NCBI RefSeq assembly: GCF_003425685.1
Contig: NZ_QJKM01000012.1
Span: 1-64,000 of the forward strand
Origin: Rhizobium terrae
GTDB lineage: Bacteria; Pseudomonadota; Alphaproteobacteria; Rhizobiales; Rhizobiaceae
DNA: 64,000 nt
Reading direction: 5' to 3'
A program made the translations under genes and the position numbers. Shown here one piece after another: positions 1 through 64,000 of the stretch. Every line of letters begins with the position of its first letter. The first letter of the stretch is position 1. Below the pieces are notes generated by a model, which had not been told where the DNA came from, searched no databases, and saw only the letters and a program-made list of their open reading frames with translations.

Positions 1-57
1 CTCACCCTGCATCCCTCTCGACAATGCAGGATTCACCGAAATCTCAATCGTCATCTA

Positions 58-558
58 TTGCTCCTCTCAAAACAGAGGGGTCACTTCTTTATGCCGTCCG
101 GGGGTCAATTGTGCATGTCGCCCGACAAAAATGTCTCTACCGCGGGCTTGACGGAAGAGAATATCGCTATCGGCGATGTATTCAGGCTGGGGTCGGCTGT
201 CCTTGAGGTCAGCCAGGGCCGCCAGCCCTGTTGGCGGCTGAACGAGCGCTTCGGCAGAAAAATGATGGCGCGCCATGTTCAGTCGACGGGCAGAACCGGG
301 TGGTATTATCGCGTGCTTCAGCCTGGAACGGTGGAAATCGGAGATGGCCTCATGCGAATCGAGCGTCTCACGCCGGACTGGACGATTGCCCGCATCTGGC
401 GGTGCTTCTACATAGATACGCTCAATCGTGACGAACTCGCCGGGATTGCCGGCCTCGCCCGCTTGGCGGCGGGTTGGCGCGCCTACGCTGCCAACCGTCT
501 TGCCAGCAGCAGGATCGAAGACTGGACCAGACGCCTCGACGGCCAGGAGACAATATGA
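58..558 (+). CDS. MOSC-domain protein (YiiM-like), N-terminally truncated
   Basis: The product matches the C-terminal two thirds of YiiM-type MOSC proteins, which bind molybdenum cofactor or act in 6-hydroxylaminopurine detoxification. From about residue 24 it has the family stretch NVSTAGLTEENIAIGDVFRLG, the conserved cysteine in RQPCWRL, the block TGRTGWYYRVL and the C-terminal IEDWTRRLDG. The usual 60-70 residue N-terminal part with the GGP..A and FGEN segments is missing: the frame is open to the window edge but upstream codons do not resemble the family. It is probably a remnant made by a rearrangement. Its stop overlaps the next gene's start (ATGA), so the two were or are co-transcribed. 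Confidence 0.7.
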   Translation: MLLSKQRGHFFMPSGGQLCMSPDKNVSTAGLTEENIAIGDVFRLGSAVLEVSQGRQPCWRLNERFGRKMMARHVQSTGRTGWYYRVLQPGTVEIGDGLMRIERLTPDWTIARIWRCFYIDTLNRDELAGIAGLARLAAGWRAYAANRLASSRIEDWTRRLDGQETI

Positions 559-1028
559 AGCCGGACACGATGCGAATTCGGGCGGCCGAGAGCGGAGACG
601 TGATCGCCATCAGCGAGATGCTGCAGCAACTGGTTGCTGTCGGCAAGCGCTCGTCTCCGATCGATCCGGATTTCGTGACGGACACTTACATCCACAATCC
701 CCACGGGATCTTGTGCTCACTGGCCGAAGATGATGACGGCCAGCTGCTTGGTTTTCAGTCGCTGATCCGGGCGCATGAAGACAATCGATACGGAACGCCG
801 GTAGGATGGGGCATCATTGGCACCCATGTCTCTCCTCTCGCTGCCCGTCGGGGCGTCGGCTCCCGGCTGTTTGAAACCATCGTGGCAGCAGCGGTCGGGG
901 CTGGGCTGGACAAGATCGAGGCCTTCATTACGTCGACCAATCTCGAAGCCCAGGCCTTTTACGAGAAGATCGGGTTTCGAACTCACCGCATCGCCGACGG
1001 TGCGGTATGCAAGGTCTGGTCGACATGA
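555..1028 (+). CDS. GNAT-family N-acetyltransferase
   Basis: A 157-residue protein with the GNAT fold. The acetyl-CoA binding loop is seen as SPLAARRGVGSRL (R/Q-x-x-G-x-G/A type), followed by a helix and the C-terminal block AFYEKIGFRTHRI, typical of motif B. The ATG at 555 overlaps the stop of the truncated MOSC gene by ATGA; a longer upstream frame exists but lies inside the MOSC gene, so the internal start is preferred. Substrate is unknown; small-molecule or antibiotic acetylation are both possible. It stands alone after the remnant, with no further gene in the same transcript for about 240 bp. Confidence 0.85.
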   Translation: MKPDTMRIRAAESGDVIAISEMLQQLVAVGKRSSPIDPDFVTDTYIHNPHGILCSLAEDDDGQLLGFQSLIRAHEDNRYGTPVGWGIIGTHVSPLAARRGVGSRLFETIVAAAVGAGLDKIEAFITSTNLEAQAFYEKIGFRTHRIADGAVCKVWST

Positions 1029-1320
1029 AAACTCTACAGCCGAGACGGCGGCTAACTCTGCGCTTAGATCTTCAACAAAGCGACGAATGTGCCATCCAGT
1101 GCGTCAGACATGGCTTTGGATCATCAGCCTGCGCCGGGCGCTCTGAACACCCCCTCATCTGAGATCAAGAACTGAGATCTATATCAGGAGTTGACGGCGC
1201 ACCGTTCGAATGCCGTCAGCCCCCTATGTTGCCACTCAATTGCGCCGAGTACATAAGGAAAGGCTTAATGGAGCCGTGTTACCGTCGCTCGGTCGCCGAT
1301 GAATGGCGTGAGCCGCTGCC
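1029..1320. other. Intergenic region before GGDEF-EAL gene
   Basis: About 290 bp between the acetyltransferase and the cyclic-di-GMP gene. The only structure I can support is a short leader reading frame at its 3' end, listed separately. No convincing sigma-70 promoter or terminator was recognised. Confidence 0.5.
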
Positions 1321-1324
1321 ATGA
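1268..1324 (+). CDS. 18-residue leader ORF coupled to GGDEF-EAL gene
   Basis: An ATG at 1268 is preceded by a good Shine-Dalgarno sequence (AAGGAAAGG, about 5 nt away) and encodes an 18-residue peptide, MEPCYRRSVADEWREPLP. Its TGA overlaps the ATG of the GGDEF-EAL gene (CCATGA). The downstream gene has no visible ribosome binding site of its own, so translation through this leader probably delivers ribosomes to it. This is inference from layout; the peptide itself has no recognised homology. Confidence 0.4.
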   Translation: MEPCYRRSVADEWREPLP

Positions 1325-2877
1325 CCGCAGCCTCGACGGTGTGTTGTATGGCGTTCTTTCGTACCAGGGCTGGCTGGCAAGCCTCGATCATTCTCTTCTG
1401 TGGAACTGCCGTTCTTGTTTTCGCGCACGGAACGGATGCCCATGAGAGAATCCTAATTTTCCTTCATCGCTACGAAGCCTTTGAACTGGACGAGTTGCTC
1501 CTCGCTCTCGATGTCGTCGGCCTGATGAGCATCGTTTACGCATGTCTCCGATTGTTGGACCTGCGGCAGGAAAAACGGCGACGTGACCACGCGGAAGCGC
1601 GCGCCGATTGGATGGCGCGGCATGACGCCTTGACCGGGCTTTACAACCGCCACGCCCTTTCGGAGCGGCTGGAAATTCTGCGGCAAAAGCGGAATCAGCG
1701 TTTCGGCATCATCCTTCTGGATCTCGACGGGTTCAAGAAAATCAACGATGCTTTCGGGCACGCCGCCGGAGATTGCGTGCTGCAGGAAGTTGCGTCCCGC
1801 ATCACCTCGTTGACCGCGGCGGGTGACACATTTCGCTTTGGCGGTGACGAGTTCGTCGTCATCATACCCGAACCGTCGAAGCTCGTAGAAACAGCTCAGC
1901 AGATCGTTTCCGCGCTTTGCGTACCGATCGCGTTCAACGGTATCGTGCTCGATATCGGAGCCAGTGCCGGGTTTGCGGAACACCCGAAGAACGCACCGAC
2001 GCCGGCGGAATGTCTGACAAACGCGGATGCGGCAATGTATGCGGCGAAGGCTTCGGGGCGAGGTCGCGTCTATGCCTATGACCAATCCATGCAGGAGCGT
2101 CAGTTCGCAAAGGCCCGTTTGGAGCACTCGCTGCGAGAGGCGCTCCGCGCGGGCGAAATCAAACCTTATTATCAGCCCATTTTGGATCTTCAGACCGGAG
2201 CCGTCATGGCGTTCGAAGCCCTGGCACGGTGGGAGCAGGCTCCGGGAAAGTTCGTGCCTCCATCTGAATTCATATCGATTGCCGAGGACATGGGGCTTAT
2301 CGTCGAACTGACGGACCAGTTATTGCGCATGGCCTGCCGAGACGCTCTTCACTGGCCGGAGCACGTCATTCTCTCATTTAACATTTCGCCGACGCAGCTT
2401 CAGGAACGCGGTTTGGGTCTCAGAATACTCAATATCCTCATGGAAGCGGGGCTCACTCCGAACCGGCTCGAGATCGAAATCACCGAGACGGCACTGGTCC
2501 ACGAATTGGAAACGGCTGCTCTGATCCTGAACGACCTCCACGAGGGTGGGATCAGGATTGCCCTGGATGACTTCGGAACCGGATATTCCAGCCTGGCGCA
2601 GCTTTCAAACTTCCAGTTCGACAAGATCAAGATCGATCGCAGCTTCGTCTCCTCTTTTCAAGATCAGGAGAAGCAGGAGAAAATCGTCAAAGCCATTGTC
2701 GGTTTGGGAATTGGACTTGATGTTCCGACAACCGCTGAGGGCATCGAAACACCGGAGCAGCTTAGGTCGCTCATCGAGATGGGTTGCAGATTCGGTCAGG
2801 GATATCTTTTCGGAAAAGCGGTGCCCGCACACGAGATTCCAGAAGCCGTCCTGCAAATTCGCAGCGCCGTCGTCTAA
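1321..2877 (+). CDS. GGDEF-EAL cyclic-di-GMP cyclase/phosphodiesterase
   Basis: A 518-residue membrane-anchored regulator of cyclic-di-GMP. Two hydrophobic segments (about residues 22-36 and 58-77) are followed by a short charged linker, a GGDEF domain (intact GGDEF at 174-178) and an EAL domain (EAL at 299-301, then NISPTQL, EITET, DDFGTGYSS at 416-423, KIDRSF, AEGIET and QGYLFGKA). All catalytic signatures of both domains look intact. No RxxD inhibitory site is seen five residues before GGDEF, so product inhibition may be absent. The start lacks a Shine-Dalgarno sequence and overlaps the stop of a leader ORF. Which activity dominates cannot be read from sequence. Confidence 0.9.
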   Translation: MTAASTVCCMAFFRTRAGWQASIILFCGTAVLVFAHGTDAHERILIFLHRYEAFELDELLLALDVVGLMSIVYACLRLLDLRQEKRRRDHAEARADWMARHDALTGLYNRHALSERLEILRQKRNQRFGIILLDLDGFKKINDAFGHAAGDCVLQEVASRITSLTAAGDTFRFGGDEFVVIIPEPSKLVETAQQIVSALCVPIAFNGIVLDIGASAGFAEHPKNAPTPAECLTNADAAMYAAKASGRGRVYAYDQSMQERQFAKARLEHSLREALRAGEIKPYYQPILDLQTGAVMAFEALARWEQAPGKFVPPSEFISIAEDMGLIVELTDQLLRMACRDALHWPEHVILSFNISPTQLQERGLGLRILNILMEAGLTPNRLEIEITETALVHELETAALILNDLHEGGIRIALDDFGTGYSSLAQLSNFQFDKIKIDRSFVSSFQDQEKQEKIVKAIVGLGIGLDVPTTAEGIETPEQLRSLIEMGCRFGQGYLFGKAVPAHEIPEAVLQIRSAVV

Positions 2878-2883
2878 TCGACA

Positions 2884-2905
2884 GCAGTACTCGCTCCCGT
2901 ACTGC
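2884..2905. other. Small hairpin after the GGDEF-EAL gene
   Basis: Inverted repeat GCAGTAC-N8-GTACTGC just after the stop codon. It lacks a T-run, so it may be a 3' mRNA-stabilising hairpin, not a true intrinsic terminator. Confidence 0.3.
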
Positions 2906-3009
2906 GCCTGTCTGCAGCCGGGAATCCTCAAGCGATTGGGTCCACCGCCGCCATGCAAGCGGTGAGCATCGTGAAACGATGTCACGCTGGGTTCGGATTG
3001 CCTTACGGA

Positions 3010-3456
3010 TTAGAGCATCGCGCCACCGGTTTGGGAATGTTCGCCGCCCGGTCGTGATATTCCGGAGAGTGCCGATCCAGCCGCACCGTTACCGGATGTC
3101 ACGGCGATGTCTCCGAGTGAGAGAATGCCGACAAGCCGCTTGTCTCGATTGACCACCGGCAGACGACGGATTTGCTGATCGCCGAGATTCTGCAGCACGT
3201 GATCCACATCCTCGTCTTCAAAACAGTATTTCACTTCGGCGGTCATAATATCTGCGATCTTCACCTCGGGTCCCTTGCCGCGGGCGACGGCTCGGACAGC
3301 AATGTCCCTGTCGGTGATCATTCCAACCAGACGATCATTGTCGCCGACAGGAACCACGCCGGCATCGATTTCGGCCATAATGGTCGCGGCATCCTGGATT
3401 GACTGTTCGGGACGCGCAAGGCGAACGTCGCGTGTCATAGCTTCACTGACTTGCAT
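3010..3456 (-). CDS. CBS-domain pair protein
   Basis: A 148-residue protein consisting of two CBS domains in tandem (about residues 7-60 and 72-125), seen in repeats of the form D..VG..TDRDIA and RRLPVV.....VGILSLGDIA. Such stand-alone Bateman modules bind adenosine nucleotides and sense energy or stress. The C-terminal tail after residue 122 is glycine/serine-rich and probably disordered. The start is supported by GGAGG eight nucleotides upstream of the ATG. It is a single-gene unit divergent from the nuoB remnant. Confidence 0.88.
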   Translation of the reverse strand: MQVSEAMTRDVRLARPEQSIQDAATIMAEIDAGVVPVGDNDRLVGMITDRDIAVRAVARGKGPEVKIADIMTAEVKYCFEDEDVDHVLQNLGDQQIRRLPVVNRDKRLVGILSLGDIAVTSGNGAAGSALSGISRPGGEHSQTGGAML

Positions 3457-3563
3457 GATGGGTCCTCCATTGGCTGATTACGGCAATCGAACTTTCGGGC
3501 TGAACCATTGTTCCCCTTTGGTTGTCGTTTTGACTTCTTAGCTGCCTTCGCAACACGGCGGCG

Positions 3564-4034
3564 ATGAAATCTCCGGCACGATCTTTCCACGACCTGATTA
3601 CGTGGGCGCGAACCGGGTCGCTCATGTGGATGACCTTTGGTCTGGCCTGCTGCGCAATCGAAATGATGCAGGTTGCCATGCCGCGCTACGACATGGAGCG
3701 GTTCGTCGTGGCGCCGAGAGCAAGCCCTCGGCAATCCGATGTGATGATCGTTGCCGGAACGGTCTGCAACAAGATGGCGCCGGCGCTGCGTAAAGTCTAC
3801 GATCAGATGCCGCAACCTCGCTAGGTGATCTCGATGGGCTCGTGCGCCGCCGGCGGCGGCTATTATCACTACTCCTATTCGGTGGTGCGCGGCTGCGATC
3901 GCATAATCCCGATCGACATCTATGTTCCCGGATGCCCACCGACCGCAGAGGCGCTGCTTCATGGTGTCATGCTTCTGCAAAAAAGATCAGGCGAAGCGGT
4001 TCGATCGAGCGTTGAGGAAAACACTGCCTCTTGA
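3564..4034 (+). pseudogene. nuoB: nuoB remnant with in-frame amber codon
   Basis: The frame encodes most of NADH-quinone oxidoreductase subunit [24 protein letters not shown], the [14 protein letters not shown] segment, [14 protein letters not shown], then [15 protein letters not shown] and [16 protein letters not shown] at 3822-3824 replaces the aromatic residue normally after P-x-P-R, splitting the frame. The four cluster-binding cysteines (CC, GSC, PGC) are still encoded. The usual N-terminal 40-50 residues are missing and the C-terminus diverges after LLQK. No other nuo gene is nearby. Plasmid-borne second nuo copies exist in some rhizobia, so this is probably a leftover of such an operon. 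Confidence 0.85.
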
Positions 4035-4360
4035 GCAATCCGCCACAGACTCAGTGGCCGCAATCATAGCTTTCGCCGATGTTGATGACGTGAAATATTC
4101 CGAGTTCCAGCGTCGTTGAGATGTGCTGCAGCGTCACGGAAACTCACTCAAACGCGCGGCAGAGGCCCGGCGATCCCCTTTTGCCAGGCCTCTTGCACCT
4201 GGAACAACTCTTGCGACGTCAATGTTTGGAAGGAACTGCTGCAAATTCCCTTCCATAAGCCACAGTCGGAGACCGGTCTCGCTTTACTGTGGGCACGCCA
4301 GCCATCTTGAGCAACGAGCCGGGCAGCAGGCAACGATGAAGCAATAGCTTAGTGAAAGCG
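4035..4360. other. Gene-free stretch between nuoB remnant and DUF982-like gene
   Basis: About 325 bp. Short frames exist on both strands, but none has recognisable motifs or a good ribosome binding site. Nothing else was seen in it. Confidence 0.5.
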
Positions 4361-4657
4361 TTAAGCACCGCCGATGTTGCGGTCGTTGGCGCCCTGCGAG
4401 AGGAACGGGATGTCCTCGATAGAGGCCAGCATGTCGTTCTTCCTGAGAAACCGTTCGAAGTTATCCCTCACGGCATCCAGCGGAAACTTGCCAACTGCGG
4501 CATCTCTGCAGGCCCGCAGCATCGTGTCGTGCGCGACGCCTCGCTTTTCCTCCGGCCATTCCTCAAGGAAATCGAAGATGTCGTCAAGGCACCCTATTTC
4601 CTGGATGAAGTGCTTCTTTTTAACGAAAAGAGGGCGGTCAAACATGTCTCTTGTCAT
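4361..4657 (-). CDS. DUF982-like small protein
   Basis: A 98-residue protein resembling the small DUF982 family common in Rhizobiales, often in many copies on plasmids. The characteristic pattern is visible: an N-terminal strand (RPLFVKKKHFIQEIGCL), a helix ending in WPEEKRG, then a helix with A..AC.DAA.GK and a closing helix. Function unknown. The start at 4657 is chosen because GAAGGAGG lies just upstream; a longer frame to 4747 has no such site. The gene abuts the decayed gene upstream and may use its former promoter. Confidence 0.7.
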   Translation of the reverse strand: MTRDMFDRPLFVKKKHFIQEIGCLDDIFDFLEEWPEEKRGVAHDTMLRACRDAAVGKFPLDAVRDNFERFLRKNDMLASIEDIPFLSQGANDRNIGGA

Positions 4658-4668
4658 TGCTTCCTCCT

Positions 4669-5138
4669 TCACTTGGAATGCCGATGCCCAAAATTTAGAA
4701 AACGTATTCTTCTCCGCAAGAGGCTGAAACTCGCGACTCTTCTCCAAATCACGCCGCGCCCGGGCAGGACGAAGGCAGAATGGATCGCCTTTGCGATCGC
4801 AATTCCCCTCGCTCGATAGTACAGCTTGATATCGCCCAGTCTGGCGAGCGCGAACAGCTACATGGCGAGATAATGAAAATACTGACCATCCCGGTCTTCC
4901 GCTTCTCCGATACGATAGCCACGCGGTCGTCCCTGCACGCGGTCGACTTCCGCGACCAGTTCTTCGGCCGCATCAGCCAGCGCTCTTCGCCCCTCTCTTC
5001 ATAAAGCGACAAATAGAGCACGACGCCAAAGGCGTCGGTCCAGAGATAGCGTAACCCGTTCGGCCAGATGCCCTCGGTGCGCATCCAGTCGATCTTGGTC
5101 AGGATATAATCGACGTCGCGAAGCATCGCTCTATTCAC
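4669..5138 (-). pseudogene. Frameshifted and amber-interrupted remnant, function unclear
   Basis: The first 50 residues (IDWMRTEGIWPNGLRYLWTDAFG, VVLYLSLYEERGE) are followed by a one-base loss near 4985. In the shifted frame the protein continues coherently: RALADAAEELVAEVDRV, GRPRGYRIGEAEDRDGQYF and HYLAM, then a TAG at 4858-4860 where a tryptophan is expected, then LFALARLGD and a short tail. The reading frame ends far too early for this type of all-helical protein, which from memory resembles six-hairpin glycosidase-like hypothetical proteins (weak). It overlaps the end of the upstream gene by 8 bp, so it was once its operon partner. Confidence 0.6.
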
Positions 5139-7125
5139 CGAACGGATACGTTTCCGGCATGCCGCGATGGTGCTCAGGCCCGAGCGGCGTCACCGCCTGG
5201 GTCTCATCGAACCAAATATAGGCATCGAATTGCTCGGGAAGGATCGCCTGACTGTAGTGGCTCCACAGCTCTGTGTCGGGCCTGTAGATGACGCCGATGA
5301 AGCGCTCAAGCCGCGGCTCCGAGAGGCGACGTCTCAGCGGCTCGTGCTGGCCGGGCGAAAGGTCAAGCAGGAACGGGGTCTTGCCCGCCTCATGGCACAT
5401 CCGCTCGTAGCTATCCCGGCGCGAGGGATTGATACGCATGACTTCCATATCCCCGTCCCAGTCGTTCGCGGCAGCCACCGTGCCAGTATGGGTGCCAAAA
5501 CCGATGAGAACCGCCTCGTCTCCGAAGGCCTCGCGGCAGAGCTGGCCGATGTTGAGTTCGTCACGCGTTGCGCCCATATCGGTAAAGCGTGCGTCGCCGA
5601 TGTGACTGTTGTGCGCCCACACGATCGCCTTGGCATCCGGCCCCCTGGCATCAAGAAGATGCCGCAACGTTTCGAACATGTGGGTGTCACGCAGGTTCCA
5701 GCTTTCCGCTCCGCCATAATACATGATGCGATAGTAACGCTCCGCGAATGCAATCAGCCGAGCGTTCTGGGCGGCATCGAGGAAGGCATCGCCGTCGTTC
5801 CCGGCATAGTCCAGCCGCCTGCGTAAGAGCTCCTGACATTGGTCGATCACCGCCTGCTCGCATTCAGCATAACCGCGGCTGAGCGCCGCCCGGCCATAGG
5901 TTGCGGGGTTCTTCTGCCAAGGCGTCAGACAACCATAGCGCTCGCGCGCGACCGCTGCCGCCTGCGGATCGACCCGATCCAGATAGTCCAGCACCGCACC
6001 GATAGAACCGGACATGTTGTAGATGTCGAGCCCGTAGAAGCCGGCGCGATCCTCCATGGCGCCGATTCCCATATTATGCTTGCGCATCCATTCGATCAGC
6101 GCCTGGATCTCCGTGTTGCGCCACATCCAGGTCGGGAAGCGCTGGAACGGTGGCTCGTCACGTTCCGACGCCGGTCTGTGTCGAACGTACCGATCAACCC
6201 TAGCCGCATCCGGCCAATCCGCCTCGACCGCGACAATTGTATATCCCCGATGGACGATCAGGTGACGCGTGATCGCGGCACGGGCTCGATAGAACTCGGC
6301 GGTCCCGTGGCTCGCCTCCCCCAGTAAAACCAGGCGTCGGTCGCCGAAGCGGTCGAACAGGCGGCCGAAAGCTGGATCGTCGAAATCCGGCAGGTCTTCG
6401 GCCGCTTCGGCAATCATTGTCGGCAGGCTCTGCTTGCGAGAAACGCCCGGCTTGTGATTGCTCGCCGAGCGCCGGCCGTCCTCAACCCAGCCCTGCTCGC
6501 CAATGAGCGGCACGAACATCACAGCCCCGAGATCCGATTCCTCATAGCTGGTCGCTGTGCGACGGATAATCTTGCAGAGCGTCTGGCTTCGTTCTTCTCC
6601 CACAGGGATAACAAGCCGCCCGCCGATCACAAGTTGCTCCTTCAGCGCTTCCGGCACCACAGGGCCGCCCGCCGCCACCAGAATGGCGTCGAACGGCGCT
6701 TGCTCGGGAAGTCCCCGGGTGCCGTCGCCGGCAAGCACCTCCACATTGCCATAGCCGAGATCAGCTACGCGCTGCCCTGCCGATGCGGCCAAGGCTTCGT
6801 GGCGCTCGATCGCATAGACGTGCTCCGCGATCTGGCCGATCACCGCGGCCGCGTAGCCGGAACCTGCTCCGACCTCAAGCACACGATCGCCCTGGCGCAC
6901 CTCCGCCGCCTCGATCATCGCAGCAACGATATAGGGTTGCGAAATAGTCTGCCCCTCCTCTATGGGAAGAGGCGCATCCTCATAGGCGAATTCAGTCATG
7001 CCCTCGGCGACGAAGCGCTCTCTCGGCACGGCACGCATCGCATTCAGAACATGATCATCCCGTATCCCGCGCCGCCTTATATGCACCTCGACCATATCAT
7101 CGCGCATGCGCTGGTAGTCCGCCAT
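5131..7125 (-). CDS. Fusion: protein-L-isoaspartate methyltransferase + erythromycin-esterase-like domain
   Basis: A 664-residue two-domain protein. Residues 1-210 are a protein-L-isoaspartate O-methyltransferase, which repairs damaged aspartyl residues with SAM: substrate motif ISQPYIVA at 61-68, SAM motif VLEVGAGSGYAA at 82-93 and the late motif GRLVIPVG. After a linker (about 215-240), residues 250-664 are an EreA-like esterase domain with GEASHGTAEF at 269-278, VEADWPDA, MEDRAGFYGLD and VWAHNSHIGDAR, which supply the proposed catalytic Glu/His residues. Methyltransferase/Ere fusions occur in several soil proteobacteria; the esterase substrate is unknown, and macrolide resistance should not be assumed. 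The start has GAAGAGGAAG upstream. Confidence 0.88.
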   Translation of the reverse strand: MADYQRMRDDMVEVHIRRRGIRDDHVLNAMRAVPRERFVAEGMTEFAYEDAPLPIEEGQTISQPYIVAAMIEAAEVRQGDRVLEVGAGSGYAAAVIGQIAEHVYAIERHEALAASAGQRVADLGYGNVEVLAGDGTRGLPEQAPFDAILVAAGGPVVPEALKEQLVIGGRLVIPVGEERSQTLCKIIRRTATSYEESDLGAVMFVPLIGEQGWVEDGRRSASNHKPGVSRKQSLPTMIAEAAEDLPDFDDPAFGRLFDRFGDRRLVLLGEASHGTAEFYRARAAITRHLIVHRGYTIVAVEADWPDAARVDRYVRHRPASERDEPPFQRFPTWMWRNTEIQALIEWMRKHNMGIGAMEDRAGFYGLDIYNMSGSIGAVLDYLDRVDPQAAAVARERYGCLTPWQKNPATYGRAALSRGYAECEQAVIDQCQELLRRRLDYAGNDGDAFLDAAQNARLIAFAERYYRIMYYGGAESWNLRDTHMFETLRHLLDARGPDAKAIVWAHNSHIGDARFTDMGATRDELNIGQLCREAFGDEAVLIGFGTHTGTVAAANDWDGDMEVMRINPSRRDSYERMCHEAGKTPFLLDLSPGQHEPLRRRLSEPRLERFIGVIYRPDTELWSHYSQAILPEQFDAYIWFDETQAVTPLGPEHHRGMPETYPFGE

Positions 7126-7229
7126 CCTGGCTTCCTCTTCTCGTGCTCACCTCCCGTTCCGGTCAGCAGGCAGGGACGAATTCGGCCGAGGCGGATCAAG
7201 TCTTGGTCAGCGACGTTGCCGCTCGGGGA

Positions 7230-7379
7230 TCATTTTTCGTCCTTCATGATCTTCTCGGTCGCCCAGGCAGCTTTTTCCCGGGCCGCCTCCCGTTCCTTAC
7301 GGCTCCGCTCCGTATCAGCGGACCTTGCGTCATCCGTCCCCGGCTCCGGCGGAATACGTCGTTCCTCCTTCTCTTGCAT
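7230..7379 (-). CDS. Small highly charged protein (49 aa)
   Basis: A short frame of 49 residues rich in Glu, Lys and Arg (MQEKEERRIPPEPGTDD..., ending AAWATEKIMKDEK), preceded by GAGGAGATCTGC directly before the ATG, which is a strong ribosome binding site. It lies just upstream of the methyltransferase/esterase fusion on the same strand. Similar tiny charged proteins are common in Rhizobiales; no function is assigned. Confidence 0.5.
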   Translation of the reverse strand: MQEKEERRIPPEPGTDDARSADTERSRKEREAAREKAAWATEKIMKDEK

Positions 7380-7610
7380 GCAGATCTCCTCAGGCGTCGA
7401 CTATCTATTGATTCGATGGACTCGTTCTGGCCTCCTCAACGGAGGCATCGCCTACCCTATGGTTCTGGAAATCCTCCATCAGCTCGCGCGGCCAAAGCTA
7501 AATCCATCACCAGCATCGTTGCGATGTAGCAATTCCTGCTGGTCACCGAGTATGTTCAGCCCGTGTCAAGGGCCGGTCTAACCCCCTTGCCGACGAAGAT
7601 CGGGAAGAAC

Positions 7611-7862
7611 TCAGCATCGATCGACATAGCGGTTTCCGTTGCGGTCGCGGTAATAGCAGCGGCCGGGTTGCCCAGCGACATTCCCGATCAAGGCGCCGGA
7701 TACGCCACCCACGACCGCACCAACTGCGGCGCCGCGAACATTCCCCGTTGCTGCGCCGCCGATGACGGCACCCGTGGCGGCGCCGATCCCAGCACCCTGT
7801 TCTGTCGAAGTGCAAGCTGTCAGGCACAACCCTACACACCCGATGACGATAAGCTTCTTCAT
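7611..7862 (-). CDS. Glycine-zipper outer-membrane lipoprotein
   Basis: An 83-residue protein with a lipoprotein signal: a basic start (MKK), a hydrophobic core and the lipobox LTAC, giving Cys17 as the lipidated residue. The mature part holds a glycine-zipper region with repeated GAxxGG units (GAGIGAATGAVIGG, GAAVGAVVGG) and ends in CYYRDRNGNRYVDRC, a short cysteine-flanked motif seen in many rhizobial YMGG-like small lipoproteins. The start at 7862 is preceded by CGGAGGTT. It is monocistronic; a role in envelope stability is inferred only from the family. Confidence 0.8.
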   Translation of the reverse strand: MKKLIVIGCVGLCLTACTSTEQGAGIGAATGAVIGGAATGNVRGAAVGAVVGGVSGALIGNVAGQPGRCYYRDRNGNRYVDRC

Positions 7863-9068
7863 TTGAACCTCCGTTTCATTTTTGTTGGCTGATAGATCCG
7901 GCTTGTCTCTTTGCGCCGTCATGGCTACCCGACAGGCCAGGTGTCGGTTTTGGCTGGACCGTCACGTTGAGGCCATCAAACCGAGTCAGCTGCCGGAAGT
8001 TCCAAAGCAATTGAAGGCCCGCTCAGAGGGACCTGACACTCAACGCATATTGGGTAGCTCCCCGCGCTCATCTGGGTTGAGATCAGCTGCCTCGTCCGGC
8101 AATTCCCCAATCGTTTGTCGCTGAAGGCACATCGCGTAGTATCGTGTACACGGCATGAGCCGAATTGAGCTTCGAAGAACTGATTTGCCGGTCTGGACCG
8201 GATGAGATTAGGCGCAGCTTTAGCTTGCGCATCGAGTGCCGCCATCGCCAACCGCAAAGTCGCCATATTGCCACCGTTCTCGCCGGCATTCGCAATACCC
8301 ATGCCGCCCCTCCCCGTCAAAAGAAAGCCGTGCTGCCGGAGCATCCGACTGACATGCTGGAGATGTTTGATCGCGACACATTACGGGCTTGCGTAACCGG
8401 ACGATGCTGCTCTGGATTTCGTCGTCCCGAAATTATCAGCCTCGACGTCTGCTTCTCACTGACACTGAACGTGCAGAGAAATCCTCAGGTCACACGCTGC
8501 GTGCCGGCCTTGCCTCGTCGGCGGAGGTCGACAAGCGCCACGCACAGAAGCAGCGCGCGACCCTTCCGCTTAGCTGACGCGAGGATATCACCGCCGGCGC
8601 GACTACTTTCGGATCAACCTGTCAAGACGTTGATTTCATCGGTGATGCAACAGTCGCCATGCCGGATAAATAATTTCGATAAATCTAGTCTATTGAATTC
8701 ATGGTAAATGAATTCTTAAATGGACGGTATTCAATGTTTAATGTCCGTCACCGCCCATTCATTCGAAGCCTCTCCAACCATCAACAATAAACCCTTCATC
8801 GATGAACGTGGCATGCGCCTTCCATCTCACTTTCTCGCCTTACCGGAGTTCAAACTGGTAGGCTTTCGGCTGTAGAGAGAATAACAGGGGACCTGTCACC
8901 GCTTTGCTTCCAGAAACGGCAGCTTGCAAGCCGCCTTTGCAGATGCCAACTGGGTGCGACCAAGTTTTCTCACGGAGAAAAACATCAAAAACATTCATAT
9001 ACAACGCCTCTTCCGTCAAAATCACTACACAAACAAGCCATACAGAGATCGGCGAGAGGTGAAAATTC
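7863..9068. other. 1.2-kb stretch without a supportable gene
   Basis: Several frames occur here (for example 8165-8707 plus), but their composition looks random, they lack ribosome binding sites and no motif was recognised. The part from about 8630 to 8760 is AT-rich, with a TGAATTC motif repeated near 8693 and 8707, unlike the surrounding GC-rich coding DNA. It may hold promoter elements for the ProQ/FinO gene or be decayed sequence. Confidence 0.45.
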
Positions 9069-9551
9069 ATGGACGAACCTTGGACAACCAAACGCGGGCC
9101 CGTTGCTTCGAACGAAGTCGATATCCGAAAAGCCGAAGCGATCAATGCCCTGCTGGTACGTCCGATCGGCATTCTTCCGGCCGTACCAGGCGATCCTATC
9201 CGTCCGTTCGCGATTGGCCTCTTCGATGACATTCGTCTGCTTATCAAGCCGGATATAGGTATCACTGTCCTACGCCGTGCAGTCGGCGCGTTCGTCCATT
9301 CGAAGCGTTATTACCTAGCGAGCGCCCTGTCCGATGCCTTCCGCCATGATATCGACGGCATGCCCGTGGAACCGGTTTCGGCCAGCGACAGGCTGGTCGC
9401 CCAACGACGCTTCCTTTCCTTGAAACACAATAATGGCCAGACCGCCACGCCTGCTCCCGAGCCCGCGCCGCCGCCTGCCCCAAGCAAGGCCGATCAAATT
9501 CGGGCGGGCTTGCTCAGCCGCAACAGGCAGGCTCGGCACTCGGTCAGCTGA
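9069..9551 (+). CDS. ProQ/FinO-family RNA-binding protein
   Basis: A 160-residue protein with a FinO/ProQ RNA-chaperone core at about residues 25-118: INALLVRPIGILPA, IRPFAIGLFDDIRLLI, VLRRAVGAFVHSKRYYLASAL and RHDIDGMPVEPVSASDRLVAQRR match the conserved R..Y...L and YDLDG.P.G.V blocks. The C-terminal 40 residues are proline/alanine-rich and basic, typical of flexible ProQ tails. Family members bind structured sRNAs and 3' ends; FinO itself protects an antisense RNA controlling plasmid transfer. The gene is convergent with repC and the two coding ends overlap by 8 bp. The start has GAGAGG upstream. A role with the repABC antisense RNA is inference. Confidence 0.8.
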   Translation: MDEPWTTKRGPVASNEVDIRKAEAINALLVRPIGILPAVPGDPIRPFAIGLFDDIRLLIKPDIGITVLRRAVGAFVHSKRYYLASALSDAFRHDIDGMPVEPVSASDRLVAQRRFLSLKHNNGQTATPAPEPAPPPAPSKADQIRAGLLSRNRQARHSVS

Positions 9552-9552
9552 C
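9543..9552. other. GTCAGCTGAC palindrome, candidate parS at the end of repC
   Basis: A perfect 10-bp palindrome that contains the TGA stop codons of both convergent genes (plus strand 9549-9551, minus strand 9544-9546). The same core, followed by ACANGTT-like sequence, occurs once more between repB and repA. repABC parS sites are palindromes with a central GC, so this is a candidate RepB binding site. Confidence 0.45.
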
Positions 9553-10818
9553 ACGTTTTGCCGGCCCGCTGGTACGCACCAGCGCCATCAGCATCGGACC
9601 GAGTGCAAATTCACCCCGCTCGGTCCGCCGTGTGAGATCGCGCAAATAGCCTCCCGCAGAGTTGATGTGCCCTCCCCTTTCGAGAATGCAGGCAATCACC
9701 GTCGCGGCATTTTCCGGTCCCATCACCGAACACGCATCCTGATAGGCCGACGGACTGACGCCGAGCATGGAACGAACCACGACTGCGGCCGACATCAGGT
9801 CCCGCCAGCTGCCGACCGCACCGCCCGGCCCATAGTCGGTGATTTGCGGGCAGGCCTGCAAAACCAATCCCAGTGGGAAGGATTTGAGCGGGCCATATCC
9901 TTCGGCCGCCTCTTGCCTTGGCAAGTGCCTTTCCTTCTGTTGACCCTTTTGCGGCACGCTCAATGGTTCGGTTTGATCCGCCGACTTTGCGTTCTGCTTC
10001 GTTTCGAAGCGTGGTTCAGATTCATAGTTGGAGTCGGGGTTTGAATTCTGTATGTGCCGCTCGAAATGATAGGCATTGCCGCTACGATTTCGTGTTTTCA
10101 GCTGTATTTGCAGCTGGTTGACGATTTCCTCACGCAGCAGTTCCATTTCGCCGAGCGTTGCCTCGATTTGCGCAGCGGCCGGAACCCGCGGCAATCTTTG
10201 CAAGAGGTTCTGCAAGCGCGCGAGGACAAGCGTCCAATCACCATCGGCCCCCTCTTCTATGGCGGCTTCGATCAACTTCGTGATGTCGCGCCGGCAAAGT
10301 GTCAGCCGCTCACGCAGCCGCTGAAGATGCATCCGCTGCGCCATCACGTCAGCAGCCATATGCTCGATCTCCTCCGATCGGGCAAGCAGCGGCGCCAGGG
10401 AGAACCCGAAGGCTTCATTCACTTCTCCTGCTCTGCCTTTGTGAGCATAACGTTTGCCGTTCGGGCTATCCTTGCGCACGACGAGGCCGGCCTTGATGAG
10501 AACCGCGAGATGCCGCCGGATCGTTTGCTCGGCCATGCCGTGCGAACGCAGCGAGAGCTGTGCATTCGACGGAAAGACAATCAGCCCGTGCTCTTCTGCA
10601 AGTTCATTCTTGGGATAAAAACTGAGCAGCGCGTTCAATACCGCCAATGCCCGGTCAGGAACCCCCAGCAATGGCTTTGCCTCGCACAGCGTCCGGTATA
10701 ATTTCCACTTGTCGACCGACTTGCCCGCCTCGATCTCACGAGACGCCATCTGACTTGCAAGCATGCCAAGCGTCATTGACCGCCGCCCAAAGGGCGTCGT
10801 TACATTTCCATTCTGCAT
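9544..10818 (-). CDS. repC: RepC replication initiator
   Basis: The 424-residue initiator of repABC replicons. The N-terminal winged-helix part carries the family sequence TPFGRRSMTLGML, the block WKLYRTLCEAKPLLGVPDRALAVLNALLSF, and IVFPSNAQLSLR plus AEQTIRRHLAVLIKAGL. The C-terminal domain has YGPGGAVGSWRDLMSAA and SPSAYQDACSVMG. Between them (about residues 243-285) lies a Ser/Asn/Gln-rich linker encoded by relatively AT-rich DNA, where repABC origins are usually found. It initiates replication in cis at this internal origin. The start has GAAGGTGAAGG upstream. Expression is expected to be limited by an antisense RNA in the 156-bp repB-repC gap. Confidence 0.97.
   Translation of the reverse strand: MQNGNVTTPFGRRSMTLGMLASQMASREIEAGKSVDKWKLYRTLCEAKPLLGVPDRALAVLNALLSFYPKNELAEEHGLIVFPSNAQLSLRSHGMAEQTIRRHLAVLIKAGLVVRKDSPNGKRYAHKGRAGEVNEAFGFSLAPLLARSEEIEHMAADVMAQRMHLQRLRERLTLCRRDITKLIEAAIEEGADGDWTLVLARLQNLLQRLPRVPAAAQIEATLGEMELLREEIVNQLQIQLKTRNRSGNAYHFERHIQNSNPDSNYESEPRFETKQNAKSADQTEPLSVPQKGQQKERHLPRQEAAEGYGPLKSFPLGLVLQACPQITDYGPGGAVGSWRDLMSAAVVVRSMLGVSPSAYQDACSVMGPENAATVIACILERGGHINSAGGYLRDLTRRTERGEFALGPMLMALVRTSGPAKRVS
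9960..10095. other. Likely oriV region inside repC
   Basis: This part of repC is richer in A+T than the rest of the operon and encodes the low-complexity linker. In characterised repABC plasmids the origin lies in the AT-rich part of repC; placement here is by analogy. Confidence 0.35.
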
Positions 10819-10878
10819 TTTCCTTCACCTTCCTGAAGGCAAAAGAAATCCGCCTACCGAAAACGGTACCAAAGACTC

Positions 10879-10907
10879 TTGACTGTGATTCGGGGAAATG
10901 CGATTCT
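10879..10907 (+). promoter_or_regulatory. Predicted promoter of the repB-repC antisense RNA
   Basis: TTGACT at 10879-10884, a 17-nt spacer and GATTCT at 10902-10907 read on the plus strand, opposite to repABC. The -35 is strong, the -10 moderate. It is placed as expected for the counter-transcribed RNA of repABC operons. Confidence 0.55.
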
Positions 10908-10913
10908 CTGGTT

Positions 10914-10968
10914 GCTTAGGTCAGAGGAAGGCTTCCACGACGGTAACGTTTGGGGGCCTTTTTCTTTT
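10914..10968 (+). ncRNA. Predicted counter-transcribed RNA (ctRNA/incA type)
   Basis: repABC operons encode a roughly 50-nt antisense RNA in the repB-repC intergenic region that represses repC and acts as an incompatibility factor. Here the plus strand has a promoter (10879-10907) and, about 20 nt after the predicted start, a terminator hairpin followed by a T-rich run. The RNA would be complementary to the repC mRNA leader. Ends are estimated to a few nucleotides. Confidence 0.65.
10928..10968 (+). terminator. Intrinsic terminator of the antisense RNA
   Basis: A nine-base-pair stem AAGGCTTCC (10928-10936) with GGGGGCCTT (10952-10960), including two G-U pairs, followed by TTTTTCTTTT. The loop can form a smaller ACG/CGT pairing. 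Confidence 0.6.
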
Positions 10969-10974
10969 GCTGTT

Positions 10975-11952
10975 CTAGTCTCCTTTGCTTCCGCCCTCTG
11001 CCAGGAACTGCTCATAGAGAGCATCCAGATTTCGGGAGAGATATTCGCCGAACGGGCCGGCATTTCTCGCTTTCATCGAAATCGAAAACGCCTTGCCCGT
11101 GTTCTTGATTTCCGCCATGATTGCCTTGTCTTTCGGCTGCCACTGGGCTTTTCGCGCGGAGGCCCCGGCCTTCTTGACCGGCCGTGCGGTTCTGTTGAGC
11201 GCTGCATAGAGTGCCGAGAACCGTTCGTCCGAGATCATAGCGTCAAAGCCGGCACTGGCCAAAACTTCTTCGACCCTGGCCGCGTTTCCAGCCTTTCCGG
11301 CCAATAGGGAAAGCTCGACCCATCGCTCGCGGCCGACGCCTGGCGCGGCTCCGATCCTTTGGATGACGCCCGATGAAATCCGCTCGGTCACCGACATCAT
11401 CTTCGAGACCGACGCAGCATTGGCTGCAAGCGCAGTCGAGATGACCTCGCGGTCATAACCCAGTTCTTCGAGGCGCCTGGCGAACAGAGCCCGCTCGATG
11501 AACGTGAGATTGGCGCGCGCGGAGTTTTCCTGCCCCTGAGCAATGACATGCGTACGGTCGTCCATCGACTTGACCACCGCCCTGACCTTCCGGCCGAGTT
11601 CACGTGCTGCCCTGACGCGGCGGTGACCGAACACGACCTGATATCTGCCATCGCGCGTGGAATGTGGACGCACGAGAATAGGTGAATCCTGCCCTCGCGC
11701 GCGTATTGCCTCGACCAGGTCCCGGAAATCCTGATCTTCTTCTGCAAGCCGGTCCTTGACGAAGGAACCATCGATCTGATCCGGATCGAGCTCTACGATC
11801 GTCTCGCCTTCCAGAAACTTTTCCGCCTGCTTTGCGATTTCGTCGAGCGACCGCACCAAGGATTTTCCGGCACCCCGCATCGGATAGGCTGCGGCAATCC
11901 TGTTGTCTTCCGGCAGATCGGCAAGCCCCTCAAGCAGATTTTTCCTTGCCAT
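10975..11952 (-). CDS. repB: RepB partition protein (ParB family)
   Basis: A 325-residue ParB-type DNA-binding protein that loads on parS and stimulates RepA in plasmid segregation and in repression of the operon. The N-terminus MARKNLLEGL is typical of RepB; the ParB/sulfiredoxin-like core shows SPILVRPH and VFGHRRVRAARELG; the central helix-turn-helix is in LTFIERALFARRLEELGYDREVISTALAANAASVSKM. A basic C-terminal part serves dimerisation. It follows repA by 71 bp, a gap that holds a candidate parS palindrome. Confidence 0.97.
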   Translation of the reverse strand: MARKNLLEGLADLPEDNRIAAAYPMRGAGKSLVRSLDEIAKQAEKFLEGETIVELDPDQIDGSFVKDRLAEEDQDFRDLVEAIRARGQDSPILVRPHSTRDGRYQVVFGHRRVRAARELGRKVRAVVKSMDDRTHVIAQGQENSARANLTFIERALFARRLEELGYDREVISTALAANAASVSKMMSVTERISSGVIQRIGAAPGVGRERWVELSLLAGKAGNAARVEEVLASAGFDAMISDERFSALYAALNRTARPVKKAGASARKAQWQPKDKAIMAEIKNTGKAFSISMKARNAGPFGEYLSRNLDALYEQFLAEGGSKGD

Positions 11953-12008
11953 CTCAATTGCTCCGATTGGTCACTAGGCACTTGTTTTTCTGCGCCAAAT
12001 TCCGGTTT

Positions 12009-12022
12009 TTGTCAGCTGACAA
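12009..12022. other. TTGTCAGCTGACAA palindrome, candidate parS between repA and repB
   Basis: A perfect 14-bp palindrome in the 71-bp repA-repB gap. Its central GC and TT/AA arms partly fit the repABC parS pattern GTTNNNNGCNNNNAAC, with different outermost bases. The 10-bp core recurs at the 3' end of repC. Confidence 0.6.
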
Positions 12023-12023
12023 G

Positions 12024-13232
12024 TTACCGCCCCCACGATTGGTGGATGAGGGCGGCAATCTCGCTGTTGACGGCATCCACCGATTCCAACGCCCTGTCAT
12101 ATGTACCCCGGTTCATCGAGGATCGTTCCACCTCGTACAAAGTCTGCTTAGTGATGCCTGCATCGGAAATCGCTGTGGACTTCACCATCTGGTTCTTCAG
12201 CATGAACTCGTGGAACATCGTTGACATGAATCCGACCATCTGCGCCTGCGGAACATCCGTCGGCTCGTAGCGGGTGATCAGATATCGGTACCAGGAAAGG
12301 TTCACTTCCGCGCCGGCAGCACGAATAGGTTTCAGGATTCCGCCCAGCATCAAAAGAAACTGGCCCATCGACATCACGTCCAGCATCTGGGGATGAATCG
12401 TGATCATGACGCTGGTAGCAGCCGTAAGCGAAGTGAGGGTCAGATAGCCGAGCTGCGGAGGGCAGTCGATAACTACGACGTCGTAACAATCGTCGACCTC
12501 AGCCAAGGCCCGCGAGATGCGGGTAAAAAACGTCTTGCCTTCGTTGGAGCTCTTGTCTGCCATGGCAAGCGGCGTATCGTATTCGTATTCCTGCAGGTCG
12601 AGATTCGCCGGTACGATGTCAAGTCCGGGAAAGTTCGTGCTCTGGATAATTTCAGAAAGAGGTTTTTTGTCGCCATCATATCGGATGGCGTCATAAATCG
12701 ATGGCATCTGGTCGAGTTCCGGCTGGAACCCGTGGAGTGAAGACAGCGAGGCCTGCGGGTCGAGATCAACCGCAAGAACGCGATGCCCCGTCAGGGCCAG
12801 ATACTGAGCAAGATGGGCAGCAGTCGTCGTCTTGCCTGAGCCGCCCTTGAAGTTGACAACCGCGACGACCTGAAGCTTTTCGCCGTTGCGTCGATGGGGT
12901 AGGTACATGCGGCTTTCGGAACGACCGTGCGCGTCAAGATACTGTCTGAGGTCCAGCATCTGTTCTGCCGTGTAGGAGCGGCGGCCGGAAGAAGAGGTTT
13001 GAGGAGAGGGGCCTTTGCCCTCCAGATGCAGTTTCTTCAAAGTGCTTTGCGAGACCCCAACGTAGTTGGCGACCTCGGCAAGCGAAAAGCTCCGCAGCGT
13101 CTTCTTTGCATTCGGCGGGAAGCGTTGAACGCTCAGCAGATGCAACTTCTTCGAAATCAGATCGCCCTGTTCTAGGATCTGGTCTTCGAAATGCATCCGT
13201 GTCTCTGGCGAAGACATCAAATTAGCGTTCAT
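12024..13232 (-). CDS. repA: RepA partition ATPase (ParA family)
   Basis: A 402-residue ParA-type ATPase of the repABC operon; it drives segregation and, with RepB, autorepresses the operon. An N-terminal helix-turn-helix (FSLAEVANYVGVSQSTLKKLHLEG) precedes the ATPase domain with the deviant Walker A KGGSGKTTTAAHLAQYLAL, Walker A' VLAVDLDPQASLS and Walker B VVVIDCPPQLGYLT. The C-terminal block is typical RepA (MVKSTAISDAGITKQTLYE). The ATG at 13232 is preferred; a TTG three codons upstream is an alternative and neither has a strong ribosome binding site. Confidence 0.97.
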   Translation of the reverse strand: MNANLMSSPETRMHFEDQILEQGDLISKKLHLLSVQRFPPNAKKTLRSFSLAEVANYVGVSQSTLKKLHLEGKGPSPQTSSSGRRSYTAEQMLDLRQYLDAHGRSESRMYLPHRRNGEKLQVVAVVNFKGGSGKTTTAAHLAQYLALTGHRVLAVDLDPQASLSSLHGFQPELDQMPSIYDAIRYDGDKKPLSEIIQSTNFPGLDIVPANLDLQEYEYDTPLAMADKSSNEGKTFFTRISRALAEVDDCYDVVVIDCPPQLGYLTLTSLTAATSVMITIHPQMLDVMSMGQFLLMLGGILKPIRAAGAEVNLSWYRYLITRYEPTDVPQAQMVGFMSTMFHEFMLKNQMVKSTAISDAGITKQTLYEVERSSMNRGTYDRALESVDAVNSEIAALIHQSWGR

Positions 13233-13251
13233 TCTGCGCAATCTTTCAGAT

Positions 13252-13286
13252 AACGATTTTCAAGCGAAAGGACTTTGAGAACCGTT
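13252..13286. promoter_or_regulatory. Operator-like inverted repeat upstream of repA
   Basis: An imperfect inverted repeat with arms AACGATTTTCAA and TTGAGAACCGTT lies between the predicted -10 box and the repA start. Its position at the transcription start fits autorepression by RepA, as known for repABC operons. Confidence 0.6.
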
Positions 13287-13314
13287 ATTATGCGCGATTC
13301 CCCGATTCCAGCAA
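13287..13314 (-). promoter_or_regulatory. Predicted repABC promoter
   Basis: On the minus strand TTGCTG (13309-13314), 16 nt, then CATAAT (13287-13292). The start of transcription would fall inside the adjacent operator-like repeat. Confidence 0.6.
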
Positions 13315-13433
13315 GGAATTTTAAGGTTAACCAACAGTAACCCTTTCCCTCATCAGATCGCACGCAGATGTCGAGGTGGAACAGGTCGGCTCTTGTCTTC
13401 CGGAACCGGCCACCGATTTCGGTGGTGACAGAC

Positions 13434-14876
13434 TCAAAAGAGGTCTGGTCTGATCCCGGCTGCATTCAGGAGATAGTCCCGACTCAACTCCAGGTCCGAC
13501 CTGAGCTTGGCGACGTCATGGCCAAGAAGCACGCCCCGCCACTTGCGGACCTTGCCGGCGCACAGCACCGTTGAGACGTTCGACCGCTCCATCAACGTCA
13601 CCACCGATCCCGGCACATGATTGAGCGGCGCGACATTAATGGCATTCGCATCGAGCAGAATGACATCGGCCTCTTTGCCGGGCGTCAGCGTACCGGTCTT
13701 ATGGTCGAGCTTCAGACCGCGAGCGCCTTCGATCGTCGCGAAGCGGATGACGTCTATGGCCGACAGCAGCTTCGGATAGTCCTCACCGCGCAATGCCTTG
13801 TCATTGGCGAGCATACGCTGCAGGGTGATCGCCGAGCGCATCTGAGTGAACATGTCGGCGGTCATCGTGCATTCCACGTCCGTCGATAGCGACGGCTGGA
13901 GGCCAAGATCAAGCGCCTGCTGCAGCGGCGGGTTACCATGCCGCATCTGCATCTCGACCGGCACGGAAAGCGAGACATGCGCACCGGCTTCCGCCACGCG
14001 CTTCCAGGCCATATCACTCATGCCGGTCATGTGGATGAAGATATTGTCCGGTCCGAATGTTCCAGCTTCCGCCAACTGATCGAACACCGGCTGCATGCCG
14101 AACGTGCCGACCACGTGTAGCGCGATCGGAATAGCGAGTTCGCGGCCGAGCGCCCAGGCCTCCTCATGGAAGGGCAGGTAGATCTCGCCGCCCATGACCA
14201 TGGTGAGCAGCTGGTCATCGCTTGCAAAATGCTCGGTCTTGATGCGCCGCGCATCGCCCGGATATTTCGCCGCGTCACCCCAGCCTTCGAAATAACCGAA
14301 AGCGGCACGACGTCCGGCATTACGAAGTGCGGCGATGGCCGCATCGGAATGCTCTGGAGAATGATGGATCTGGCTGACATCCATGACTGTCGTCACGCCA
14401 GCATCGATCTGCGACAGTCCCCCGAACAGTTCCGAGATATAGACGTCCTGCGGCCGGTAGAGGACCGAGAACTTTTGGAGCATCCACTCGTAATAGTTGA
14501 CGGCGCTCTCCGGCCGCCCATCATTGATAAGGATCGCGTCCGCGAGCAGGCTTCGGAGTGCAGTCTCAAACTGGTGGTGGTGCGTATCGATAAAGCCTGG
14601 CATGACGACCGTGCCGGATGCGTCGATAACGGCGGCTTCGGATGCGTCGATCGAGGCGGCCACCTCGACGATCTTCGCGCCACGGATCAGCACATCGCCC
14701 TTGGCGAAATTGCCGACCATGCTGTCCATCGAGAGCACTGCGCCGCCGCGGATGAGGGTTAGGCGATCGGCATCGCCAATGCCGGCGGGCATATTGGCCG
14801 GCACCGCAGTGATTTTACCGGAACCGCCAGCGAGTTCGGCCGGCGCATGCGTCCGGTTACCGCAGAATTTGCACAT
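13434..14876 (-). CDS. Amidohydrolase family deaminase/hydrolase
   Basis: A 480-residue metal-dependent hydrolase of the cytosine-deaminase/chlorohydrolase branch. Beta-sandwich parts flank a TIM barrel with the metal motif GFIDTHHHQ (His at about 98-101), a central ALHVVGTFG histidine, HMTG and the late aspartate in SLSTDVECT. Members hydrolyse ring C-N or C-Cl bonds of pyrimidines, triazines or purines. An unusual extra N-terminal segment has a CKFC cysteine pair. The start at 14876 has GGGAGGGG upstream. It is the last gene of the ring-cleavage operon, so its substrate may be a nitrogenous aromatic precursor or product (inference). Confidence 0.85.
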   Translation of the reverse strand: MCKFCGNRTHAPAELAGGSGKITAVPANMPAGIGDADRLTLIRGGAVLSMDSMVGNFAKGDVLIRGAKIVEVAASIDASEAAVIDASGTVVMPGFIDTHHHQFETALRSLLADAILINDGRPESAVNYYEWMLQKFSVLYRPQDVYISELFGGLSQIDAGVTTVMDVSQIHHSPEHSDAAIAALRNAGRRAAFGYFEGWGDAAKYPGDARRIKTEHFASDDQLLTMVMGGEIYLPFHEEAWALGRELAIPIALHVVGTFGMQPVFDQLAEAGTFGPDNIFIHMTGMSDMAWKRVAEAGAHVSLSVPVEMQMRHGNPPLQQALDLGLQPSLSTDVECTMTADMFTQMRSAITLQRMLANDKALRGEDYPKLLSAIDVIRFATIEGARGLKLDHKTGTLTPGKEADVILLDANAINVAPLNHVPGSVVTLMERSNVSTVLCAGKVRKWRGVLLGHDVAKLRSDLELSRDYLLNAAGIRPDLF

Positions 14877-14956
14877 GATCTTTCCCCTCCCGATCAAAAA
14901 TCATGATACCCTCCGCCTTCGGATGGACGATGGAGAGCCTTGCTCGGACATTTTTC

Positions 14957-15340
14957 TCAGCGCGGGGTTGCCTGCCACAGTGCTACGGATGGATAATCCT
15001 TGCCCGCCCAATGCTGCAGCTTCTCGGCGAACTCGCGCTGGAAAGAGAGGGGGCCGCTCTTCGCCATGTAATCATCGTCGTAGATGGCGATGAAGATTGT
15101 CAATGACAGGAAAAAGTGCGCGCCCATCTCGAACAGCGCGACGTAATCGTGGTTGATCAGCGCCTCGCGTTCGGCATCCGTCAGCGAATTGATGGTCGAG
15201 AGTTCCGCATCGTTCAGCCGCGGGCCGATCGACTGTTCCCAACTTTCGACGAGCGCCCGCGGGTTCTCCTTGTAGCGGCGGAGCAGTTCCGGGTCCCGGT
15301 CGACGGTGAAAAGGAACTTGTTCACATAATACTTGCTCAT
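14957..15340 (-). CDS. LigA-like small subunit of class III extradiol dioxygenase
   Basis: A 127-residue protein with the LigA (protocatechuate 4,5-dioxygenase alpha subunit) pattern: YVNKFLFTVDRDPELLRRYKENP near the N-terminus, LTDAEREALINHDYVALFEMGAH in the middle and further helices. The alpha subunit covers the active site of LigB. Its ATG overlaps the stop of the LigB-like gene (ATGA), supporting a heteromeric enzyme made by translational coupling. The C-terminal FLSLTIFIAIYDDD replaces the usual segment after GAHPF, suggesting a different substrate pocket. Confidence 0.85.
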   Translation of the reverse strand: MSKYYVNKFLFTVDRDPELLRRYKENPRALVESWEQSIGPRLNDAELSTINSLTDAEREALINHDYVALFEMGAHFFLSLTIFIAIYDDDYMAKSGPLSFQREFAEKLQHWAGKDYPSVALWQATPR

Positions 15341-16197
15341 GCGGCTGCTCCTTCCGGATACCAGGTGAAATAGGCCTCCATCGTATGGAAGAGGTCGAGA
15401 TTGTCGTGATAGGCGGTTGGCACCGGTCCGGCGATGCCCATCATCAGGATGAGGTCCATGAAACCATGCGTGGCGTTGCCGCTCTTCGTCATGCTCTCGT
15501 GGGTGACGTTTTGAAGGATCGCGTCGATATTGCCGGTAGACAGCCATTCGATCGCCTTGCGGTCGAAGTCCGGATCGGGACCGGTCTCCTTGAACTGGCG
15601 CGGTCCGCCGAGCTCCAGCGACAGATGCCCGCTGCCGACGGCGGCGATCCGCTTGCCGGAGGGGTAAGCGTCGATGATCTCGCGGATGGCGCGGCCGAGA
15701 TCCCAGAAGCGTCTGGGGGAGGGGAGAGGTGGCGCGAAGATATTGGTATAGATCGGCACGACCGGCAGGTCGGCATCCGGCCGCGTGGTGATGATCGGGC
15801 ATATGATCGAATGGTCGAGCTTCAGTTCGTGGCTGAAGGCGAAGTCGAAGCCGCGATCCATCAGCCCCTGGTGCATGAAGTTCGACAGTTCCTCATGGCC
15901 TTCCAGCACGTATTTCGGAATGCCGAACTCGCGCTCCTCGTTATAGAAAGTGGCGTCGTAACGCGGCGCCTTGCCGATCAGGAACTGCGGATAGTTGTCG
16001 AGGAAGAACTGGTGGAAATGGTCGGCGCCGACCATGACCAGGATGTCAGGTTTGGCACGCGTAAGGGTTTCGCGATAGGCCTCGACCTTGCGCTTCCATT
16101 CTGGAGCCTGCGGCATCTGCTGCTCTGGCGGCATGGTGGTCGCCTTCAGGTAAAATGGGTGATGGGTGGTCGCCAGGACCGCTGCCAGTGTCGCCAT
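15337..16197 (-). CDS. LigB-like catalytic subunit of class III extradiol dioxygenase
   Basis: A 286-residue ring-cleavage dioxygenase. Fe(II) ligands expected at an early His (ATTHHPF) and in VGADHFHQFF are present, as is the catalytic region GSGHLSLELGG and SHELKLDHSI. The family opens catecholic, gallate-like or aminophenolic rings next to the hydroxyl pair with O2. GGAGGAGAG precedes the ATG. Together with the LigA-like partner it forms the key catabolic step of this operon; the true substrate cannot be read from sequence. Confidence 0.88.
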   Translation of the reverse strand: MATLAAVLATTHHPFYLKATTMPPEQQMPQAPEWKRKVEAYRETLTRAKPDILVMVGADHFHQFFLDNYPQFLIGKAPRYDATFYNEEREFGIPKYVLEGHEELSNFMHQGLMDRGFDFAFSHELKLDHSIICPIITTRPDADLPVVPIYTNIFAPPLPSPRRFWDLGRAIREIIDAYPSGKRIAAVGSGHLSLELGGPRQFKETGPDPDFDRKAIEWLSTGNIDAILQNVTHESMTKSGNATHGFMDLILMMGIAGPVPTAYHDNLDLFHTMEAYFTWYPEGAAA

Positions 16198-16233
16198 GTC
16201 TCTCCTCCAAATCCGCTAAGTGAATACACCGAT

Positions 16234-17424
16234 TTATTGCGCAGCTGCCATCGATTCCGCTTCCGGTTTCATGGCCGGCCATATGCCGGGATTTTGCGTG
16301 AGAGCGGAACGGATTTCCTCGCTATGCTGATTGACGACGGGTGCGGCACGAACGGTCCTGGCGCGCTTGCCGTCGAAGGAATAAGCGGGGCGAACCGTCT
16401 GTTCGGCGCCTTCGATGCGTCCGGAAAGCGGGACGAACATTTCGAGGTGCTGCGCCTGCGGGTCGCTGATGACATCGGGTATCGTGTTGATCGGCGCAAA
16501 CGGCACGTCAAATTCGGAGAAGCGTTCCACCCATTCCGGCCGCGTCCTTGTCGCAAAGATGGCGTTCAGCTCTGCGTTCAGCGCCTCGTAATTGTCGATG
16601 CGTCTCAGGCGCTGCGAGAAGCGTTCGTCCTTGGCCAGCTCATGGCCGTCGATCGCATCGACAAGGGCGTCCCAGAACTTGTCGAGGGAGGAAAGGTGGA
16701 AGGCGAAAAGCTGGCCGTCCTTGCAGCGGACGATGAAGGCCTGAGCGAGGCGGGGACGGTCGACGCCGCTCGGCTCCTCGCCGAGCGCGAAATAACCCAT
16801 GAAGGGTTCAACGGCGAAATGCATCATCGCCTCGACCATCGAAATGTCGATGCGCCGGCCCTTGCCGGTACGGCTGCGTTCGACGAGCGCCGCGGATATG
16901 CCCAGCGAGGCATAGATGCCGGTGATCGCGTCGGCGAGTGCGGGGCCGATGAAGCGTGGCTGTTCCGGGTCGATGGAGACGCTGAGGAAGCCGCTGACAG
17001 CCTGGGCGACGGAATCATAGACCGGCCGCTGCGCATAGGGGCCGTCCGGGCCGAAGCCGCTGATCGAGCAGTAGATCAGCTTCGGATTGATCTTGGACAA
17101 GGTCTCGTAGTCGGCACCGATACGCGCGGCAGCACCAGGCCGGAAATTCTGGATGTAGACATCCGCCTGGGCGATAAGCTGGTAGAAGACCTCCCGGTCC
17201 TTCTCGCTTTTCAGATCAAGGCCGATCGCTCGCTTGTTGCGGTTATAGGCCTGAAAATGGGCGCTGTAAAAACCGGTCTTGAAGCTGCGATAGGGGTCGC
17301 CGTTTCCGGCCGATTCGATCTTGATGACGTCGGCGCCAAGATCGGCGAGCATCATGCCGGCGCAGGGACCGGTAATGAACGTACCCTGTTCGACGACGCG
17401 GATTTGATTCAAAGCAGTCAGCAT
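16234..17424 (-). CDS. Class III (CaiB/BaiF) CoA-transferase
   Basis: A 396-residue family III acyl-CoA transferase. Seen are the N-terminal VVEQGTFITGPCAGMMLADLGADVIKIE, the nucleotide-binding NRNKRAIGLDLKSE, QNFRPGAAARIG, and the catalytic aspartate in PVYDSVAQAVSG (near residue 135). Such enzymes move CoA from a donor thioester to a carboxylate without ATP. The gene lies 10 bp after a citryl-CoA-lyase-like gene, so the pair could activate and then cleave a hydroxy-dicarboxylic or tricarboxylic ring-fission product (inference). Confidence 0.9.
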   Translation of the reverse strand: MLTALNQIRVVEQGTFITGPCAGMMLADLGADVIKIESAGNGDPYRSFKTGFYSAHFQAYNRNKRAIGLDLKSEKDREVFYQLIAQADVYIQNFRPGAAARIGADYETLSKINPKLIYCSISGFGPDGPYAQRPVYDSVAQAVSGFLSVSIDPEQPRFIGPALADAITGIYASLGISAALVERSRTGKGRRIDISMVEAMMHFAVEPFMGYFALGEEPSGVDRPRLAQAFIVRCKDGQLFAFHLSSLDKFWDALVDAIDGHELAKDERFSQRLRRIDNYEALNAELNAIFATRTRPEWVERFSEFDVPFAPINTIPDVISDPQAQHLEMFVPLSGRIEGAEQTVRPAYSFDGKRARTVRAAPVVNQHSEEIRSALTQNPGIWPAMKPEAESMAAAQ

Positions 17425-17433
17425 TTCCGGATC

Positions 17434-18246
17434 CTAGTTCTCGTTCGCGACGAAGCCTTCGGGGACGGGGCCGTCGTATTCGATGGCGGCAGCCGCCGCA
17501 TGCGACATGATGAAGCCGATCGGGCGTGTCTGTTCTTCCAGCAGATGGCCGATCAGGCCCGCGGTGCGGGCCAGAAGCGGCACGCCCTTCAGGCCCAGCA
17601 GCGGATAGCCCGCATCGAGCAATACGCAGGGAATGGCGCTCGAGACATTCATGACGAGCAGCTTGCCGATGATGTCAGGGATCAGCTTCTCGACCGTCTT
17701 GGCGATCTCGCAGTGAATGCCTGCAAGGCCGACTTCACGGGCGATGGCAAGCAGCCGTTCGGCGCGTGGATCGCGCCCCTTGTGCAGCGGGTGGCCATAA
17801 CCCGGCACGACTTTCTTCTGTTCCTTATAACGGCGCAGCAGCTTTTCGGCCGCAGCTTCGGTCGAACTGCCGCTCGCCTCCTTTTCTTCGCGGATATCGC
17901 GGAAGAAGGCGCCCGAAGTCTCCGATGCGCCGAGGATGACGGAGCCGCAGCCTAGCAGGCCAGCGGCAACAGCGCCTTGTACCGCTTCGGGAGAGGCAGC
18001 AAGCGTCATGCGAGCAGCCTGCACGCTCGGCACCAGGCCGTGTTCGGCGATCGCCACCAGTGTCGCGTCGAGCATGCGGCGCTGGTTCTCGTTCGGCAGC
18101 GAGCCTGCGACCAGCAGCCAGGTATATTCGGTGAAGGAGATCGAACCGACCAGGTTTTCGACAAGATCATGGCCGCGAACGATGATCGTCTCGGGATTGG
18201 AGGTGCAGATCGCCTGATAGGGTGCAGACTGCTTGCCGATTTTCAT
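17434..18246 (-). CDS. Citryl-CoA-lyase/citrate-synthase-like protein
   Basis: A 270-residue protein of the citrate-synthase superfamily, shorter than true citrate synthase (about 430) and like stand-alone citryl-CoA lyases. It has the first catalytic-type histidine in AIAEHGLVPSVQAAR, the central VPGYGHPLHKGRDPRA block and a C-terminal LLARTAGLIGHLLEEQ. Known members cleave citryl-CoA or related 3-hydroxy-3-carboxyacyl-CoA esters to an acyl-CoA and an oxo acid. The start at 18246 follows a stretch with AAGGAAATC; the longer frame overlaps the upstream gene. Substrate is inferred only from neighbours. Confidence 0.85.
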   Translation of the reverse strand: MKIGKQSAPYQAICTSNPETIIVRGHDLVENLVGSISFTEYTWLLVAGSLPNENQRRMLDATLVAIAEHGLVPSVQAARMTLAASPEAVQGAVAAGLLGCGSVILGASETSGAFFRDIREEKEASGSSTEAAAEKLLRRYKEQKKVVPGYGHPLHKGRDPRAERLLAIAREVGLAGIHCEIAKTVEKLIPDIIGKLLVMNVSSAIPCVLLDAGYPLLGLKGVPLLARTAGLIGHLLEEQTRPIGFIMSHAAAAAIEYDGPVPEGFVANEN

Positions 18247-18268
18247 GCTGATTTCCTTGATCTGAAAG

Positions 18269-18844
18269 CTAGGCCGCAGCACTCGCCCTGTCGGCGAAGC
18301 GGGTGGCCCATCGGCCAAACTGGTCCATGAAACCCTGCAGGAAGAGGCGGGTCTCGTCGTTGGTGACCTCACCTTCCGGCGTGACCAGTCCGGGATAAAG
18401 ATGGATGAAGGCTTCCGGCTGGCCCATAACAGCGACATCTAGGCAACCGAGGATGGCGCGCAAGTGCTGCTGCGCCGCAGCCGTCCCGATGCGTCCGTAG
18501 GAAGCGCCGGTGATCGCCGCCGGCTTGCCGGCCCAGACACTAGAGTCTCGTGGCCGTGAGCCCCAGTCGATCGCGTTCTTCAGCATGGCTGAGATGGAGC
18601 GATTATGCTCCGGCGTCACGAAGAGCAGCGCGTCGGCACGGGAAATTTCGGCCTTCAGGCGTTCGACCTGCGGCGGCGCGCCGGCATCCAACACTTCCTG
18701 ATCGAAGATCGGCAGGTCGCGGATGGTCACCCACTCGAATTCCATCTTCAGCGTATCGAGTCTCGTCAAGGCAAGCGCCAACAGCCTGTTCAGCGACGCC
18801 TGGCGTGCGCTGCCGACAATGACGGCGACCCTCAATCGCGCCAT
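18269..18844 (-). CDS. NADPH-dependent FMN reductase
   Basis: A 191-residue flavodoxin-fold reductase: phosphate-binding loop VGSARQASLNRLLA at the N-terminus, the TPEHNRSISAMLKNAIDWGSRP block, and GASYGRIGTAAAQQHLR. It reduces FMN with NADPH, and in catabolic operons it usually feeds reduced flavin to a monooxygenase or removes quinones; no monooxygenase is encoded nearby. GGAGG lies before the ATG. It is the first gene of the operon, directly after a palindromic operator-like site. Confidence 0.88.
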   Translation of the reverse strand: MARLRVAVIVGSARQASLNRLLALALTRLDTLKMEFEWVTIRDLPIFDQEVLDAGAPPQVERLKAEISRADALLFVTPEHNRSISAMLKNAIDWGSRPRDSSVWAGKPAAITGASYGRIGTAAAQQHLRAILGCLDVAVMGQPEAFIHLYPGLVTPEGEVTNDETRLFLQGFMDQFGRWATRFADRASAAA

Positions 18845-18870
18845 AGTAACCTCCCAAATCGCTTCAAATT

Positions 18871-18885
18871 ATTCGCTCAGCGAAT
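18871..18885. promoter_or_regulatory. Candidate IclR operator upstream of the catabolic operon
   Basis: ATTCG-CTCAG-CGAAT, an inverted repeat with a 5-nt centre, 27 bp before the FMN reductase start. The same ATTCG-N5-CGAAT pattern occurs upstream of the divergent transporter on the other side of the regulator gene. Confidence 0.55.
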
Positions 18886-18973
18886 TTATATTCGTATAAT
18901 GAATTCGCAAAATCGGAAGAGTGTCAACCCCCGCCAAGAGAGGCCCTGAAAAATTCCGGGGGATCGAAGCAGG

Positions 18974-19789
18974 TCAGCGGGTCGGAGCAGCCGTCGGCGT
19001 CAGCGAATGCAGCAGCGCCGGAAAACGGGTGAAAAGCTGCGAAAGACGGTTCGCTGCAAGCCGCATTTCCGGAAGGCGCTGCTTGATCAACTCCTCTGGC
19101 GTCAGCCGCGGCGTATAGCCGGAACTGTTGATCGAACAGACGGTGCGGCCGCTATTGTCCTTCACCGGCACTGCAATTGCGGTAATTCCGTAATCGAGCT
19201 GATCGACGGTGATCGAATAACCCTTGGCGCGGGTCTCGACCAGGATGTCGCGCAACTCTTCTTCCTCGGTCACGGTGTAGTCGGTGAGCTTCACCGGATT
19301 ATAAGCCCGGAAATATCGGGCGATCTCCTCTTCCGGCAAGGCGGCGAGCAGAACGCGACCCATGGATGTCGCATAGGCCGGATAGGTGACGCCGAGCGTC
19401 GCGTTACGCCGAACGCCGCGGCTTTCGGAAAGATGGGCGATGTAGAGCACGTTCGTCCCGTCCAGCACCGCCATGTTGGCCGCATCGCCGAACTGCGAGG
19501 TGATGCGCTGCAACTCGGGATTCACCGCTTCCTCGACGTTGAAGGCGTTGAGATAGGCAGAACCGAGGGTGAGGATACGCGGCGCCAGCAGGAAATGCTT
19601 GTTGTGCCGTCGGATGAAGCCCAGTGCTTCCAGGGTGAGCACGTTGCGCCGGACAGTGGCAATCGACATGCCGACTTTTCGGGAAAGCTCGGCAAGCGTC
19701 ATTTCAGGATCCTGGGCGTCGAAAGCTTCCAGAACGGACAAACCCCTCGCCAGTGCCTCGACGAACTCGGGCGAATTGCTGTCGATCAT
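18974..19789 (-). CDS. IclR-family transcriptional regulator
   Basis: A 271-residue regulator of the PcaR/PobR type. The N-terminal winged helix is visible in SPEFVEALARGLSVLEAF, MTLAELSRKVGMSIATVRRNVLTLEALGFI; the effector domain carries HLSESRGVRRNATLGVTYPAYATSMGRVLLA and SITVDQLDYGITAIAVPV. IclR members near aromatic catabolic genes respond to ring compounds or their degradation products. It lies between the catabolic operon (same strand) and the transporter operon (divergent), and matching palindromes are found on both sides. AGGAGAATTCTG precedes the chosen ATG; a longer frame has no such site. Confidence 0.9.
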   Translation of the reverse strand: MIDSNSPEFVEALARGLSVLEAFDAQDPEMTLAELSRKVGMSIATVRRNVLTLEALGFIRRHNKHFLLAPRILTLGSAYLNAFNVEEAVNPELQRITSQFGDAANMAVLDGTNVLYIAHLSESRGVRRNATLGVTYPAYATSMGRVLLAALPEEEIARYFRAYNPVKLTDYTVTEEEELRDILVETRAKGYSITVDQLDYGITAIAVPVKDNSGRTVCSINSSGYTPRLTPEELIKQRLPEMRLAANRLSQLFTRFPALLHSLTPTAAPTR

Positions 19790-19829
19790 CAGAATTCTCC
19801 TGCGCTTCTTTTTTCGTTCGCACACGGGA

Positions 19830-19858
19830 TTGACAAGCGCAAGGCCTGCTGCATATCG
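19830..19858 (+). promoter_or_regulatory. Predicted promoter of the Liv transporter operon
   Basis: A perfect TTGACA at 19830-19835 is followed after about 17 nt by a weak -10 (ATATCG near 19853-19858). The weak -10 and the adjacent operator fit an IclR-controlled promoter. Confidence 0.45.
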
Positions 19859-19872
19859 TTATGCGAATATTT

Positions 19873-19887
19873 ATTCGTCTAGCGAAT
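19873..19887. promoter_or_regulatory. Candidate IclR operator upstream of the Liv transporter
   Basis: ATTCG-TCTAG-CGAAT, with an overlapping further repeat GCGAAT-ATTT-ATTCG on its left (from 19863). It lies just downstream of the predicted promoter and matches the site before the FMN reductase gene. Confidence 0.6.
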
Positions 19888-19908
19888 TTTTCTTGGGAGG
19901 GAAAAGTT

Positions 19909-21177
19909 ATGAAAACAAGGCGTGAGTTTCACAAGCTCGCGGTCGCCACGGCCGCGGGACTTGTTGCTCCTGCAGTCTTGGGGAGCAGGGCTTTTGCACA
20001 AGACAAGCCGATCCGCGTCGGTGCGAGCGTTTCGCTGACGGGCCCGCTCGCCAGCACAAAGAATGGCCTGATAGGCTACGAGCTGTGGCGCGACGACGTC
20101 AACGCGGCCGGAGGCCTCCTCGGGCGCAAGGTCGAGCTGGTTATCTACGACGACCAGAGCAGCGCGGCCAACGTGCCTGCGATCTATTCCAAGCTCGTTG
20201 ATGTCGATGCCTGCGACGTGCTCTTCTCGCCCTACGGCGCCAACCTGTCGGCACCGGTCATGCCCTTCATCAAGCAGCGCAACCTCTTCATGATCGGCAT
20301 GTTCGGTCTGGCCGGCAACGATGTAGCCAAGCATGACAAGTTCTTCCACAGCGGCCCTTGGGGACCGAATTCCGGTCGTGACTGGGCACGTGGCTTCTTC
20401 GACCTTGCCAAGGCGCAAGGGGTCAAGAAGATCGCCATCATCAATGCCGATCTGGAGTTTTCGAAGAACGCCGCCAAGGGTGGCGCGGAAGTCGCCAAGG
20501 AATACGGCATGGAGATCGTCTTCAACCAGAGCTATCCGCCGAACACGACCGATTTTTCGGCGATCATCCGCAATATCAATGCCGGCGATCCGGAAGCGAT
20601 CTTCATCGCCTCCTATCCAGCCGACAGCACGGCGATCATCCGCGGCGTCAAGGAGATCGGCATTTCCGACAAGGTGAAGCTCTTCGGCGGCGCTATGATC
20701 GGCCCGCAATATGGCGCTCTGCTCAGCTCGCTTGGGCCGGAACTGAACGGCCTCGTCAACTCGCATACCTTCGTTCCCGAGCCGACCATGCAGACCCCGG
20801 CGATCAAAGGTTTCTTCGACCGCTATACGCCGATCGCCGTCAAGCAGGGGGTCGATCCGCTCGGCTACTACATCCCGCCCTTCTATTATGTCGCCGGCCA
20901 GCTCGCGGCAGCCGCGATCATCGGCTCGAAATCAGTCGATCCAGCCAAGATGGCGGCGTTCTTGCATGCCAATACGGTCGATACGATCGCCGGCAAGATC
21001 GCTTTCAACGAGATCGGCGACTGGAAGGATCGACGTGTGCTGATGGTGCAGCTGCGCGGCATCAAGGGTAACGATCTCGAACAGTTCCGCAACCCGGGCC
21101 ATCAGGTCATCCTCGACCCGCCGTCGCTGAAGACTGGAGAGCTTGCCGCTCCCTACAACAAGGCGCGCACGAGCTGA
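19909..21177 (+). CDS. Periplasmic substrate-binding protein, Liv-type ABC transporter
   Basis: A 422-residue type I periplasmic binding protein. The N-terminus has a twin-arginine export signal (TRREFHK, hydrophobic stretch, cleavage near RAFA-Q), then the family opening IRVGASVSLTGPLASTKNGLIGYELWRDDVNAAGG and VELVIYDDQS. These proteins bind amino acids, amides or aromatic acids. GGGAGGG precedes the ATG at 19909. It is the first gene of a five-gene transporter operon divergent from an IclR regulator and ring-cleavage operon, so an aromatic acid or amide ligand is likely (inference). Confidence 0.9.
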   Translation: MKTRREFHKLAVATAAGLVAPAVLGSRAFAQDKPIRVGASVSLTGPLASTKNGLIGYELWRDDVNAAGGLLGRKVELVIYDDQSSAANVPAIYSKLVDVDACDVLFSPYGANLSAPVMPFIKQRNLFMIGMFGLAGNDVAKHDKFFHSGPWGPNSGRDWARGFFDLAKAQGVKKIAIINADLEFSKNAAKGGAEVAKEYGMEIVFNQSYPPNTTDFSAIIRNINAGDPEAIFIASYPADSTAIIRGVKEIGISDKVKLFGGAMIGPQYGALLSSLGPELNGLVNSHTFVPEPTMQTPAIKGFFDRYTPIAVKQGVDPLGYYIPPFYYVAGQLAAAAIIGSKSVDPAKMAAFLHANTVDTIAGKIAFNEIGDWKDRRVLMVQLRGIKGNDLEQFRNPGHQVILDPPSLKTGELAAPYNKARTS

Positions 21178-21196
21178 TCCTATTAACAGATCCAGA

Positions 21197-21217
21197 GAGC
21201 CGGCGAGCTGCCGGCTC
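21197..21217 (+). other. Hairpin between binding-protein gene and livH
   Basis: GAGCCGGC-GAGCT-GCCGGCTC, an 8-bp perfect stem without a T-run, 19 bp after the binding-protein stop. Such hairpins can protect the upstream message and raise binding-protein levels above permease levels. Confidence 0.55.
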
Positions 21218-21230
21218 AAGGACCCAATAA

Positions 21231-22109
21231 ATGTTATCGATCGATATTCTGCTGAACGCCGTCGTGACGGGCATTCTGTTGGGCAGCGTTTATGCATCGC
21301 TCGCCCTCGGGCTCGGGATTACTTTTGGCATTCTCCACATCCCCAACATCGCGCATCCGACCCTGGTGATCGCCGGCGCCTTCTTTGTCTACACGTTTGG
21401 CCAATGGGGGTTCGATCCGATCTTCGCAGCGCTGATCGGCCTCGCGCCCTTCTATATCCTCGGCGTTGCGCTCTACATCTTCTATTCCCGCGTTTTCGAA
21501 CGGCGGGGCGGCGCTAACGTGCTGCAGAGCCTGACCCTGTTCTTCGGCCTGTCGCTGGTCATTGAAATCCTGTTGGCGCTGAGCTTTGGCTCGGAACTGA
21601 AGTCGGTCAGCGTCTCCTATATCGGCTCCAGCCTGAAACTCGGCCTGCTCACCATTCCCTACCGGCTGCTGATCCCGGCACTGCTCGGCCCGGTCATGAT
21701 CGCCGCCGTCTGGCTGTATCTGAGCCGCACCAATTCCGGCACCGCGATCCGCGCTGTCGCGCATGAGGAACGGGCGCTGTCGATCGCCGGCCTCAACCCG
21801 GCTTCGGTCAAGCAGCACGCCTTCGGTATCGCCACCGCGACCGCCGTAGTCGCCGGCGCCGCGCTGATCATGATCGGCCCGGTCGAACCCTTTGCCGGGC
21901 GCTTTCAGATCGGCCGCGTCTTCGCGATCGTCGTGCTCGCCGGCATGGGCTCCATTCCCGGAAGCCTCGCGATCGCCATCATTATCGGCGTCGCCGAGGC
22001 TCTTGTCGCCAGCTACCTCAATCCGTCCTGGGCGCCGGGCGTGGCCTTTGCCATCCTGCTCCTGGGTCTCGCATTTCGCCCGCAGGGCCTGTTCGGAGCG
22101 GCGAGATGA
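21231..22109 (+). CDS. livH: LivH-type permease
   Basis: A 292-residue inner-membrane permease of the branched-chain-amino-acid type, with about eight hydrophobic helices. Family signatures are the N-terminal LLNAVVTGILLGSVYASLALGLGITFGIL, the EAA-like loop with RAVAHEERALSIAGLNPASVKQHAFGIATA and the C-terminal GMGSIPGSLAIAIIIGVAEALVASY. It follows the binding protein by about 50 bp with AAGGA before the start. Its stop overlaps the livM start by 4 bp. Confidence 0.92.
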   Translation: MLSIDILLNAVVTGILLGSVYASLALGLGITFGILHIPNIAHPTLVIAGAFFVYTFGQWGFDPIFAALIGLAPFYILGVALYIFYSRVFERRGGANVLQSLTLFFGLSLVIEILLALSFGSELKSVSVSYIGSSLKLGLLTIPYRLLIPALLGPVMIAAVWLYLSRTNSGTAIRAVAHEERALSIAGLNPASVKQHAFGIATATAVVAGAALIMIGPVEPFAGRFQIGRVFAIVVLAGMGSIPGSLAIAIIIGVAEALVASYLNPSWAPGVAFAILLLGLAFRPQGLFGAAR

Positions 22110-23056
22110 GAAAGAATTCCATCCTGTTCCTTGCCGGCATCGTCATCATCCTGGCGCTCGGCTTTCTCCTACCTTGGACGATTCGCAACCCGTTCTATTT
22201 CTTCGTCGGTTACGTGGTCCTGCAATATGTGACGATCGCCACCGGCTGGAACATCCTTGGCGGCTATGCGGGCTATATCAATTTCGGCGCGGCCGGCTTC
22301 TTCGGTGCGGGCGTTTATCTGGCCGCCTTCCTGTACACGACCCTCGGTCTGCCGCTGCCGCTTTGCATCCTCTCCGCGGCTGTCCTCGGTGCCATCCTAG
22401 GCGTGCTGATGGGATACCTGACGCTACGCATCCAGGGCGTCTATTTCGCTATCGCCACGCTCGGCCTCGTCATCGTGCTGGAGACGATCGTCCACAACAT
22501 CTCGGCGCTCGGCGGGGCGAGCGGCATGGCGGTTTACGGTCCCCGCCCACCGGGCTGGAGTCCTGGTCCGTCGCAATACAATTTTACCGTCATGCTGATG
22601 ATCGCCGTTGCCAGCGTTGCGCTCGCCCGTTTCGTCGAAATCTCATGGATCGGCCGCGGCCTGCGCGCCGTGAGGGCCAGCGAAGACGCGGCAGAATGCT
22701 CCGGCGTGCCGACACTGCGCCTTAAACTGCTCGCCTGCGCATTGAGCGGCGCGGTGCTGGCGGCTGCCGGCTCGCCCTATCCCTTCTATACATCCTATGT
22801 GGAGCCGGTCACCGCCTTCAGTCTGATCATCGGCTTGAACGCCATCGCCATGCCGCTGATCGGCGGCACGAAAAGCTGGGCGGGCCCGGTGCTCGGCGCA
22901 CTGCTGCTCGCCTCCGTGCAGCAGATTGCCACCGTCACCATCTCGTCGGAGCTCAACATCCTCTTCGTCGGCCTGGTGCTGATCGCCTTCGTGGCCTTCG
23001 CGCCGGGCGGGCTTGCCGATCTTTTCAGCCGCAAGCAGGGGAGGGCGAAGCCGTGA
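22106..23056 (+). CDS. livM: LivM-type permease
   Basis: A 316-residue partner permease with about nine hydrophobic helices. Recognisable blocks are GWNILGGYAGYINFGAAGFFGAGVY, the LTLRIQGVYFAIATLGLV segment and the cytoplasmic loop GRGLRAVRASEDAAECSGVPTLRLKLLAC, which contacts the ATPase. It overlaps livH and livG by 4 bp each, showing strict translational coupling. Confidence 0.92.
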   Translation: MRKNSILFLAGIVIILALGFLLPWTIRNPFYFFVGYVVLQYVTIATGWNILGGYAGYINFGAAGFFGAGVYLAAFLYTTLGLPLPLCILSAAVLGAILGVLMGYLTLRIQGVYFAIATLGLVIVLETIVHNISALGGASGMAVYGPRPPGWSPGPSQYNFTVMLMIAVASVALARFVEISWIGRGLRAVRASEDAAECSGVPTLRLKLLACALSGAVLAAAGSPYPFYTSYVEPVTAFSLIIGLNAIAMPLIGGTKSWAGPVLGALLLASVQQIATVTISSELNILFVGLVLIAFVAFAPGGLADLFSRKQGRAKP

Positions 23057-23766
23057 ACGATATCGTTCTTTCAATGAAGGCCGTGGAAAAGGCCTTCGGT
23101 GCATTCCGTGCGCTCGGCCCGGTCGATCTCGATCTTCGTCCCGGCGAACGGCTCGGCATCATCGGCCCAAATGGTTCCGGCAAGACGACATTGATCAACT
23201 GCATCACCGGCGTCTACCGCCCCGACAAGGGTTCGGTGCATTTCGAGGGCCGCGATATTTCTCATATCGAAGCTCACAAGCGAGCAAGACTGGGCATTTC
23301 CCGCAGCTTTCAGATTCCGCGTCCCTTCGCCGGCATGACGGTGCTGGAAAACCTGTTGGTGCCGCTCGACTACTGCCATGTGGACGGCAGCAAGGAGGAG
23401 CGGGCGCGCGCAGTGCTGACGAGTGTGGGGCTCGCGGGCCGCATCTCCCATCCGTCCGAAAGCCTGTCGCAACTAGAATTGCGCAAGCTGGAACTAGCCC
23501 GCGCACTGGTCGGCAATCCGAAAGTGCTGATCGCCGACGAGGCGATGGCAGGTCTCTCGGGAGAGGAGATCGACGAGGTCCTGTCGATCCTCTTCGCGCT
23601 CAACCGCTCCGGCGTGGCGGTGATCATGATCGAACACATCATGCATGCGGTGATGCGCTTTTCGGAGCGGATCGTCTGCTTCGAGACCGGTCGGCTGATC
23701 GCCTCCGGCACATCCGCCGAGATCGCCGAAAATCCGCTCGTTCAGAAGGTGTATTTCGGTGAATAG
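23053..23766 (+). CDS. livG: LivG-type ABC ATPase
   Basis: A 237-residue ATPase: Walker A GPNGSGKTTLI, Q-loop SRSFQIPRPFAGMTVLENL, signature region LSQLELRKLELARAL (LSGGQ degenerate, as is common in LivG), Walker B VLIADEAMAGLSGEE and the switch histidine in MIEHIMHAVM. It pairs with LivF to power uptake. Translation starts at GTG overlapping the livM stop (GTGA). The Walker B aspartate is followed by EAM instead of EP, an uncommon but tolerated change. Confidence 0.92.
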   Translation: MNDIVLSMKAVEKAFGAFRALGPVDLDLRPGERLGIIGPNGSGKTTLINCITGVYRPDKGSVHFEGRDISHIEAHKRARLGISRSFQIPRPFAGMTVLENLLVPLDYCHVDGSKEERARAVLTSVGLAGRISHPSESLSQLELRKLELARALVGNPKVLIADEAMAGLSGEEIDEVLSILFALNRSGVAVIMIEHIMHAVMRFSERIVCFETGRLIASGTSAEIAENPLVQKVYFGE

Positions 23767-24493
23767 GCTGGTCGTCGACAATCTGTCTGCCGGATACGGC
23801 GCCGTTTCCGTGCTCCGCAACGTCTCGCTGGAGCTGAACGAAAGCGAGATGGTGACGCTGCTCGGCATGAACGGCAACGGCAAAAGTACCCTGCTCAACT
23901 GCGTGCTCGGCTTCGTGCGGGCAAGTGCCGGCCGCATTCTGCTCGAATGGGATGGCAAAACCACCGATCTCACCAAGCTGCAGCCGCACGAGATCGTCCG
24001 GCTCGGCCTGTCGATCGTGCCGGAAGGGCGGCGTCTCGTGCCGAACATCTCGGTCGAGGACAATCTGAAACTCGCGGGCAGCAATCCGCTCGTCGTCGGA
24101 CGGATGAAGGAAAATCTCGCCTATTGTTTCGAAACCTTCCCGCTGCTTCTCGAGCGCCGCAAACAGATCGCCTCGACCATGAGCGGCGGCCAGCAGCAAC
24201 TTTTGGCAATCGCCCGTTCGCTGATGACCTCGCCAAACATCATCATCATCGATGAACCGTCGGTAGGACTCGCGCCGATCGTGGTGCGGGACGTGCTGAA
24301 TGCCATCACGCATCTGCGCGAGAAGAGCAACATGACGATCCTTATGGCGGAGCAGAGTTTCTTCCAGGCGGTCGACGTCTCCTCACGCGCCTATGTTCTG
24401 GCGCATGGCAGCATTTATCGGGAGTTCAAGCGCTCGGACGGCGAAATCGCCCATGAAGAGATTCGTCGCGCGATGCTGGGTACGACACATTGA
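23759..24493 (+). CDS. livF: LivF-type ABC ATPase
   Basis: A 244-residue ATPase with Walker A GMNGNGKSTLLN, the LivF hallmark VPEGRRLVPNISVEDNLKL, signature MSGGQQQLLAIARSLM, Walker B IIIIDEPSVGLAPIV and a glutamine in the switch position (MAEQSFFQA). It starts at GTG within the livG end (8-bp overlap). It is the last intact gene of the operon; a truncated dehydrogenase follows 10 bp later. Confidence 0.92.
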   Translation: MNRLVVDNLSAGYGAVSVLRNVSLELNESEMVTLLGMNGNGKSTLLNCVLGFVRASAGRILLEWDGKTTDLTKLQPHEIVRLGLSIVPEGRRLVPNISVEDNLKLAGSNPLVVGRMKENLAYCFETFPLLLERRKQIASTMSGGQQQLLAIARSLMTSPNIIIIDEPSVGLAPIVVRDVLNAITHLREKSNMTILMAEQSFFQAVDVSSRAYVLAHGSIYREFKRSDGEIAHEEIRRAMLGTTH

Positions 24494-24503
24494 GGAAGTT
24501 TCC

Positions 24504-24612
24504 ATGGAGTTCGGACTGAAGGGTGGGGTGGCGCTCGTCATCGGCGCCAGCAAGGGTATCGGCAAAGCAACGGCGGTTTCGTTCGCCGAGGAAGGCACGA
24601 AATGTTCCGCCA
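24504..24612 (+). pseudogene. Truncated short-chain dehydrogenase (N-terminal fragment)
   Basis: After a good ribosome binding site (GAGGAAG) an ATG begins a Rossmann-fold start: GLKGGVALVIGASKGIGKATAVSFAEEG, with the glycine motif GASKGIGK of short-chain dehydrogenases. Homology stops at about residue 35, where the sequence runs into the 3' end of the oppositely oriented siderophore permease gene. About 210 residues are missing. It marks a recombination junction that cut off the last gene of the Liv operon. Confidence 0.8.
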
Positions 24613-26610
24613 TCATATCGAGGTTTTCCTTCCGAACAGCCAGAGAAGGTAGGGACCGCCGATCAGCGCCGCGAAGAGGCCGACGGGGACCTGGTAGGGA
24701 TAAATGATGATCCGCGACAGCCAGTCGGCGACCATCAGCACGCCGGCGCCGATTAGAATTGCCGCGACGAGCTGATGATATGGCTTCTGGAAGCCGATCA
24801 GCCGGGCAAGATGCGGTGCGATCAAGCCCGTCAGGGACAATGGCCCAACCAGGAACGAGGAGATTGCCGTCATCAGCGCCGCGATAACGGCCAGCAGCAG
24901 CCGGGACGGCAGGACGCGCAGTCCGACGCTGCGGGAAAGGTTCGGTCCAAGCGGGAGGATCGAAAGCCAGCGCATCATCAGAAAAAGCGGCGCCGTCAGC
25001 ACGATCAGCGAGATCAATGCCGTCCAGGCTTCGAAGCTGCCGGCACGATTGGTGGAGCCGGAAATCCAAGTGAGCAAAATATAGCTGCGCATGTCGCCCT
25101 GAGCGAGAACCATGCTCACGATCGCCATGGAAAAGGCGCTGATCGCGATTCCGGCAAGCAGCAGTCTTTCACCTGAAAAAACTGAACGGGCGGCGATGGC
25201 GATCATGACCAGAAAGGCGGCGAGCGCCCCAAGCGCCATGCTGAACAGCATGACCGGCGGCGAGGGGAAGCCGAAGAGCATCAGCGCCATGGTCAAGCCC
25301 GCGCCGCCGCCGGTGGAGACGCCAAGAACCTCGGGACTGGCGATCGGATTGCCGGTGACGCGTTGCATAATGAAACCGGCAGCCCCCAGCATCGCGCCCG
25401 CACCACCCGCGGCAATGATGCGCGGCAGGCGAAAAGGCAGGAGATCAGTAAAAAGCGTACCGCCGGCAAGGTCCCAGCCGTCATCGGTGGGGCCGAGGAT
25501 CAGCACGACCGCCAAAACGAGGGTCAGCGAAAAGGCGAGCGTGGCCAATGCGGCGATGGGCCTGCGGAGATGCCGCAAGACAGCGTCGGCATTTGCCGTG
25601 ACATCCGAGAAACTGCGCACACCGGGCAGAAGGACAAGCAACAGAGGACCGCCCAGCAGAGCGGTGGCGGCGCCTGTCGGAACCAAATCCGAAAAGCCCG
25701 ATCCCAGCAGTTGCGTCAGGCAATCGGCAAGGAACAGGATCGCGGCTCCCGTCAGCGGCGCGGCCACGATCACATGCCCCGTCGTGCGGGCTCCACAAAG
25801 CCTGGCGATAGCGGGTGCCGCCAGGCCGACGAAGCCGATGATCCCGACCGTAGCGGTGACCGAGGCTGAAAGCCAGACTGCAAGGACGAGAATACCGAAC
25901 CGGGCCGAATGCAGTGCGACACCAAGGCTTCTGGCGCTGGAATCGTCGAGCGCCAGGACATTGAGCGGCCTCAAGAGCAGGAAAGCGACCGCACCACCGA
26001 TAGCAAGGCGAGGCGCCAGCGAAATTACGCCGTTCCAATCCTGCTGGTTGAGGGCGCCGGCACCCCATATATGGATGGACAGAGCATATTCGCCGCGCGC
26101 CAGCACCAAGGTGACGCTCAAGGATGCAGCGATCAGGCTGACGATCATGCCGGAAATCGCGATCGTGACGGGGTCGAGCCCGCGCCGCCAGCTCAGAGCC
26201 AGGACGATCGCAACGGCGATGAAGCCGCCGGCGAAGGCGACAAGCTCACGTGAGAAATCGGCAAGCAACGGCGAGAAACTCAAACCCAGCGTGAGTGCCA
26301 ATTGCGCGCCGGAAGCAATGCCGAGAGTGGACGCATCGGCAATCGGATTGCGCAATACGCGTTGCAGCAGAACACCCGCAAGGCCGAGTGCCGCGCCGCA
26401 AATCAACGCAATGGCCGCTCGCGGCATCAGACTGTTCCATAGCAGAACCGTATCGAGCACTTCAGCCGCTGCCACATCTCCGGGCACCCGCGGGCGGAGC
26501 ATCAAAAGCAGTGCGAAGGCTCCAGCACACGCGATGCCGAACAGGACCGCGGCAAGGAGCGATGTCCGCAGGCGTCGCATGGGCATCGGAAGATTAACCA
26601 TTGCGGACAC
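24613..26610 (-). CDS. fhuB: Fused siderophore permease (FhuB type)
   Basis: A 665-residue inner-membrane permease with two FecCD halves in one chain, as in FhuB. Each half carries the conserved ATPase-coupling and glycine-rich segments: LGLAGVLLQRVLRNPIADASTLGI in the first and LGAAGFIMQRVTGNPIASPEVLGV in the second. About 20 hydrophobic helices are expected. A GTG start at 26610 has AAGGA upstream and overlaps the binding-protein stop by 17 bp; an ATG three codons later is the alternative. It imports an Fe(III)-hydroxamate-like siderophore or vitamin B12-like ligand; the ligand is not identified. Confidence 0.92.
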   Translation of the reverse strand: MSAMVNLPMPMRRLRTSLLAAVLFGIACAGAFALLLMLRPRVPGDVAAAEVLDTVLLWNSLMPRAAIALICGAALGLAGVLLQRVLRNPIADASTLGIASGAQLALTLGLSFSPLLADFSRELVAFAGGFIAVAIVLALSWRRGLDPVTIAISGMIVSLIAASLSVTLVLARGEYALSIHIWGAGALNQQDWNGVISLAPRLAIGGAVAFLLLRPLNVLALDDSSARSLGVALHSARFGILVLAVWLSASVTATVGIIGFVGLAAPAIARLCGARTTGHVIVAAPLTGAAILFLADCLTQLLGSGFSDLVPTGAATALLGGPLLLVLLPGVRSFSDVTANADAVLRHLRRPIAALATLAFSLTLVLAVVLILGPTDDGWDLAGGTLFTDLLPFRLPRIIAAGGAGAMLGAAGFIMQRVTGNPIASPEVLGVSTGGGAGLTMALMLFGFPSPPVMLFSMALGALAAFLVMIAIAARSVFSGERLLLAGIAISAFSMAIVSMVLAQGDMRSYILLTWISGSTNRAGSFEAWTALISLIVLTAPLFLMMRWLSILPLGPNLSRSVGLRVLPSRLLLAVIAALMTAISSFLVGPLSLTGLIAPHLARLIGFQKPYHQLVAAILIGAGVLMVADWLSRIIIYPYQVPVGLFAALIGGPYLLWLFGRKTSI

Positions 26611-27478
26611 GGATCAATCCTTCCGCCAGAAAGTCGGCAAAACGGCTCGCTGCCGGCAGCGCGCCGTAGGGATTGATCGAGCCGATCGTCACCACCCGGT
26701 CTTCCCGCACGGCCGGCAGGGCCTTCCAGAAAGCGCTGCCGGTCAGGGCCCGATAGGCATCGGCGGGATGCGGCGGGATGAGAACGATCCAGGCGTCCGG
26801 CATGGAGGCGAGAGTCTCGATGCCCACCGGAGCCGTGGCCGAATAGCTGGTCGCACCGGTCCAGGCATTGGCAAGGCCGACGCGGTTCAACACTTCGCCG
26901 AACATGCTATCGGAACCGAAGACGCGATAGTGACGCGCATCGCCGAGGTTGATCGGCAAGACGGGCCGGCGGTCACTCTCGGCAAACCGCAGTCTATAGC
27001 GATCGAGGCGCACCGAAAGATCCTCGATGAGCCTGCGGCCGGCAGGAAGCCGCAATCGCTCACCAATTGCAAGCGTTACCCGTTCTGCAAGCGCGTAGGG
27101 GCTTTCGCCGAGTTTGTAGATCGCGTGGCTTTCGACCGGGGCGATACGGCCCATCAAATCATCGGCCCAGGTGTAGAAATTCGAGTTGAAAATCAGGTTC
27201 GGGCGGGAAAAGCGCAGTGCCTCGAAATTCGGCGTTCCGCGCAGACCGAGATCCACGGTGGTTTCAGGAACTTCAGGCTTCACTGCGATCTGGGCGAACT
27301 GTCTAAGCTCGGTGGCAGCCACCACATTGGCGCCGATGGCGAGCAAAGTTTCCAGCAGCGCCCAATCGAGCGTCGCAACCCGCGGAGCCGTCGCCTGCGC
27401 CCGGACGCTTGTCGCGGCAAACAGAGCAGCGGTGCCGGAAAGCATGGTCCTGCGGGTAAGCTGCGGCACTCCGGACAT
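26594..27478 (-). CDS. fhuD: Siderophore-binding protein (FhuD type)
   Basis: A 294-residue periplasmic binding protein. The N-terminus has a twin-arginine signal (LTRRTMLSG, hydrophobic stretch, cleavage near VRAQA). The mature part shows RVATLDWALLETLLAIGANVVAATE, RPNLIFNS and a lone-helix architecture typical of type III binding proteins for siderophores. The start at 27478 is preferred over an upstream TTG because the Tat signal then sits correctly, although AGGAG is only two bases away. Operon order is receptor, FhuD, FhuB on the minus strand; the ATPase is missing here and is probably the gene at 43.4 kb. Confidence 0.88.
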   Translation of the reverse strand: MSGVPQLTRRTMLSGTAALFAATSVRAQATAPRVATLDWALLETLLAIGANVVAATELRQFAQIAVKPEVPETTVDLGLRGTPNFEALRFSRPNLIFNSNFYTWADDLMGRIAPVESHAIYKLGESPYALAERVTLAIGERLRLPAGRRLIEDLSVRLDRYRLRFAESDRRPVLPINLGDARHYRVFGSDSMFGEVLNRVGLANAWTGATSYSATAPVGIETLASMPDAWIVLIPPHPADAYRALTGSAFWKALPAVREDRVVTIGSINPYGALPAASRFADFLAEGLIRVRNG

Positions 27479-27491
27479 GTCTCCTGTTGCA

Positions 27492-27516
27492 CAGGAAAGC
27501 CCAAAGGGCTCTCCTG
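27492..27516 (-). other. Hairpin between receptor and binding-protein genes
   Basis: Inverted repeat CAGGAAAGCCC-AAA-GGGCTCTCCTG (11 bp, one mismatch). No T-run; probably an mRNA-processing or attenuation structure that lets the receptor be made in excess. Confidence 0.5.
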
Positions 27517-27538
27517 GATTTTGCCTCAAGCTGCCGTC

Positions 27539-29761
27539 TTACCAGGCTTTGCTGAGCTTGAAAGTGAATGTGCGGGCATCGCCGTATCCGCAGGTCGCCG
27601 ATCCGCCGCAACCCTTGACATATTCCTTGTCGAAGACATTGCTGACGTTGAGTGAGCCTTCCCAGCCATCCTTCCTGTAGCGGATGGCCGCATCGAATAC
27701 TGCAGCACCGGGAACCTTCAGCGCATTCAAACGATCAGCATAGCTCTCACCCTGGTAGCGCACGCCGCCACCAAGGCTCAACCCTTCAAGAGGACCTTGC
27801 ATGACCGAATAGTCGAGCCATAGCGAAGCCTGGGTGTCCGGCACGAGATAGGGCTTCTTGCCCACATAGGCGGCAACGATGTCATCCTTGACTTCGAGAT
27901 CGGTATAGCTGAACGATCCGAGGATCTTCCAGTTCTCGTCCAGGTTGACCTTGGTTTCCAGCTCGATGCCAAGGGATTCGACCTCTCCGATCTGACTCGA
28001 CAGGAATAGAGGAGCACCGGTGCTGACCGCAACATTGCGCTTGGTCAGCTGGAACAACGATGCGGTGAACGTGCCGTCGATGAAGGTCGGCTCGTATTTC
28101 AGGCCGATCTCGTATTGCTCGCCCTCTTCCGGTTTGTTGTACGGTGTCGCGCTGACGACGACGGTCGGGTTGAAGAAGGTCCCGACGCTTGCGTAGGGGG
28201 TCAGGCCATTGTCGAACTCGTAAGCCAAACCGATACGCCCGCTCAAAGCGCCTTTATCGTAACTGTAGCTGAACGAGGTCGCACTATAGGCCGTCGGCCG
28301 ATTGTCGGTATCCGTGTGGACGAAGTCGTAGCGGCCATTGAGCGTTACCAGCCATCCATCGCCGAAACGAAGCTGGTCCTGCGCATAAATGCCGACCTGC
28401 TGTTGTGTGACGAGCTGGTTGCTATAGACCAAGTTGGCCGGCTGCACGGCGCCGTAGACGGGATTGGTGGCGCTGATCGGCGTCCCAGGGGACGACGCCT
28501 GAAGATTATCAAGCTGATAATATTTGTAATCGAACCCGACCATCAGGTCGTGGCTCACCGGACCGGTATCGAATTCACCTTCGAGGCGGTTGTCGGTCGC
28601 AAACGTATGAACCTTCGACGTTGCCTCGAAACCAAGCCGGTGAAGCTGGAAATCCGGCGTCTGCGGCGTATCGTAGGAGCCATAGATATCCAGCGGGTCG
28701 GCGCCCTGATAGCCGTAGAGATAAGGGCCTTCCTCATGCTTGTAGAGATGGCCGTAACGGACGTTCTGCGAAAACTTCCAATTGCTTGTAAACTCGTGCT
28801 CGAATTCGTAGCCGATCATCTGCTGGGCATATTCGCCTTCGTCGATGGAAGGCTCGCCATAAAACGCATCCCGGTCGATCTTGCCGAAAGGCGCATCGAC
28901 GACGGTACCGACATAGGGGAAGAAACCGTTGCCGACATGCACTTGGTCGAGACCGGAAACGAAACCCCAGACCGTGAATTTCGTCCCTTCATCCGGCGAA
29001 ACCGTCAGCTGCGGCATGATGAACCCGCGCAGGTCGTGCGAGTAGTCCGAGTAGTTGTCCCCGCCGGCGATCTTTCCGGTCAGGCGATAGCTCATCGTGT
29101 CGCTGTTGCCGATCTTATCGGAGATGTCGAAGCCCCCAAAGGCATTGCCGTTACTGTTGATCCCGGTTTCCGTATAATAAAAAGGCTCGTCGGTCGGGCG
29201 CTTGCGTACATAGTTGACAATGCCGCCGGCATTGCCGCCACCATAAAGAACCGACGAGGGACCTTTCAGCACATCGACACGTTCCAGCATGAAGGGATCG
29301 AGCTGAAATCCGCCGAAGCCGTAAGCGAAAAGATTGAGGCCGTCGAAGAACGCGCCGGTTTGCGTCGCGTCGAAACCGCGAATGTAGATCCAGTCGGTAT
29401 CTGCATCGGTGCCAAAGGGCTCGGCCGTCACGCCCGGAGTATAACGCAGGGCTTCGTCGATCTTGTTAACGACGCCGCGGTCGTTCATCTCCTGCTTGCC
29501 GACGACCGAAACTGCCTGCGGAATCTCATTCAACGGCGTATCGGTCTTTGAACCGGCGTTGGATTTTTTGGCGACATAACCTTTGACCGGCCCTGTCGCC
29601 GGTTCCCCTTCGCCTTGCAGCACGATCGGCGCCAAAGTCGTATCGGCGTTCTGCGCCTGCGCCGACCAGCCCGCGCAAATGCCGATGATCGCGACACTCG
29701 CGCCTAGTCCACACCTTGCAGCTCTCGTCCTGGCTCCAAGCGCTCCCTTCCGTTTCGTCAT
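27539..29761 (-). CDS. TonB-dependent siderophore receptor
   Basis: A 740-residue outer-membrane receptor. A signal sequence (residues 1-36, AQAQ) is followed by the plug domain with LNEIPQAVSVVGKQEMNDRG, LRYTPGVTAE, DWIYIRGFDATQ, LERVDVLKGPSSVLYGGGNAGGIVNYVRKRP and then the 22-strand barrel ending in an aromatic residue (KLSKAW). The late KEYVKGCGGSATCGYGDART loop with two cysteines is typical of FhuA/FoxA-type hydroxamate receptors. It heads the uptake operon and is next to a divergent-side AraC regulator. The promoter region (29762-29924) has TTGAGT near an inverted GAGT/ACTC pattern. Confidence 0.93.
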   Translation of the reverse strand: MTKRKGALGARTRAARCGLGASVAIIGICAGWSAQAQNADTTLAPIVLQGEGEPATGPVKGYVAKKSNAGSKTDTPLNEIPQAVSVVGKQEMNDRGVVNKIDEALRYTPGVTAEPFGTDADTDWIYIRGFDATQTGAFFDGLNLFAYGFGGFQLDPFMLERVDVLKGPSSVLYGGGNAGGIVNYVRKRPTDEPFYYTETGINSNGNAFGGFDISDKIGNSDTMSYRLTGKIAGGDNYSDYSHDLRGFIMPQLTVSPDEGTKFTVWGFVSGLDQVHVGNGFFPYVGTVVDAPFGKIDRDAFYGEPSIDEGEYAQQMIGYEFEHEFTSNWKFSQNVRYGHLYKHEEGPYLYGYQGADPLDIYGSYDTPQTPDFQLHRLGFEATSKVHTFATDNRLEGEFDTGPVSHDLMVGFDYKYYQLDNLQASSPGTPISATNPVYGAVQPANLVYSNQLVTQQQVGIYAQDQLRFGDGWLVTLNGRYDFVHTDTDNRPTAYSATSFSYSYDKGALSGRIGLAYEFDNGLTPYASVGTFFNPTVVVSATPYNKPEEGEQYEIGLKYEPTFIDGTFTASLFQLTKRNVAVSTGAPLFLSSQIGEVESLGIELETKVNLDENWKILGSFSYTDLEVKDDIVAAYVGKKPYLVPDTQASLWLDYSVMQGPLEGLSLGGGVRYQGESYADRLNALKVPGAAVFDAAIRYRKDGWEGSLNVSNVFDKEYVKGCGGSATCGYGDARTFTFKLSKAW

Positions 29762-29924
29762 CTCTGACCCCCACTCGTCCTACCTGACATAACCGCCCCT
29801 TGGATGCGGCATCACAATAAGATGAGTAGTTAACTCAATTTTATTCCCTGGGATTGGCCCGATCAATCGCAATTGAACGATTTTGGGCAAATTTCACTAC
29901 TGCGAGCGAATCTTTACAGAAGCC

Positions 29925-30809
29925 TCAAGCCTGTCTGGCCTTTCTCCACCGGGCCGGTGTCGTGCCGACGTGTTTGCGGAACACGCGCGTGAAATGCGCC
30001 TGGTCGGAAAATCCCGTTTCGGCGGCAACGGACGTCAGCGGTTGATTATTGGACAGCAGCAATTCCCTGGCCCGCTCCAGCCGCGCATTCATCTGCCATT
30101 CGTGCGGCGCCATACCGGTAGACGCCTTGAACGAATGGCTGAAGTGGGATTGTGAAAGGCCGGTCAGATCCGCCAGTTCCTGCAAACGGATATTGCGCAT
30201 GCAGTTCTCGGTGATGAAATCGGTCGCGCGCTTCAGCTGCCAACTGGCGAGCGCACCGCGCTTGCGGGCAGGCATCTTCATCATCTTGAGGACGTCGATG
30301 ACGAGAGCCAGTGCCAGACCATCCCCATAGAGATCGTGCAATGGATCGGGATTGGCGATCTCCGCGGCGATCAGATCCGCGAGCGCCATGACACGCTGGT
30401 CGAAGAACAGAAGCTGCGGATCCTTCAGCTTCTTCGGATCGATGTCCTCCATTAGCCGGCGGCTGACGATATCCGCGTCGAAATGAATATCCAGATGGCG
30501 CACATACTGCACCTCGGTGATATCCACCCAGAGGTCCATATTGGCTGGAATGTAGGAGATCGGGCTCTCCCGGCTGTCCTGTGCCGCACCGCGCCCCTTC
30601 GGAGAGAGCTTGACGTTCGGGCGGCCTTTGCCCCGTTGGTCGAGAAGGATGAAGAGGCGCGGATCGCGCGCGAGATAGTGGCCGCCTGCATAAGAGGCGC
30701 ATTCCACATCCCATAGGTCGGCGGTGATGCCGTTCCATTGACGGCGCCGCAGCCCTCCGATGACCGAGAAGCCTTCGATACTGTTCTGCATCCGCGGCTG
30801 AAATGTCAT
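29925..30809 (-). CDS. AraC-family regulator of the siderophore locus
   Basis: A 294-residue regulator with an N-terminal sensing domain and a C-terminal AraC pair of helix-turn-helix motifs (ATDFITENCMRNIRLQELADLTGLSQSHFSHSFK and LLSNNQPLTSVAAETGFSDQAHFTRVFRKHVG). AraC proteins beside siderophore receptors (PchR-like) commonly activate receptor genes when the ferric siderophore is present. It lies upstream of the receptor on the same strand with a 163-bp gap. AAGGTGA precedes the ATG. Confidence 0.9.
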   Translation of the reverse strand: MTFQPRMQNSIEGFSVIGGLRRRQWNGITADLWDVECASYAGGHYLARDPRLFILLDQRGKGRPNVKLSPKGRGAAQDSRESPISYIPANMDLWVDITEVQYVRHLDIHFDADIVSRRLMEDIDPKKLKDPQLLFFDQRVMALADLIAAEIANPDPLHDLYGDGLALALVIDVLKMMKMPARKRGALASWQLKRATDFITENCMRNIRLQELADLTGLSQSHFSHSFKASTGMAPHEWQMNARLERARELLLSNNQPLTSVAAETGFSDQAHFTRVFRKHVGTTPARWRKARQA

Positions 30810-31011
30810 GCGGTCACCTTGCCATAAACTTGCGTTCTTTTATCAAGTTTACGACAAATCAGCAATGCGGATGTCACACCTCCGTGTCATCGACACCTGG
30901 AAATACGGCCGTTGAGTGCGCTTCCGCACCAGAACGCTCGACCGTTGGACCGTTCCCACCATCACATCCTTGTTTTCGCCGAGCGCGTCTTGCTGGCCGA
31001 ACCATGCGGCT

Positions 31012-32568
31012 TCAGCCTTGCTTCGGCTCTCCCGGGATCAGTTTTTCGAGGTTCATCCCCACGGCATCGCCAAGTTTTTTCATCGTCGGAAGAGCAACGG
31101 CCATATCGAGGATCGCACCGACGGTCTGGTCGACCGGCGAGGGCGCGCGCTCGGTGACATCTCCGACCCGGCCGAGACCGGTAATGTGATTGATCGAAAT
31201 GCCTTTGATCTTTTCCGCGGGCTTGACCATTTCGCCAATGATCGCCGGCAGGGCGGCAAGCCGCGCCTTTTCGAGTTCCATGGCGGCAAGCTCCGGCGAA
31301 CGGCTGTTTTCGGCCTCGATCCGGGCGGCCTCTCCATCAGCCTCCGCCTTTTTCTGGATGCGCAGTGTTTCGGCCTCTTCGCGTTTGATCAACCCGCGCG
31401 TCTTGGCAGCGATCTGGTCGCTTTCGGAGGTGATGCGAATGCGGGTGGCCTGGGCCTCGGCTTCCTGCTCGGCCGCCATCAGAGCGAGCTGCTTGCGGCG
31501 CTCGGCTTCGGCCATCTGTCGCAGGGTCGAAAGGTCTTCCTCTGCCTTGATCACCGCGGCGCGAGCCTCGGTCGCTTCCGCTTTAGCGCGGCTTTCCTCT
31601 TGGCTTTTCGCGGCGATCTGGATGGCGCGGTCCTGTTCGGCGATTTCGAGCGCGCGCGACTGTAGGATTTCCGCTTCCCGGATAATCTGTTCGCGGGCAA
31701 GCGAGGCAGTCTGGATGGCGCGCTCCATCTCGATGCGGGCCTGCGCGGCGGCCGCTTCCGCCTCTGCCTTGCGACGGGCGACTTCGGTCAGTTGTTGGGC
31801 AAGCAGAAGCTCGATTTCCTGGGTCTGCTGGATTTCGGCGCGGCGCTGTTCAAGCTCGATATCGAGCTTGCGGCGGTTCGATTCCACCTCGGCACGGCGC
31901 ACAGCGACCTGGCTTTCACCCTCGATCTCGGCGCGTTCCTTCTTCGACTTCGCTATGACCTCGGCGAGCTTGCGCATGCCGACCGCGTTGAAGGCATTGT
32001 TCTCGTCGAGCGCCGAGAACGGCGTCTGATCGAGAGAGGTAAGCGATACGCTGTCCAGTTGCAGGCCGTATTTCACCAAGGTGCCTGCGAGTGCTTCATG
32101 CACCTGACGGACGAATTCGCCACGGTTTTCATGTAGCTCGTCCATGGTCATCTGTGCCGCGACGGCGCGAAGCGCATCCACCATCATCCCGTCGATCAGT
32201 GATTTGAGCTGATCCGGCTGAAACGTACGCCGACCAAGCGTCTGCGCAGCACGCACCACGGCCGCCTCTTCCGGCACGACGGAAGTGTAGAACTCCGCGC
32301 CGACATCGATGCGCATGCGATCCTTGGTGATCAGCGCGTGGTCGCCGGTGCGGGCGACATCCATGCGGATCGTCTGCATGTTCACGCGGCTGACCTCGTG
32401 GAAATAAGGGATAGCCAGCGTGCCGCCCTCGATCACCACCTTGCGGCCGCCGATGCCGGTGCGCACCAGGCTCACCTCGTTCGTCGCACGTTCGAAGAAC
32501 CACGCAGCCAGCACGATCAGCACCGCCGCAAGGATGAGAAGGATGATGAACCAGCCCAAGGCGCTCAT
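31012..32568 (-). CDS. Flotillin-like SPFH/band-7 protein
   Basis: A 518-residue flotillin: one N-terminal membrane helix (residues 4-24), an SPFH domain (about 25-190, FERATNEVSLVRTGIGGRKVVIEGG and SLTSLDQTPFSALDENNAFNAVG), then a long alanine/glutamate-rich coiled coil (about 205-430) with EA-repeats and a C-terminal GEMVKPAEKIKGISINHI segment. Flotillins form oligomeric scaffolds in membrane microdomains. Here it is the last gene of an eight-gene operon, 22 bp after an aldehyde dehydrogenase, an unusual partner. No NfeD-like companion is encoded beside it, unlike most bacterial flotillin loci. AAAGGAAAAG precedes the ATG. Confidence 0.92.
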   Translation of the reverse strand: MSALGWFIILLILAAVLIVLAAWFFERATNEVSLVRTGIGGRKVVIEGGTLAIPYFHEVSRVNMQTIRMDVARTGDHALITKDRMRIDVGAEFYTSVVPEEAAVVRAAQTLGRRTFQPDQLKSLIDGMMVDALRAVAAQMTMDELHENRGEFVRQVHEALAGTLVKYGLQLDSVSLTSLDQTPFSALDENNAFNAVGMRKLAEVIAKSKKERAEIEGESQVAVRRAEVESNRRKLDIELEQRRAEIQQTQEIELLLAQQLTEVARRKAEAEAAAAQARIEMERAIQTASLAREQIIREAEILQSRALEIAEQDRAIQIAAKSQEESRAKAEATEARAAVIKAEEDLSTLRQMAEAERRKQLALMAAEQEAEAQATRIRITSESDQIAAKTRGLIKREEAETLRIQKKAEADGEAARIEAENSRSPELAAMELEKARLAALPAIIGEMVKPAEKIKGISINHITGLGRVGDVTERAPSPVDQTVGAILDMAVALPTMKKLGDAVGMNLEKLIPGEPKQG

Positions 32569-32590
32569 TGTCTTTTCCTTTCAGTATCGG

Positions 32591-34072
32591 TCAGAACTGC
32601 GGCGGGAAGTGACGGCCGCCGCGATCGAGCGTGATCCAGCGAAGTTCGGTGAAGGCATCCAACGACCAGCGGCCGCCGTAACGGCCGACGCCGCTCGCCT
32701 TGGTACCGCCAAACGGCACATGCGGTTCATCGTTGATGTTCTGACAGTTGACGTGGCAGATGCCGGTTTCCAGCCGCTCGGCCATCCGCAGCGCGCGGGC
32801 CTCGTCGCGAGACCATACGGCGGCGGTGAGGCCGTATTCGGTGTCGTTGTTGAGCGCCACCGCCTCGTTCTCGTCGCGGAACGGACAGACGACGACGACG
32901 GGGCCGAAAGTCTCGTCATGCCAGATGTTCATCGAGCTGTTGACGTTCGCAAGCACGGTCGGCTCGACGAAATTGTCCCAGGCGCGGCCGCCGAGTTCGA
33001 CGGTGGCGCCCTTGGCGACCGCATCATCGATCAGCGCCTTGACACGCAATGCCTGGCGGTTGTTGACCAACGGACCGATGACATTCGACGGATCGTTGGT
33101 GTGGCCGGTCTTCAGCTTGCGGGCGCGGGCGAGGAAGCGCTCCATGAAGGGCGCATAGACCTTCTCGTGAACCAGGAGTTTCTCTGTCGACATGCAGACC
33201 TGCCCCTGATGCATGAAACTGCCGAAATTCGCCGCGCGCGCGGCGGCATCGAGATCGGCGTCCTCGAGCAGGATCATCGAATCCTTGCCGCCGAGCTCGA
33301 CGCAGACCTTCTTCAGGTATGCGCCGCATTTCGCCGCGATATGGCGGCCGACAGCGGTCGAGCCGGTGAAGCTGATCGCCTTGACCTTCGGATTGCCGAT
33401 CATCTCGTCGCCGACGGCGCCGACGCTTTCGCGCGAGCAAGTGACCACGTTGAAGACGCCGGCCGGCACGCCTGCCTCTTCCAGAACTTCCGCGAAATAA
33501 AGTCCGCCGGAATAGGGCGTGTCTTCGGAGGGCTTGAGCACGATCGTGTTGCCGACGGCAAGCGCTGCGGCAAAGCCGCGCGAGGTCAGAATGCCCGGCA
33601 TGTTCCAGGGGCTGATGACGCCGACGACGCCGAGCGGGAAACGGGTCGCCATCATGAACTTGTGGTGTTCGGAAGGCAGCACGTCGCCGATTGACTGGTA
33701 GCAGAGCGCCGCGGCGGAGCGGAAGACTTCCGCGACATAACCCGCCTCGAACAGGCCCTTGCCCTTCCAGCCGCCGCCTTCGGCCATGGCCGCGTTGCAG
33801 AAATCGGCTTTGCGGCGATCCCAGACATCGGCGATCTTCAAAAGGAGATGCGCGCGCTCATGGAAGGCGCGGCCGGACCATTCGCCGAAGGCCGCCTGCG
33901 CGGCATCGATCGCCCGGCGCATGTCAGCGGCGGAACCATCGGGAATACGGGCGTAGAGGCTGTTGTCCGAGGGGTTCAGATCCTCGAAGGTGCGGACGGC
34001 GGGAACCCATTGCCCGCCGATATACATGCCCTTGACCGAAGGCGCGGTGTTGTTGGCGACGATATCAAGCAT
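32591..34072 (-). CDS. NAD(P)-dependent aldehyde dehydrogenase (aromatic-aldehyde type)
   Basis: A 493-residue aldehyde dehydrogenase. Seen are the cofactor fold with WNMPGIL and KPSEDTPYSG, FTGSTAVGRHIA, the catalytic glutamate in VCVELGGKDSMILL and the nucleophilic cysteine in NFGSFMHQGQVCMSTEKLLV; the C-terminal PFGGTKASGVGRYGG is typical. The sequence style is close to vanillin/benzaldehyde/salicylaldehyde dehydrogenases (inference). The start at 34072 has AAGGAGACC upstream. It lies 13 bp after the tailed LivF gene and 22 bp before the flotillin. Confidence 0.9.
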   Translation of the reverse strand: MLDIVANNTAPSVKGMYIGGQWVPAVRTFEDLNPSDNSLYARIPDGSAADMRRAIDAAQAAFGEWSGRAFHERAHLLLKIADVWDRRKADFCNAAMAEGGGWKGKGLFEAGYVAEVFRSAAALCYQSIGDVLPSEHHKFMMATRFPLGVVGVISPWNMPGILTSRGFAAALAVGNTIVLKPSEDTPYSGGLYFAEVLEEAGVPAGVFNVVTCSRESVGAVGDEMIGNPKVKAISFTGSTAVGRHIAAKCGAYLKKVCVELGGKDSMILLEDADLDAAARAANFGSFMHQGQVCMSTEKLLVHEKVYAPFMERFLARARKLKTGHTNDPSNVIGPLVNNRQALRVKALIDDAVAKGATVELGGRAWDNFVEPTVLANVNSSMNIWHDETFGPVVVVCPFRDENEAVALNNDTEYGLTAAVWSRDEARALRMAERLETGICHVNCQNINDEPHVPFGGTKASGVGRYGGRWSLDAFTELRWITLDRGGRHFPPQF

Positions 34073-34085
34073 GATCGGTCTCCTT

Positions 34086-35375
34086 TTATTGCGGATCGCG
34101 ACGCCAGGCCCGGGCGCGGGCGGCGGCATCCTCGATCTCTTTCAGAACGGATTTCAGACGGTCTTGGCCATTGCCCAAGCCCGTCGCGGGGATAGGCGGC
34201 GGAGCGAGGCTGGGCGAGGGAAGGCCGGAACGGTTTGCCGAGCCATTGCTCGTTCCCGGGTTCGGCATATAGGTCCGCGGCGGAGCGGCAGGCATGCTTC
34301 CGCCGTATTGGGCACGGCTTGCTTGGCTGGCCTGCGCCACGAGATCGCCGACAGACAGGCCGCCGAGCAGCGCATCCGCTGTGCCGCGCATGGCAGGGGT
34401 GGGCGAAGGGGCCGGAGGCGAGGTCGGGCGCGGTACCGCAGCCGGTGGGGGCATGCGCGGCGGTTCGGGCAGAGGCTGCGGGGGTGGGGCAGGGGAAACA
34501 GGTCGTGCCGGTGTCACGGCAGGAAGGGCTGCCAACGCTGCGGCTGCAATATCCTGTGGCGAGGGGCCAGTTGTTCGAGGTGGTACATGAACTCTTGCGG
34601 CAGCGCCAGCGGCCACGGGCGCTGCCAGGAGTGATGTCGGACGAGGAGTGGAAGCCGGCCGGCTTCCGCCGCCGCCGAGATAGGCGGCCTGCACGGCCGG
34701 GTCGTTGCGCAAATCCTGCGCCCTGCCTTCATGGACGATTCGGCCGTTTTCCAGGAGATATCCCCGGTCGGCGATCGCAAGACTCTGCTTGGCATTCTGC
34801 TCCACCAGCAAAATGCCGATGCCGGTGTCGCGCACCGCCTTCAGCGCGTGGAACAGTTCCTTGCAGAGAAGCGGCGAGAGACCAAGCGAGGGTTCGTCCA
34901 GCGTCAGCAGCGCCGGGTTCGACATCATCGCCCGGCCGATCGCCACCATCTGCTGCTCGCCACCCGACATGGTGCGGACGATCTGGCCGCGCCGTTCGTG
35001 GAGTTTCGGGAAAAGCCGGAGCACGCGGTCGAGATTACCTGCCTCTTCGTCGCGGGCACGCGGCGCATGGGCGCCGAGTTTCAGGTTTTCGGCGACCGTC
35101 AGGTCGCCAAACACGCCGCGGCCTTCCGGCACCAGCGCGATGCCTTCCTCGACAATACGGTTCGGGGCAAGCCCGAGGATCTCCTTACCCTGCATGGTGA
35201 TCGTGCCGGCGGCGCGGCCTTCGCAGATGCCGGAAACGGCCTTGAGCAGGGTGGATTTCCCGGCGCCGTTGGCGCCGAGGATAACGACGATCTCGCCGCG
35301 GCCGATCTTCAGCGAAGCACCTTCCAGCGCCCGGTGCTGGCCGTAGGATACGGAAAGCCCTTTCACCTCAAGCAT
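34086..35375 (-). CDS. livF: LivF-type ATPase with 195-residue proline/alanine-rich tail
   Basis: A 429-residue protein; normal LivF is about 235. Residues 1-234 form a complete LivF ATPase: Walker A GANGAGKST at 34-42, VPEGRGVFGDLTVAENL, signature MSGGEQQMVAIGRAMM at 136-151, Walker B LLTLDEPSLGL and QNAKQSL. Residues 235-429 are a Pro/Ala/Ser-rich tail (PPPQPLPEPPRMPPPAA, SPPAPSPTPA) with embedded ordered-looking pieces (TADALLGGLSVGDLVAQAS and a final DRLKSVLKEIEDAAARARAW helix). The frame is continuous with no stop. The start uses GGGGG upstream of the ATG at 35375. The tail suggests a tether to another protein or to the membrane. Confidence 0.88.
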   Translation of the reverse strand: MLEVKGLSVSYGQHRALEGASLKIGRGEIVVILGANGAGKSTLLKAVSGICEGRAAGTITMQGKEILGLAPNRIVEEGIALVPEGRGVFGDLTVAENLKLGAHAPRARDEEAGNLDRVLRLFPKLHERRGQIVRTMSGGEQQMVAIGRAMMSNPALLTLDEPSLGLSPLLCKELFHALKAVRDTGIGILLVEQNAKQSLAIADRGYLLENGRIVHEGRAQDLRNDPAVQAAYLGGGGSRPASTPRPTSLLAAPVAAGAAARVHVPPRTTGPSPQDIAAAALAALPAVTPARPVSPAPPPQPLPEPPRMPPPAAVPRPTSPPAPSPTPAMRGTADALLGGLSVGDLVAQASQASRAQYGGSMPAAPPRTYMPNPGTSNGSANRSGLPSPSLAPPPIPATGLGNGQDRLKSVLKEIEDAAARARAWRRDPQ

Positions 35376-36096
35376 CGTCATCCCCCAGATAGGCGCGGAT
35401 AACGGCCGGATCGGAAAGCACGTCCGTCGGCGTACCCTCGGCGATCTTGGCGCCGGCAGCCATGACGACACAACGGTCGCAGAGCGAGCGAATCGCGTCC
35501 ATCACGTGCTCAACGAGAATGATGGTGCGGCCCTCGTCGCGCAGGCTGCGGATCAGGCGGATGCCTTCTTCGAGTTCGGTCGGATTGAGACCGGCAAGCC
35601 ACTCGTCCAGCAGCACGATACGCGGTTCGCCGGCGAGCACGCGGGCAAGCTCGACCCGCTTGGTATCGATATAGGTGAGCTGCCCGACCATCATCTGGCT
35701 GCGGCCGGCAAGGCCGACCTTTTCGAGCATGGTATTGGCGATCGCCTCCGCTTCATGCCCCCAGTGACGACGGTGACCGAAGACGGCGCCCGCCTTGACG
35801 TTTTCCAGCACCGTCATCGACGGAAGGAGGCGGACGAGCTGAAAGGTGCGGGCAATGCCTCGTCTTGCGATATCCTGGGCCGGCAGGTGGGTGATCGGCT
35901 GGCCACGCAGACTGATCGTGCCGGCCGTCGCAGGGAAGGCACCGGAAATCAGGTTCAGCGTCGTGGATTTTCCCGAGCCGTTCGGGCCGATCAGGCCCAG
36001 GACCTCGTGTTCGGTGACATCGAAATCCATGCGGTTGACAGCCGTCAACCCGCCGAAACGCTTGGAGACGCCGCGGAGCGAGAGAAGCGCGCTCAT
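35368..36096 (-). CDS. livG: LivG-type ABC ATPase
   Basis: A 242-residue ATPase with Walker A GPNGSGKSTTLN, Q-loop RTFQLVRLLPSMTVLENV, a degenerate signature LTYIDTKRVELARVLAG, Walker B IVLLDEWLAGLNPTELEEG and the switch region ILVEHVMDAIRSL. The Walker B residue after the glutamate is tryptophan (DEW) in place of DEP, as in some LivG branches. It overlaps livM by 4 bp (ATGA) and its end overlaps the tailed livF start by 8 bp. Confidence 0.92.
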   Translation of the reverse strand: MSALLSLRGVSKRFGGLTAVNRMDFDVTEHEVLGLIGPNGSGKSTTLNLISGAFPATAGTISLRGQPITHLPAQDIARRGIARTFQLVRLLPSMTVLENVKAGAVFGHRRHWGHEAEAIANTMLEKVGLAGRSQMMVGQLTYIDTKRVELARVLAGEPRIVLLDEWLAGLNPTELEEGIRLIRSLRDEGRTIILVEHVMDAIRSLCDRCVVMAAGAKIAEGTPTDVLSDPAVIRAYLGDDDA

Positions 36097-37034
36097 GCAA
36101 AACCCTCCGCGTTGTTCATTCGCTTCCTTGCAGCGTCGATCAGGCCAACGAAACCCTTCGGCAGCAGGTAGACGATGACAAGGAAGCAGAGGCCGAGGAG
36201 AAGCGTGGTCTGGTTCGGAAACGACGCCGAGATCGCTTCCCACAGGAACGTGAAGGGAATGACGCCGACGAGCGGACCCCAGAGCCGGCCGGTGCCACCG
36301 AGCAGCGCCATGATGACGACCTGGAAGGAAAGCATCGGCGTGAACGCAAGCGACGGTTCGATATAGACATAGCGCGGTGCAAGGATCGCCCCGGTGATCG
36401 AGGCCATGGCGCCTGGCACCATGAACAGCAGGATTTTCGCTCGCGCCGTATCAATGCCGGAATGTTTGGCCACCGCTTCGTCATCGCCGATGATGCGCAG
36501 TGCGAAGCCGAGACGCGACCGCCCGATGAGCCAACCGAGCAGCAAGACGACGGCCGCAAGGCCGAGAAGCTGCCAGTAGATATGCACCTCGGTGATCGAG
36601 GTCAGAACGTAGATGCCCTTGGTGCCGGAGACATTCTGGCCCCAGGTGATGATCTGCCGAACGAATTCGGCAAGACCGAGCGTGAAGATCACGAAATAGA
36701 CGCCTGAAAGCCGAAGCGTTGCGAGCCCGACCAATGCCGCCATGAGCGCGCCCATAACGCCGGCAATGGGCAGCAGCGCCCAATAGGGCAGGTGCTGGAT
36801 GCCGATCCCGGTGACATAGGCGCCCACACCGAAAAAGGCGGCGGTCGCAAGCGAGATGTAATGGGTTGGGCCGGAAAACAGCGCCCAGCTCGTGGCGAGC
36901 ACCGTGTACATGGCGATCGTCACGCCGATCGTCAGGCTGTAGGCGCCGGCCGTCCATGGCAGGCAGGCGGCAGCAATAAGGGCGAGGGTGCAAAGGGCGA
37001 GATTGCCCCAGTCGCGGGAGGAAAGCGCGGTCAC
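36093..37034 (-). CDS. livM: LivM-type permease
   Basis: A 313-residue permease with about nine hydrophobic helices. Family blocks: MYTVLATSWALFSGPTHYISLATAAFFGVGAYV, LRLSGVYFVIFTLGLAEFVRQ and the coupling loop LGFALRIIGDDEAVAKHSGIDTARAKILLF. The GTG start at 37034 overlaps the livH stop (GTGA) and is preceded by GGGAGG; a longer ATG frame would sit inside livH. Confidence 0.9.
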   Translation of the reverse strand: MTALSSRDWGNLALCTLALIAAACLPWTAGAYSLTIGVTIAMYTVLATSWALFSGPTHYISLATAAFFGVGAYVTGIGIQHLPYWALLPIAGVMGALMAALVGLATLRLSGVYFVIFTLGLAEFVRQIITWGQNVSGTKGIYVLTSITEVHIYWQLLGLAAVVLLLGWLIGRSRLGFALRIIGDDEAVAKHSGIDTARAKILLFMVPGAMASITGAILAPRYVYIEPSLAFTPMLSFQVVIMALLGGTGRLWGPLVGVIPFTFLWEAISASFPNQTTLLLGLCFLVIVYLLPKGFVGLIDAARKRMNNAEGFA

Positions 37035-37897
37035 GTCGTAGGCCTCCCGAACAGGCCCTGCGGGCGCCACAGAAGGATGATGACGAAGAGCAGATAAGCT
37101 GCAGCCAGCGTCAGGCCGGGGTCAATGACGCGGGCGACGAAGGTTTCGAGCATGCCGAGGAGCACGGCTGCGACGATCGTGCCGCGCACATCTCCCACGC
37201 CGCCCATGATGACGATGACGAGCGCCTTCAGCGTGAAGATCACACCGGTCGAGGCATCGAGTGTCAGGAAGGTGGAGATCAGCGCGCCGCCGGTGGCGGT
37301 CACGGCACCGCCCAATGCGAAGGCAAGTGCCGCCGTCTTGCGCACATCGATGCCGACCAGACGGGCGCTATCCGGCGCGACAGAAATCGCTCGGATGGTC
37401 ATACCGGCACGGCTGCGGGCAAGCCAGAGCCACAGTGCGCCGCAGATGATGACCGCCGAGAGGAAGGCCGTGACGCGATTGGCGCCATAGGTATCGCCGA
37501 GGATATTCACCGGCGTCGAAAGATAGGAATAGCTGAAATAGTCGCCGCCGAAAAAGGCGAGCATCAGCCCGACGGCCACGAAGGAGAGGCCGAATGTCGT
37601 CAGGATCGCGTCCACCTCAAGCTGCCCGCGCGACTTGGCGCGTTTCACGAGCGGACGCAGGAAGATGATGTAGATCAGCCAGTTGAACAGAAAGGCCACC
37701 GGCGCGACGAGAAACACGGTCAAGAGCGGGCTGACCTGGCTGCCCGTCCAGAACCAGAAGGCGACGAAGCCGCCTGCAACCAGCATCTCGCCATTGGCGA
37801 GGTTCATGATGCGGGCCATGCCGTATTGCAGGTTCAGACCCATCGCGATCAGCGCGTAGGTCCCGCCCAGCAAGAGCCCTGTTACGATAACGTCCAT
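37031..37897 (-). CDS. livH: LivH-type permease
   Basis: A 288-residue permease. It begins with the family opening VIVTGLLLGGTYALIAMGLNLQYGMARIMNLANGEMLVAGGF, has the coupling loop SRAGMTIRAISVAPDSARLVGIDVRKTAALAFALG and ends with MGGVGDVRGTIVAAVLLGMLETF. It follows the binding-protein gene after a 63-bp gap holding a strong hairpin. Confidence 0.92.
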   Translation of the reverse strand: MDVIVTGLLLGGTYALIAMGLNLQYGMARIMNLANGEMLVAGGFVAFWFWTGSQVSPLLTVFLVAPVAFLFNWLIYIIFLRPLVKRAKSRGQLEVDAILTTFGLSFVAVGLMLAFFGGDYFSYSYLSTPVNILGDTYGANRVTAFLSAVIICGALWLWLARSRAGMTIRAISVAPDSARLVGIDVRKTAALAFALGGAVTATGGALISTFLTLDASTGVIFTLKALVIVIMGGVGDVRGTIVAAVLLGMLETFVARVIDPGLTLAAAYLLFVIILLWRPQGLFGRPTT

Positions 37898-37920
37898 GCC
37901 ATTCCCCGGTGGAGGTCAAT

Positions 37921-37946
37921 CCCGGGGTTCGGTAAGGAACCCCGGG
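37921..37946 (-). other. Strong hairpin between binding-protein gene and livH
   Basis: Perfect 10-bp stem CCCGGGGTTC-GGTAAG-GAACCCCGGG with no T-run. Placed exactly as the hairpin in the other Liv operon of this window, after the binding-protein gene. Confidence 0.65.
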
Positions 37947-37960
37947 GTAGGAGTTACGGA

Positions 37961-39163
37961 TTACTTCCAGGCACCCTTCTTCACCGGCGCGACGGCACCT
38001 TCGCGGCCGGTCGAGGCGACGCCCTTGAACACGCCGCCCTGCCACTGGCCGACGGTCCAGAAAGCGGGGTTGTTGTTGTGCGCGTCGAACTTGATCGGGC
38101 CGATCACCGTATCGAAGCTGTTCGCCTTGATGTGCTTGATGATCGCGGCATTGTCGAAAGCGCCGACGGCTTCGATCGATTTTTCGAGAATCTGGAAGGA
38201 CGAATAGACCATGGCGCTTGCCCAGTAGTCCGGCTTGGCACCCGTCACCTTCTCGTGACGCTGCGCATATTCCTGGAAGGCCTTGCCATCGGCATAAACG
38301 CCGCCGATGCCGAGGACGCCTTCGGCAGATTTGCCGAAGCGACCGGCATAGGCCGGGAAGGCGGTCGCGACGGCGGTGAAGAAGGCGCCGACCTTCAGGT
38401 CTTCGACGACGGCTTGTTCAGTGAGTGCGAACGTGTCGGGCGGATAGGACCAGGCGATGAAGGCATCCGGAGCCGCAGCCTTCACGGCCTTCATGACCGG
38501 CGAAAGGTCCTGCGTGCCGAGCGGATAGGAGGTCTCATAGACGAGGTCGAAACCGGCGGCCTTGAAGGCGGGTTTCGCCTCGCCCATCAGTTCGATGCCG
38601 AACGCGTCGGCGACGTTGACCATGGCGAGCTTCTTGCCGATATCGCCGCGGTCACGCAGCTTGACCATGGTTTCGACGACGCTCTTGACCGTGGGCTTGG
38701 CGCCGCCGAGCGTGATGAAGACGTTGGGGAACTGCTTGGCAAGCTCGTCCGCCTTGTCGGTGGTTGCCGTCGAGGTGATCATCGGCAGGCCGTAGCGCGC
38801 GTAGATCGGTGCGGCCGCAAGGTTCAGGCCCGTCGAATAGGGCGGCAGCACGACCTTGACCTTGTCCTGGTCGACGAGGCGCTGCACAGCCTTGATCGTT
38901 TCGCCCGGATTGGTCTGGTCGTCATACTCGATGGCTTCCAGCTTGTAGGTCTTGCCGCCGACCTTCAGGCCGCCGCGGCCGTTGACGTCGCTGATCCATA
39001 GCTTGACGTTCGGCCAATAGCTGACGGCGGCGCCACCCGCAAGCGGACCTGTCTTCGGGGCCACGGCGCCGATCTTCAGCACCTCCTGTGCCAGAGCCGG
39101 GGCTCCGGCCACGCTCGTTGCCAGTGCAAGAGCAGCAAGCTGGGTAAATGTCCTGCGTTTCAT
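37961..39163 (-). CDS. Periplasmic substrate-binding protein, Liv-type ABC transporter
   Basis: A 400-residue type I binding protein with an export signal (MKRRTFTQLAALALATSVAGAPALAQ) and the mature opening LKIGAVAPKTGPLAGGAAVSYWPNVKLWISDVNGRGG. Later segments (VLPPYSTGLNLAAAPIYARYGLPMITSTATTDKADELAKQF) place it with amino-acid/amide or aromatic-acid binders. GGGAGGAGAAG precedes the ATG. It sits 31 bp after an aldehyde dehydrogenase gene and heads the transporter part of the operon. Confidence 0.9.
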   Translation of the reverse strand: MKRRTFTQLAALALATSVAGAPALAQEVLKIGAVAPKTGPLAGGAAVSYWPNVKLWISDVNGRGGLKVGGKTYKLEAIEYDDQTNPGETIKAVQRLVDQDKVKVVLPPYSTGLNLAAAPIYARYGLPMITSTATTDKADELAKQFPNVFITLGGAKPTVKSVVETMVKLRDRGDIGKKLAMVNVADAFGIELMGEAKPAFKAAGFDLVYETSYPLGTQDLSPVMKAVKAAAPDAFIAWSYPPDTFALTEQAVVEDLKVGAFFTAVATAFPAYAGRFGKSAEGVLGIGGVYADGKAFQEYAQRHEKVTGAKPDYWASAMVYSSFQILEKSIEAVGAFDNAAIIKHIKANSFDTVIGPIKFDAHNNNPAFWTVGQWQGGVFKGVASTGREGAVAPVKKGAWK

Positions 39164-39194
39164 GTCTTCTCCTCCCGTTGTCACACTTCAAGAA

Positions 39195-40652
39195 CTATTG
39201 CCGGTCCAACTGATCGGCCGCCGGTTCGTCACGCTCGGTCATCCATTGGATCTCCGTGAATTCGTCGATCACCGCGCGACCACCGAAACGGCCGTAACCG
39301 CTTGCCTTCATGCCGCCGTAGGGCATGGTCGGATCGTCGCAGACGGTCGTGCCGTTGATGTGGACCGCACCGGCTTCGATCTGCCTGGCGATCGTACGGG
39401 CCTTGCCGAGATCGCGGCTGAAGACCGCGGCGGTCAAGCCGTATTCGGTGTCGTTAGCAACCGTGACGGCCTCTTCCGCATCCGCCACGCGCACCACGCC
39501 GACGACGGGGCCGAAAATCTCTTTTTCGTAGATCCGCATGCCATAGGCGACATGGTCGATGACCGTCGGCTGCATCAGCGTCCCGGCATGCTCGCCTCCG
39601 GTGATCAGCACCGCGCCTTTACCAAGCGCATCGTCGATCAGCCCGTGCAGGCGCAGCACGGCATCCGTGCCGATGACGTGGCCAAACGGCGCCTGTCCGG
39701 TATGGGGATCGCCGCGAAGTTTTTCCGCTTCGGCCTTCAGGCGGTCGACGAAGGCATCGGCGACAGCCTCCTCGACTACGATCCGGTCGGTCGACATACA
39801 GACCTGTCCCTGATTGAAGAAGGCGCCGTGGGCAACTGCCTTCGCAGTTCCATCGAGATCGGCATCGGCGAGCACGATCGAGGAGGCCTTGCCGGAAAGT
39901 TCCAGCAGGCAGCGCTTCAGATGTTGGGCCGCGGTCGCCGCGACCTGGCGGCCGACACGGGTCGAACCGGTAAAATTCACCCTTCTCACCGCCGGATGGG
40001 CGATCAGCACCTCGACCACATCATGGGCGTCCTCGGGCGCACTGCTGACGAAGTTCAGCACGCCCTCGGGCAGGCCGGCATCGATCAGCGTCTGTGTTAC
40101 GGTCTCATGCATCTTGGGGCAGAGTTCGGATCCTTTCAGCACCACGGTATTGCCAAGCGCCAACGGCGCGGCGACCGCGCGCACGGCGAGCGCTACCGGG
40201 GCATTCCAAGGCGCGAGGCCAAGCACCACGCCTGCGGGGCGGCGGATCAGGCGGTAACGCACACCGGCGGGCGCTCCTGTCGCATTTTCTTCGCCAATGG
40301 CTCCGGCAAGGCTTGCCGCATGCCGCAAGGTCGCCTGGGCGATTTCCACATTGAAACGGATCCAGCTCGGACAAGCACCGACCTCGCGTTCACCGATGTG
40401 ACAAAGCGTGTCGAGTCGCGTCTCCAGAAGTTCGGCACCCTTCACGAGCAGGGCCGCGCGATTGGATGGATCAAGGCCGGACCAGCCGGGAAAGGCGCCC
40501 GCCGCAGCATCCGCGGCGGCTTCCGCTTCGGCCGGCCCAAAGGCTGCGGCCAGCGTCAATATGGCGCCTGTCGCGGTGTCGCGACGTTCGTAACAACGCT
40601 CATCCAAAGCGGAAACGGCAATGCCTCCCACGATGCCCCGTGCACCGAACAT
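39195..40652 (-). CDS. Aldehyde dehydrogenase (first gene of the Liv/flotillin operon)
   Basis: A 485-residue aldehyde dehydrogenase: LGLAPWNAPVALAVRA, VLKGSELCPKMHETV, NFTGSTRVGRQVAA, the catalytic glutamate in LLELSGKASSIVL and cysteine in GAFFNQGQVCMSTDRIVVE, C-terminal MPYGGMKASGYGRFGG. It resembles salicylaldehyde/vanillin dehydrogenases (inference). It differs clearly in sequence from the second aldehyde dehydrogenase of the operon, so the two may act on different aldehydes. GGGAGGACGC precedes the ATG at 40652. A divergent AraC regulator lies 132 bp away. Confidence 0.9.
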   Translation of the reverse strand: MFGARGIVGGIAVSALDERCYERRDTATGAILTLAAAFGPAEAEAAADAAAGAFPGWSGLDPSNRAALLVKGAELLETRLDTLCHIGEREVGACPSWIRFNVEIAQATLRHAASLAGAIGEENATGAPAGVRYRLIRRPAGVVLGLAPWNAPVALAVRAVAAPLALGNTVVLKGSELCPKMHETVTQTLIDAGLPEGVLNFVSSAPEDAHDVVEVLIAHPAVRRVNFTGSTRVGRQVAATAAQHLKRCLLELSGKASSIVLADADLDGTAKAVAHGAFFNQGQVCMSTDRIVVEEAVADAFVDRLKAEAEKLRGDPHTGQAPFGHVIGTDAVLRLHGLIDDALGKGAVLITGGEHAGTLMQPTVIDHVAYGMRIYEKEIFGPVVGVVRVADAEEAVTVANDTEYGLTAAVFSRDLGKARTIARQIEAGAVHINGTTVCDDPTMPYGGMKASGYGRFGGRAVIDEFTEIQWMTERDEPAADQLDRQ

Positions 40653-40784
40653 GCGTCCTCCCAAACGGCTGTTCGTAGATCCCCCTCAACGGCCGGTAGG
40701 CTTTTCACCCATCTTTTCAGTATTTCCGGCCTATGGCACACATTGTGGTTGACGTGCAGGGAGAGTAAATGGCGAATTGTGGGA

Positions 40785-41735
40785 ATGTATTTTCTCGATG
40801 TGGGATTCTTGATGCCAGATCGCCGTCCATTCATCCAGCAGACAGCCTCCCGGCCGGAAGTGCCGGTTCGGGCCGAGCGTTTTCGGGCCGCTCTGCAGAC
40901 CCGTGTGCTGGGCAGGGCAGGTCTCGGCGAGGCTGAAAATTTCCGCGCCCTCTTCCTGGAGAAGGGAGAGGCAATGCTGCGCGGCGCCGACGACGATGCC
41001 CTGCCACTCTCCGGCCCGACCATGGGGTGGTTTCCATGGCGTGATGGGATGAGGCTCGAGCTTGGGGCAGGTGCACAGGGCACCCACCTTCTGCTTGGCG
41101 CCTCCACGCTGAACAGGGTGTTGCAGCGGCGCGCCGAGGCCGGCGAATTGCGGTTCATGACCAGAAGGCCAACTTTTATCCGCCTGGGAGCGGATAGCGC
41201 TGCGCGGGAAGCGATTGCAGCTTGTTTCACAGGCGTCCTGGCAGAAACGCTCCACCCCGGCCTCATGTCGTCGGCCATAGTGGACTCGCTCCTGCATATC
41301 CTGCTCGTGCATCTTCACCGCGGCCAGCCGGGCCGGATCGGCGCAGGGGCTGAAACGGGAGGAATCAGGGCGATCGCCGGGCAGTTCACAGTGCTGGTCG
41401 AAACCCATTTCCGCGATCAGTGGGCGGTGGCGGATTATGCCGCGGAACTCGGCATTTCCCGCGACCGGCTGAACGACATCTGCCTCAGAGCCTATGGCCG
41501 CCCGCCGGCCCGCCTGATCCGCGAAAGGTTGGCGCTGGAAGCGCGCATCTATCTGGAAAACTCGTCCCTGGCGCTGGGCCAGATCGCCGGCGTCCTGGGC
41601 TTCGCCGGCGCTCCGCAGTTCAACCGTTTCTTCAAGGCGCTGCTGGGGCGCACGCCCGGGCGCTATCGCCTGGAGCTGCACCGTTCGGCCCAGGCCGGGC
41701 CTGCTGCGCCGAATGCCCACTATGCCTGGCCTTGA
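40785..41735 (+). CDS. AraC-family regulator, divergent from the Liv/flotillin operon
   Basis: The C-terminal 100 residues form the AraC DNA-binding module: WAVADYAAELGISRDRLNDICLRAYGRPPARLIRERLALEARIYL and LGQIAGVLGFAGAPQFNRFFKALLGRTPGRYRLEL. The N-terminal part is an effector domain of AraC type with no clear resemblance. The start is uncertain: ATG 40785 or 40812. A strong ribosome binding site (GGGAGAG) precedes an out-of-frame ATG at 40769, which may encode a short leader. It probably controls the divergent operon. Confidence 0.85.
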   Translation: MYFLDVGFLMPDRRPFIQQTASRPEVPVRAERFRAALQTRVLGRAGLGEAENFRALFLEKGEAMLRGADDDALPLSGPTMGWFPWRDGMRLELGAGAQGTHLLLGASTLNRVLQRRAEAGELRFMTRRPTFIRLGADSAAREAIAACFTGVLAETLHPGLMSSAIVDSLLHILLVHLHRGQPGRIGAGAETGGIRAIAGQFTVLVETHFRDQWAVADYAAELGISRDRLNDICLRAYGRPPARLIRERLALEARIYLENSSLALGQIAGVLGFAGAPQFNRFFKALLGRTPGRYRLELHRSAQAGPAAPNAHYAWP

Positions 41736-41908
41736 ACCACAATAACGTCACCCGGATCATGGCGGAGGCCGCAGACCGGAACGCCGCTCGAATTCTACAA
41801 CACCCCGGCCAACTGTCATGCGTTCAGACAGGACAGAACGGCAATCCGCACCCGAAATCAATTTATTGGCAGGATCGCAAGAGTCCAGGCCGCTTGAAGG
41901 GCAGTATC

Positions 41909-43243
41909 ATGAAATACGCTATCGTTGGGACCGGCTCACGCCACAAGATGTTTCGCCGCGCGGTGACCGAAACCTACGGCGACGAAAACACGCTGGTTGG
42001 GCTGTGCGATGTCAACGAGAAGCGCCTGGCGCTTTCGGCTTCCCATGTTTCGGTCGGCGGCAACGGTATCGCGACCTATCGGGCGGAGCAGTTCCAGGAG
42101 ATGGTGCGCGAGCAGAAGCCCGACACGGTGATCGTCACGGTTCCCGACTACCTACACCACGAATATATCGTGGAGGCGATGCGGGCTGGCTGCAACGTGA
42201 TGACGGAAAAGCCGATGACCATCGATCTCGAAAAACTGAAGGCCATCCTCGATGCACAAGCCGAAACGGGCCGTTCCGTCACCGTGACCTTTAACTATCG
42301 CTACACGCCGGCACGCACGCAGATCAAGGATATTCTGATGTCGGGCGTCATCGGAGATGTGACGGCTGTCGATTTCTGCTGGTATCTCGACCGGGTCCAC
42401 GGCGCCGACTATTTCCGCCGCTGGCACCGCTACAAGAACCAGTCGGGCGGCCTTTTGGTCCACAAGTCGACCCACCATTTCGATCTGGTCAACTGGTGGC
42501 TCGGCTCTTCACCGACTTCGGTGACGGCCCATGGACGCCGCGCTTTCTACACGCCGCAGACGGCAGAAAGCCTTGACCTTGCCAGCCGCGGGCCGCGCTG
42601 TCACGTCTGTCCGAGTGCCGGACGGTGCGACTTCCGCCTGAATCTGGAGGCTGACCGCGCTCTGCGCGAACTCTATCTGGAGGCTGAGGATGTAGACGGC
42701 TATATGCGCGACCTCTGCGTCTTCGACGACGACATCACGATTGAAGACACGATGCAGGTTCACGCCCTCTACGCCAACGGTGCAAGCCTCAATTACACGC
42801 TTTGCGCCTACAGCCCGTGGGAAGGGCTCGAGATCAAGTTTCACGGAACCAAAGGGGAGCTCTCGCACCGCCATGTGGAAGTCCATGGTGTCTTCGGCGG
42901 CAAACAGAACAAGTCCAGGGGCTCCAAATCCATGACAACGGTGTTGCATGTCGCCGGGCAGGCACCGCAGAATATCGAGGTGTGGGCGGGCGAAGGCGAC
43001 CATGGCGGTGCAGACCCCGTCATGCTTGCCCATCTCTTCGATCCCAAGGTCGCGCCCGACCGCTATGGCCGCGGTTCGACCTATATCGACGGGGCATGGT
43101 CGATCCTGACCGGCATTGCCGCCAACGCATCGATCGACCGGGGCGAAATGATCCATGTGGACCGTTTTCTGGCGGAACATGGCATTCGTCTTCCGCAGAA
43201 GAAGTGGCAGACGGGGCGGAAAGCGACGGTCGTGCCGGCTTGA
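41909..43243 (+). CDS. Gfo/Idh/MocA-family oxidoreductase with cysteine cluster
   Basis: A 444-residue NAD(P)-dependent sugar-type oxidoreductase. The Rossmann start KYAIVGTGSRHKMF, the VPDYLHHEYIVEAMRAGCNVMTEKPMT segment with the catalytic lysine of EKP, and NYRYTPAR followed by the family WHRYKNQSGGLLVHKSTHHFDLVNWWLG are present. It has an insert with CHVCPSAGRCDF and a later DLCVF cysteine, perhaps a metal site or disulfides. It is longer than most family members (about 350). It stands alone between the AraC gene and an ABC ATPase; substrate unknown. Confidence 0.88.
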   Translation: MKYAIVGTGSRHKMFRRAVTETYGDENTLVGLCDVNEKRLALSASHVSVGGNGIATYRAEQFQEMVREQKPDTVIVTVPDYLHHEYIVEAMRAGCNVMTEKPMTIDLEKLKAILDAQAETGRSVTVTFNYRYTPARTQIKDILMSGVIGDVTAVDFCWYLDRVHGADYFRRWHRYKNQSGGLLVHKSTHHFDLVNWWLGSSPTSVTAHGRRAFYTPQTAESLDLASRGPRCHVCPSAGRCDFRLNLEADRALRELYLEAEDVDGYMRDLCVFDDDITIEDTMQVHALYANGASLNYTLCAYSPWEGLEIKFHGTKGELSHRHVEVHGVFGGKQNKSRGSKSMTTVLHVAGQAPQNIEVWAGEGDHGGADPVMLAHLFDPKVAPDRYGRGSTYIDGAWSILTGIAANASIDRGEMIHVDRFLAEHGIRLPQKKWQTGRKATVVPA

Positions 43244-43360
43244 CAAGCGAAATGCGGTATGCCGCGGTTCTTCAAGCGTTTCGACTGTCCAATCTGGGCC
43301 GTAGTTGACCATGGCCAAGGATTCCGCGAAACATGAGAACAATTCTCCATATTCGGAGAT

Positions 43361-44197
43361 ATGTCCGAACGGAAATGCCCTATGACACTGAATGTAATTG
43401 CGCGGGAAGCCGCGGATGACAACGGACCAATCCTTTCGCTGAAGGATGTGAGCTTTGCGATCGAGGGCCGCATCCTTCTGCACCCGCTGACCCTCGATCT
43501 CGCGTCGGGCAAATCCATTGCGCTGATCGGTCATAACGGCTCCGGCAAATCGACGCTCTTAAAGATTATCGGACGACAGCAGTCACCAACCGGCGGCACG
43601 ATCCATTTCGAAGGAAAACCGCAGGAGAACTGGGGAACGCGTGCCTTTGCCCGCCGGCTCGCCTATCTTCCGCAGCGGACGCCGGCGGCGCCCGGCATGC
43701 TGGTGAAGGAACTGGTGGCGCTTGGCCGCTATCCATGGCACGGGGCGCTAGGCCGTTTCAGCGCCACCGACAAGGCCAAGGTGGAGGAGGCGATCGAGCT
43801 CACGGGTATCGGTCCGTTTTCCGAACGGATGGTGGATACGCTCTCGGGCGGCGAACGCCAGCGCGTCTGGCTTGCCATGCTGGTCGCGCAGGATGCAACC
43901 TGTCTGCTTCTGGACGAGCCGATCTCTGCCCTCGACATCGGCCATCAGCTCGAAGTGCTGTCGCTCACGCACGATCTCTGCCGTGAAAAGGGCATCACCA
44001 TCGTGACGGTGCTACACGACGTCAACATGGCGGCCCGCTTCTGCGATGAAATCGTCGCGCTGCATTCCGGCCGGCTGATCGCCCACGGCGCGCCGGAAGA
44101 TGTCATGACACCGGAAGAGCTTGCCCGCATTTATGACGTGCGCATGGACATCATCCATCAACCGTCGAGCGGAAGACTGGTGGCACTGGCCCGGTAG
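43361..44197 (+). CDS. fhuC: Siderophore ABC transporter ATPase (FhuC type)
   Basis: A 278-residue ATPase of the iron-siderophore family: Walker A GHNGSGKSTLLKIIG, the FhuC-typical RRLAYLPQRTPAAPGMLVKELVALGRYPWHGALGRF, signature LSGGERQRVWLAMLVAQ, Walker B CLLLDEPISALDIGHQLEVL and switch TVLHDVNMAARFCD. Its natural partners are the FhuB-type permease and FhuD-type binding protein at 24.6-27.5 kb, which lack an ATPase. GGAGAT precedes the ATG at 43361; an in-frame ATG at 43382 is an alternative. Confidence 0.9.
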   Translation: MSERKCPMTLNVIAREAADDNGPILSLKDVSFAIEGRILLHPLTLDLASGKSIALIGHNGSGKSTLLKIIGRQQSPTGGTIHFEGKPQENWGTRAFARRLAYLPQRTPAAPGMLVKELVALGRYPWHGALGRFSATDKAKVEEAIELTGIGPFSERMVDTLSGGERQRVWLAMLVAQDATCLLLDEPISALDIGHQLEVLSLTHDLCREKGITIVTVLHDVNMAARFCDEIVALHSGRLIAHGAPEDVMTPEELARIYDVRMDIIHQPSSGRLVALAR

Positions 44198-44273
44198 AGA
44201 TTATCCTTTTTTCGAAAGGCATCCCGGCCTGCGAAGGGCGATGGGGCCGCCTCGAATGCACACAGCGATCGCT

Positions 44274-44966
44274 CTAGAAGCGACGGGCCCGCATGCGTTC
44301 AATGATGTGCCTGCCGGAGCCCTCCACATGCCGGCCGATGGCGCGCGCCGCGCCTTCCGGGTCCTGCGCCTTGATGCAGGCGATCAGTTCGCAATGTTCC
44401 TCCAGCACGTTCGACTGACGGCTGAGCGAAGTCGGAAAACCCCGGCTGATCGCCCAGAGGATCTGGCGATGACGCACCCAGAGATCGACTGCATGACGAT
44501 TGTAGTGACGGTCATACATCAGCCGATGGAACTGCAGGTCGAGATTGGAATGCTTCATTTCGTCGGCGAAGTTCAGGGCCTCGATCTCGGCCTGAATGCG
44601 CTCCAGTTCGTCGACATCCGCCTTGGTGGCAATGCCGACGAACCAACGGGTCAGCGCGGGTTCAATCAGAACCTCGATCTCGCAGATATCGCGGACGAAC
44701 TCCTCGTCGATTGGCCGCACACGGGCACCCCGGTTCGGCGTCATGATGACGAACCCTTCGCCGCGCAGCTGCTGCAGCGCCTCCCGAACCGGGTTCGTCG
44801 AGGTGCCCATTCGGCTTGCGAGCTCCGCCACCTTGAGCCGCTCGTTGGCCTTGACGCGCCCGTGAATGATGTCGTCGCGCAGCCGCTCGTAGATCGAGGA
44901 CCCCGTATCCTCCGTCAGGACATCGTGCTCGGAACCAGGCTGCCGAATGGTGCTGATCGTATTCAT
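44274..44966 (-). CDS. GntR-family regulator (FCD domain)
   Basis: A 230-residue regulator: the winged helix is visible in SSIYERLRDDIIHGRVKANERLKVAELASRMGTSTNPVREALQQLRGEGFVIMTPNRGARV, followed by an all-helical FCD domain with the metal-type pattern DLQFHRLMY and later histidines (EEHCELI, AIGRHVEGS). FCD regulators near uronate or aldonate genes often bind sugar acids. It is divergent from the transporter/mannonate-dehydratase operon and very probably controls it. Confidence 0.9.
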   Translation of the reverse strand: MNTISTIRQPGSEHDVLTEDTGSSIYERLRDDIIHGRVKANERLKVAELASRMGTSTNPVREALQQLRGEGFVIMTPNRGARVRPIDEEFVRDICEIEVLIEPALTRWFVGIATKADVDELERIQAEIEALNFADEMKHSNLDLQFHRLMYDRHYNRHAVDLWVRHRQILWAISRGFPTSLSRQSNVLEEHCELIACIKAQDPEGAARAIGRHVEGSGRHIIERMRARRF

Positions 44967-45023
44967 GGCCCTGCTTTTAATGCACTTTCCCGCCACTTGC
45001 CAAGAGCAAAACGCCCTGATTTA

Positions 45024-45048
45024 TACATTCATATTGACAAAGAATGTA
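45024..45048. promoter_or_regulatory. Candidate GntR operator over the transporter promoter
   Basis: TACATTC-N11-GAATGTA, a perfect inverted repeat in the divergent regulator-transporter region. It overlaps a TTGACA at 45034-45039 that is a likely -35 box of the transporter operon, so a bound protein would block transcription. Confidence 0.6.
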
Positions 45049-45135
45049 CGATCTGAAAACTTTCGTGCAACACAAGGGCCACCAAGGCCGTACTGGAGGA
45101 TTCCGGCTGAAGGCCGGTGCAGAGGAGGAGAGAAT

Positions 45136-47070
45136 ATGGGTTACCAGCACACGCTGCGTGGCCTCGTCCTGTCGACGGGGCTTTTGACGACCGCGCTCAT
45201 GGGCACGATAGCCTGGGCAGCGGATTACAAGCAGGCGCCTATGCTCGACGAGCAGGTGAAGTCCGGCAAGATTCCGGCCGTGGAACAGCGCCTTCCCGAA
45301 AAGCCTTATGTCGAGACCATGATCGACGGCGTCGGCAAGTACGGCGGCACGCTGCGCACCACGATTCTTGCCAATGGCGACCAGTACAACCTGACCCGCA
45401 CCATCGCCAACGAACTGCTCGTCCGCTGGGACCCAAAGTGGCAGAAGGTCATGCCGTCGCTGGCCGAAGAGTTCAAGGCATCCGACGACGCGACGACCTA
45501 TACGTTCAAGCTCCGCAAGGGTCTGAAATGGAGCGACGGCCAGCCGTTCAACGCCGACGACATCATGTTCTGGTACGAAGACGTATTCATGAACGCAGCA
45601 CTTTCGCCGGCCAAGAACCCGACCTTCACGGTCGCCGGCAAGCCGGTCAAGGTCACCAAGATCGATGATCTGACCGTCGAATTCAAGTTCGAGTCGCCCT
45701 ACGGCCTGTTTATCCAGCAACTCGCCTATGGCCAGGGTCACCTGCCGGTGATCTACCCGAAGCACTACCTCAAGCAGTTCCACGAGAAATACAACAAGGA
45801 CGGCATTCCGGCGCTGCTGAAGGCCAATCCGGCCGCCGGCGACTGGGTGGCGCTGTTCAACTCCAAGGTTTCGCTGACCTTCCAGCCGCCCTATTGGCAG
45901 AACCTTGCCCTGCCGACGCTGAACCCGTGGATACTCACTGTTCCCTATGCCGACAGCGAGCGCGTCGTCGCCACCCGCAATCCCTATTACTGGAAGGTCG
46001 ATACCGCCGGTAATCAATTGCCTTACATCGACGGCATCACCTGGGCGAAGCTCGACGACCCGCAGCTGATGGCGCTGAAGATGACGTCGGGCGAGTTCGA
46101 TTTCGCCTTCCGCCACATCAACAACTCGACCTTCAAATCGGTCCTGTTCGACGGCCAGAAGACGGGCAATTATAAGTTCGTCGACGTCAAGGACCTGCCT
46201 GCCAACGACGCGGTCATCCTCTTGAACCTCAACTCCACCGATCCGGTGAAGCGCAAGATCTTCCAGAACAAGGATTTCCGCATCGCGCTCAGCCGCGCCA
46301 TCAATCGGCAGGAGATCATCGATCTCGTTTATGTCGGGCAGGGGGCTCCGGCACAGGTCGCGGTTCAGCCCGAGCACGAGCTTTTCAACGAGCGCGAGGC
46401 CAAACAGTATACCGAGTTCGATCCCAAGGCTTCCGCGGCGATCCTCGACAAGATCATGCCGAAGAAGGATGCCGAAGGTTTCCGTCTCGACGAGACCGGC
46501 AAGCGTTTCACCATCAACTTCATGGTCGCCGACGTCTTCGGCCTGTCCTATCCGGACGTGATGCAGATGGTGCAGAAATACGCCAAGGACATCGGTATCG
46601 ACATCCAGCTGCGCACCACCGACCGCGCCCGCCTCAACACCATGTGGGCAGCCAACGAGCAGGACGCCTATATCTGGAATTGCGTCGGCGGCCTTTCGGA
46701 AGTCTATACCGATCCGCGTTGCTACATGCCGTTCCAGAAGGCCGACATCTTCTTCGCCATGAAGTGGAGCGAGTGGTACTCCAACCACGCGACCGGCGAG
46801 GAACCTCCCCAGGCGATCAAGGACCTGATGGCCGCCTATGACAAGGTCAACGCCGCTGTCACCGACGACGACCGTCGCCAGAAGATGAAGGACTTCCTCA
46901 ATCTCTCGGCCGACAACTTCCTGAACATCGGCATCTCGCGCCCCATGCCGAAATACATGATGACCTCGACCAACCTGAAGAATGTCGTGAACGGTATCCC
47001 GATCACCGGCAACCTCTGGCACCCGGCCCCGACGCTGACCCAGTGGTATTTCGACAAGCCGACCAAGTAA
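45136..47070 (+). CDS. Extracellular substrate-binding protein, family 5 (peptide/oligosaccharide type)
   Basis: A 644-residue family 5 binding protein, longer than classical DppA (about 535). Signal sequence MGYQHTLRGLVLSTGLLTTALMGTIAWA, then the family domain with YTFKLRKGLKWSDGQPFNADDIMFWYED and FRIALSRAINRQEIIDLVYVGQGAPA. The long form with a W-rich pocket is typical of Rhizobiales proteins that bind oligosaccharides or sugar-acid conjugates, not peptides (inference). GGAGGAGAG precedes the ATG. It heads a six-gene operon under a GntR regulator. Confidence 0.9.
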   Translation: MGYQHTLRGLVLSTGLLTTALMGTIAWAADYKQAPMLDEQVKSGKIPAVEQRLPEKPYVETMIDGVGKYGGTLRTTILANGDQYNLTRTIANELLVRWDPKWQKVMPSLAEEFKASDDATTYTFKLRKGLKWSDGQPFNADDIMFWYEDVFMNAALSPAKNPTFTVAGKPVKVTKIDDLTVEFKFESPYGLFIQQLAYGQGHLPVIYPKHYLKQFHEKYNKDGIPALLKANPAAGDWVALFNSKVSLTFQPPYWQNLALPTLNPWILTVPYADSERVVATRNPYYWKVDTAGNQLPYIDGITWAKLDDPQLMALKMTSGEFDFAFRHINNSTFKSVLFDGQKTGNYKFVDVKDLPANDAVILLNLNSTDPVKRKIFQNKDFRIALSRAINRQEIIDLVYVGQGAPAQVAVQPEHELFNEREAKQYTEFDPKASAAILDKIMPKKDAEGFRLDETGKRFTINFMVADVFGLSYPDVMQMVQKYAKDIGIDIQLRTTDRARLNTMWAANEQDAYIWNCVGGLSEVYTDPRCYMPFQKADIFFAMKWSEWYSNHATGEEPPQAIKDLMAAYDKVNAAVTDDDRRQKMKDFLNLSADNFLNIGISRPMPKYMMTSTNLKNVVNGIPITGNLWHPAPTLTQWYFDKPTK

Positions 47071-47114
47071 GTCTCCTCCCGAGACTGGATGGGAGGTTTT
47101 GCCAAGATAGCTTT

Positions 47115-47228
47115 GCCCCTCATCCGCCTGCCGGCACCTTCTCCCCGTAATGACGGGGAGAAGGACGCAAGTGGCAAGCTCTGACATTCCCTCTCCCCGC
47201 GCGCGGGGAGAGGGCCAGGGTGAGGGGC
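47115..47228. repeat. RIME-like palindromic intergenic repeat
   Basis: A 114-bp element bounded by GCCCCTCAT and TGAGGGGC with two internal perfect hairpins: CCTTCTCCCCGT..ACGGGGAGAAGG and CCCTCTCCCCGC..GCGGGGAGAGGG. This is the layout of rhizobial intergenic mosaic elements (RIME1 type), which are scattered in non-coding DNA of Rhizobiales. Here it separates the binding-protein gene from its permease and probably folds in the mRNA. Confidence 0.75.
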
Positions 47229-47275
47229 AAATCCCGCCCACCCAAACTTCTGCTGAAAACAGAACGGCAAAATTC

Positions 47276-48262
47276 ATGCTCCGTTACGTACTCAAGCGGC
47301 TGGTGTTCGCGATCCCGACACTGTTTGCCGTCTCCATCATCGCCTTCATCATCATCCAGCTGCCGCCGGGCGACTATCTGACGACGCTCATGGCCGACTG
47401 GGCGAGCCAGGGCGGCGCGGTGGAAGCCGGTACTGTTGCTGCCATGCGCGAGCGCTACGGCCTCGATCAGGCTCTCTATTTCCAGTATTACAAATGGATG
47501 TGGGGCATCCTCACCCAGGGCGATTTCGGCATTTCGTTCGAACTCGGCAAGCCGGTGACGGAGCTGATCTGGAACCGCCTTGGCTTCTCGCTGCTGCTCT
47601 CCGTGCTGACGCTCTGCTTCGTCTGGGCGATCGCCATCCCGATCGGCATCCTGTCGGCGGTGCGGCAATATTCGATCTCGGATTATTTCGCGACCTTCCT
47701 CGCCTTCTTCTTCCTCGCCGTGCCGGACCTCCTGATGGCGCTGTCGGCCATGTACATCATGTCCACTTGGTTCGGCCAAAGCGTCGGCGGCCTGTTCTCG
47801 CCGGACTATGTCGATGCGGACTGGAGCTTTGGAAAGCTCATCGATTTCGCCGGACATGTCTGGCTGCCGGTCGTCGTCATCGGGCTCGGGTCGCTCGCGG
47901 CCCTGGTCCGCATCATGCGCGCCAACCTGCTTGATGAGCTTTCAAAGCCCTATGTCACCACCGCGCGCGCCAAGGGCATGTCGGAATTCGAGCTTTTGAT
48001 CCGCTACCCGGTGCGGCTGGCGCTCAATCCGCTGATCTCGACGCTCGGCTGGATCCTGCCGGCGGTCATTTCGGGCGAGATTATCGTCTCGGTCGTCATG
48101 AGCCTGCCCACCACCGGCCCGCTGTTGCTGCGTGCCCTCCTGGCTCAGGACATGTATCTCGCCGGTTCGCTCATCCTGCTGATCTCGGTTCTCACCATTA
48201 TCGGCACGCTGATTTCGGACATCCTGCTCGCTCTCACCGACCCGCGGATCCGGTTCCAATGA
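47276..48262 (+). CDS. ABC transporter permease (DppB/OppB type)
   Basis: A 328-residue permease with six hydrophobic helices. It opens with MLRYVLKRLVFAIPTLFAVSIIAFIIIQLPPGD, shows the family GDFGISFELGKPVTELIWNRLGFSLLLSV and the EAA coupling loop SKPYVTTARAKGMSEFELLIRYPVRLALNPLI. The start has no good ribosome binding site, and the preceding repeat may tune its translation. Its end overlaps the next permease gene by 4 bp. Confidence 0.92.
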   Translation: MLRYVLKRLVFAIPTLFAVSIIAFIIIQLPPGDYLTTLMADWASQGGAVEAGTVAAMRERYGLDQALYFQYYKWMWGILTQGDFGISFELGKPVTELIWNRLGFSLLLSVLTLCFVWAIAIPIGILSAVRQYSISDYFATFLAFFFLAVPDLLMALSAMYIMSTWFGQSVGGLFSPDYVDADWSFGKLIDFAGHVWLPVVVIGLGSLAALVRIMRANLLDELSKPYVTTARAKGMSEFELLIRYPVRLALNPLISTLGWILPAVISGEIIVSVVMSLPTTGPLLLRALLAQDMYLAGSLILLISVLTIIGTLISDILLALTDPRIRFQ

Positions 48263-49409
48263 CAGATATCACCAGCCTCCCGCCGGATACCGGCCCTTCG
48301 CTCGACCTGCGCAACAAGGACATTGCCGTTGCCGGCCAATGGCGCCTGTTCTGGCTCAAGTTCAAGAAGCACAAGATCGCGCTCGTCTCATTGGTCGTGA
48401 TCGTCTTCATGTACCTCGTCGCGGCATTCGCGGATTTCATCGCGCCCTTCGATCCGAACGCGACGAATGCGCGCTTCACCTATGCGCCGCCGCAGGGCCT
48501 TTCGCTGTTCCATGACGGCTCGTTCCAGCCGAACGTCAAACAGCTGAAGATGACGCTGAATAAGGAATCGATGCGCCGCGAATTCCAGCCGGACCTGGCC
48601 AAACCGCTCAAGGTCGGTTTCTTCGTCAAGGCGGCGCAGCCTTATGACCTGCTCGGCTTCATCCCCATGCAGACCAAGCTCTTCGGTTTGACCGACCCGC
48701 AGATCGGCGACAGTCTTTATATCTTCGGCGCCGACCGCCTCGGCCGCGATATCTTCAGCCGCGTCGTGCACGGCGCCAAGATTTCGCTCTCCATCGGCCT
48801 TGTCGGCGTCTTCATGAGCCTCATTCTCGGGGTGACGATCGGCGGTATTTCCGGCTTCTTCGGCGGCTGGCTCGATCTCGGCATCCAGCGCGGCATCGAA
48901 CTACTCCGCTCGATCCCGACCATTCCGCTGTGGATGGGTCTTGCCGCCGCGATCCCCGTCGGCTGGCCGCCGCTCCGGACCTATTTCGTCATCACGCTCA
49001 TCGTTTCGCTGATCGGCTGGACAAGCCTTGCCCGCGAAGTGCGCGGAAAATTCCTGTCGCTCAGGAGCGAGGATTTCGTCATCGCTGCGCGGCTCGACGG
49101 CATGAGCGAGATCGGCATCATCTTCAACCATCTCGTGCCGTCCTTCATGAGCCACATCATCGCGACGCTGACGCTTGCCATCCCGTCGATGATCCTTGCC
49201 GAGACGGCGCTGTCCTTCCTCGGCATCGGGTTACAGCCGCCGATCATCTCCTGGGGCGTGCTGCTGCAGGAGGCGCAGAACATCCGTGCGGTGGCGCAAG
49301 CGCCCTGGCTGCTATTCACGCCGGCCGCCGCGATCGTCATCTCGGTCCTGTCCCTCAACTTCCTCGGCGATGGCCTCCGCGATGCCGCAGACCCATACGA
49401 GTCGGTGTC

Positions 49410-49413
<4 letters not shown>
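48259..49413 (+). CDS. ABC transporter permease (DppC/OppC type)
   Basis: A 384-residue permease. After an N-terminal cytoplasmic part and first helix (residues 40-62) it has an unusually large periplasmic insert of about 100 residues with ARFTYAPPQGLSLFHDGSFQPN, then the standard core with LGRDIFSRVVHGAKISLSIGLVGVFMSLILGV and coupling loop SEDFVIAARLDGMSEIGIIFNHLVPS. The insert is typical of the long-binding-protein subgroup and not of DppC. ATGA overlaps on both sides. Confidence 0.92.
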
Positions 49414-51134
<1,721 letters not shown>

Positions 51135-51137
51135 GTC

Positions 51138-52346
51138 ATGAAAATTACCGACGTCAAAATTATTGTCTGCTCGCCGGGACGCAATTTCGTCACCGTCAAG
51201 ATCTTCACCGACGAAGGCCTGACGGGGGTCGGCGACGCGACGCTGAACGGCCGCGAAAAGGCGGTCGTCGCCTATCTGCAGGATCATCTCGCACCGCTGC
51301 TGATCGGCCGCGATCCGAGCCGAATCGAGGATATCTGGCAGTATTTCTATAAAGGTGCCTATTGGCGCCGCGGCCCGGTGACCATGGCGGCGATCGCCGG
51401 CATCGATACGGCGCTCTGGGACATCAAGGCCAAGGCTGCCAACATGCCGCTCTACCAGCTTCTCGGCGGCGCCAGCCGCGAGAAGGTGCTGTGCTACACC
51501 CATGCGCAGGGCACGGATATCGCCGAGGCGATCGAGGCGGTCGGCACGCGCATCGAGCAGGGCTACAAGGCGATCCGCGTGCAGGTCGGCATTCCGGGCC
51601 TGCCGGACGTCTACGGTACCGGCAAGAAATCGGTGACCAACAACGCGGCCGACGACGCATTCCCGCATGAGGAAGTCTGGTCGACCTCGAAGTATATGCG
51701 GCACGTGCCGAAACTGTTTGAAGCGGTCCGCGAGGCCTATGGCCCGGATATCGAACTGCTGCACGACACACACCACCGCCTGACGCCGATCGAGGCGGCC
51801 CGGCTCGGCAAGGATCTCGAATTCGCCCGGCTGTTCTGGCTGGAAGATACGGTTGCTGCCGAACATCAGGAAGGTTTCCGGCTGATCCGCAAGCACACCA
51901 CCACACCGCTTGCCGTCGGGGAGGTGTTCAACACGATCTGGGACGCGCGCCTTTTGATCGAGGAACAACTGATCGACTATATCCGCACCACGACGGTGCA
52001 TGCCGGCGGCATTACCGCGCTTCGTCGCATCATGGATTTCGCCGGCGTCTACAATGTCCGCACCGCCTGCCACGGCGCGATGGACATGTCGCCGATCTGC
52101 CTCGGCGCCAACCTGCATCTCGACCTCTGGGTCCCGAATTTCGGCATTCAGGAATATTCCGGCTACCTGCCGGAAATCCTCGAAGTCTTCCCGAGCGCCT
52201 GGAGCCTCAATGACGGCTATCTGCATCCCGGCGAGGCGATCGGCCACGGCGCCGATATCGATGAAAAGCTTGCGGAAAAATATCCTTACCAGCGCGCCTA
52301 TCTGCCGGTGAACCGTCTCGAAGACGGCACTCTTTGGCATTGGTGA
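51138..52346 (+). CDS. manD: D-mannonate dehydratase (ManD/RspA, enolase superfamily)
   Basis: A 402-residue enolase-superfamily enzyme with exactly the ManD length and the hallmark C-terminal [14 protein letters not shown]. It dehydrates D-mannonate (or D-gluconate) to 2-keto-3-deoxygluconate. Recognisable are the N-terminal [37 protein letters not shown], the metal-site and catalytic segments [38 protein letters not shown] and [11 protein letters not shown]. It is directly behind the transporter genes, implying that the imported compound yields mannonate or a related aldonate. Confidence 0.93.
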
Positions 52347-52359
52347 TTCGGGGGACAAG

Positions 52360-53514
52360 ATGAAGATCACTGCGATCAAGAGCTATGCCGTCAAGGTCGG
52401 CATCCGCAACCAGCTTCTGGTGAAGGTCGAGACCGACCAGGGCATTTTCGGCTGGGGCGAAAGCGGTCTTTCCGGCCGCGAAAAGGCGGTCGTTGGTGCC
52501 CTCGAACATTACGCCGAATTCCTGCACGGCCGTGATCCGTTCAGGATCGGCGCGCTCTGGCAGGAAATGTACCGCAGCCAGTATTTCGAAGGCGGCCGGG
52601 TGCTGCAGGCGGCGATCTCGGCGATCGACATCGCGCTCTACGACATCAAGGGCAAGGCGCTCGGCGTGCCGGTCTACGAACTCTTGGGCGGCAAGCAGCG
52701 CGACCGCATCCCGACCTTCGCGACGACCTTCGCCGAGCCGGGGCCTGCCATGGTCGAACAGGCGCAGATGCTGGTCGAGCACGGCTGGACGGCGATGCGC
52801 CTGTCCCCCTCGGGCCATGAGAACAAGGAGATCTACGAACCGCGCGAGCATATCGCCACCACTGCCAAATGGTGCATGAAAACTCGCGAGGCGCTCGGAG
52901 ACGACATCGTGCTCGGCATCGACTATCACCATCGGCTCTCGGTCGCGGAAGCCGCGAGCTTCTGCCAGAAGATGCCGAAGGGCACGCTCGATTTCCTCGA
53001 AGAGCCGATCCGCGACGAGTCGCCGGGTTCCTACGAGGCGCTGCGGCGGATGACCGACATCCCCTTTGCGATCGGCGAGGAGTTTTCCTCGAAATGGCAG
53101 TTCCAGCCCTATATCGAACGCGACATCCACCAGTTCAACCGCCTCGACGTCTGCAATGTCGGCGGCCTGACGGAGAGCATGAAGGTCGCCGCATGGAGCG
53201 AGACCCACTACGTCGATATGATGCCGCACAATCCGCTCGGGCCGGTCTGCACCGCAGCGACAGTGCATTTCTCGGCGGCGGTGCCGAATTTCTCGTGGCT
53301 CGAAACCCGCAACAGCCCGGCCGAAACCCATCTCGGATTCGACAATTCGGATTTCTTCCCGGCCCAGCCGCGGCTGGAAGGGGCGTATTATCCGGTATCG
53401 GATGCGCCGGGGCTTGGCATCGAGGTCAATGAGGAGCTGATCGCCAGGCAGAGTTTTGAATTCTGGGAAGCGCCGCATCTGCGGCGGCGTGACGGATCGG
53501 TCACCAACTGGTAG
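52360..53514 (+). CDS. Galactonate-dehydratase-like enolase-superfamily enzyme
   Basis: A 384-residue mandelate-racemase-subgroup enzyme. It has the family metal site in IVLGIDYHHRLSV, LDFLEEPIRDES and FAIGEEFSSKWQ, and the late MMPHNPLGPVCTAATVHF block that contains the catalytic His typical of galactonate dehydratases (DgoD). The N-terminal capping domain is present. Product would be a 2-keto-3-deoxyaldonate. GGGGGACAAG precedes the ATG 13 bp after manD. With manD it suggests a sugar-acid degradation operon; exact substrate is not assigned. Confidence 0.88.
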   Translation: MKITAIKSYAVKVGIRNQLLVKVETDQGIFGWGESGLSGREKAVVGALEHYAEFLHGRDPFRIGALWQEMYRSQYFEGGRVLQAAISAIDIALYDIKGKALGVPVYELLGGKQRDRIPTFATTFAEPGPAMVEQAQMLVEHGWTAMRLSPSGHENKEIYEPREHIATTAKWCMKTREALGDDIVLGIDYHHRLSVAEAASFCQKMPKGTLDFLEEPIRDESPGSYEALRRMTDIPFAIGEEFSSKWQFQPYIERDIHQFNRLDVCNVGGLTESMKVAAWSETHYVDMMPHNPLGPVCTAATVHFSAAVPNFSWLETRNSPAETHLGFDNSDFFPAQPRLEGAYYPVSDAPGLGIEVNEELIARQSFEFWEAPHLRRRDGSVTNW

Positions 53515-53684
53515 ATATCGACAGTACCTGCGTCAGGTTTCCTGCTGAACCTTCGATGCAGATGCTGGTCTCTTCGTCGCCGTTCCGCAGGACCTCTGGG
53601 GAAACGGCCTGATTGCGCCGGCGCTATTGAAAGGCTTCGCGTCAACTGTCATATTAGAAGCGACAGATGACATGGAGACGCAAC

Positions 53685-54170
53685 ATGGCGGTTGCAGCAA
53701 AAACGATAAGCCTGGAAGAAACGAGTGGAGAACTGCAGAAAGTGGCGGCGCTGCTTGGCGGCAGCCGCCTCCTGTCGCGCCGGCTGACGAGCGCTCTCGA
53801 TGCGCATGAGCTTCTGTTACACGGGTTGCCGGCCTCGGCGGTGGATCATCTGGTCGGACAGCTGGTGTTCATCGGCAAAACGGAATCGCTTGAAAAAGCG
53901 GTCGGCATGAGCTTGCGTACCTGGCAGCGCCGCAAGGATGCGCCTTCCAAGCCATTGAGCCAGGAGCAGAGTGGACGCGCCTGGAAATTTGCCGAGATCC
54001 TAACAAAGGCGACCGACATCTTTGGAACGCAGGCGGAAGCCGAACAATGGCTGGAGCGGCCGGCGATCGGACTGGACCAGCGTCGCCCCATCGATCTTCT
54101 CGGGACGCCCGCCGGTGTCGAGCTGGTCGAAGACTATCTCGAACGGCTCGAATACGGCGTCTATGCATGA
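53685..54170 (+). CDS. Xre/MbcA/ParS-type antitoxin
   Basis: A 161-residue antitoxin of the Xre-RES module. The N-terminal part is helical, with a helix-turn-helix region in SLEKAVGMSLRTWQRRKDAP; the C-terminal toxin-binding domain (DUF2384) is seen in SRAWKFAEILTKATDIFGTQAEAEQWLERPAIGLDQRRPIDLLGTPAGVELVEDYLERLEYGVYA with the conserved PIDLL.T..G. The start at 53685 has GGAG upstream; an ATG six codons earlier is the alternative. Its stop overlaps the toxin start (ATGA). Confidence 0.9.
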   Translation: MAVAAKTISLEETSGELQKVAALLGGSRLLSRRLTSALDAHELLLHGLPASAVDHLVGQLVFIGKTESLEKAVGMSLRTWQRRKDAPSKPLSQEQSGRAWKFAEILTKATDIFGTQAEAEQWLERPAIGLDQRRPIDLLGTPAGVELVEDYLERLEYGVYA

Positions 54171-54676
54171 CGGTTCTGCCGATTGCGCTCGGCGGTTCCG
54201 AGCTCGTTGCCTGGCGACTCGATCAAACGGCTTACGCCGCAACGTGGGATAGCGGTGAAGGCGCTTATCGGGTCGGTGGCCGCTGGAACAGCAAGGGTAT
54301 GCGAGCGGTCTATTGCTCGATCGACCCCGCGACAGCCATTCTCGAAGTTGCGGTCCATAAGGGGTTTCGAGCCTTGGACACGGTTCACCATACCCTGACT
54401 GCGGCCGTCATCACCGATATGTCGGCTGTCCACGTTATCGATCCGGCCGAGCTTCCAAACCCGAACTGGCTGCGCCCGGGCATTCCGAGCGCCGGGCAAC
54501 AGGCATTTGGCGACGACCTTCTTCGCAGACATCGGTTCGTGGCGATCCCGAGCGCCGTATCGGCTCATAGCTGGAACCTGATCTTCACGGCAAGCCAGGC
54601 TGCAAGCGGTTATACGCTCAAATTCCAAGAGCCTTTTTCTCTCGATACGAGGCTGCACCCGCCGCCGGCGAGGTAA
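54167..54676 (+). CDS. RES-domain toxin
   Basis: A 169-residue RES toxin. The family residues are seen: early arginine in LVAWRLDQTAY, GAYRVGGRWNSKGMRAVYCSIDPATAILEVAVHKGF (with the RES-type R, E and aromatic residues) and the late serine in PSAVSAHSWNLIF. RES toxins degrade NAD+ or ADP-ribosylate a metabolic enzyme; the antitoxin blocks the active site. Paired by ATGA overlap with the upstream antitoxin. It lies between two converging uptake operons and could stabilise this replicon region. Confidence 0.9.
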   Translation: MTVLPIALGGSELVAWRLDQTAYAATWDSGEGAYRVGGRWNSKGMRAVYCSIDPATAILEVAVHKGFRALDTVHHTLTAAVITDMSAVHVIDPAELPNPNWLRPGIPSAGQQAFGDDLLRRHRFVAIPSAVSAHSWNLIFTASQAASGYTLKFQEPFSLDTRLHPPPAR

Positions 54677-54743
54677 GCAAAAAGAGCGAGCAGGCACCGG
54701 CACGCCCACACATGAATGCATCCAGATTGCAGTATCGAAGTCG

Positions 54744-55625
54744 TCAGCGCGAGCGGGGATCGAGCGCGTCACGCAGGCCGTCGCCGAGTAGGTTGAACGA
54801 CAGGACGGTCATGAAGATCGCCATACCGGACCAGAGCGCCATCCAAGGCGCATTACCCAGGAAGCGTTGGGCGGAATTCAGCATCGAACCCCAGGACGGC
54901 GCCGGCGGCTGAAGGCCGAGGCCGAGGAAGGACATGCTGGCCTCCGCAATGATCGCCGAGGCGATCGTCAGGGTCGCCTGAACCATCAGCTGCGGCAGGA
55001 TGTTCGGCAGGATGTGCCGGACAGCGATGCGCCATTGCGGATTGCCGACCGCACTGGCCGCCTCAATATATTCCTCCGCCTTGATCGACAGGACCTGACC
55101 GCGTGTCAGCCGGATGAAGAGCGGCATGGCGGTGATGCCGATCGCCAACATCGCGTTCGTCAGGCTGGGTCCGAGAAAGGCGGCGAACGCAATCGCCAGG
55201 ATGAGGAACGGGCAGGCAAGCATGGCGTCGGTGAAGCGGCTGATGAGGCCGTCGACGATGCCGCCGAGAAAACCGGCGGCCAGCCCGAGCGGCACGCCGA
55301 TCGCCATCGCGATGCCGACTGAGGTGAGGCCCGCCATCAGCGAGGCACGAGCGCCCCAAATGATGCGCGAAAGCATGTCTCGCCCCGCCTCGTCCGTGCC
55401 GAGCCAATGTGCCATCGACGGAGCCTTGCGCACGGCCGTCCAGCTTTGTGCCGCCGGGTCATAGGGCGCCAGAAGCGGCGCGAAAACGGCGACGAACACC
55501 ATGAGCAGCACGACGACGAGGCCGACGAGCGCGCTCTTGCGCTTCGACAGCCGCCGCCATAGGCGGCCGCGGAAGAAATTCGCGATGGGGTTCGCCGAAG
55601 GTTTGGTTTCCGAGATCGTCAGCAC
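54744..55625 (-). CDS. ABC transporter permease (DppC type)
   Basis: A 293-residue permease with six hydrophobic helices. The N-terminal membrane segment KSALVGLVVVLLMVFVAVFAPLLAPYDPAAQ is followed by GTDEAGRDMLSRIIWGARASLMAGLTSV and the coupling loop EEYIEAASAVGNPQWRIAVRHILPNILPQL. GTG start, 2 bp after the upstream permease's stop. Converges with the toxin gene across 67 bp without a recognised terminator. Confidence 0.92.
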   Translation of the reverse strand: MLTISETKPSANPIANFFRGRLWRRLSKRKSALVGLVVVLLMVFVAVFAPLLAPYDPAAQSWTAVRKAPSMAHWLGTDEAGRDMLSRIIWGARASLMAGLTSVGIAMAIGVPLGLAAGFLGGIVDGLISRFTDAMLACPFLILAIAFAAFLGPSLTNAMLAIGITAMPLFIRLTRGQVLSIKAEEYIEAASAVGNPQWRIAVRHILPNILPQLMVQATLTIASAIIAEASMSFLGLGLQPPAPSWGSMLNSAQRFLGNAPWMALWSGMAIFMTVLSFNLLGDGLRDALDPRSR

Positions 55626-55627
55626 GG

Positions 55628-56569
55628 TCAGCTTCTCAGTCTTGGGTTGACGAGGATGTATCCGATGTCAGCCAGAAGGTTGAGGATGATGTAGAACAAC
55701 GAGGTCACGAGCACGACGCCCTGCACCACGGGATAGTCACGAGTGAAGACGGCATCGACGATCAGCTTGCCGAAGCCCGGGATCGTGAAGATCTGCTCCG
55801 TCAGAACCGCGCCGGACAGCAGCGCACCGAATTCCAGCGCGCCGAGCGTGATGATCGGCGTCAGCGCATTGCGCATCGCATGCTTGAAGACGACGACCCA
55901 CTCGCTGAGGCCCTTGGCGCGGGCAGTGCGGACGTAATCGCTTTCGAGCGCCTGCAACATGGCGCCGCGGGTATGACGCATGATGATGCCGGCGATGCCC
56001 GTGCCGAGCACGAAGGCGGGCATGACCGTCGTCGAGAGGTTCATCCTCAGGTCTTCCCAGGGGCTGACGAAGCCGGAGGCCGGTAGCCAGCCGAGATTGA
56101 CCGAGAAGAACATGATCAGCATGATGCCGAGCCAGAAGTTCGGCAGCGAAATGCCGGCGAGCGACACGACATTGGTGGCGTAGTCGATCGGCGTGTTCTG
56201 GCGGAGCGCCGAGATGACGCCACCTGTGATGCCGAGCACCAGCGCCACGACAATGCCCATCACAGCAAGCTGCAGCGTGACCGGCAGTTTCAGGAGGATC
56301 AGCTCGAGAACCGGGCGGTTGTGGCGCATGGATTCGCCGAGATCGCCGGTCAGCACGCCCTTCACCCAGTAAAGATACTGGACGATCAGCGGCTGATCGA
56401 GATGGTACTGGGCGCGGATCGCTGCAAGGGTCGCCTCATCCGGATTTTCGCCGGCGAGCACCAGCGCCGGATCGCCCGGCAACAGATGCTGAAGCGAAAA
56501 GATGATCAGCGACAATAAGATGACCGTCGGAATAAGCTGCAGGAGGCGGCGCGCGAGAAGCGAAGACAT
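55628..56569 (-). CDS. ABC transporter permease (DppB type)
   Basis: A 313-residue permease of six hydrophobic helices, opening with LARRLLQLIPTVILLSLIIFSLQHLLPGDPA and containing GDLGESMRHNRPVLELILLKLPVTLQLA and the coupling loop ESDYVRTARAKGLSEWVVVFKHAMRNALTPII. It fits classic dipeptide/glutathione permeases, without the long inserts seen in the other system of this window. The gene lies 4 bp after the upstream ATPase. Confidence 0.92.
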   Translation of the reverse strand: MSSLLARRLLQLIPTVILLSLIIFSLQHLLPGDPALVLAGENPDEATLAAIRAQYHLDQPLIVQYLYWVKGVLTGDLGESMRHNRPVLELILLKLPVTLQLAVMGIVVALVLGITGGVISALRQNTPIDYATNVVSLAGISLPNFWLGIMLIMFFSVNLGWLPASGFVSPWEDLRMNLSTTVMPAFVLGTGIAGIIMRHTRGAMLQALESDYVRTARAKGLSEWVVVFKHAMRNALTPIITLGALEFGALLSGAVLTEQIFTIPGFGKLIVDAVFTRDYPVVQGVVLVTSLFYIILNLLADIGYILVNPRLRS

Positions 56570-56573
56570 GGGC

Positions 56574-57688
56574 TCAGCCTCCTGTCACGGTTTGGGCCGG
56601 CCGATTAGCAGCCATGGCCTCAAAGGCGGCGAACAGCTTTTCGAGCTTGGGATTGCGCGGTTCGCGTGCGACTTCCGCCGCATCCTGCGCTGGTAGTTCT
56701 CGCCAGAACGCACAGGCATTGGCATGGCCGCTGGCCTCCACATCCAGCTTCATGCTGACGATCTTGCATTCCGGCCGCACATGCGGACAGCGGGTATGCA
56801 GGCGGCAGCCTTCCGGCGGAGAAAGCGGGCTCGGCAGATCGCCAAGCAGCCGGGAGGCCTTGGGGCGCTGATGGCTTGGCGGCGCCGCGACCGGAATGGC
56901 GGACAACAGAGCCCGTGTATAAGGATGACGCGGAGCGGCGAAAATTTCGTCGGACATACCTGTCTCGACGACCTTGCCGAGATACATGACCGCGACGCGG
57001 TCTGCGATGTGCTTTACGACGCCAAGATCGTGGGAAATGAAGACGAAGGCAAGGCCGAGACGCTTCTGCAAGTCCTTCAGCAGGTTGAGGATCTGAGCCT
57101 GGATCGAGACGTCGAGGGCGGAGACCGCTTCGTCGCAGATGATCGCCTTGGGTTCCGAGGCGAGGGCTCTGGCGATCACCACGCGCTGACGCTGGCCGCC
57201 GGAGAATTCGTGCGGATAACGGTTTGCCTGTTCGGCACGAAGGCCGACCATTTCCAGAAGCTCGGCGACCCGCCTGGCGCGCTGATTAGCCGGCACGATA
57301 TCGTGCAGCATCAGCGGTTCGGCGATCGTCTGGGCGATCGTCATGCGCGGGTTGAGCGAGGCGTAAGGGTCTTGGAAGATCAGTTGCACATGCCGGCGCT
57401 GCTCGCGCATGACCGCATGGCTGAGATCGGTCACGTTCTGGCCGTCGATGAAGACTTCGCCGGCACTCGGCTTGATCAGCCGCATCAAAAGACGGCCGAG
57501 GGTGGACTTGCCGCAGCCGGATTCACCGACGATCGCCAACGTCTCACCGGGCATCAGCGACAGGGTCACGTCGTCGACAGCGCCGACCGACGCCAGCGGG
57601 CGACCGAGCAGCGAACGCTTGACGACGAAGTTCTTGCCAAGTCCGCGAACTTCGATGATCGGCCTCACGGCTTCAGAGGAGGGTTGGG

Positions 57689-57692
<4 letters not shown>
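56574..57692 (-). CDS. ABC ATPase (DppF type)
   Basis: A 372-residue ATPase: Walker A GESGCGKSTLGRLLM, Q-loop LIFQDPYASLNPRMTI, signature FSGGQRQRVVIARALA, Walker B AIICDEAVSALDVSIQAQ and SHDLGVVKHIAD. The C-terminal oligopeptide-type tail with cysteines (GCRLHTRCPHVRPEC and NACAF) resembles the iron-sulfur site region of DppD/F proteins. The start overlaps the previous gene's stop (ATGA). Confidence 0.92.
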
Positions 57693-58729
<1,037 letters not shown>

Positions 58730-58753
58730 CGAAGCCTTGGGCCAGCTTGGTTC

Positions 58754-60271
58754 TTACTTACGGCTGACGCCGGCCAGACGGATGATGCCATCCGGAGCAG
58801 GCTTGAGACCGGTGATGTTGGAGTTGTGCGCGAAGATCCATTGCGAGTGATACAGATAGACGATCGGCAGGTCCTTCTGGAGGATCGCAATAGCCTTGCT
58901 GTATTCTGCCTGGCGCGCGGCTACGTCACCCAGCGACCGGGCCTTTTCGAGGGTCGCATCGAGTTCCTTGTTGCAGTAGTGCGCGTCGTTGGTCGGAGCA
59001 CCGCAGGAGAGCATCGGGGTGATGTTCAGGTCGGGATCGACACGACCGCTCCAGCCGACGAGGTGAGACTGGAACTTGCCCTGGCGGGCGATGTCGAGAA
59101 GCGTCATCAGTTCGGTCGGCTTGATCGAGACGTTGATGCCGATTTCCTGAACCATCGCCTGGATCAACGTTGCGACCTGCTGGCGCTCGGCATCGGTCGG
59201 AACGAGAAGTTCGAGGTTGACCGTCTTCACGCCGGCTTCCGCCATTTTCTTCTTGGCGGCTTCAACGTCACGAGCCGGAACCGGGAACTTCTTGTCGTAG
59301 AACGGGCTGGAGGGCGGGAACGGCTGATTGCCGATCGAGGCCTGGCCGTCGAACACGACATTGCTGATGGCTTCGCGGTCGATCGCGAGGCTGAAGGCTT
59401 CGCGGATCGCAGCCTTTTTGCCGGCGTCGAGGTTTGCGCCTTCGCCATCGATGCTGAAGGTGATGCCATAGTAGCCGAGACCGACGACCGGATCGACGGC
59501 CAAAGCCTTGTCTTTCTTGACGGCTTCGACGTCGGTCGCAGCAAGACGCTCGATCAGGTCGAGCTGGCCGGAACGCAGGTTGAGCAGGCGGACGTTGGAA
59601 TCCGGCATGCCGCGATAGATCAGGCGGTCGAAGCTGTACTTCTTGGCATCGTAATACTGCGGGAACTTTTCAAGGACGATGCGGTCCTGAACAACGCGCT
59701 CGACGAACTTGTAGGGACCGGAGCAGACCGGAGCATCGGTGAATTTTTCGCCGAGCTTTTCGCCGGCCGTCGGGCTGACGATCATGCCGGCGCGGTCGCT
59801 GAGCGCTGCGAGCAGCGGCACGGAAGGGGCCTTGAGGTTGATCTGTACGGTCGTCGGATCGACGGCGTCGACCGTGTTGATTGCGCTGATTTCCGGCTTG
59901 CGGCGCGAGAATTTCGCGTTGAGGGCGCGCTCCAGATTATACTTGATCGCAGCAGCATCGACCTTTGTGCCGTCGTGGAAGACGGCATCGTTGCGCAGTT
60001 TCAAGGTGAGCGTCTTGCTGTCGGCGCTCCACTGCCAGCTTGCGGCGAGCATAGGGACGATCTGGCCGTTCGCATCGATATCAACGATCTTGTCGCAGAG
60101 CGACTGCAGAACGTGGCGGCCCACGAAGCTCCAGTTGGTCGCCGGGTCCAGCGTATCCGGATCGTCCTGCAAACCGATCTTGAGAACGGACTGGGCAGCG
60201 GCGGGTGCGGCAGTTGCGGCCAGCCCGGTCAGCGCCAGGCCGGCTGCGAGTGCGAGATAAAGTGGTCTCAT
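58754..60271 (-). CDS. Substrate-binding protein, family 5 (glutathione/peptide type)
   Basis: A 505-residue family 5 binding protein, standard length for GsiB/DppA relatives. It has an export signal (MRPLYLALAAGLALTGLAATAAPAAAQ), the mature opening VLKIGLQDDPDTLDPATNWSFVGRHVLQSLCD, and TLTLKLRNDAVFHDGTKVDAAAIKYNLER. CAGGAGAGGG precedes the ATG at 60271. The gene follows a gamma-glutamyltransferase gene by 41 bp, suggesting gamma-glutamyl peptides such as glutathione as ligands (inference). Confidence 0.9.
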   Translation of the reverse strand: MRPLYLALAAGLALTGLAATAAPAAAQSVLKIGLQDDPDTLDPATNWSFVGRHVLQSLCDKIVDIDANGQIVPMLAASWQWSADSKTLTLKLRNDAVFHDGTKVDAAAIKYNLERALNAKFSRRKPEISAINTVDAVDPTTVQINLKAPSVPLLAALSDRAGMIVSPTAGEKLGEKFTDAPVCSGPYKFVERVVQDRIVLEKFPQYYDAKKYSFDRLIYRGMPDSNVRLLNLRSGQLDLIERLAATDVEAVKKDKALAVDPVVGLGYYGITFSIDGEGANLDAGKKAAIREAFSLAIDREAISNVVFDGQASIGNQPFPPSSPFYDKKFPVPARDVEAAKKKMAEAGVKTVNLELLVPTDAERQQVATLIQAMVQEIGINVSIKPTELMTLLDIARQGKFQSHLVGWSGRVDPDLNITPMLSCGAPTNDAHYCNKELDATLEKARSLGDVAARQAEYSKAIAILQKDLPIVYLYHSQWIFAHNSNITGLKPAPDGIIRLAGVSRK

Positions 60272-60312
60272 CAATATTCCCTCTCCTGTTTTAGAACGCT
60301 TGTTTCCTGAGA

Positions 60313-62145
60313 TCAGCGGGCGACCGCATAACCCTGCACACCACGCGGATTGGCGCCCGCCTTCACCAGTTGCATATCGCCGTCCATTTCCCGCGCCACG
60401 GCCGAAAGACGTCCTTCGGACCATGCGTCGCCAATGGTGACCTTGTGACCGCGGGCTGTGAGATCCTCCCGCACCGCCTCGGAGAAGCGGGATTCGAGCG
60501 TGATTGCGCCGTAGCTGATCTCGCGCGGCCAGAAGGAGCTCGGCAGATGGTCGGTATGGAAGGACGGAGCGTCGATTGCCTCCTGCAGGTTCATGCCCTT
60601 ATGGAGATGACGCAGCAGCATGATCAGCTGCCACTGATCCTGCTGATCGCCGCCCGGCGTGCCGAAGGCCATGTAAGGCTGGCCGTCGCGGAACATGGTG
60701 GACGGCGTCAGCGTCGTGCGCGGGCGCTTGCCCGGCGCGAGGGAAGAATTCAAGCCCTCTTCCAGCCAGAACATTTGGCCGCGTGTGGTGAGGCTGAAGC
60801 CGAGGCCCGGGATGACCGGGCTCGACTGGAACCAGCCGCCGGACGGTGTGGCGGAGACCATGTTGCCCCAACGGTCGACGGCGCTGACTTGCACCGTGTC
60901 GCCGCGCTGCGCGCCTTCGCGAGTCAGTGAGGGCTCGCCCTGCCGGTCGTTCGGCAGCTTGGCTTCGCGGCCGACCGTCGGTTCGCCGCCGCCAAGGCCG
61001 GGCTGCGGAATGGTGCCGACCATGCGCAGCGGCGGCAGGTTGGGATTGCGGCCTTCCGGAGCGCCCGGACGGATCTCCATGGATGCCGTGCCGGCGATCA
61101 GCGCGCGGCGGACATCGGCGTAGCTCGAGGAGAGCAGGGCGGTCATCGGCACGTCGGAGCTGTCGCCATACCAGGAATCGCGGTCGGCCATGGCAAGCTT
61201 CGCTGTTTCGACGACGAGATGCACGAAATCGGCGCTCATCGGATCGAGATCGGCGATATCCGTACCTTTCAGGATCTGAAGCATCTGCAGGAGAACGGGG
61301 CCTTGCGACCATGGTCCGCATTTGAAGACCTCGTAGTCGCCGTAAGCCACGGAAACCGGCTTCTCGATCAGCGGCTTGTATTTCGCCATGTCCTGGGCCG
61401 TGATCAGGCCTCTGTGGCGACGACCGGAGACGTCCCATATCTCTTCGGTGGCGCAATACTCCTCGATTCGCTCGGCGACCGGGCCGCGATACCAGAAATC
61501 GAGTGCCGCATCGATGCGCGCTTCACGGCTCCCGCCGGATTTCGCGTGATCGAGGATCTGCTGGTAGAGTGCAGCGATCTGCGGATTGCGGAAGAGCTTG
61601 CCGGACTGAGGGGCAACGCCGCCTGGCAGATAGACTTCCGCCGAACTCGGCCAGTGGGTTTCGAACAACTCGCGCATCGACGCAATCGTGTTGGCAATGC
61701 GAGGCACAAGCGGATGACCGGTCTTGGCGTAATAGATAGCGGGAGAGAGTACGTCCTCCAGCTCGGCGGTACCATAGTCCCGCAGCAGCGTGAGCCATGC
61801 GCCGAATGCGCCTGGAATGCAGGCGGCAAGAAGACCGGTTCCGGGGATGATATCGAGGCCCAGATCCTTGAAATATTTGATCGTTGCCCGGGAAGGAGAT
61901 GGTCCTTGGCCGGAAATGACGATAGGGGCGTCCGCTCCCGCCGGCGTGACGATGATCGGCACCTCACCAGCGGGACCATTGAGGTGGGGCTCGACGACCT
62001 GCAGGACGAAGCCGGTAGCAACCGCGGCGTCGAAAGCCGTGTGCCCTTTTTCAAGGAGGGACATCCCCACGGCGGAGGCCAGCCAATGAGTCGAGGAAAC
62101 GGCTCCGAATGTGCCCCTGAGTTCCGGTCGCGTCGTAAACGTCAT
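60313..62145 (-). CDS. ggt: Gamma-glutamyltransferase-family protein
   Basis: A 610-residue Ntn-hydrolase of the gamma-glutamyltransferase family. The probable autoprocessing and catalytic threonine is Thr417 in RGDTVQVSAVDRWGNMVS, where typical enzymes read TTHFSVVD; other family blocks are SSTHWLASAVGMSLLEKGHTAFDAAVATGFVLQVVEPH, GFSLTTRGQMF and RPRTTLTPSTMF. No signal peptide is visible, unlike periplasmic Ggt, so it may act in the cytoplasm on imported gamma-glutamyl compounds. It is the first gene of the transporter operon. GAGGAA precedes the ATG. Confidence 0.88.
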   Translation of the reverse strand: MTFTTRPELRGTFGAVSSTHWLASAVGMSLLEKGHTAFDAAVATGFVLQVVEPHLNGPAGEVPIIVTPAGADAPIVISGQGPSPSRATIKYFKDLGLDIIPGTGLLAACIPGAFGAWLTLLRDYGTAELEDVLSPAIYYAKTGHPLVPRIANTIASMRELFETHWPSSAEVYLPGGVAPQSGKLFRNPQIAALYQQILDHAKSGGSREARIDAALDFWYRGPVAERIEEYCATEEIWDVSGRRHRGLITAQDMAKYKPLIEKPVSVAYGDYEVFKCGPWSQGPVLLQMLQILKGTDIADLDPMSADFVHLVVETAKLAMADRDSWYGDSSDVPMTALLSSSYADVRRALIAGTASMEIRPGAPEGRNPNLPPLRMVGTIPQPGLGGGEPTVGREAKLPNDRQGEPSLTREGAQRGDTVQVSAVDRWGNMVSATPSGGWFQSSPVIPGLGFSLTTRGQMFWLEEGLNSSLAPGKRPRTTLTPSTMFRDGQPYMAFGTPGGDQQDQWQLIMLLRHLHKGMNLQEAIDAPSFHTDHLPSSFWPREISYGAITLESRFSEAVREDLTARGHKVTIGDAWSEGRLSAVAREMDGDMQLVKAGANPRGVQGYAVAR

Positions 62146-62407
62146 CGCAAATTCCTCACTCCCAGCCGTCTACGATCCATTTTGGCAGCCTCTTCTCAGA
62201 GGTTGCCGATACGGGTGGGCAGGCATGTTCACGCTGGATTATATACAAGTCTCGGTGTTATCTGCCGCATCGCATGCGGTTTGCCTCTATTTGTGGACAT
62301 ACTGTATATTTGCTGCCGACATTGCAAGAGGATTGTGTAATCCGTAGCGATCAGTTGATCAAAAACAACCGGAGCAGAGTGCCCGGAACCGGGAAAAGGA
62401 ATGCGCA
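62146..62407. promoter_or_regulatory. Divergent promoter region between ggt and the GntR gene
   Basis: This 262-bp gap holds TATATACAAG near 62240 and ACTGTATATTTG near 62307, which share a TATACA/TGTATA core in opposite orientation, and a CCGCAT-CGC-ATGCGG repeat at 62266-62280. They are possible sites for the adjacent GntR regulator; no promoter is assigned with confidence. Confidence 0.35.
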
Positions 62408-63100
62408 ATGCTGGACGCTCCAGCGAATACCAAGAAAAGCCGTAGTGATTTCATAGCCGAACAGCTGGAAGACGCCGTCATCAACGGTGCAATTCCGGCA
62501 GGTGCGCGGCTTGATGAAACGTCGATCGCCGCGCAATTCGGCGTCTCCCGCACACCGGTACGGGAAGCGTTGCATATTTTATGTGGACGAGGATTTGCCG
62601 AGCGCGAACCTTATAAGGGGGTTGTCGTCGCGCAGATTTCCGCCCAACGCATCGACGAAATGTTCGAGGCGATGGCGGAACTCGAAGCGACATGCGGACG
62701 GCTTGCCTCTCATCGGATGACGATGAGCGAGCGCGCCGACCTCGAAAGCATGCATCGGGAAATGAATGCGCTTGCCGAGGGTGGCGAGCACGACGGTTAC
62801 AACGAGATCAACACGCGCTTCCACAGCCTCATCTTTCAGGGCAGCCACAACAGCGACCTGATCGCGGCTGCGCAGACACTGCGGCTGAAGCTCGCACCGT
62901 TCCGAAAATATCAGCTCAAGGACAAGGGACGCCTCAAGCGCTCCTGCCAGGAACATCAGCAGATTGTCGATGCGATCCTGGATCAGGACCCCAAGGCTGC
63001 GGAAAACGCGCTGCGCCGCCACCTTGTCTCGGCAGCGCAGGAAGTTCTCCTCCGGCGCCAGCGGCAGGAAGAGAATGCCGTGGCCAAGAACGCTTTCTAG
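62408..63100 (+). CDS. GntR-family regulator (FCD domain)
   Basis: A 230-residue regulator. Winged helix: KKSRSDFIAEQLEDAVINGAIPAGARLDETSIAAQFGVSRTPVREALHILCGRGFAEREPYKGVVV. The FCD domain shows the metal/ligand pattern EINTRFHSLIF, CQEHQQIVDAI and LRRHLVSA histidines. It is divergent from the ggt/transporter operon, its most likely target. AAAAGGAATG precedes the start. Confidence 0.9.
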   Translation: MLDAPANTKKSRSDFIAEQLEDAVINGAIPAGARLDETSIAAQFGVSRTPVREALHILCGRGFAEREPYKGVVVAQISAQRIDEMFEAMAELEATCGRLASHRMTMSERADLESMHREMNALAEGGEHDGYNEINTRFHSLIFQGSHNSDLIAAAQTLRLKLAPFRKYQLKDKGRLKRSCQEHQQIVDAILDQDPKAAENALRRHLVSAAQEVLLRRQRQEENAVAKNAF

Positions 63101-63113
63101 AGACAGGCTCGAA

Positions 63114-63500
63114 ATGTCCGATATGATCGAAAAAGACGCCATCCGCGCCGTGATCGCCGATATGCAAGCAGCCTGGAACCGCGGCGATTTCCCCGGCTAT
63201 ATGGCGGGGTTTGCCAATCCCGACGTGATCTTCGTCTCCCGCGGGCGTATTCAGAAGGACTGGAAGGCGACGCTCGATCATTATATTGCCGATTACGGAG
63301 GCGCGCCGGGTTCTCAGGGCGAACTTGCCTTCTCGAATATCCGCATCGAGATACTGGCACCTGATGCCGCCCAGTTGATCAGTGATTACGAGCTGGTGCG
63401 TTCCGCGGGCAACCAGACCGGCGTCAACACCCGCCTGATGCGCAAGCGCGACGGCAGATGGGTGATCGCACTCAATCACGTTTCGCAGGTCGAGAAGTAA
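63114..63500 (+). CDS. NTF2-like (SnoaL/DUF4440) protein
   Basis: A 128-residue protein with the alpha/beta cone fold: a starting helix KDAIRAVIADMQAAWNRGDFPGYMAGFANPDVIFVSRGR, a central TLDHYIADYGG and closing strands with TRLMRKRDGRWVIALNHVSQ. Members are small isomerases, hydrolases or dimerisation/ligand-binding modules; no catalytic residue set is assigned. The gene lies 13 bp after the GntR gene and is probably co-transcribed with it. Confidence 0.82.
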   Translation: MSDMIEKDAIRAVIADMQAAWNRGDFPGYMAGFANPDVIFVSRGRIQKDWKATLDHYIADYGGAPGSQGELAFSNIRIEILAPDAAQLISDYELVRSAGNQTGVNTRLMRKRDGRWVIALNHVSQVEK

Positions 63501-63553
63501 GAGCGAAAAAGGACTATTGAAGTCACATCCGGCTAATCGAAGAGGAAAACAGC

Positions 63554-63743
63554 ATGGGTGCATCCAAGATCATCCATGTGGTGAACTGCCACGCGTAAGG
63601 CAAAGTCGGTCGCTCGATCATCGGTTCCGAATTTCGCTGTTAGATACGGTCGAAGACAACGGTGGCCGAACGGCGATCTACCCGCCGATCTCCCGGCTGC
63701 GCCTGGATCACCGGCACGCGTCAGCGATGCTGGACCCCTCCGG
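63554..63743 (+). pseudogene. Decayed proline-racemase-family gene (hydroxyproline-type)
   Basis: After a good ribosome binding site (AAGAGGAAAA) the ATG at 63554 starts GASKIIHVVNCHA, the N-terminal signature of 4-hydroxyproline epimerase/trans-3-hydroxyproline dehydratase genes, but the next codon is TAA where Glu is expected (then GKVG in frame). Further down, about 63684-63743, pieces of the C-terminal family block are seen in shifted frames: PPIS, GCAWITGTRQ and AMLDPSG. About 280 internal residues are gone and at least two frameshifts are needed. It is a deep deletion remnant. Confidence 0.7.
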
Positions 63744-64000
63744 TTCACGGCCCTCCGCATGCAGCCGACAACCCCAAATACAGGGTATAAAAATTTACAG
63801 AATCTCAGGAAGATAGTTCGAATGCGGGACGACCTGCCAGTCTCGATGCGGAATTCTGGAATAAGAAGGACTTCAGATCGAACGAGGCGGGCTTTCGAGT
63901 TGAATTATTGCAACCATTAAACTTTAACGGTTCTTCGTTAACCCGAATTTAAGAGTCGCGCCCCATTTCTGGACCTTGCAGGTTCGGATCATCACGGTAC
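63744..64000. other. Gene-free right end
   Basis: No supportable coding region. AT-richer than the neighbouring genes, with TTAACG-GTTCTT-CGTTAA (63925-63942 approximately) as the only clear inverted repeat. A promoter or operator of a gene beyond the window is possible. Confidence 0.35.

Follow-up and report, generated by a model that had tools for sequence, protein, structure and literature searches.

In Rhizobium terrae, a flotillin gene stands in one predicted operon with a complete Liv-type ABC importer and two aldehyde dehydrogenases (ALDH1 and ALDH2). This gene set is conserved among relatives, soil and marine bacteria among them, where the importer's LivF-type ATPase carries a long C-terminal tail and where Liv subunits also occur in frame with catabolic enzymes. 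We propose that the operon encodes a complex of importer and enzymes acting on aromatic alcohols or aldehydes, with a flotillin of its own that organises or encloses it, a reading that in our judgement has about an even chance of being right.

The window analysed here comprises 64,000 nucleotides, and all eight minus-strand genes that a preliminary description had placed at 31012-40652 were found there by gene calls and Pfam, in the order it gave. Beginning with the flotillin gene (31012..32568; 518 aa), these are ALDH2 (32591..34072; Aldedh, 519 bits), the LivF-type ATPase (34086..35375; 429 aa; ABC_tran, with LivF profile NF008626 at 245 bits over residues 1-235), the LivG-type ATPase (35368..36096; ABC_tran and BCA_ABC_TP_C), the LivM-type permease (36093..37034; BPD_transp_2), whose GTG start overlaps the LivH stop, the LivH-type permease (37031..37897; BPD_transp_2), a periplasmic binding protein (37961..39163; Peripla_BP_6, 183 bits) and ALDH1 (39195..40652; Aldedh). 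Gene starts, including the GTG, were picked by eye from ribosome-binding sites. Read in the same order, flotillin is followed by a gap of 22 bp and ALDH2 by one of 13 bp, the next three junctions overlap by 8, 4 and 4 bp, and the last two leave 63 and 31 bp. The tight packing claimed before, with 63 bp as the largest internal gap, is thus borne out. Between the LivH and binding-protein genes lies a 10-bp inverted repeat (37921..37946, minus strand) that can fold, followed by no T run and with a whole-segment z of only -1.2. The divergent AraC-type regulator is likewise present, next to the ALDH1 end and 132 bp from that gene (40785..41735, plus strand; HTH_18, HTH_AraC); its nearest NCBIfam family is HpaA, at 76 bits far below the cut-off of 275. 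A weak scan, whose site counts in the 29.5-42.5 kb region resemble those of shuffled sequence (promoter-like: 2 found, 2.2 expected; terminator-like: 8 found, 11.3 expected), found nothing promoter-like or terminator-like between ALDH2 and flotillin that might split the latter from the operon. With two BPD_transp_2 permeases, two ATPases and a Peripla_BP_6 protein, the importer is of the Liv (HAAT) type; scores for the high-affinity branched-chain amino acid importer LivFGHMJ fall short of the equivalog cut-offs (LivF, 245 against 441; LivG, 213 against 362).

Is this neighbourhood more than chance? Among the 80 best of 546 flotillin relatives in the genome collection (57-90% flotillin identity, mostly Rhodobacterales), ALDH2 lies directly upstream of flotillin in 80/80 loci, making it the most constant flotillin neighbour, and LivFGMH and the binding protein are found wherever the contig reaches (LivF in 71/71, LivM in 69/69 and the binding protein in 68/68 loci with enough contig). 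Such recurrence rules out chance adjacency: rather than standing beside unrelated genes in its relatives, flotillin keeps the Liv/ALDH set over this whole range of identity. Gene order is constant across large divergence, and where an extra enzyme gene is present it is inserted between ALDH2 and flotillin, with flotillin following 12-51 bp behind. Within the family the system is patchy (a close copy in 1/13 family genomes examined); the window contains repABC genes, the Neorhizobium copies sit on large plasmids, and in the flotillin tree the Rhizobiaceae copies are nested among those of Rhodobacterales. Identity above 50% does not suffice to recognise this system, since Paracoccus denitrificans plasmid copies (52%) are classical flotillins with an OB-fold partner.

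Membership in the flotillin family is clear from Flot (101.4 bits) and Band_7 (74.6 bits) domains, both over the cut-off, and from Foldseek, whose top matches to the model are flotillin cages (best, 9bq2); the score for the FloT profile is 60 bits, below its cut-off of 700. The AlphaFold monomer (mean pLDDT 77, pTM 0.43) predicts a membrane helix (residues 3-24), an SPFH domain (25-181), a long helix (192-420) and a C-terminal helix (478-503), and the charge rule puts the body in the cytoplasm in 82/82 relatives counted. As characterised in the consulted part of PMC2636767, the classical NfeD-paired flotillins (SPFH2; YuaFG, YqiJK) share Band_7 and Flot domains, a single N-terminal membrane segment and the long helix. 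Unlike them, the flotillin studied here has no YqiJ-like partner by three similarity queries, whose best match in the window reached E 0.06 over 20 aa and which a remote NfeD could escape. The same queries found no YqiJ-like gene in class-1 or class-2 loci, matching only L050, L051, L052, L055 and L056, the last being the locus of this genome's other flotillin. From its sequence, the protein thus does not appear to be of the NfeD-paired SPFH2 operon type.

The key part of the system, mentioned only in passing in the preliminary description, is the tail of LivF. It spans 193 residues (237-429; with the stop codon, 34086..34667, minus strand), is Pro/Ala-rich and disordered, and contains three helices predicted by AlphaFold, each bearing a motif: residues 273-282 (34530..34559; motif A, P..IAxxA), 342-357 (34305..34352; motif B, DLVAxA) and 403-424 (34104..34169; motif C, LxxxLxEIExAA; block pLDDT 80 and 94), all on the minus strand. 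A disordered tail of 95-242 aa with predicted helices is found on LivF in 75/75 flotillin-bearing loci and is absent from 21/21 other LivF-like ATPases measured in the genome studied here (21 of 22 paralogues; for L172 the script took a neighbouring gene). Of the flotillin-less relatives, 9/11 whose contig runs on for 3.5 kb or more downstream are tailless, as are 11/16 irrespective of contig. Tail and flotillin are nevertheless separable, as L139 and L141 have a tailed LivF without a local flotillin, which weakens the notion of obligate partners; L140 does so too, with only 3.1 kb of room, and L142, L145 and L149 are cut by contig ends. ALDH2, defined by a 55% identity cut, follows LivF in 78/78 tailed loci with room as opposed to 1/10 tailless ones (L138); a looser cut took the ALDH1-like genes of L147 and L154 for ALDH2 and raised the latter figure to 3/10. 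The tail is tied to ALDH2 no less closely than to flotillin.

The make-up of the tail, as read from the sequences, also appears to change with gene content. A further motif, D, is present in 34/34 loci with an added coniferyl-alcohol-dehydrogenase-like (SDR) gene and in 0/41 without it; one such SDR, taken as representative, scores 287 for coniferyl-alcohol dehydrogenase, above the cut-off of 242. The patterns defining the motifs were drawn up with the tails already in view: the first D pattern matched 32/34 and was loosened to 34/34 before the held-out loci were read, and the first B and C patterns, which performed poorly (C had no match at all), were replaced. Motif B is not very distinctive (65/75 tails against 14.5 in shuffles). 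Nine held-out loci agree on the match of motif D with the SDR, one of them having motif D beyond an in-frame stop. Of 25 extra loci, 16 were left out, 15 as repeats of earlier loci and 1 as cut off. In a further sample of 32 matches, 4 cut by contig ends were left out and G535, G536 and G537 were already included. The Fisher p of 3.6e-19 for motif D and SDR ignores kinship, and the tree leaves 2 independent changes. On the transporter tree, flotillin and tail give 3 pairs, about 2.8 in agreement, and ALDH2 and tail give 4 pairs, 3 in agreement and none opposed; none of the three associations can reach significance, a test requiring six or more independent pairs. Searching further orders for more independent gains (1, 1 and 15 genomes) added none, 2 new matches being left out.

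Importer subunits are joined to enzymes outright in some relatives. LivF is fused to an aldehyde dehydrogenase in 9/10 loci checked, representing nine genomes; the fused enzymes resemble ALDH1, not ALDH2, no flotillin was seen in the operons of these fusions, and one adjoins a 4-hydroxybenzoate hydroxylase. A plasmid search for the fusion returned no record covering 80%; one unannotated Neorhizobium plasmid matched it. Beside sister flotillins (class 2), LivF is in frame with an amidase in 8/8 complete loci, and at one sister-flotillin locus (L040) LivM and a ring hydroxylase form a single reading frame.

What might be imported? The nearest solved structures of ALDH1 are aromatic (salicylaldehyde dehydrogenase at 482, vanillin dehydrogenase at 463 and NahF at 434 bits, before a drop to 266), and those of ALDH2 include salicylaldehyde, vanillin and benzaldehyde dehydrogenases. 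By sequence, both are nearest to aromatic aldehyde dehydrogenases of the salicylaldehyde/vanillin type, the activity itself being predicted. The binding protein gave no substrate, its nearest solved relatives being leucine-binding, that is, amino-acid binders. Aromatic alcohols or aldehydes form the putative substrate class. In the mechanism we propose, the binding protein and LivHMGF would import such a compound, and short helical motifs in the flexible LivF tail would dock the aldehyde dehydrogenase at the importer's cytoplasmic face, as well as the coniferyl-alcohol-dehydrogenase-like enzyme where present. Flotillin, with its one membrane helix and cytoplasmic body, may gather or arch over these complexes. 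The benefit would lie in oxidising the reactive aldehyde before it can spread. The earlier suggestion that uptake and oxidation are gathered in one place gains support from the tail, constant beside flotillin, and from the importer-enzyme fusions, those of LivF with aldehyde dehydrogenases included; its other half, flotillin as the organiser of that coupling, fares less well, as the most direct evidence for coupling concerns LivF.

Aromatic aldehydes partition into membranes, and the operon could be an ordinary one for aromatic catabolism, in which flotillin shields the membrane from a lipophilic substrate or product and touches neither importer nor enzymes, the tail serving separately in regulation or stability. 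The tailed loci lacking a local flotillin fit this account, which we nonetheless consider unlikely: flotillin stays with one transporter family across the identity range sampled, and its sisters sit with other Liv systems containing importer-enzyme fusions, company for which a general protectant of the membrane would have no use. Those tailed loci, the flotillin-free LivF::ALDH fusions and the strict companionship of tail and ALDH2 would also suit a scheme in which the tail does the coupling by docking the dehydrogenase, while flotillin looks after the permeases, either as chaperone or in quality control; flotillin microdomains of Staphylococcus aureus stabilise unfolded proteins, according to the part of PMC11222466 consulted. 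Against this, LivF is tailed in all 75 loci where flotillin is present, and all nine tailless relatives with enough contig lack flotillin, making the scheme quite improbable to us.

Least credible of all, we think, is a selfish operon spread by horizontal transfer, with flotillin a hitchhiker retained as the block moves as one. The patchy distribution, the repABC genes, the plasmid-borne Neorhizobium copies and the nesting among Rhodobacterales speak for it; the constant order over large divergence, the persistence of flotillin just behind inserted enzyme genes and a tail that changes with gene content speak against it.

How does the proposed importer-enzyme complex compare with known systems? 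Bacterial microcompartments (Pdu/Eut) hold a reactive aldehyde close to the dehydrogenase that acts on it, and short helical peptides target their enzymes; they have a shell, whereas the barrier here would be membrane plus flotillin, and Pfam assigns none of the eight genes to a shell protein. CouPSTU of Rhodopseudomonas palustris, an importer of aromatic acids, is a Liv-type system. By its description in PMC3610893, it likewise pairs a periplasmic binding protein with an ABC system for lignin-derived aromatics, the portion consulted mentioning neither a flotillin nor an enzyme-carrying ATPase. The FArhodopsin (FAR) cluster also embeds a flotillin among transporters and catabolic enzymes, and its authors propose that flotillin serves the cluster's genes; it differs in a rhodopsin gene and other transporters, with no Liv/ALDH unit described in the consulted part of that report (PMC10308929). 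In the flotillin tree, the FAR-like L053 and L054 do not belong to the Liv-linked group, and flotillin in the window is flanked by ALDH2 and an AraC gene, with no rhodopsin. SPFH assemblies enclosing membrane proteins have precedents in stomatin domes, which enclose AQP1 and a urea transporter (UT-B), and in HflKC around FtsH; in the account excerpted from PMC12407830 the clients are channels or a protease, as opposed to an importer with catabolic enzymes here. The flotillin cage itself is given as measuring 32 nm across and 22 nm in height, its wall having no holes (PMC11260169, in part).

Most bacterial flotillins lack known clients, and the gene content here names candidates that vary across the group: aldehyde and alcohol dehydrogenases, an amidase, and a ring hydroxylase with dioxygenase. 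This opens flotillin function to tests on a defined set of partners. Where an importer subunit bears the first enzyme of a catabolic pathway, or forms one polypeptide with it, nature would have built an importer-enzyme channel, which is of relevance to the handling of toxic lignin-derived aldehydes. A bolder version, possible but rather doubtful, is a protein-walled reaction chamber anchored in the membrane: a flotillin dome on the cytoplasmic side would enclose the mouth of the ABC importer, the tail would offer one docking motif per pathway enzyme, and the imported alcohol would be oxidised via the aldehyde without leaving the enclosure. Flotillins of this one group would serve more than one importer, in each case with a different enzyme attached to a subunit. 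If true, aldehyde oxidation (LivF tail), amide hydrolysis (LivF::amidase) and ring hydroxylation (LivM::hydroxylase) would together represent a general class of importer-fed compartments.

Gene calls and domain searches bear out the eight minus-strand genes of the preliminary description, in the order ALDH1 (an aldehyde dehydrogenase; 39195-40652, minus strand), binding protein, LivH, LivM, LivG, LivF, ALDH2 (a second aldehyde dehydrogenase) and flotillin (31012-32568, minus strand). Packing is as tight as had been described: neighboring genes either overlap by 4 to 8 bp or leave 13 to 63 bp between them. An AraC-type gene indeed diverges 132 bp from ALDH1, the first gene. A promoter or terminator separating ALDH2 from the flotillin, which had been named as grounds for refutation, was not found, the scans being no better than on shuffled sequence. 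Between the binding-protein gene and LivH lies a 10-bp inverted repeat (37921-37946; whole-segment z only -1.2) that possibly raises binding-protein expression. The operon is flanked on one side by a TonB siderophore receptor (27539-29761, minus strand, score over cut-off) and on the opposite side by an FhuC-like ATPase (43361-44197, plus strand, score under cut-off), and may split an iron-uptake set. The window holds a second Liv operon (19861-24493, plus strand), its LivF tailless.

How constant is the company of this flotillin? A scan of the genome collection yielded 546 relatives, of which the best 80 were kept (57-90% identity). These come mostly from Rhodobacterales; a few are Rhizobiaceae, and individual bins bear other labels, e.g. 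Kiloniella and Chromatiales. Unrelated neighbors in relatives would have spoken against the original proposal; instead, ALDH2 lies directly upstream on the same strand in 80/80 loci, 77 of these with full room on the contig. Counted as matches present over contigs reaching far enough, LivF was found in 71/71, LivM in 69/69, the binding protein in 68/68, ALDH1 in 51/67 (one miss, L108, being a match split in two) and the divergent AraC gene in 52/66. Since the 80 were chosen as nearest relatives, these counts describe this group and should not be extended to flotillins at large. Where the contig leaves room (79 loci), ALDH2 and the flotillin are separated by a short-chain dehydrogenase gene (SDR) in 33, and the flotillin then lies 12-51 bp behind the SDR; one SDR representative scored over the curated coniferyl-alcohol dehydrogenase cut-off (287 vs 242 bits). 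Three queries with YqiJ, the NfeD-type partner of classical flotillins, gave no match in the window, in other loci of its type (class-1) or in a second class (class-2, L041-L049); YqiJ adjoins the host genome's other flotillin.

The LivF of the operon is tailed, as first noticed: its 429 aa comprise a normal ATPase of ~236 residues and a 193-residue Pro/Ala-rich extension. Such a tail is absent from all 21 measured LivF-like ATPases elsewhere in the host genome (22 found), 17 of which end at most 14 residues past the core, while four extend 104-279 residues, by eye into TOBE-like or second ABC domains. Tails of 95-242 aa occur in 75/75 flotillin-bearing loci with complete LivF (71 of the best 80 plus the window, L038, L148 and L150). 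Twenty further loci were fetched by LivH similarity, irrespective of flotillin, and 18 showed none; with a fusion (L144) and a contig ending inside the LivF tail region (L149) set aside, LivF was tailless in 11/16. Eleven flotillin-less loci have 3.5 kb or more of contig downstream; in nine of these the tail measures 1-7 aa, the tailed exceptions being L139 and L141. ALDH2 (at least 55% identity) follows LivF in 78/78 tailed loci whose contig runs on for 1.5 kb, compared to 1/10 tailless ones (L138). By eye, the LivF tails of L139, L140, L141 and L142, loci with no local flotillin, carry one short repeat (~LxxxAxxIHxAHIxxxR) several times over, which looks like multivalent docking. The tailless Liv relatives L147, L154 and L156 lie near a small cupin-like gene (Pfam for L147 and L156, by eye for L154), and L147 and L156 have, near ALDH1, a thiamine-diphosphate enzyme of the PRK08327 family, distantly like benzoylformate decarboxylase.

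AlphaFold, given a 52-sequence alignment, modeled the LivF core mostly above 90 pLDDT and the tail as disordered apart from helices at residues 273-282, 342-357 and 403-424; these three match the positions of motifs A (P..IAxxA), B (DLVAxA) and C (LxxxLxEIExAA). Using patterns drawn up after the tails had been inspected, we found A in 37/75 tails (0.6 in shuffled tails), B in 65/75 (14.5) and C in 64/75 (0.04). Motif D (EVYRxPRVEVYR), its pattern loosened once, from 32/34, marks 34/75 tails, exactly those of the 34 loci with the SDR gene. Nine further loci, read after the patterns were fixed, agree on D and SDR; one of them, L193, is missed by the D pattern because the motif lies past an in-frame stop (a contig with N runs and a broken frame). 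In a rapid phylogeny built from the four transporter proteins (93 rows), SDR and motif D changed twice each, both times together; for flotillin and tail, ~2.8 of 3 independent pairs agree, and for ALDH2 and tail 3 of 4, none opposed. Kinship weakens all of these findings, and none of the three associations is able to reach significance.

Elsewhere, enzymes are joined outright to importer subunits. In L144, LivF and a complete aldehyde dehydrogenase share one continuous frame (810 aa; ABC_tran 103, Aldedh 507 bits), beside a gene over the 4-hydroxybenzoate 3-monooxygenase cut-off and with no flotillin within 18.5 kb. With this fusion as query against 297 genomes of the order, nine of ten matches examined were LivF::ALDH fusions in one frame (L205-L213), joined through 42-94 aa linkers, the tenth being unfused; one genome belongs to family f16 (L144's own) and eight to one genus of f20, and flotillin matches, where any are listed, sit elsewhere in the genome. 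In class-2 loci, the flotillin directly precedes, on the same strand, a different Liv system, whose LivF frame contains an amidase in 8/8 loci with complete LivF (in L041, NCBIfam amidase 769 vs cut-off 545 bits), followed within the fetched stretch by an AMP-dependent ligase in five (Pfam on L041). A third type, L040, known from one genome (L039 shares just the dioxygenase end), runs binding protein, LivG, LivF, LivH, a LivM-hydroxylase frame, a GST and intradiol dioxygenase frame, and flotillin; its 994-codon single frame (L040 12347-15331, minus strand) unites LivM with an aromatic ring hydroxylase (BPD_transp_2 77-351, FAD_binding_3 418-779, Rng_hyd_C 874-991). Every Liv-linked flotillin type seen therefore accompanies an importer subunit bearing an enzyme or a tail.

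A quickly built flotillin tree (59 rows; the program warned of long branches) has each of the three Liv-linked types as one side of a branch, and together (54 rows) they split from three YqiJ-linked and two rhodopsin-type flotillins (SH-aLRT 100). The flotillin model (59-sequence alignment, mean pLDDT 77, pTM 0.43) shows a membrane helix (3-24), an SPFH domain, a single helix (192-420) and a C-terminal helix. Foldseek placed the two flotillin-cage structures on top, with prohibitin, HflKC, stomatin and QmcA-YbbJ lower; TM-scores stayed low (0.28 and 0.34 for the top match), probably reflecting a different bend of the long helix. All relatives at 55% identity or more (82/82) lack net charge over residues 1-8 and have 3-5 Lys/Arg after the membrane helix. 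Under the positive-inside rule, this puts the flotillin body in the cytoplasm.

The window contains a complete repABC set (RepC, RepB, RepA; 9544-13241, minus strand; all over NCBIfam cut-offs), and the operon thus sits on a plasmid-type replicon. Only the host's own genome, among 13 of the family, has a close flotillin copy; the operon recurs on three Neorhizobium plasmids (94-95% of query, 81% DNA identity; 3/14 records matched), and Rhizobiaceae flotillins nest within Rhodobacterales in the 59-flotillin tree. Spread by plasmid transfer is likely.

In published work, represented mostly by titles and opening lines, we found no mention of flotillin combined with both a Liv importer and aldehyde dehydrogenase, or of catabolic tails or fusions on LivF. 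Judging from partial texts, SPFH proteins in Pseudomonas aeruginosa are the subject of a 2026 survey (PMC13086221), a Brucella regulon paper mentions 'flotillin' and 'LivF' once each (PMC2898763), and the nearest arrangement appears to be the FArhodopsin cluster, with flotillin amid transporters and enzymes (PMC10308929). Within the order to which the window belongs, one genome (L054) has a FArhodopsin-like cluster: a rhodopsin-family gene directly precedes the flotillin (L054 8090-10572), along with an ABC ATPase, an SSF symporter, an Fe-alcohol dehydrogenase and an ALDH.

What might the operon handle? The nearest solved relatives of ALDH1 are salicylaldehyde dehydrogenase (482 bits), vanillin dehydrogenase (463) and NahF (434), followed by a drop to 266; ALDH2 is also nearest to salicylaldehyde and vanillin dehydrogenase, with a smaller drop. 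Leucine binders, the closest solved relatives of the binding protein, are of no help on substrate, and the best family of the AraC gene, HpaA, scores far under cut-off. CouPSTU is a Liv-type importer. This binding-protein-dependent ABC system is known to take up lignin-derived aromatics (PMC3610893). Together, both dehydrogenases, the SDR, the 4-hydroxybenzoate hydroxylase neighbor and the ring-cleaving type point to aromatic alcohols and aldehydes as putative substrates.

Of the resulting scheme, we observe the gene linkage, the tail, its motifs and the fusions; docking, enclosure and substrate we infer. Most likely, the Liv system would import the substrate, dehydrogenases docked on LivF through the tail motifs would oxidize it, and the dedicated flotillin would gather or enclose this importer-enzyme assembly.
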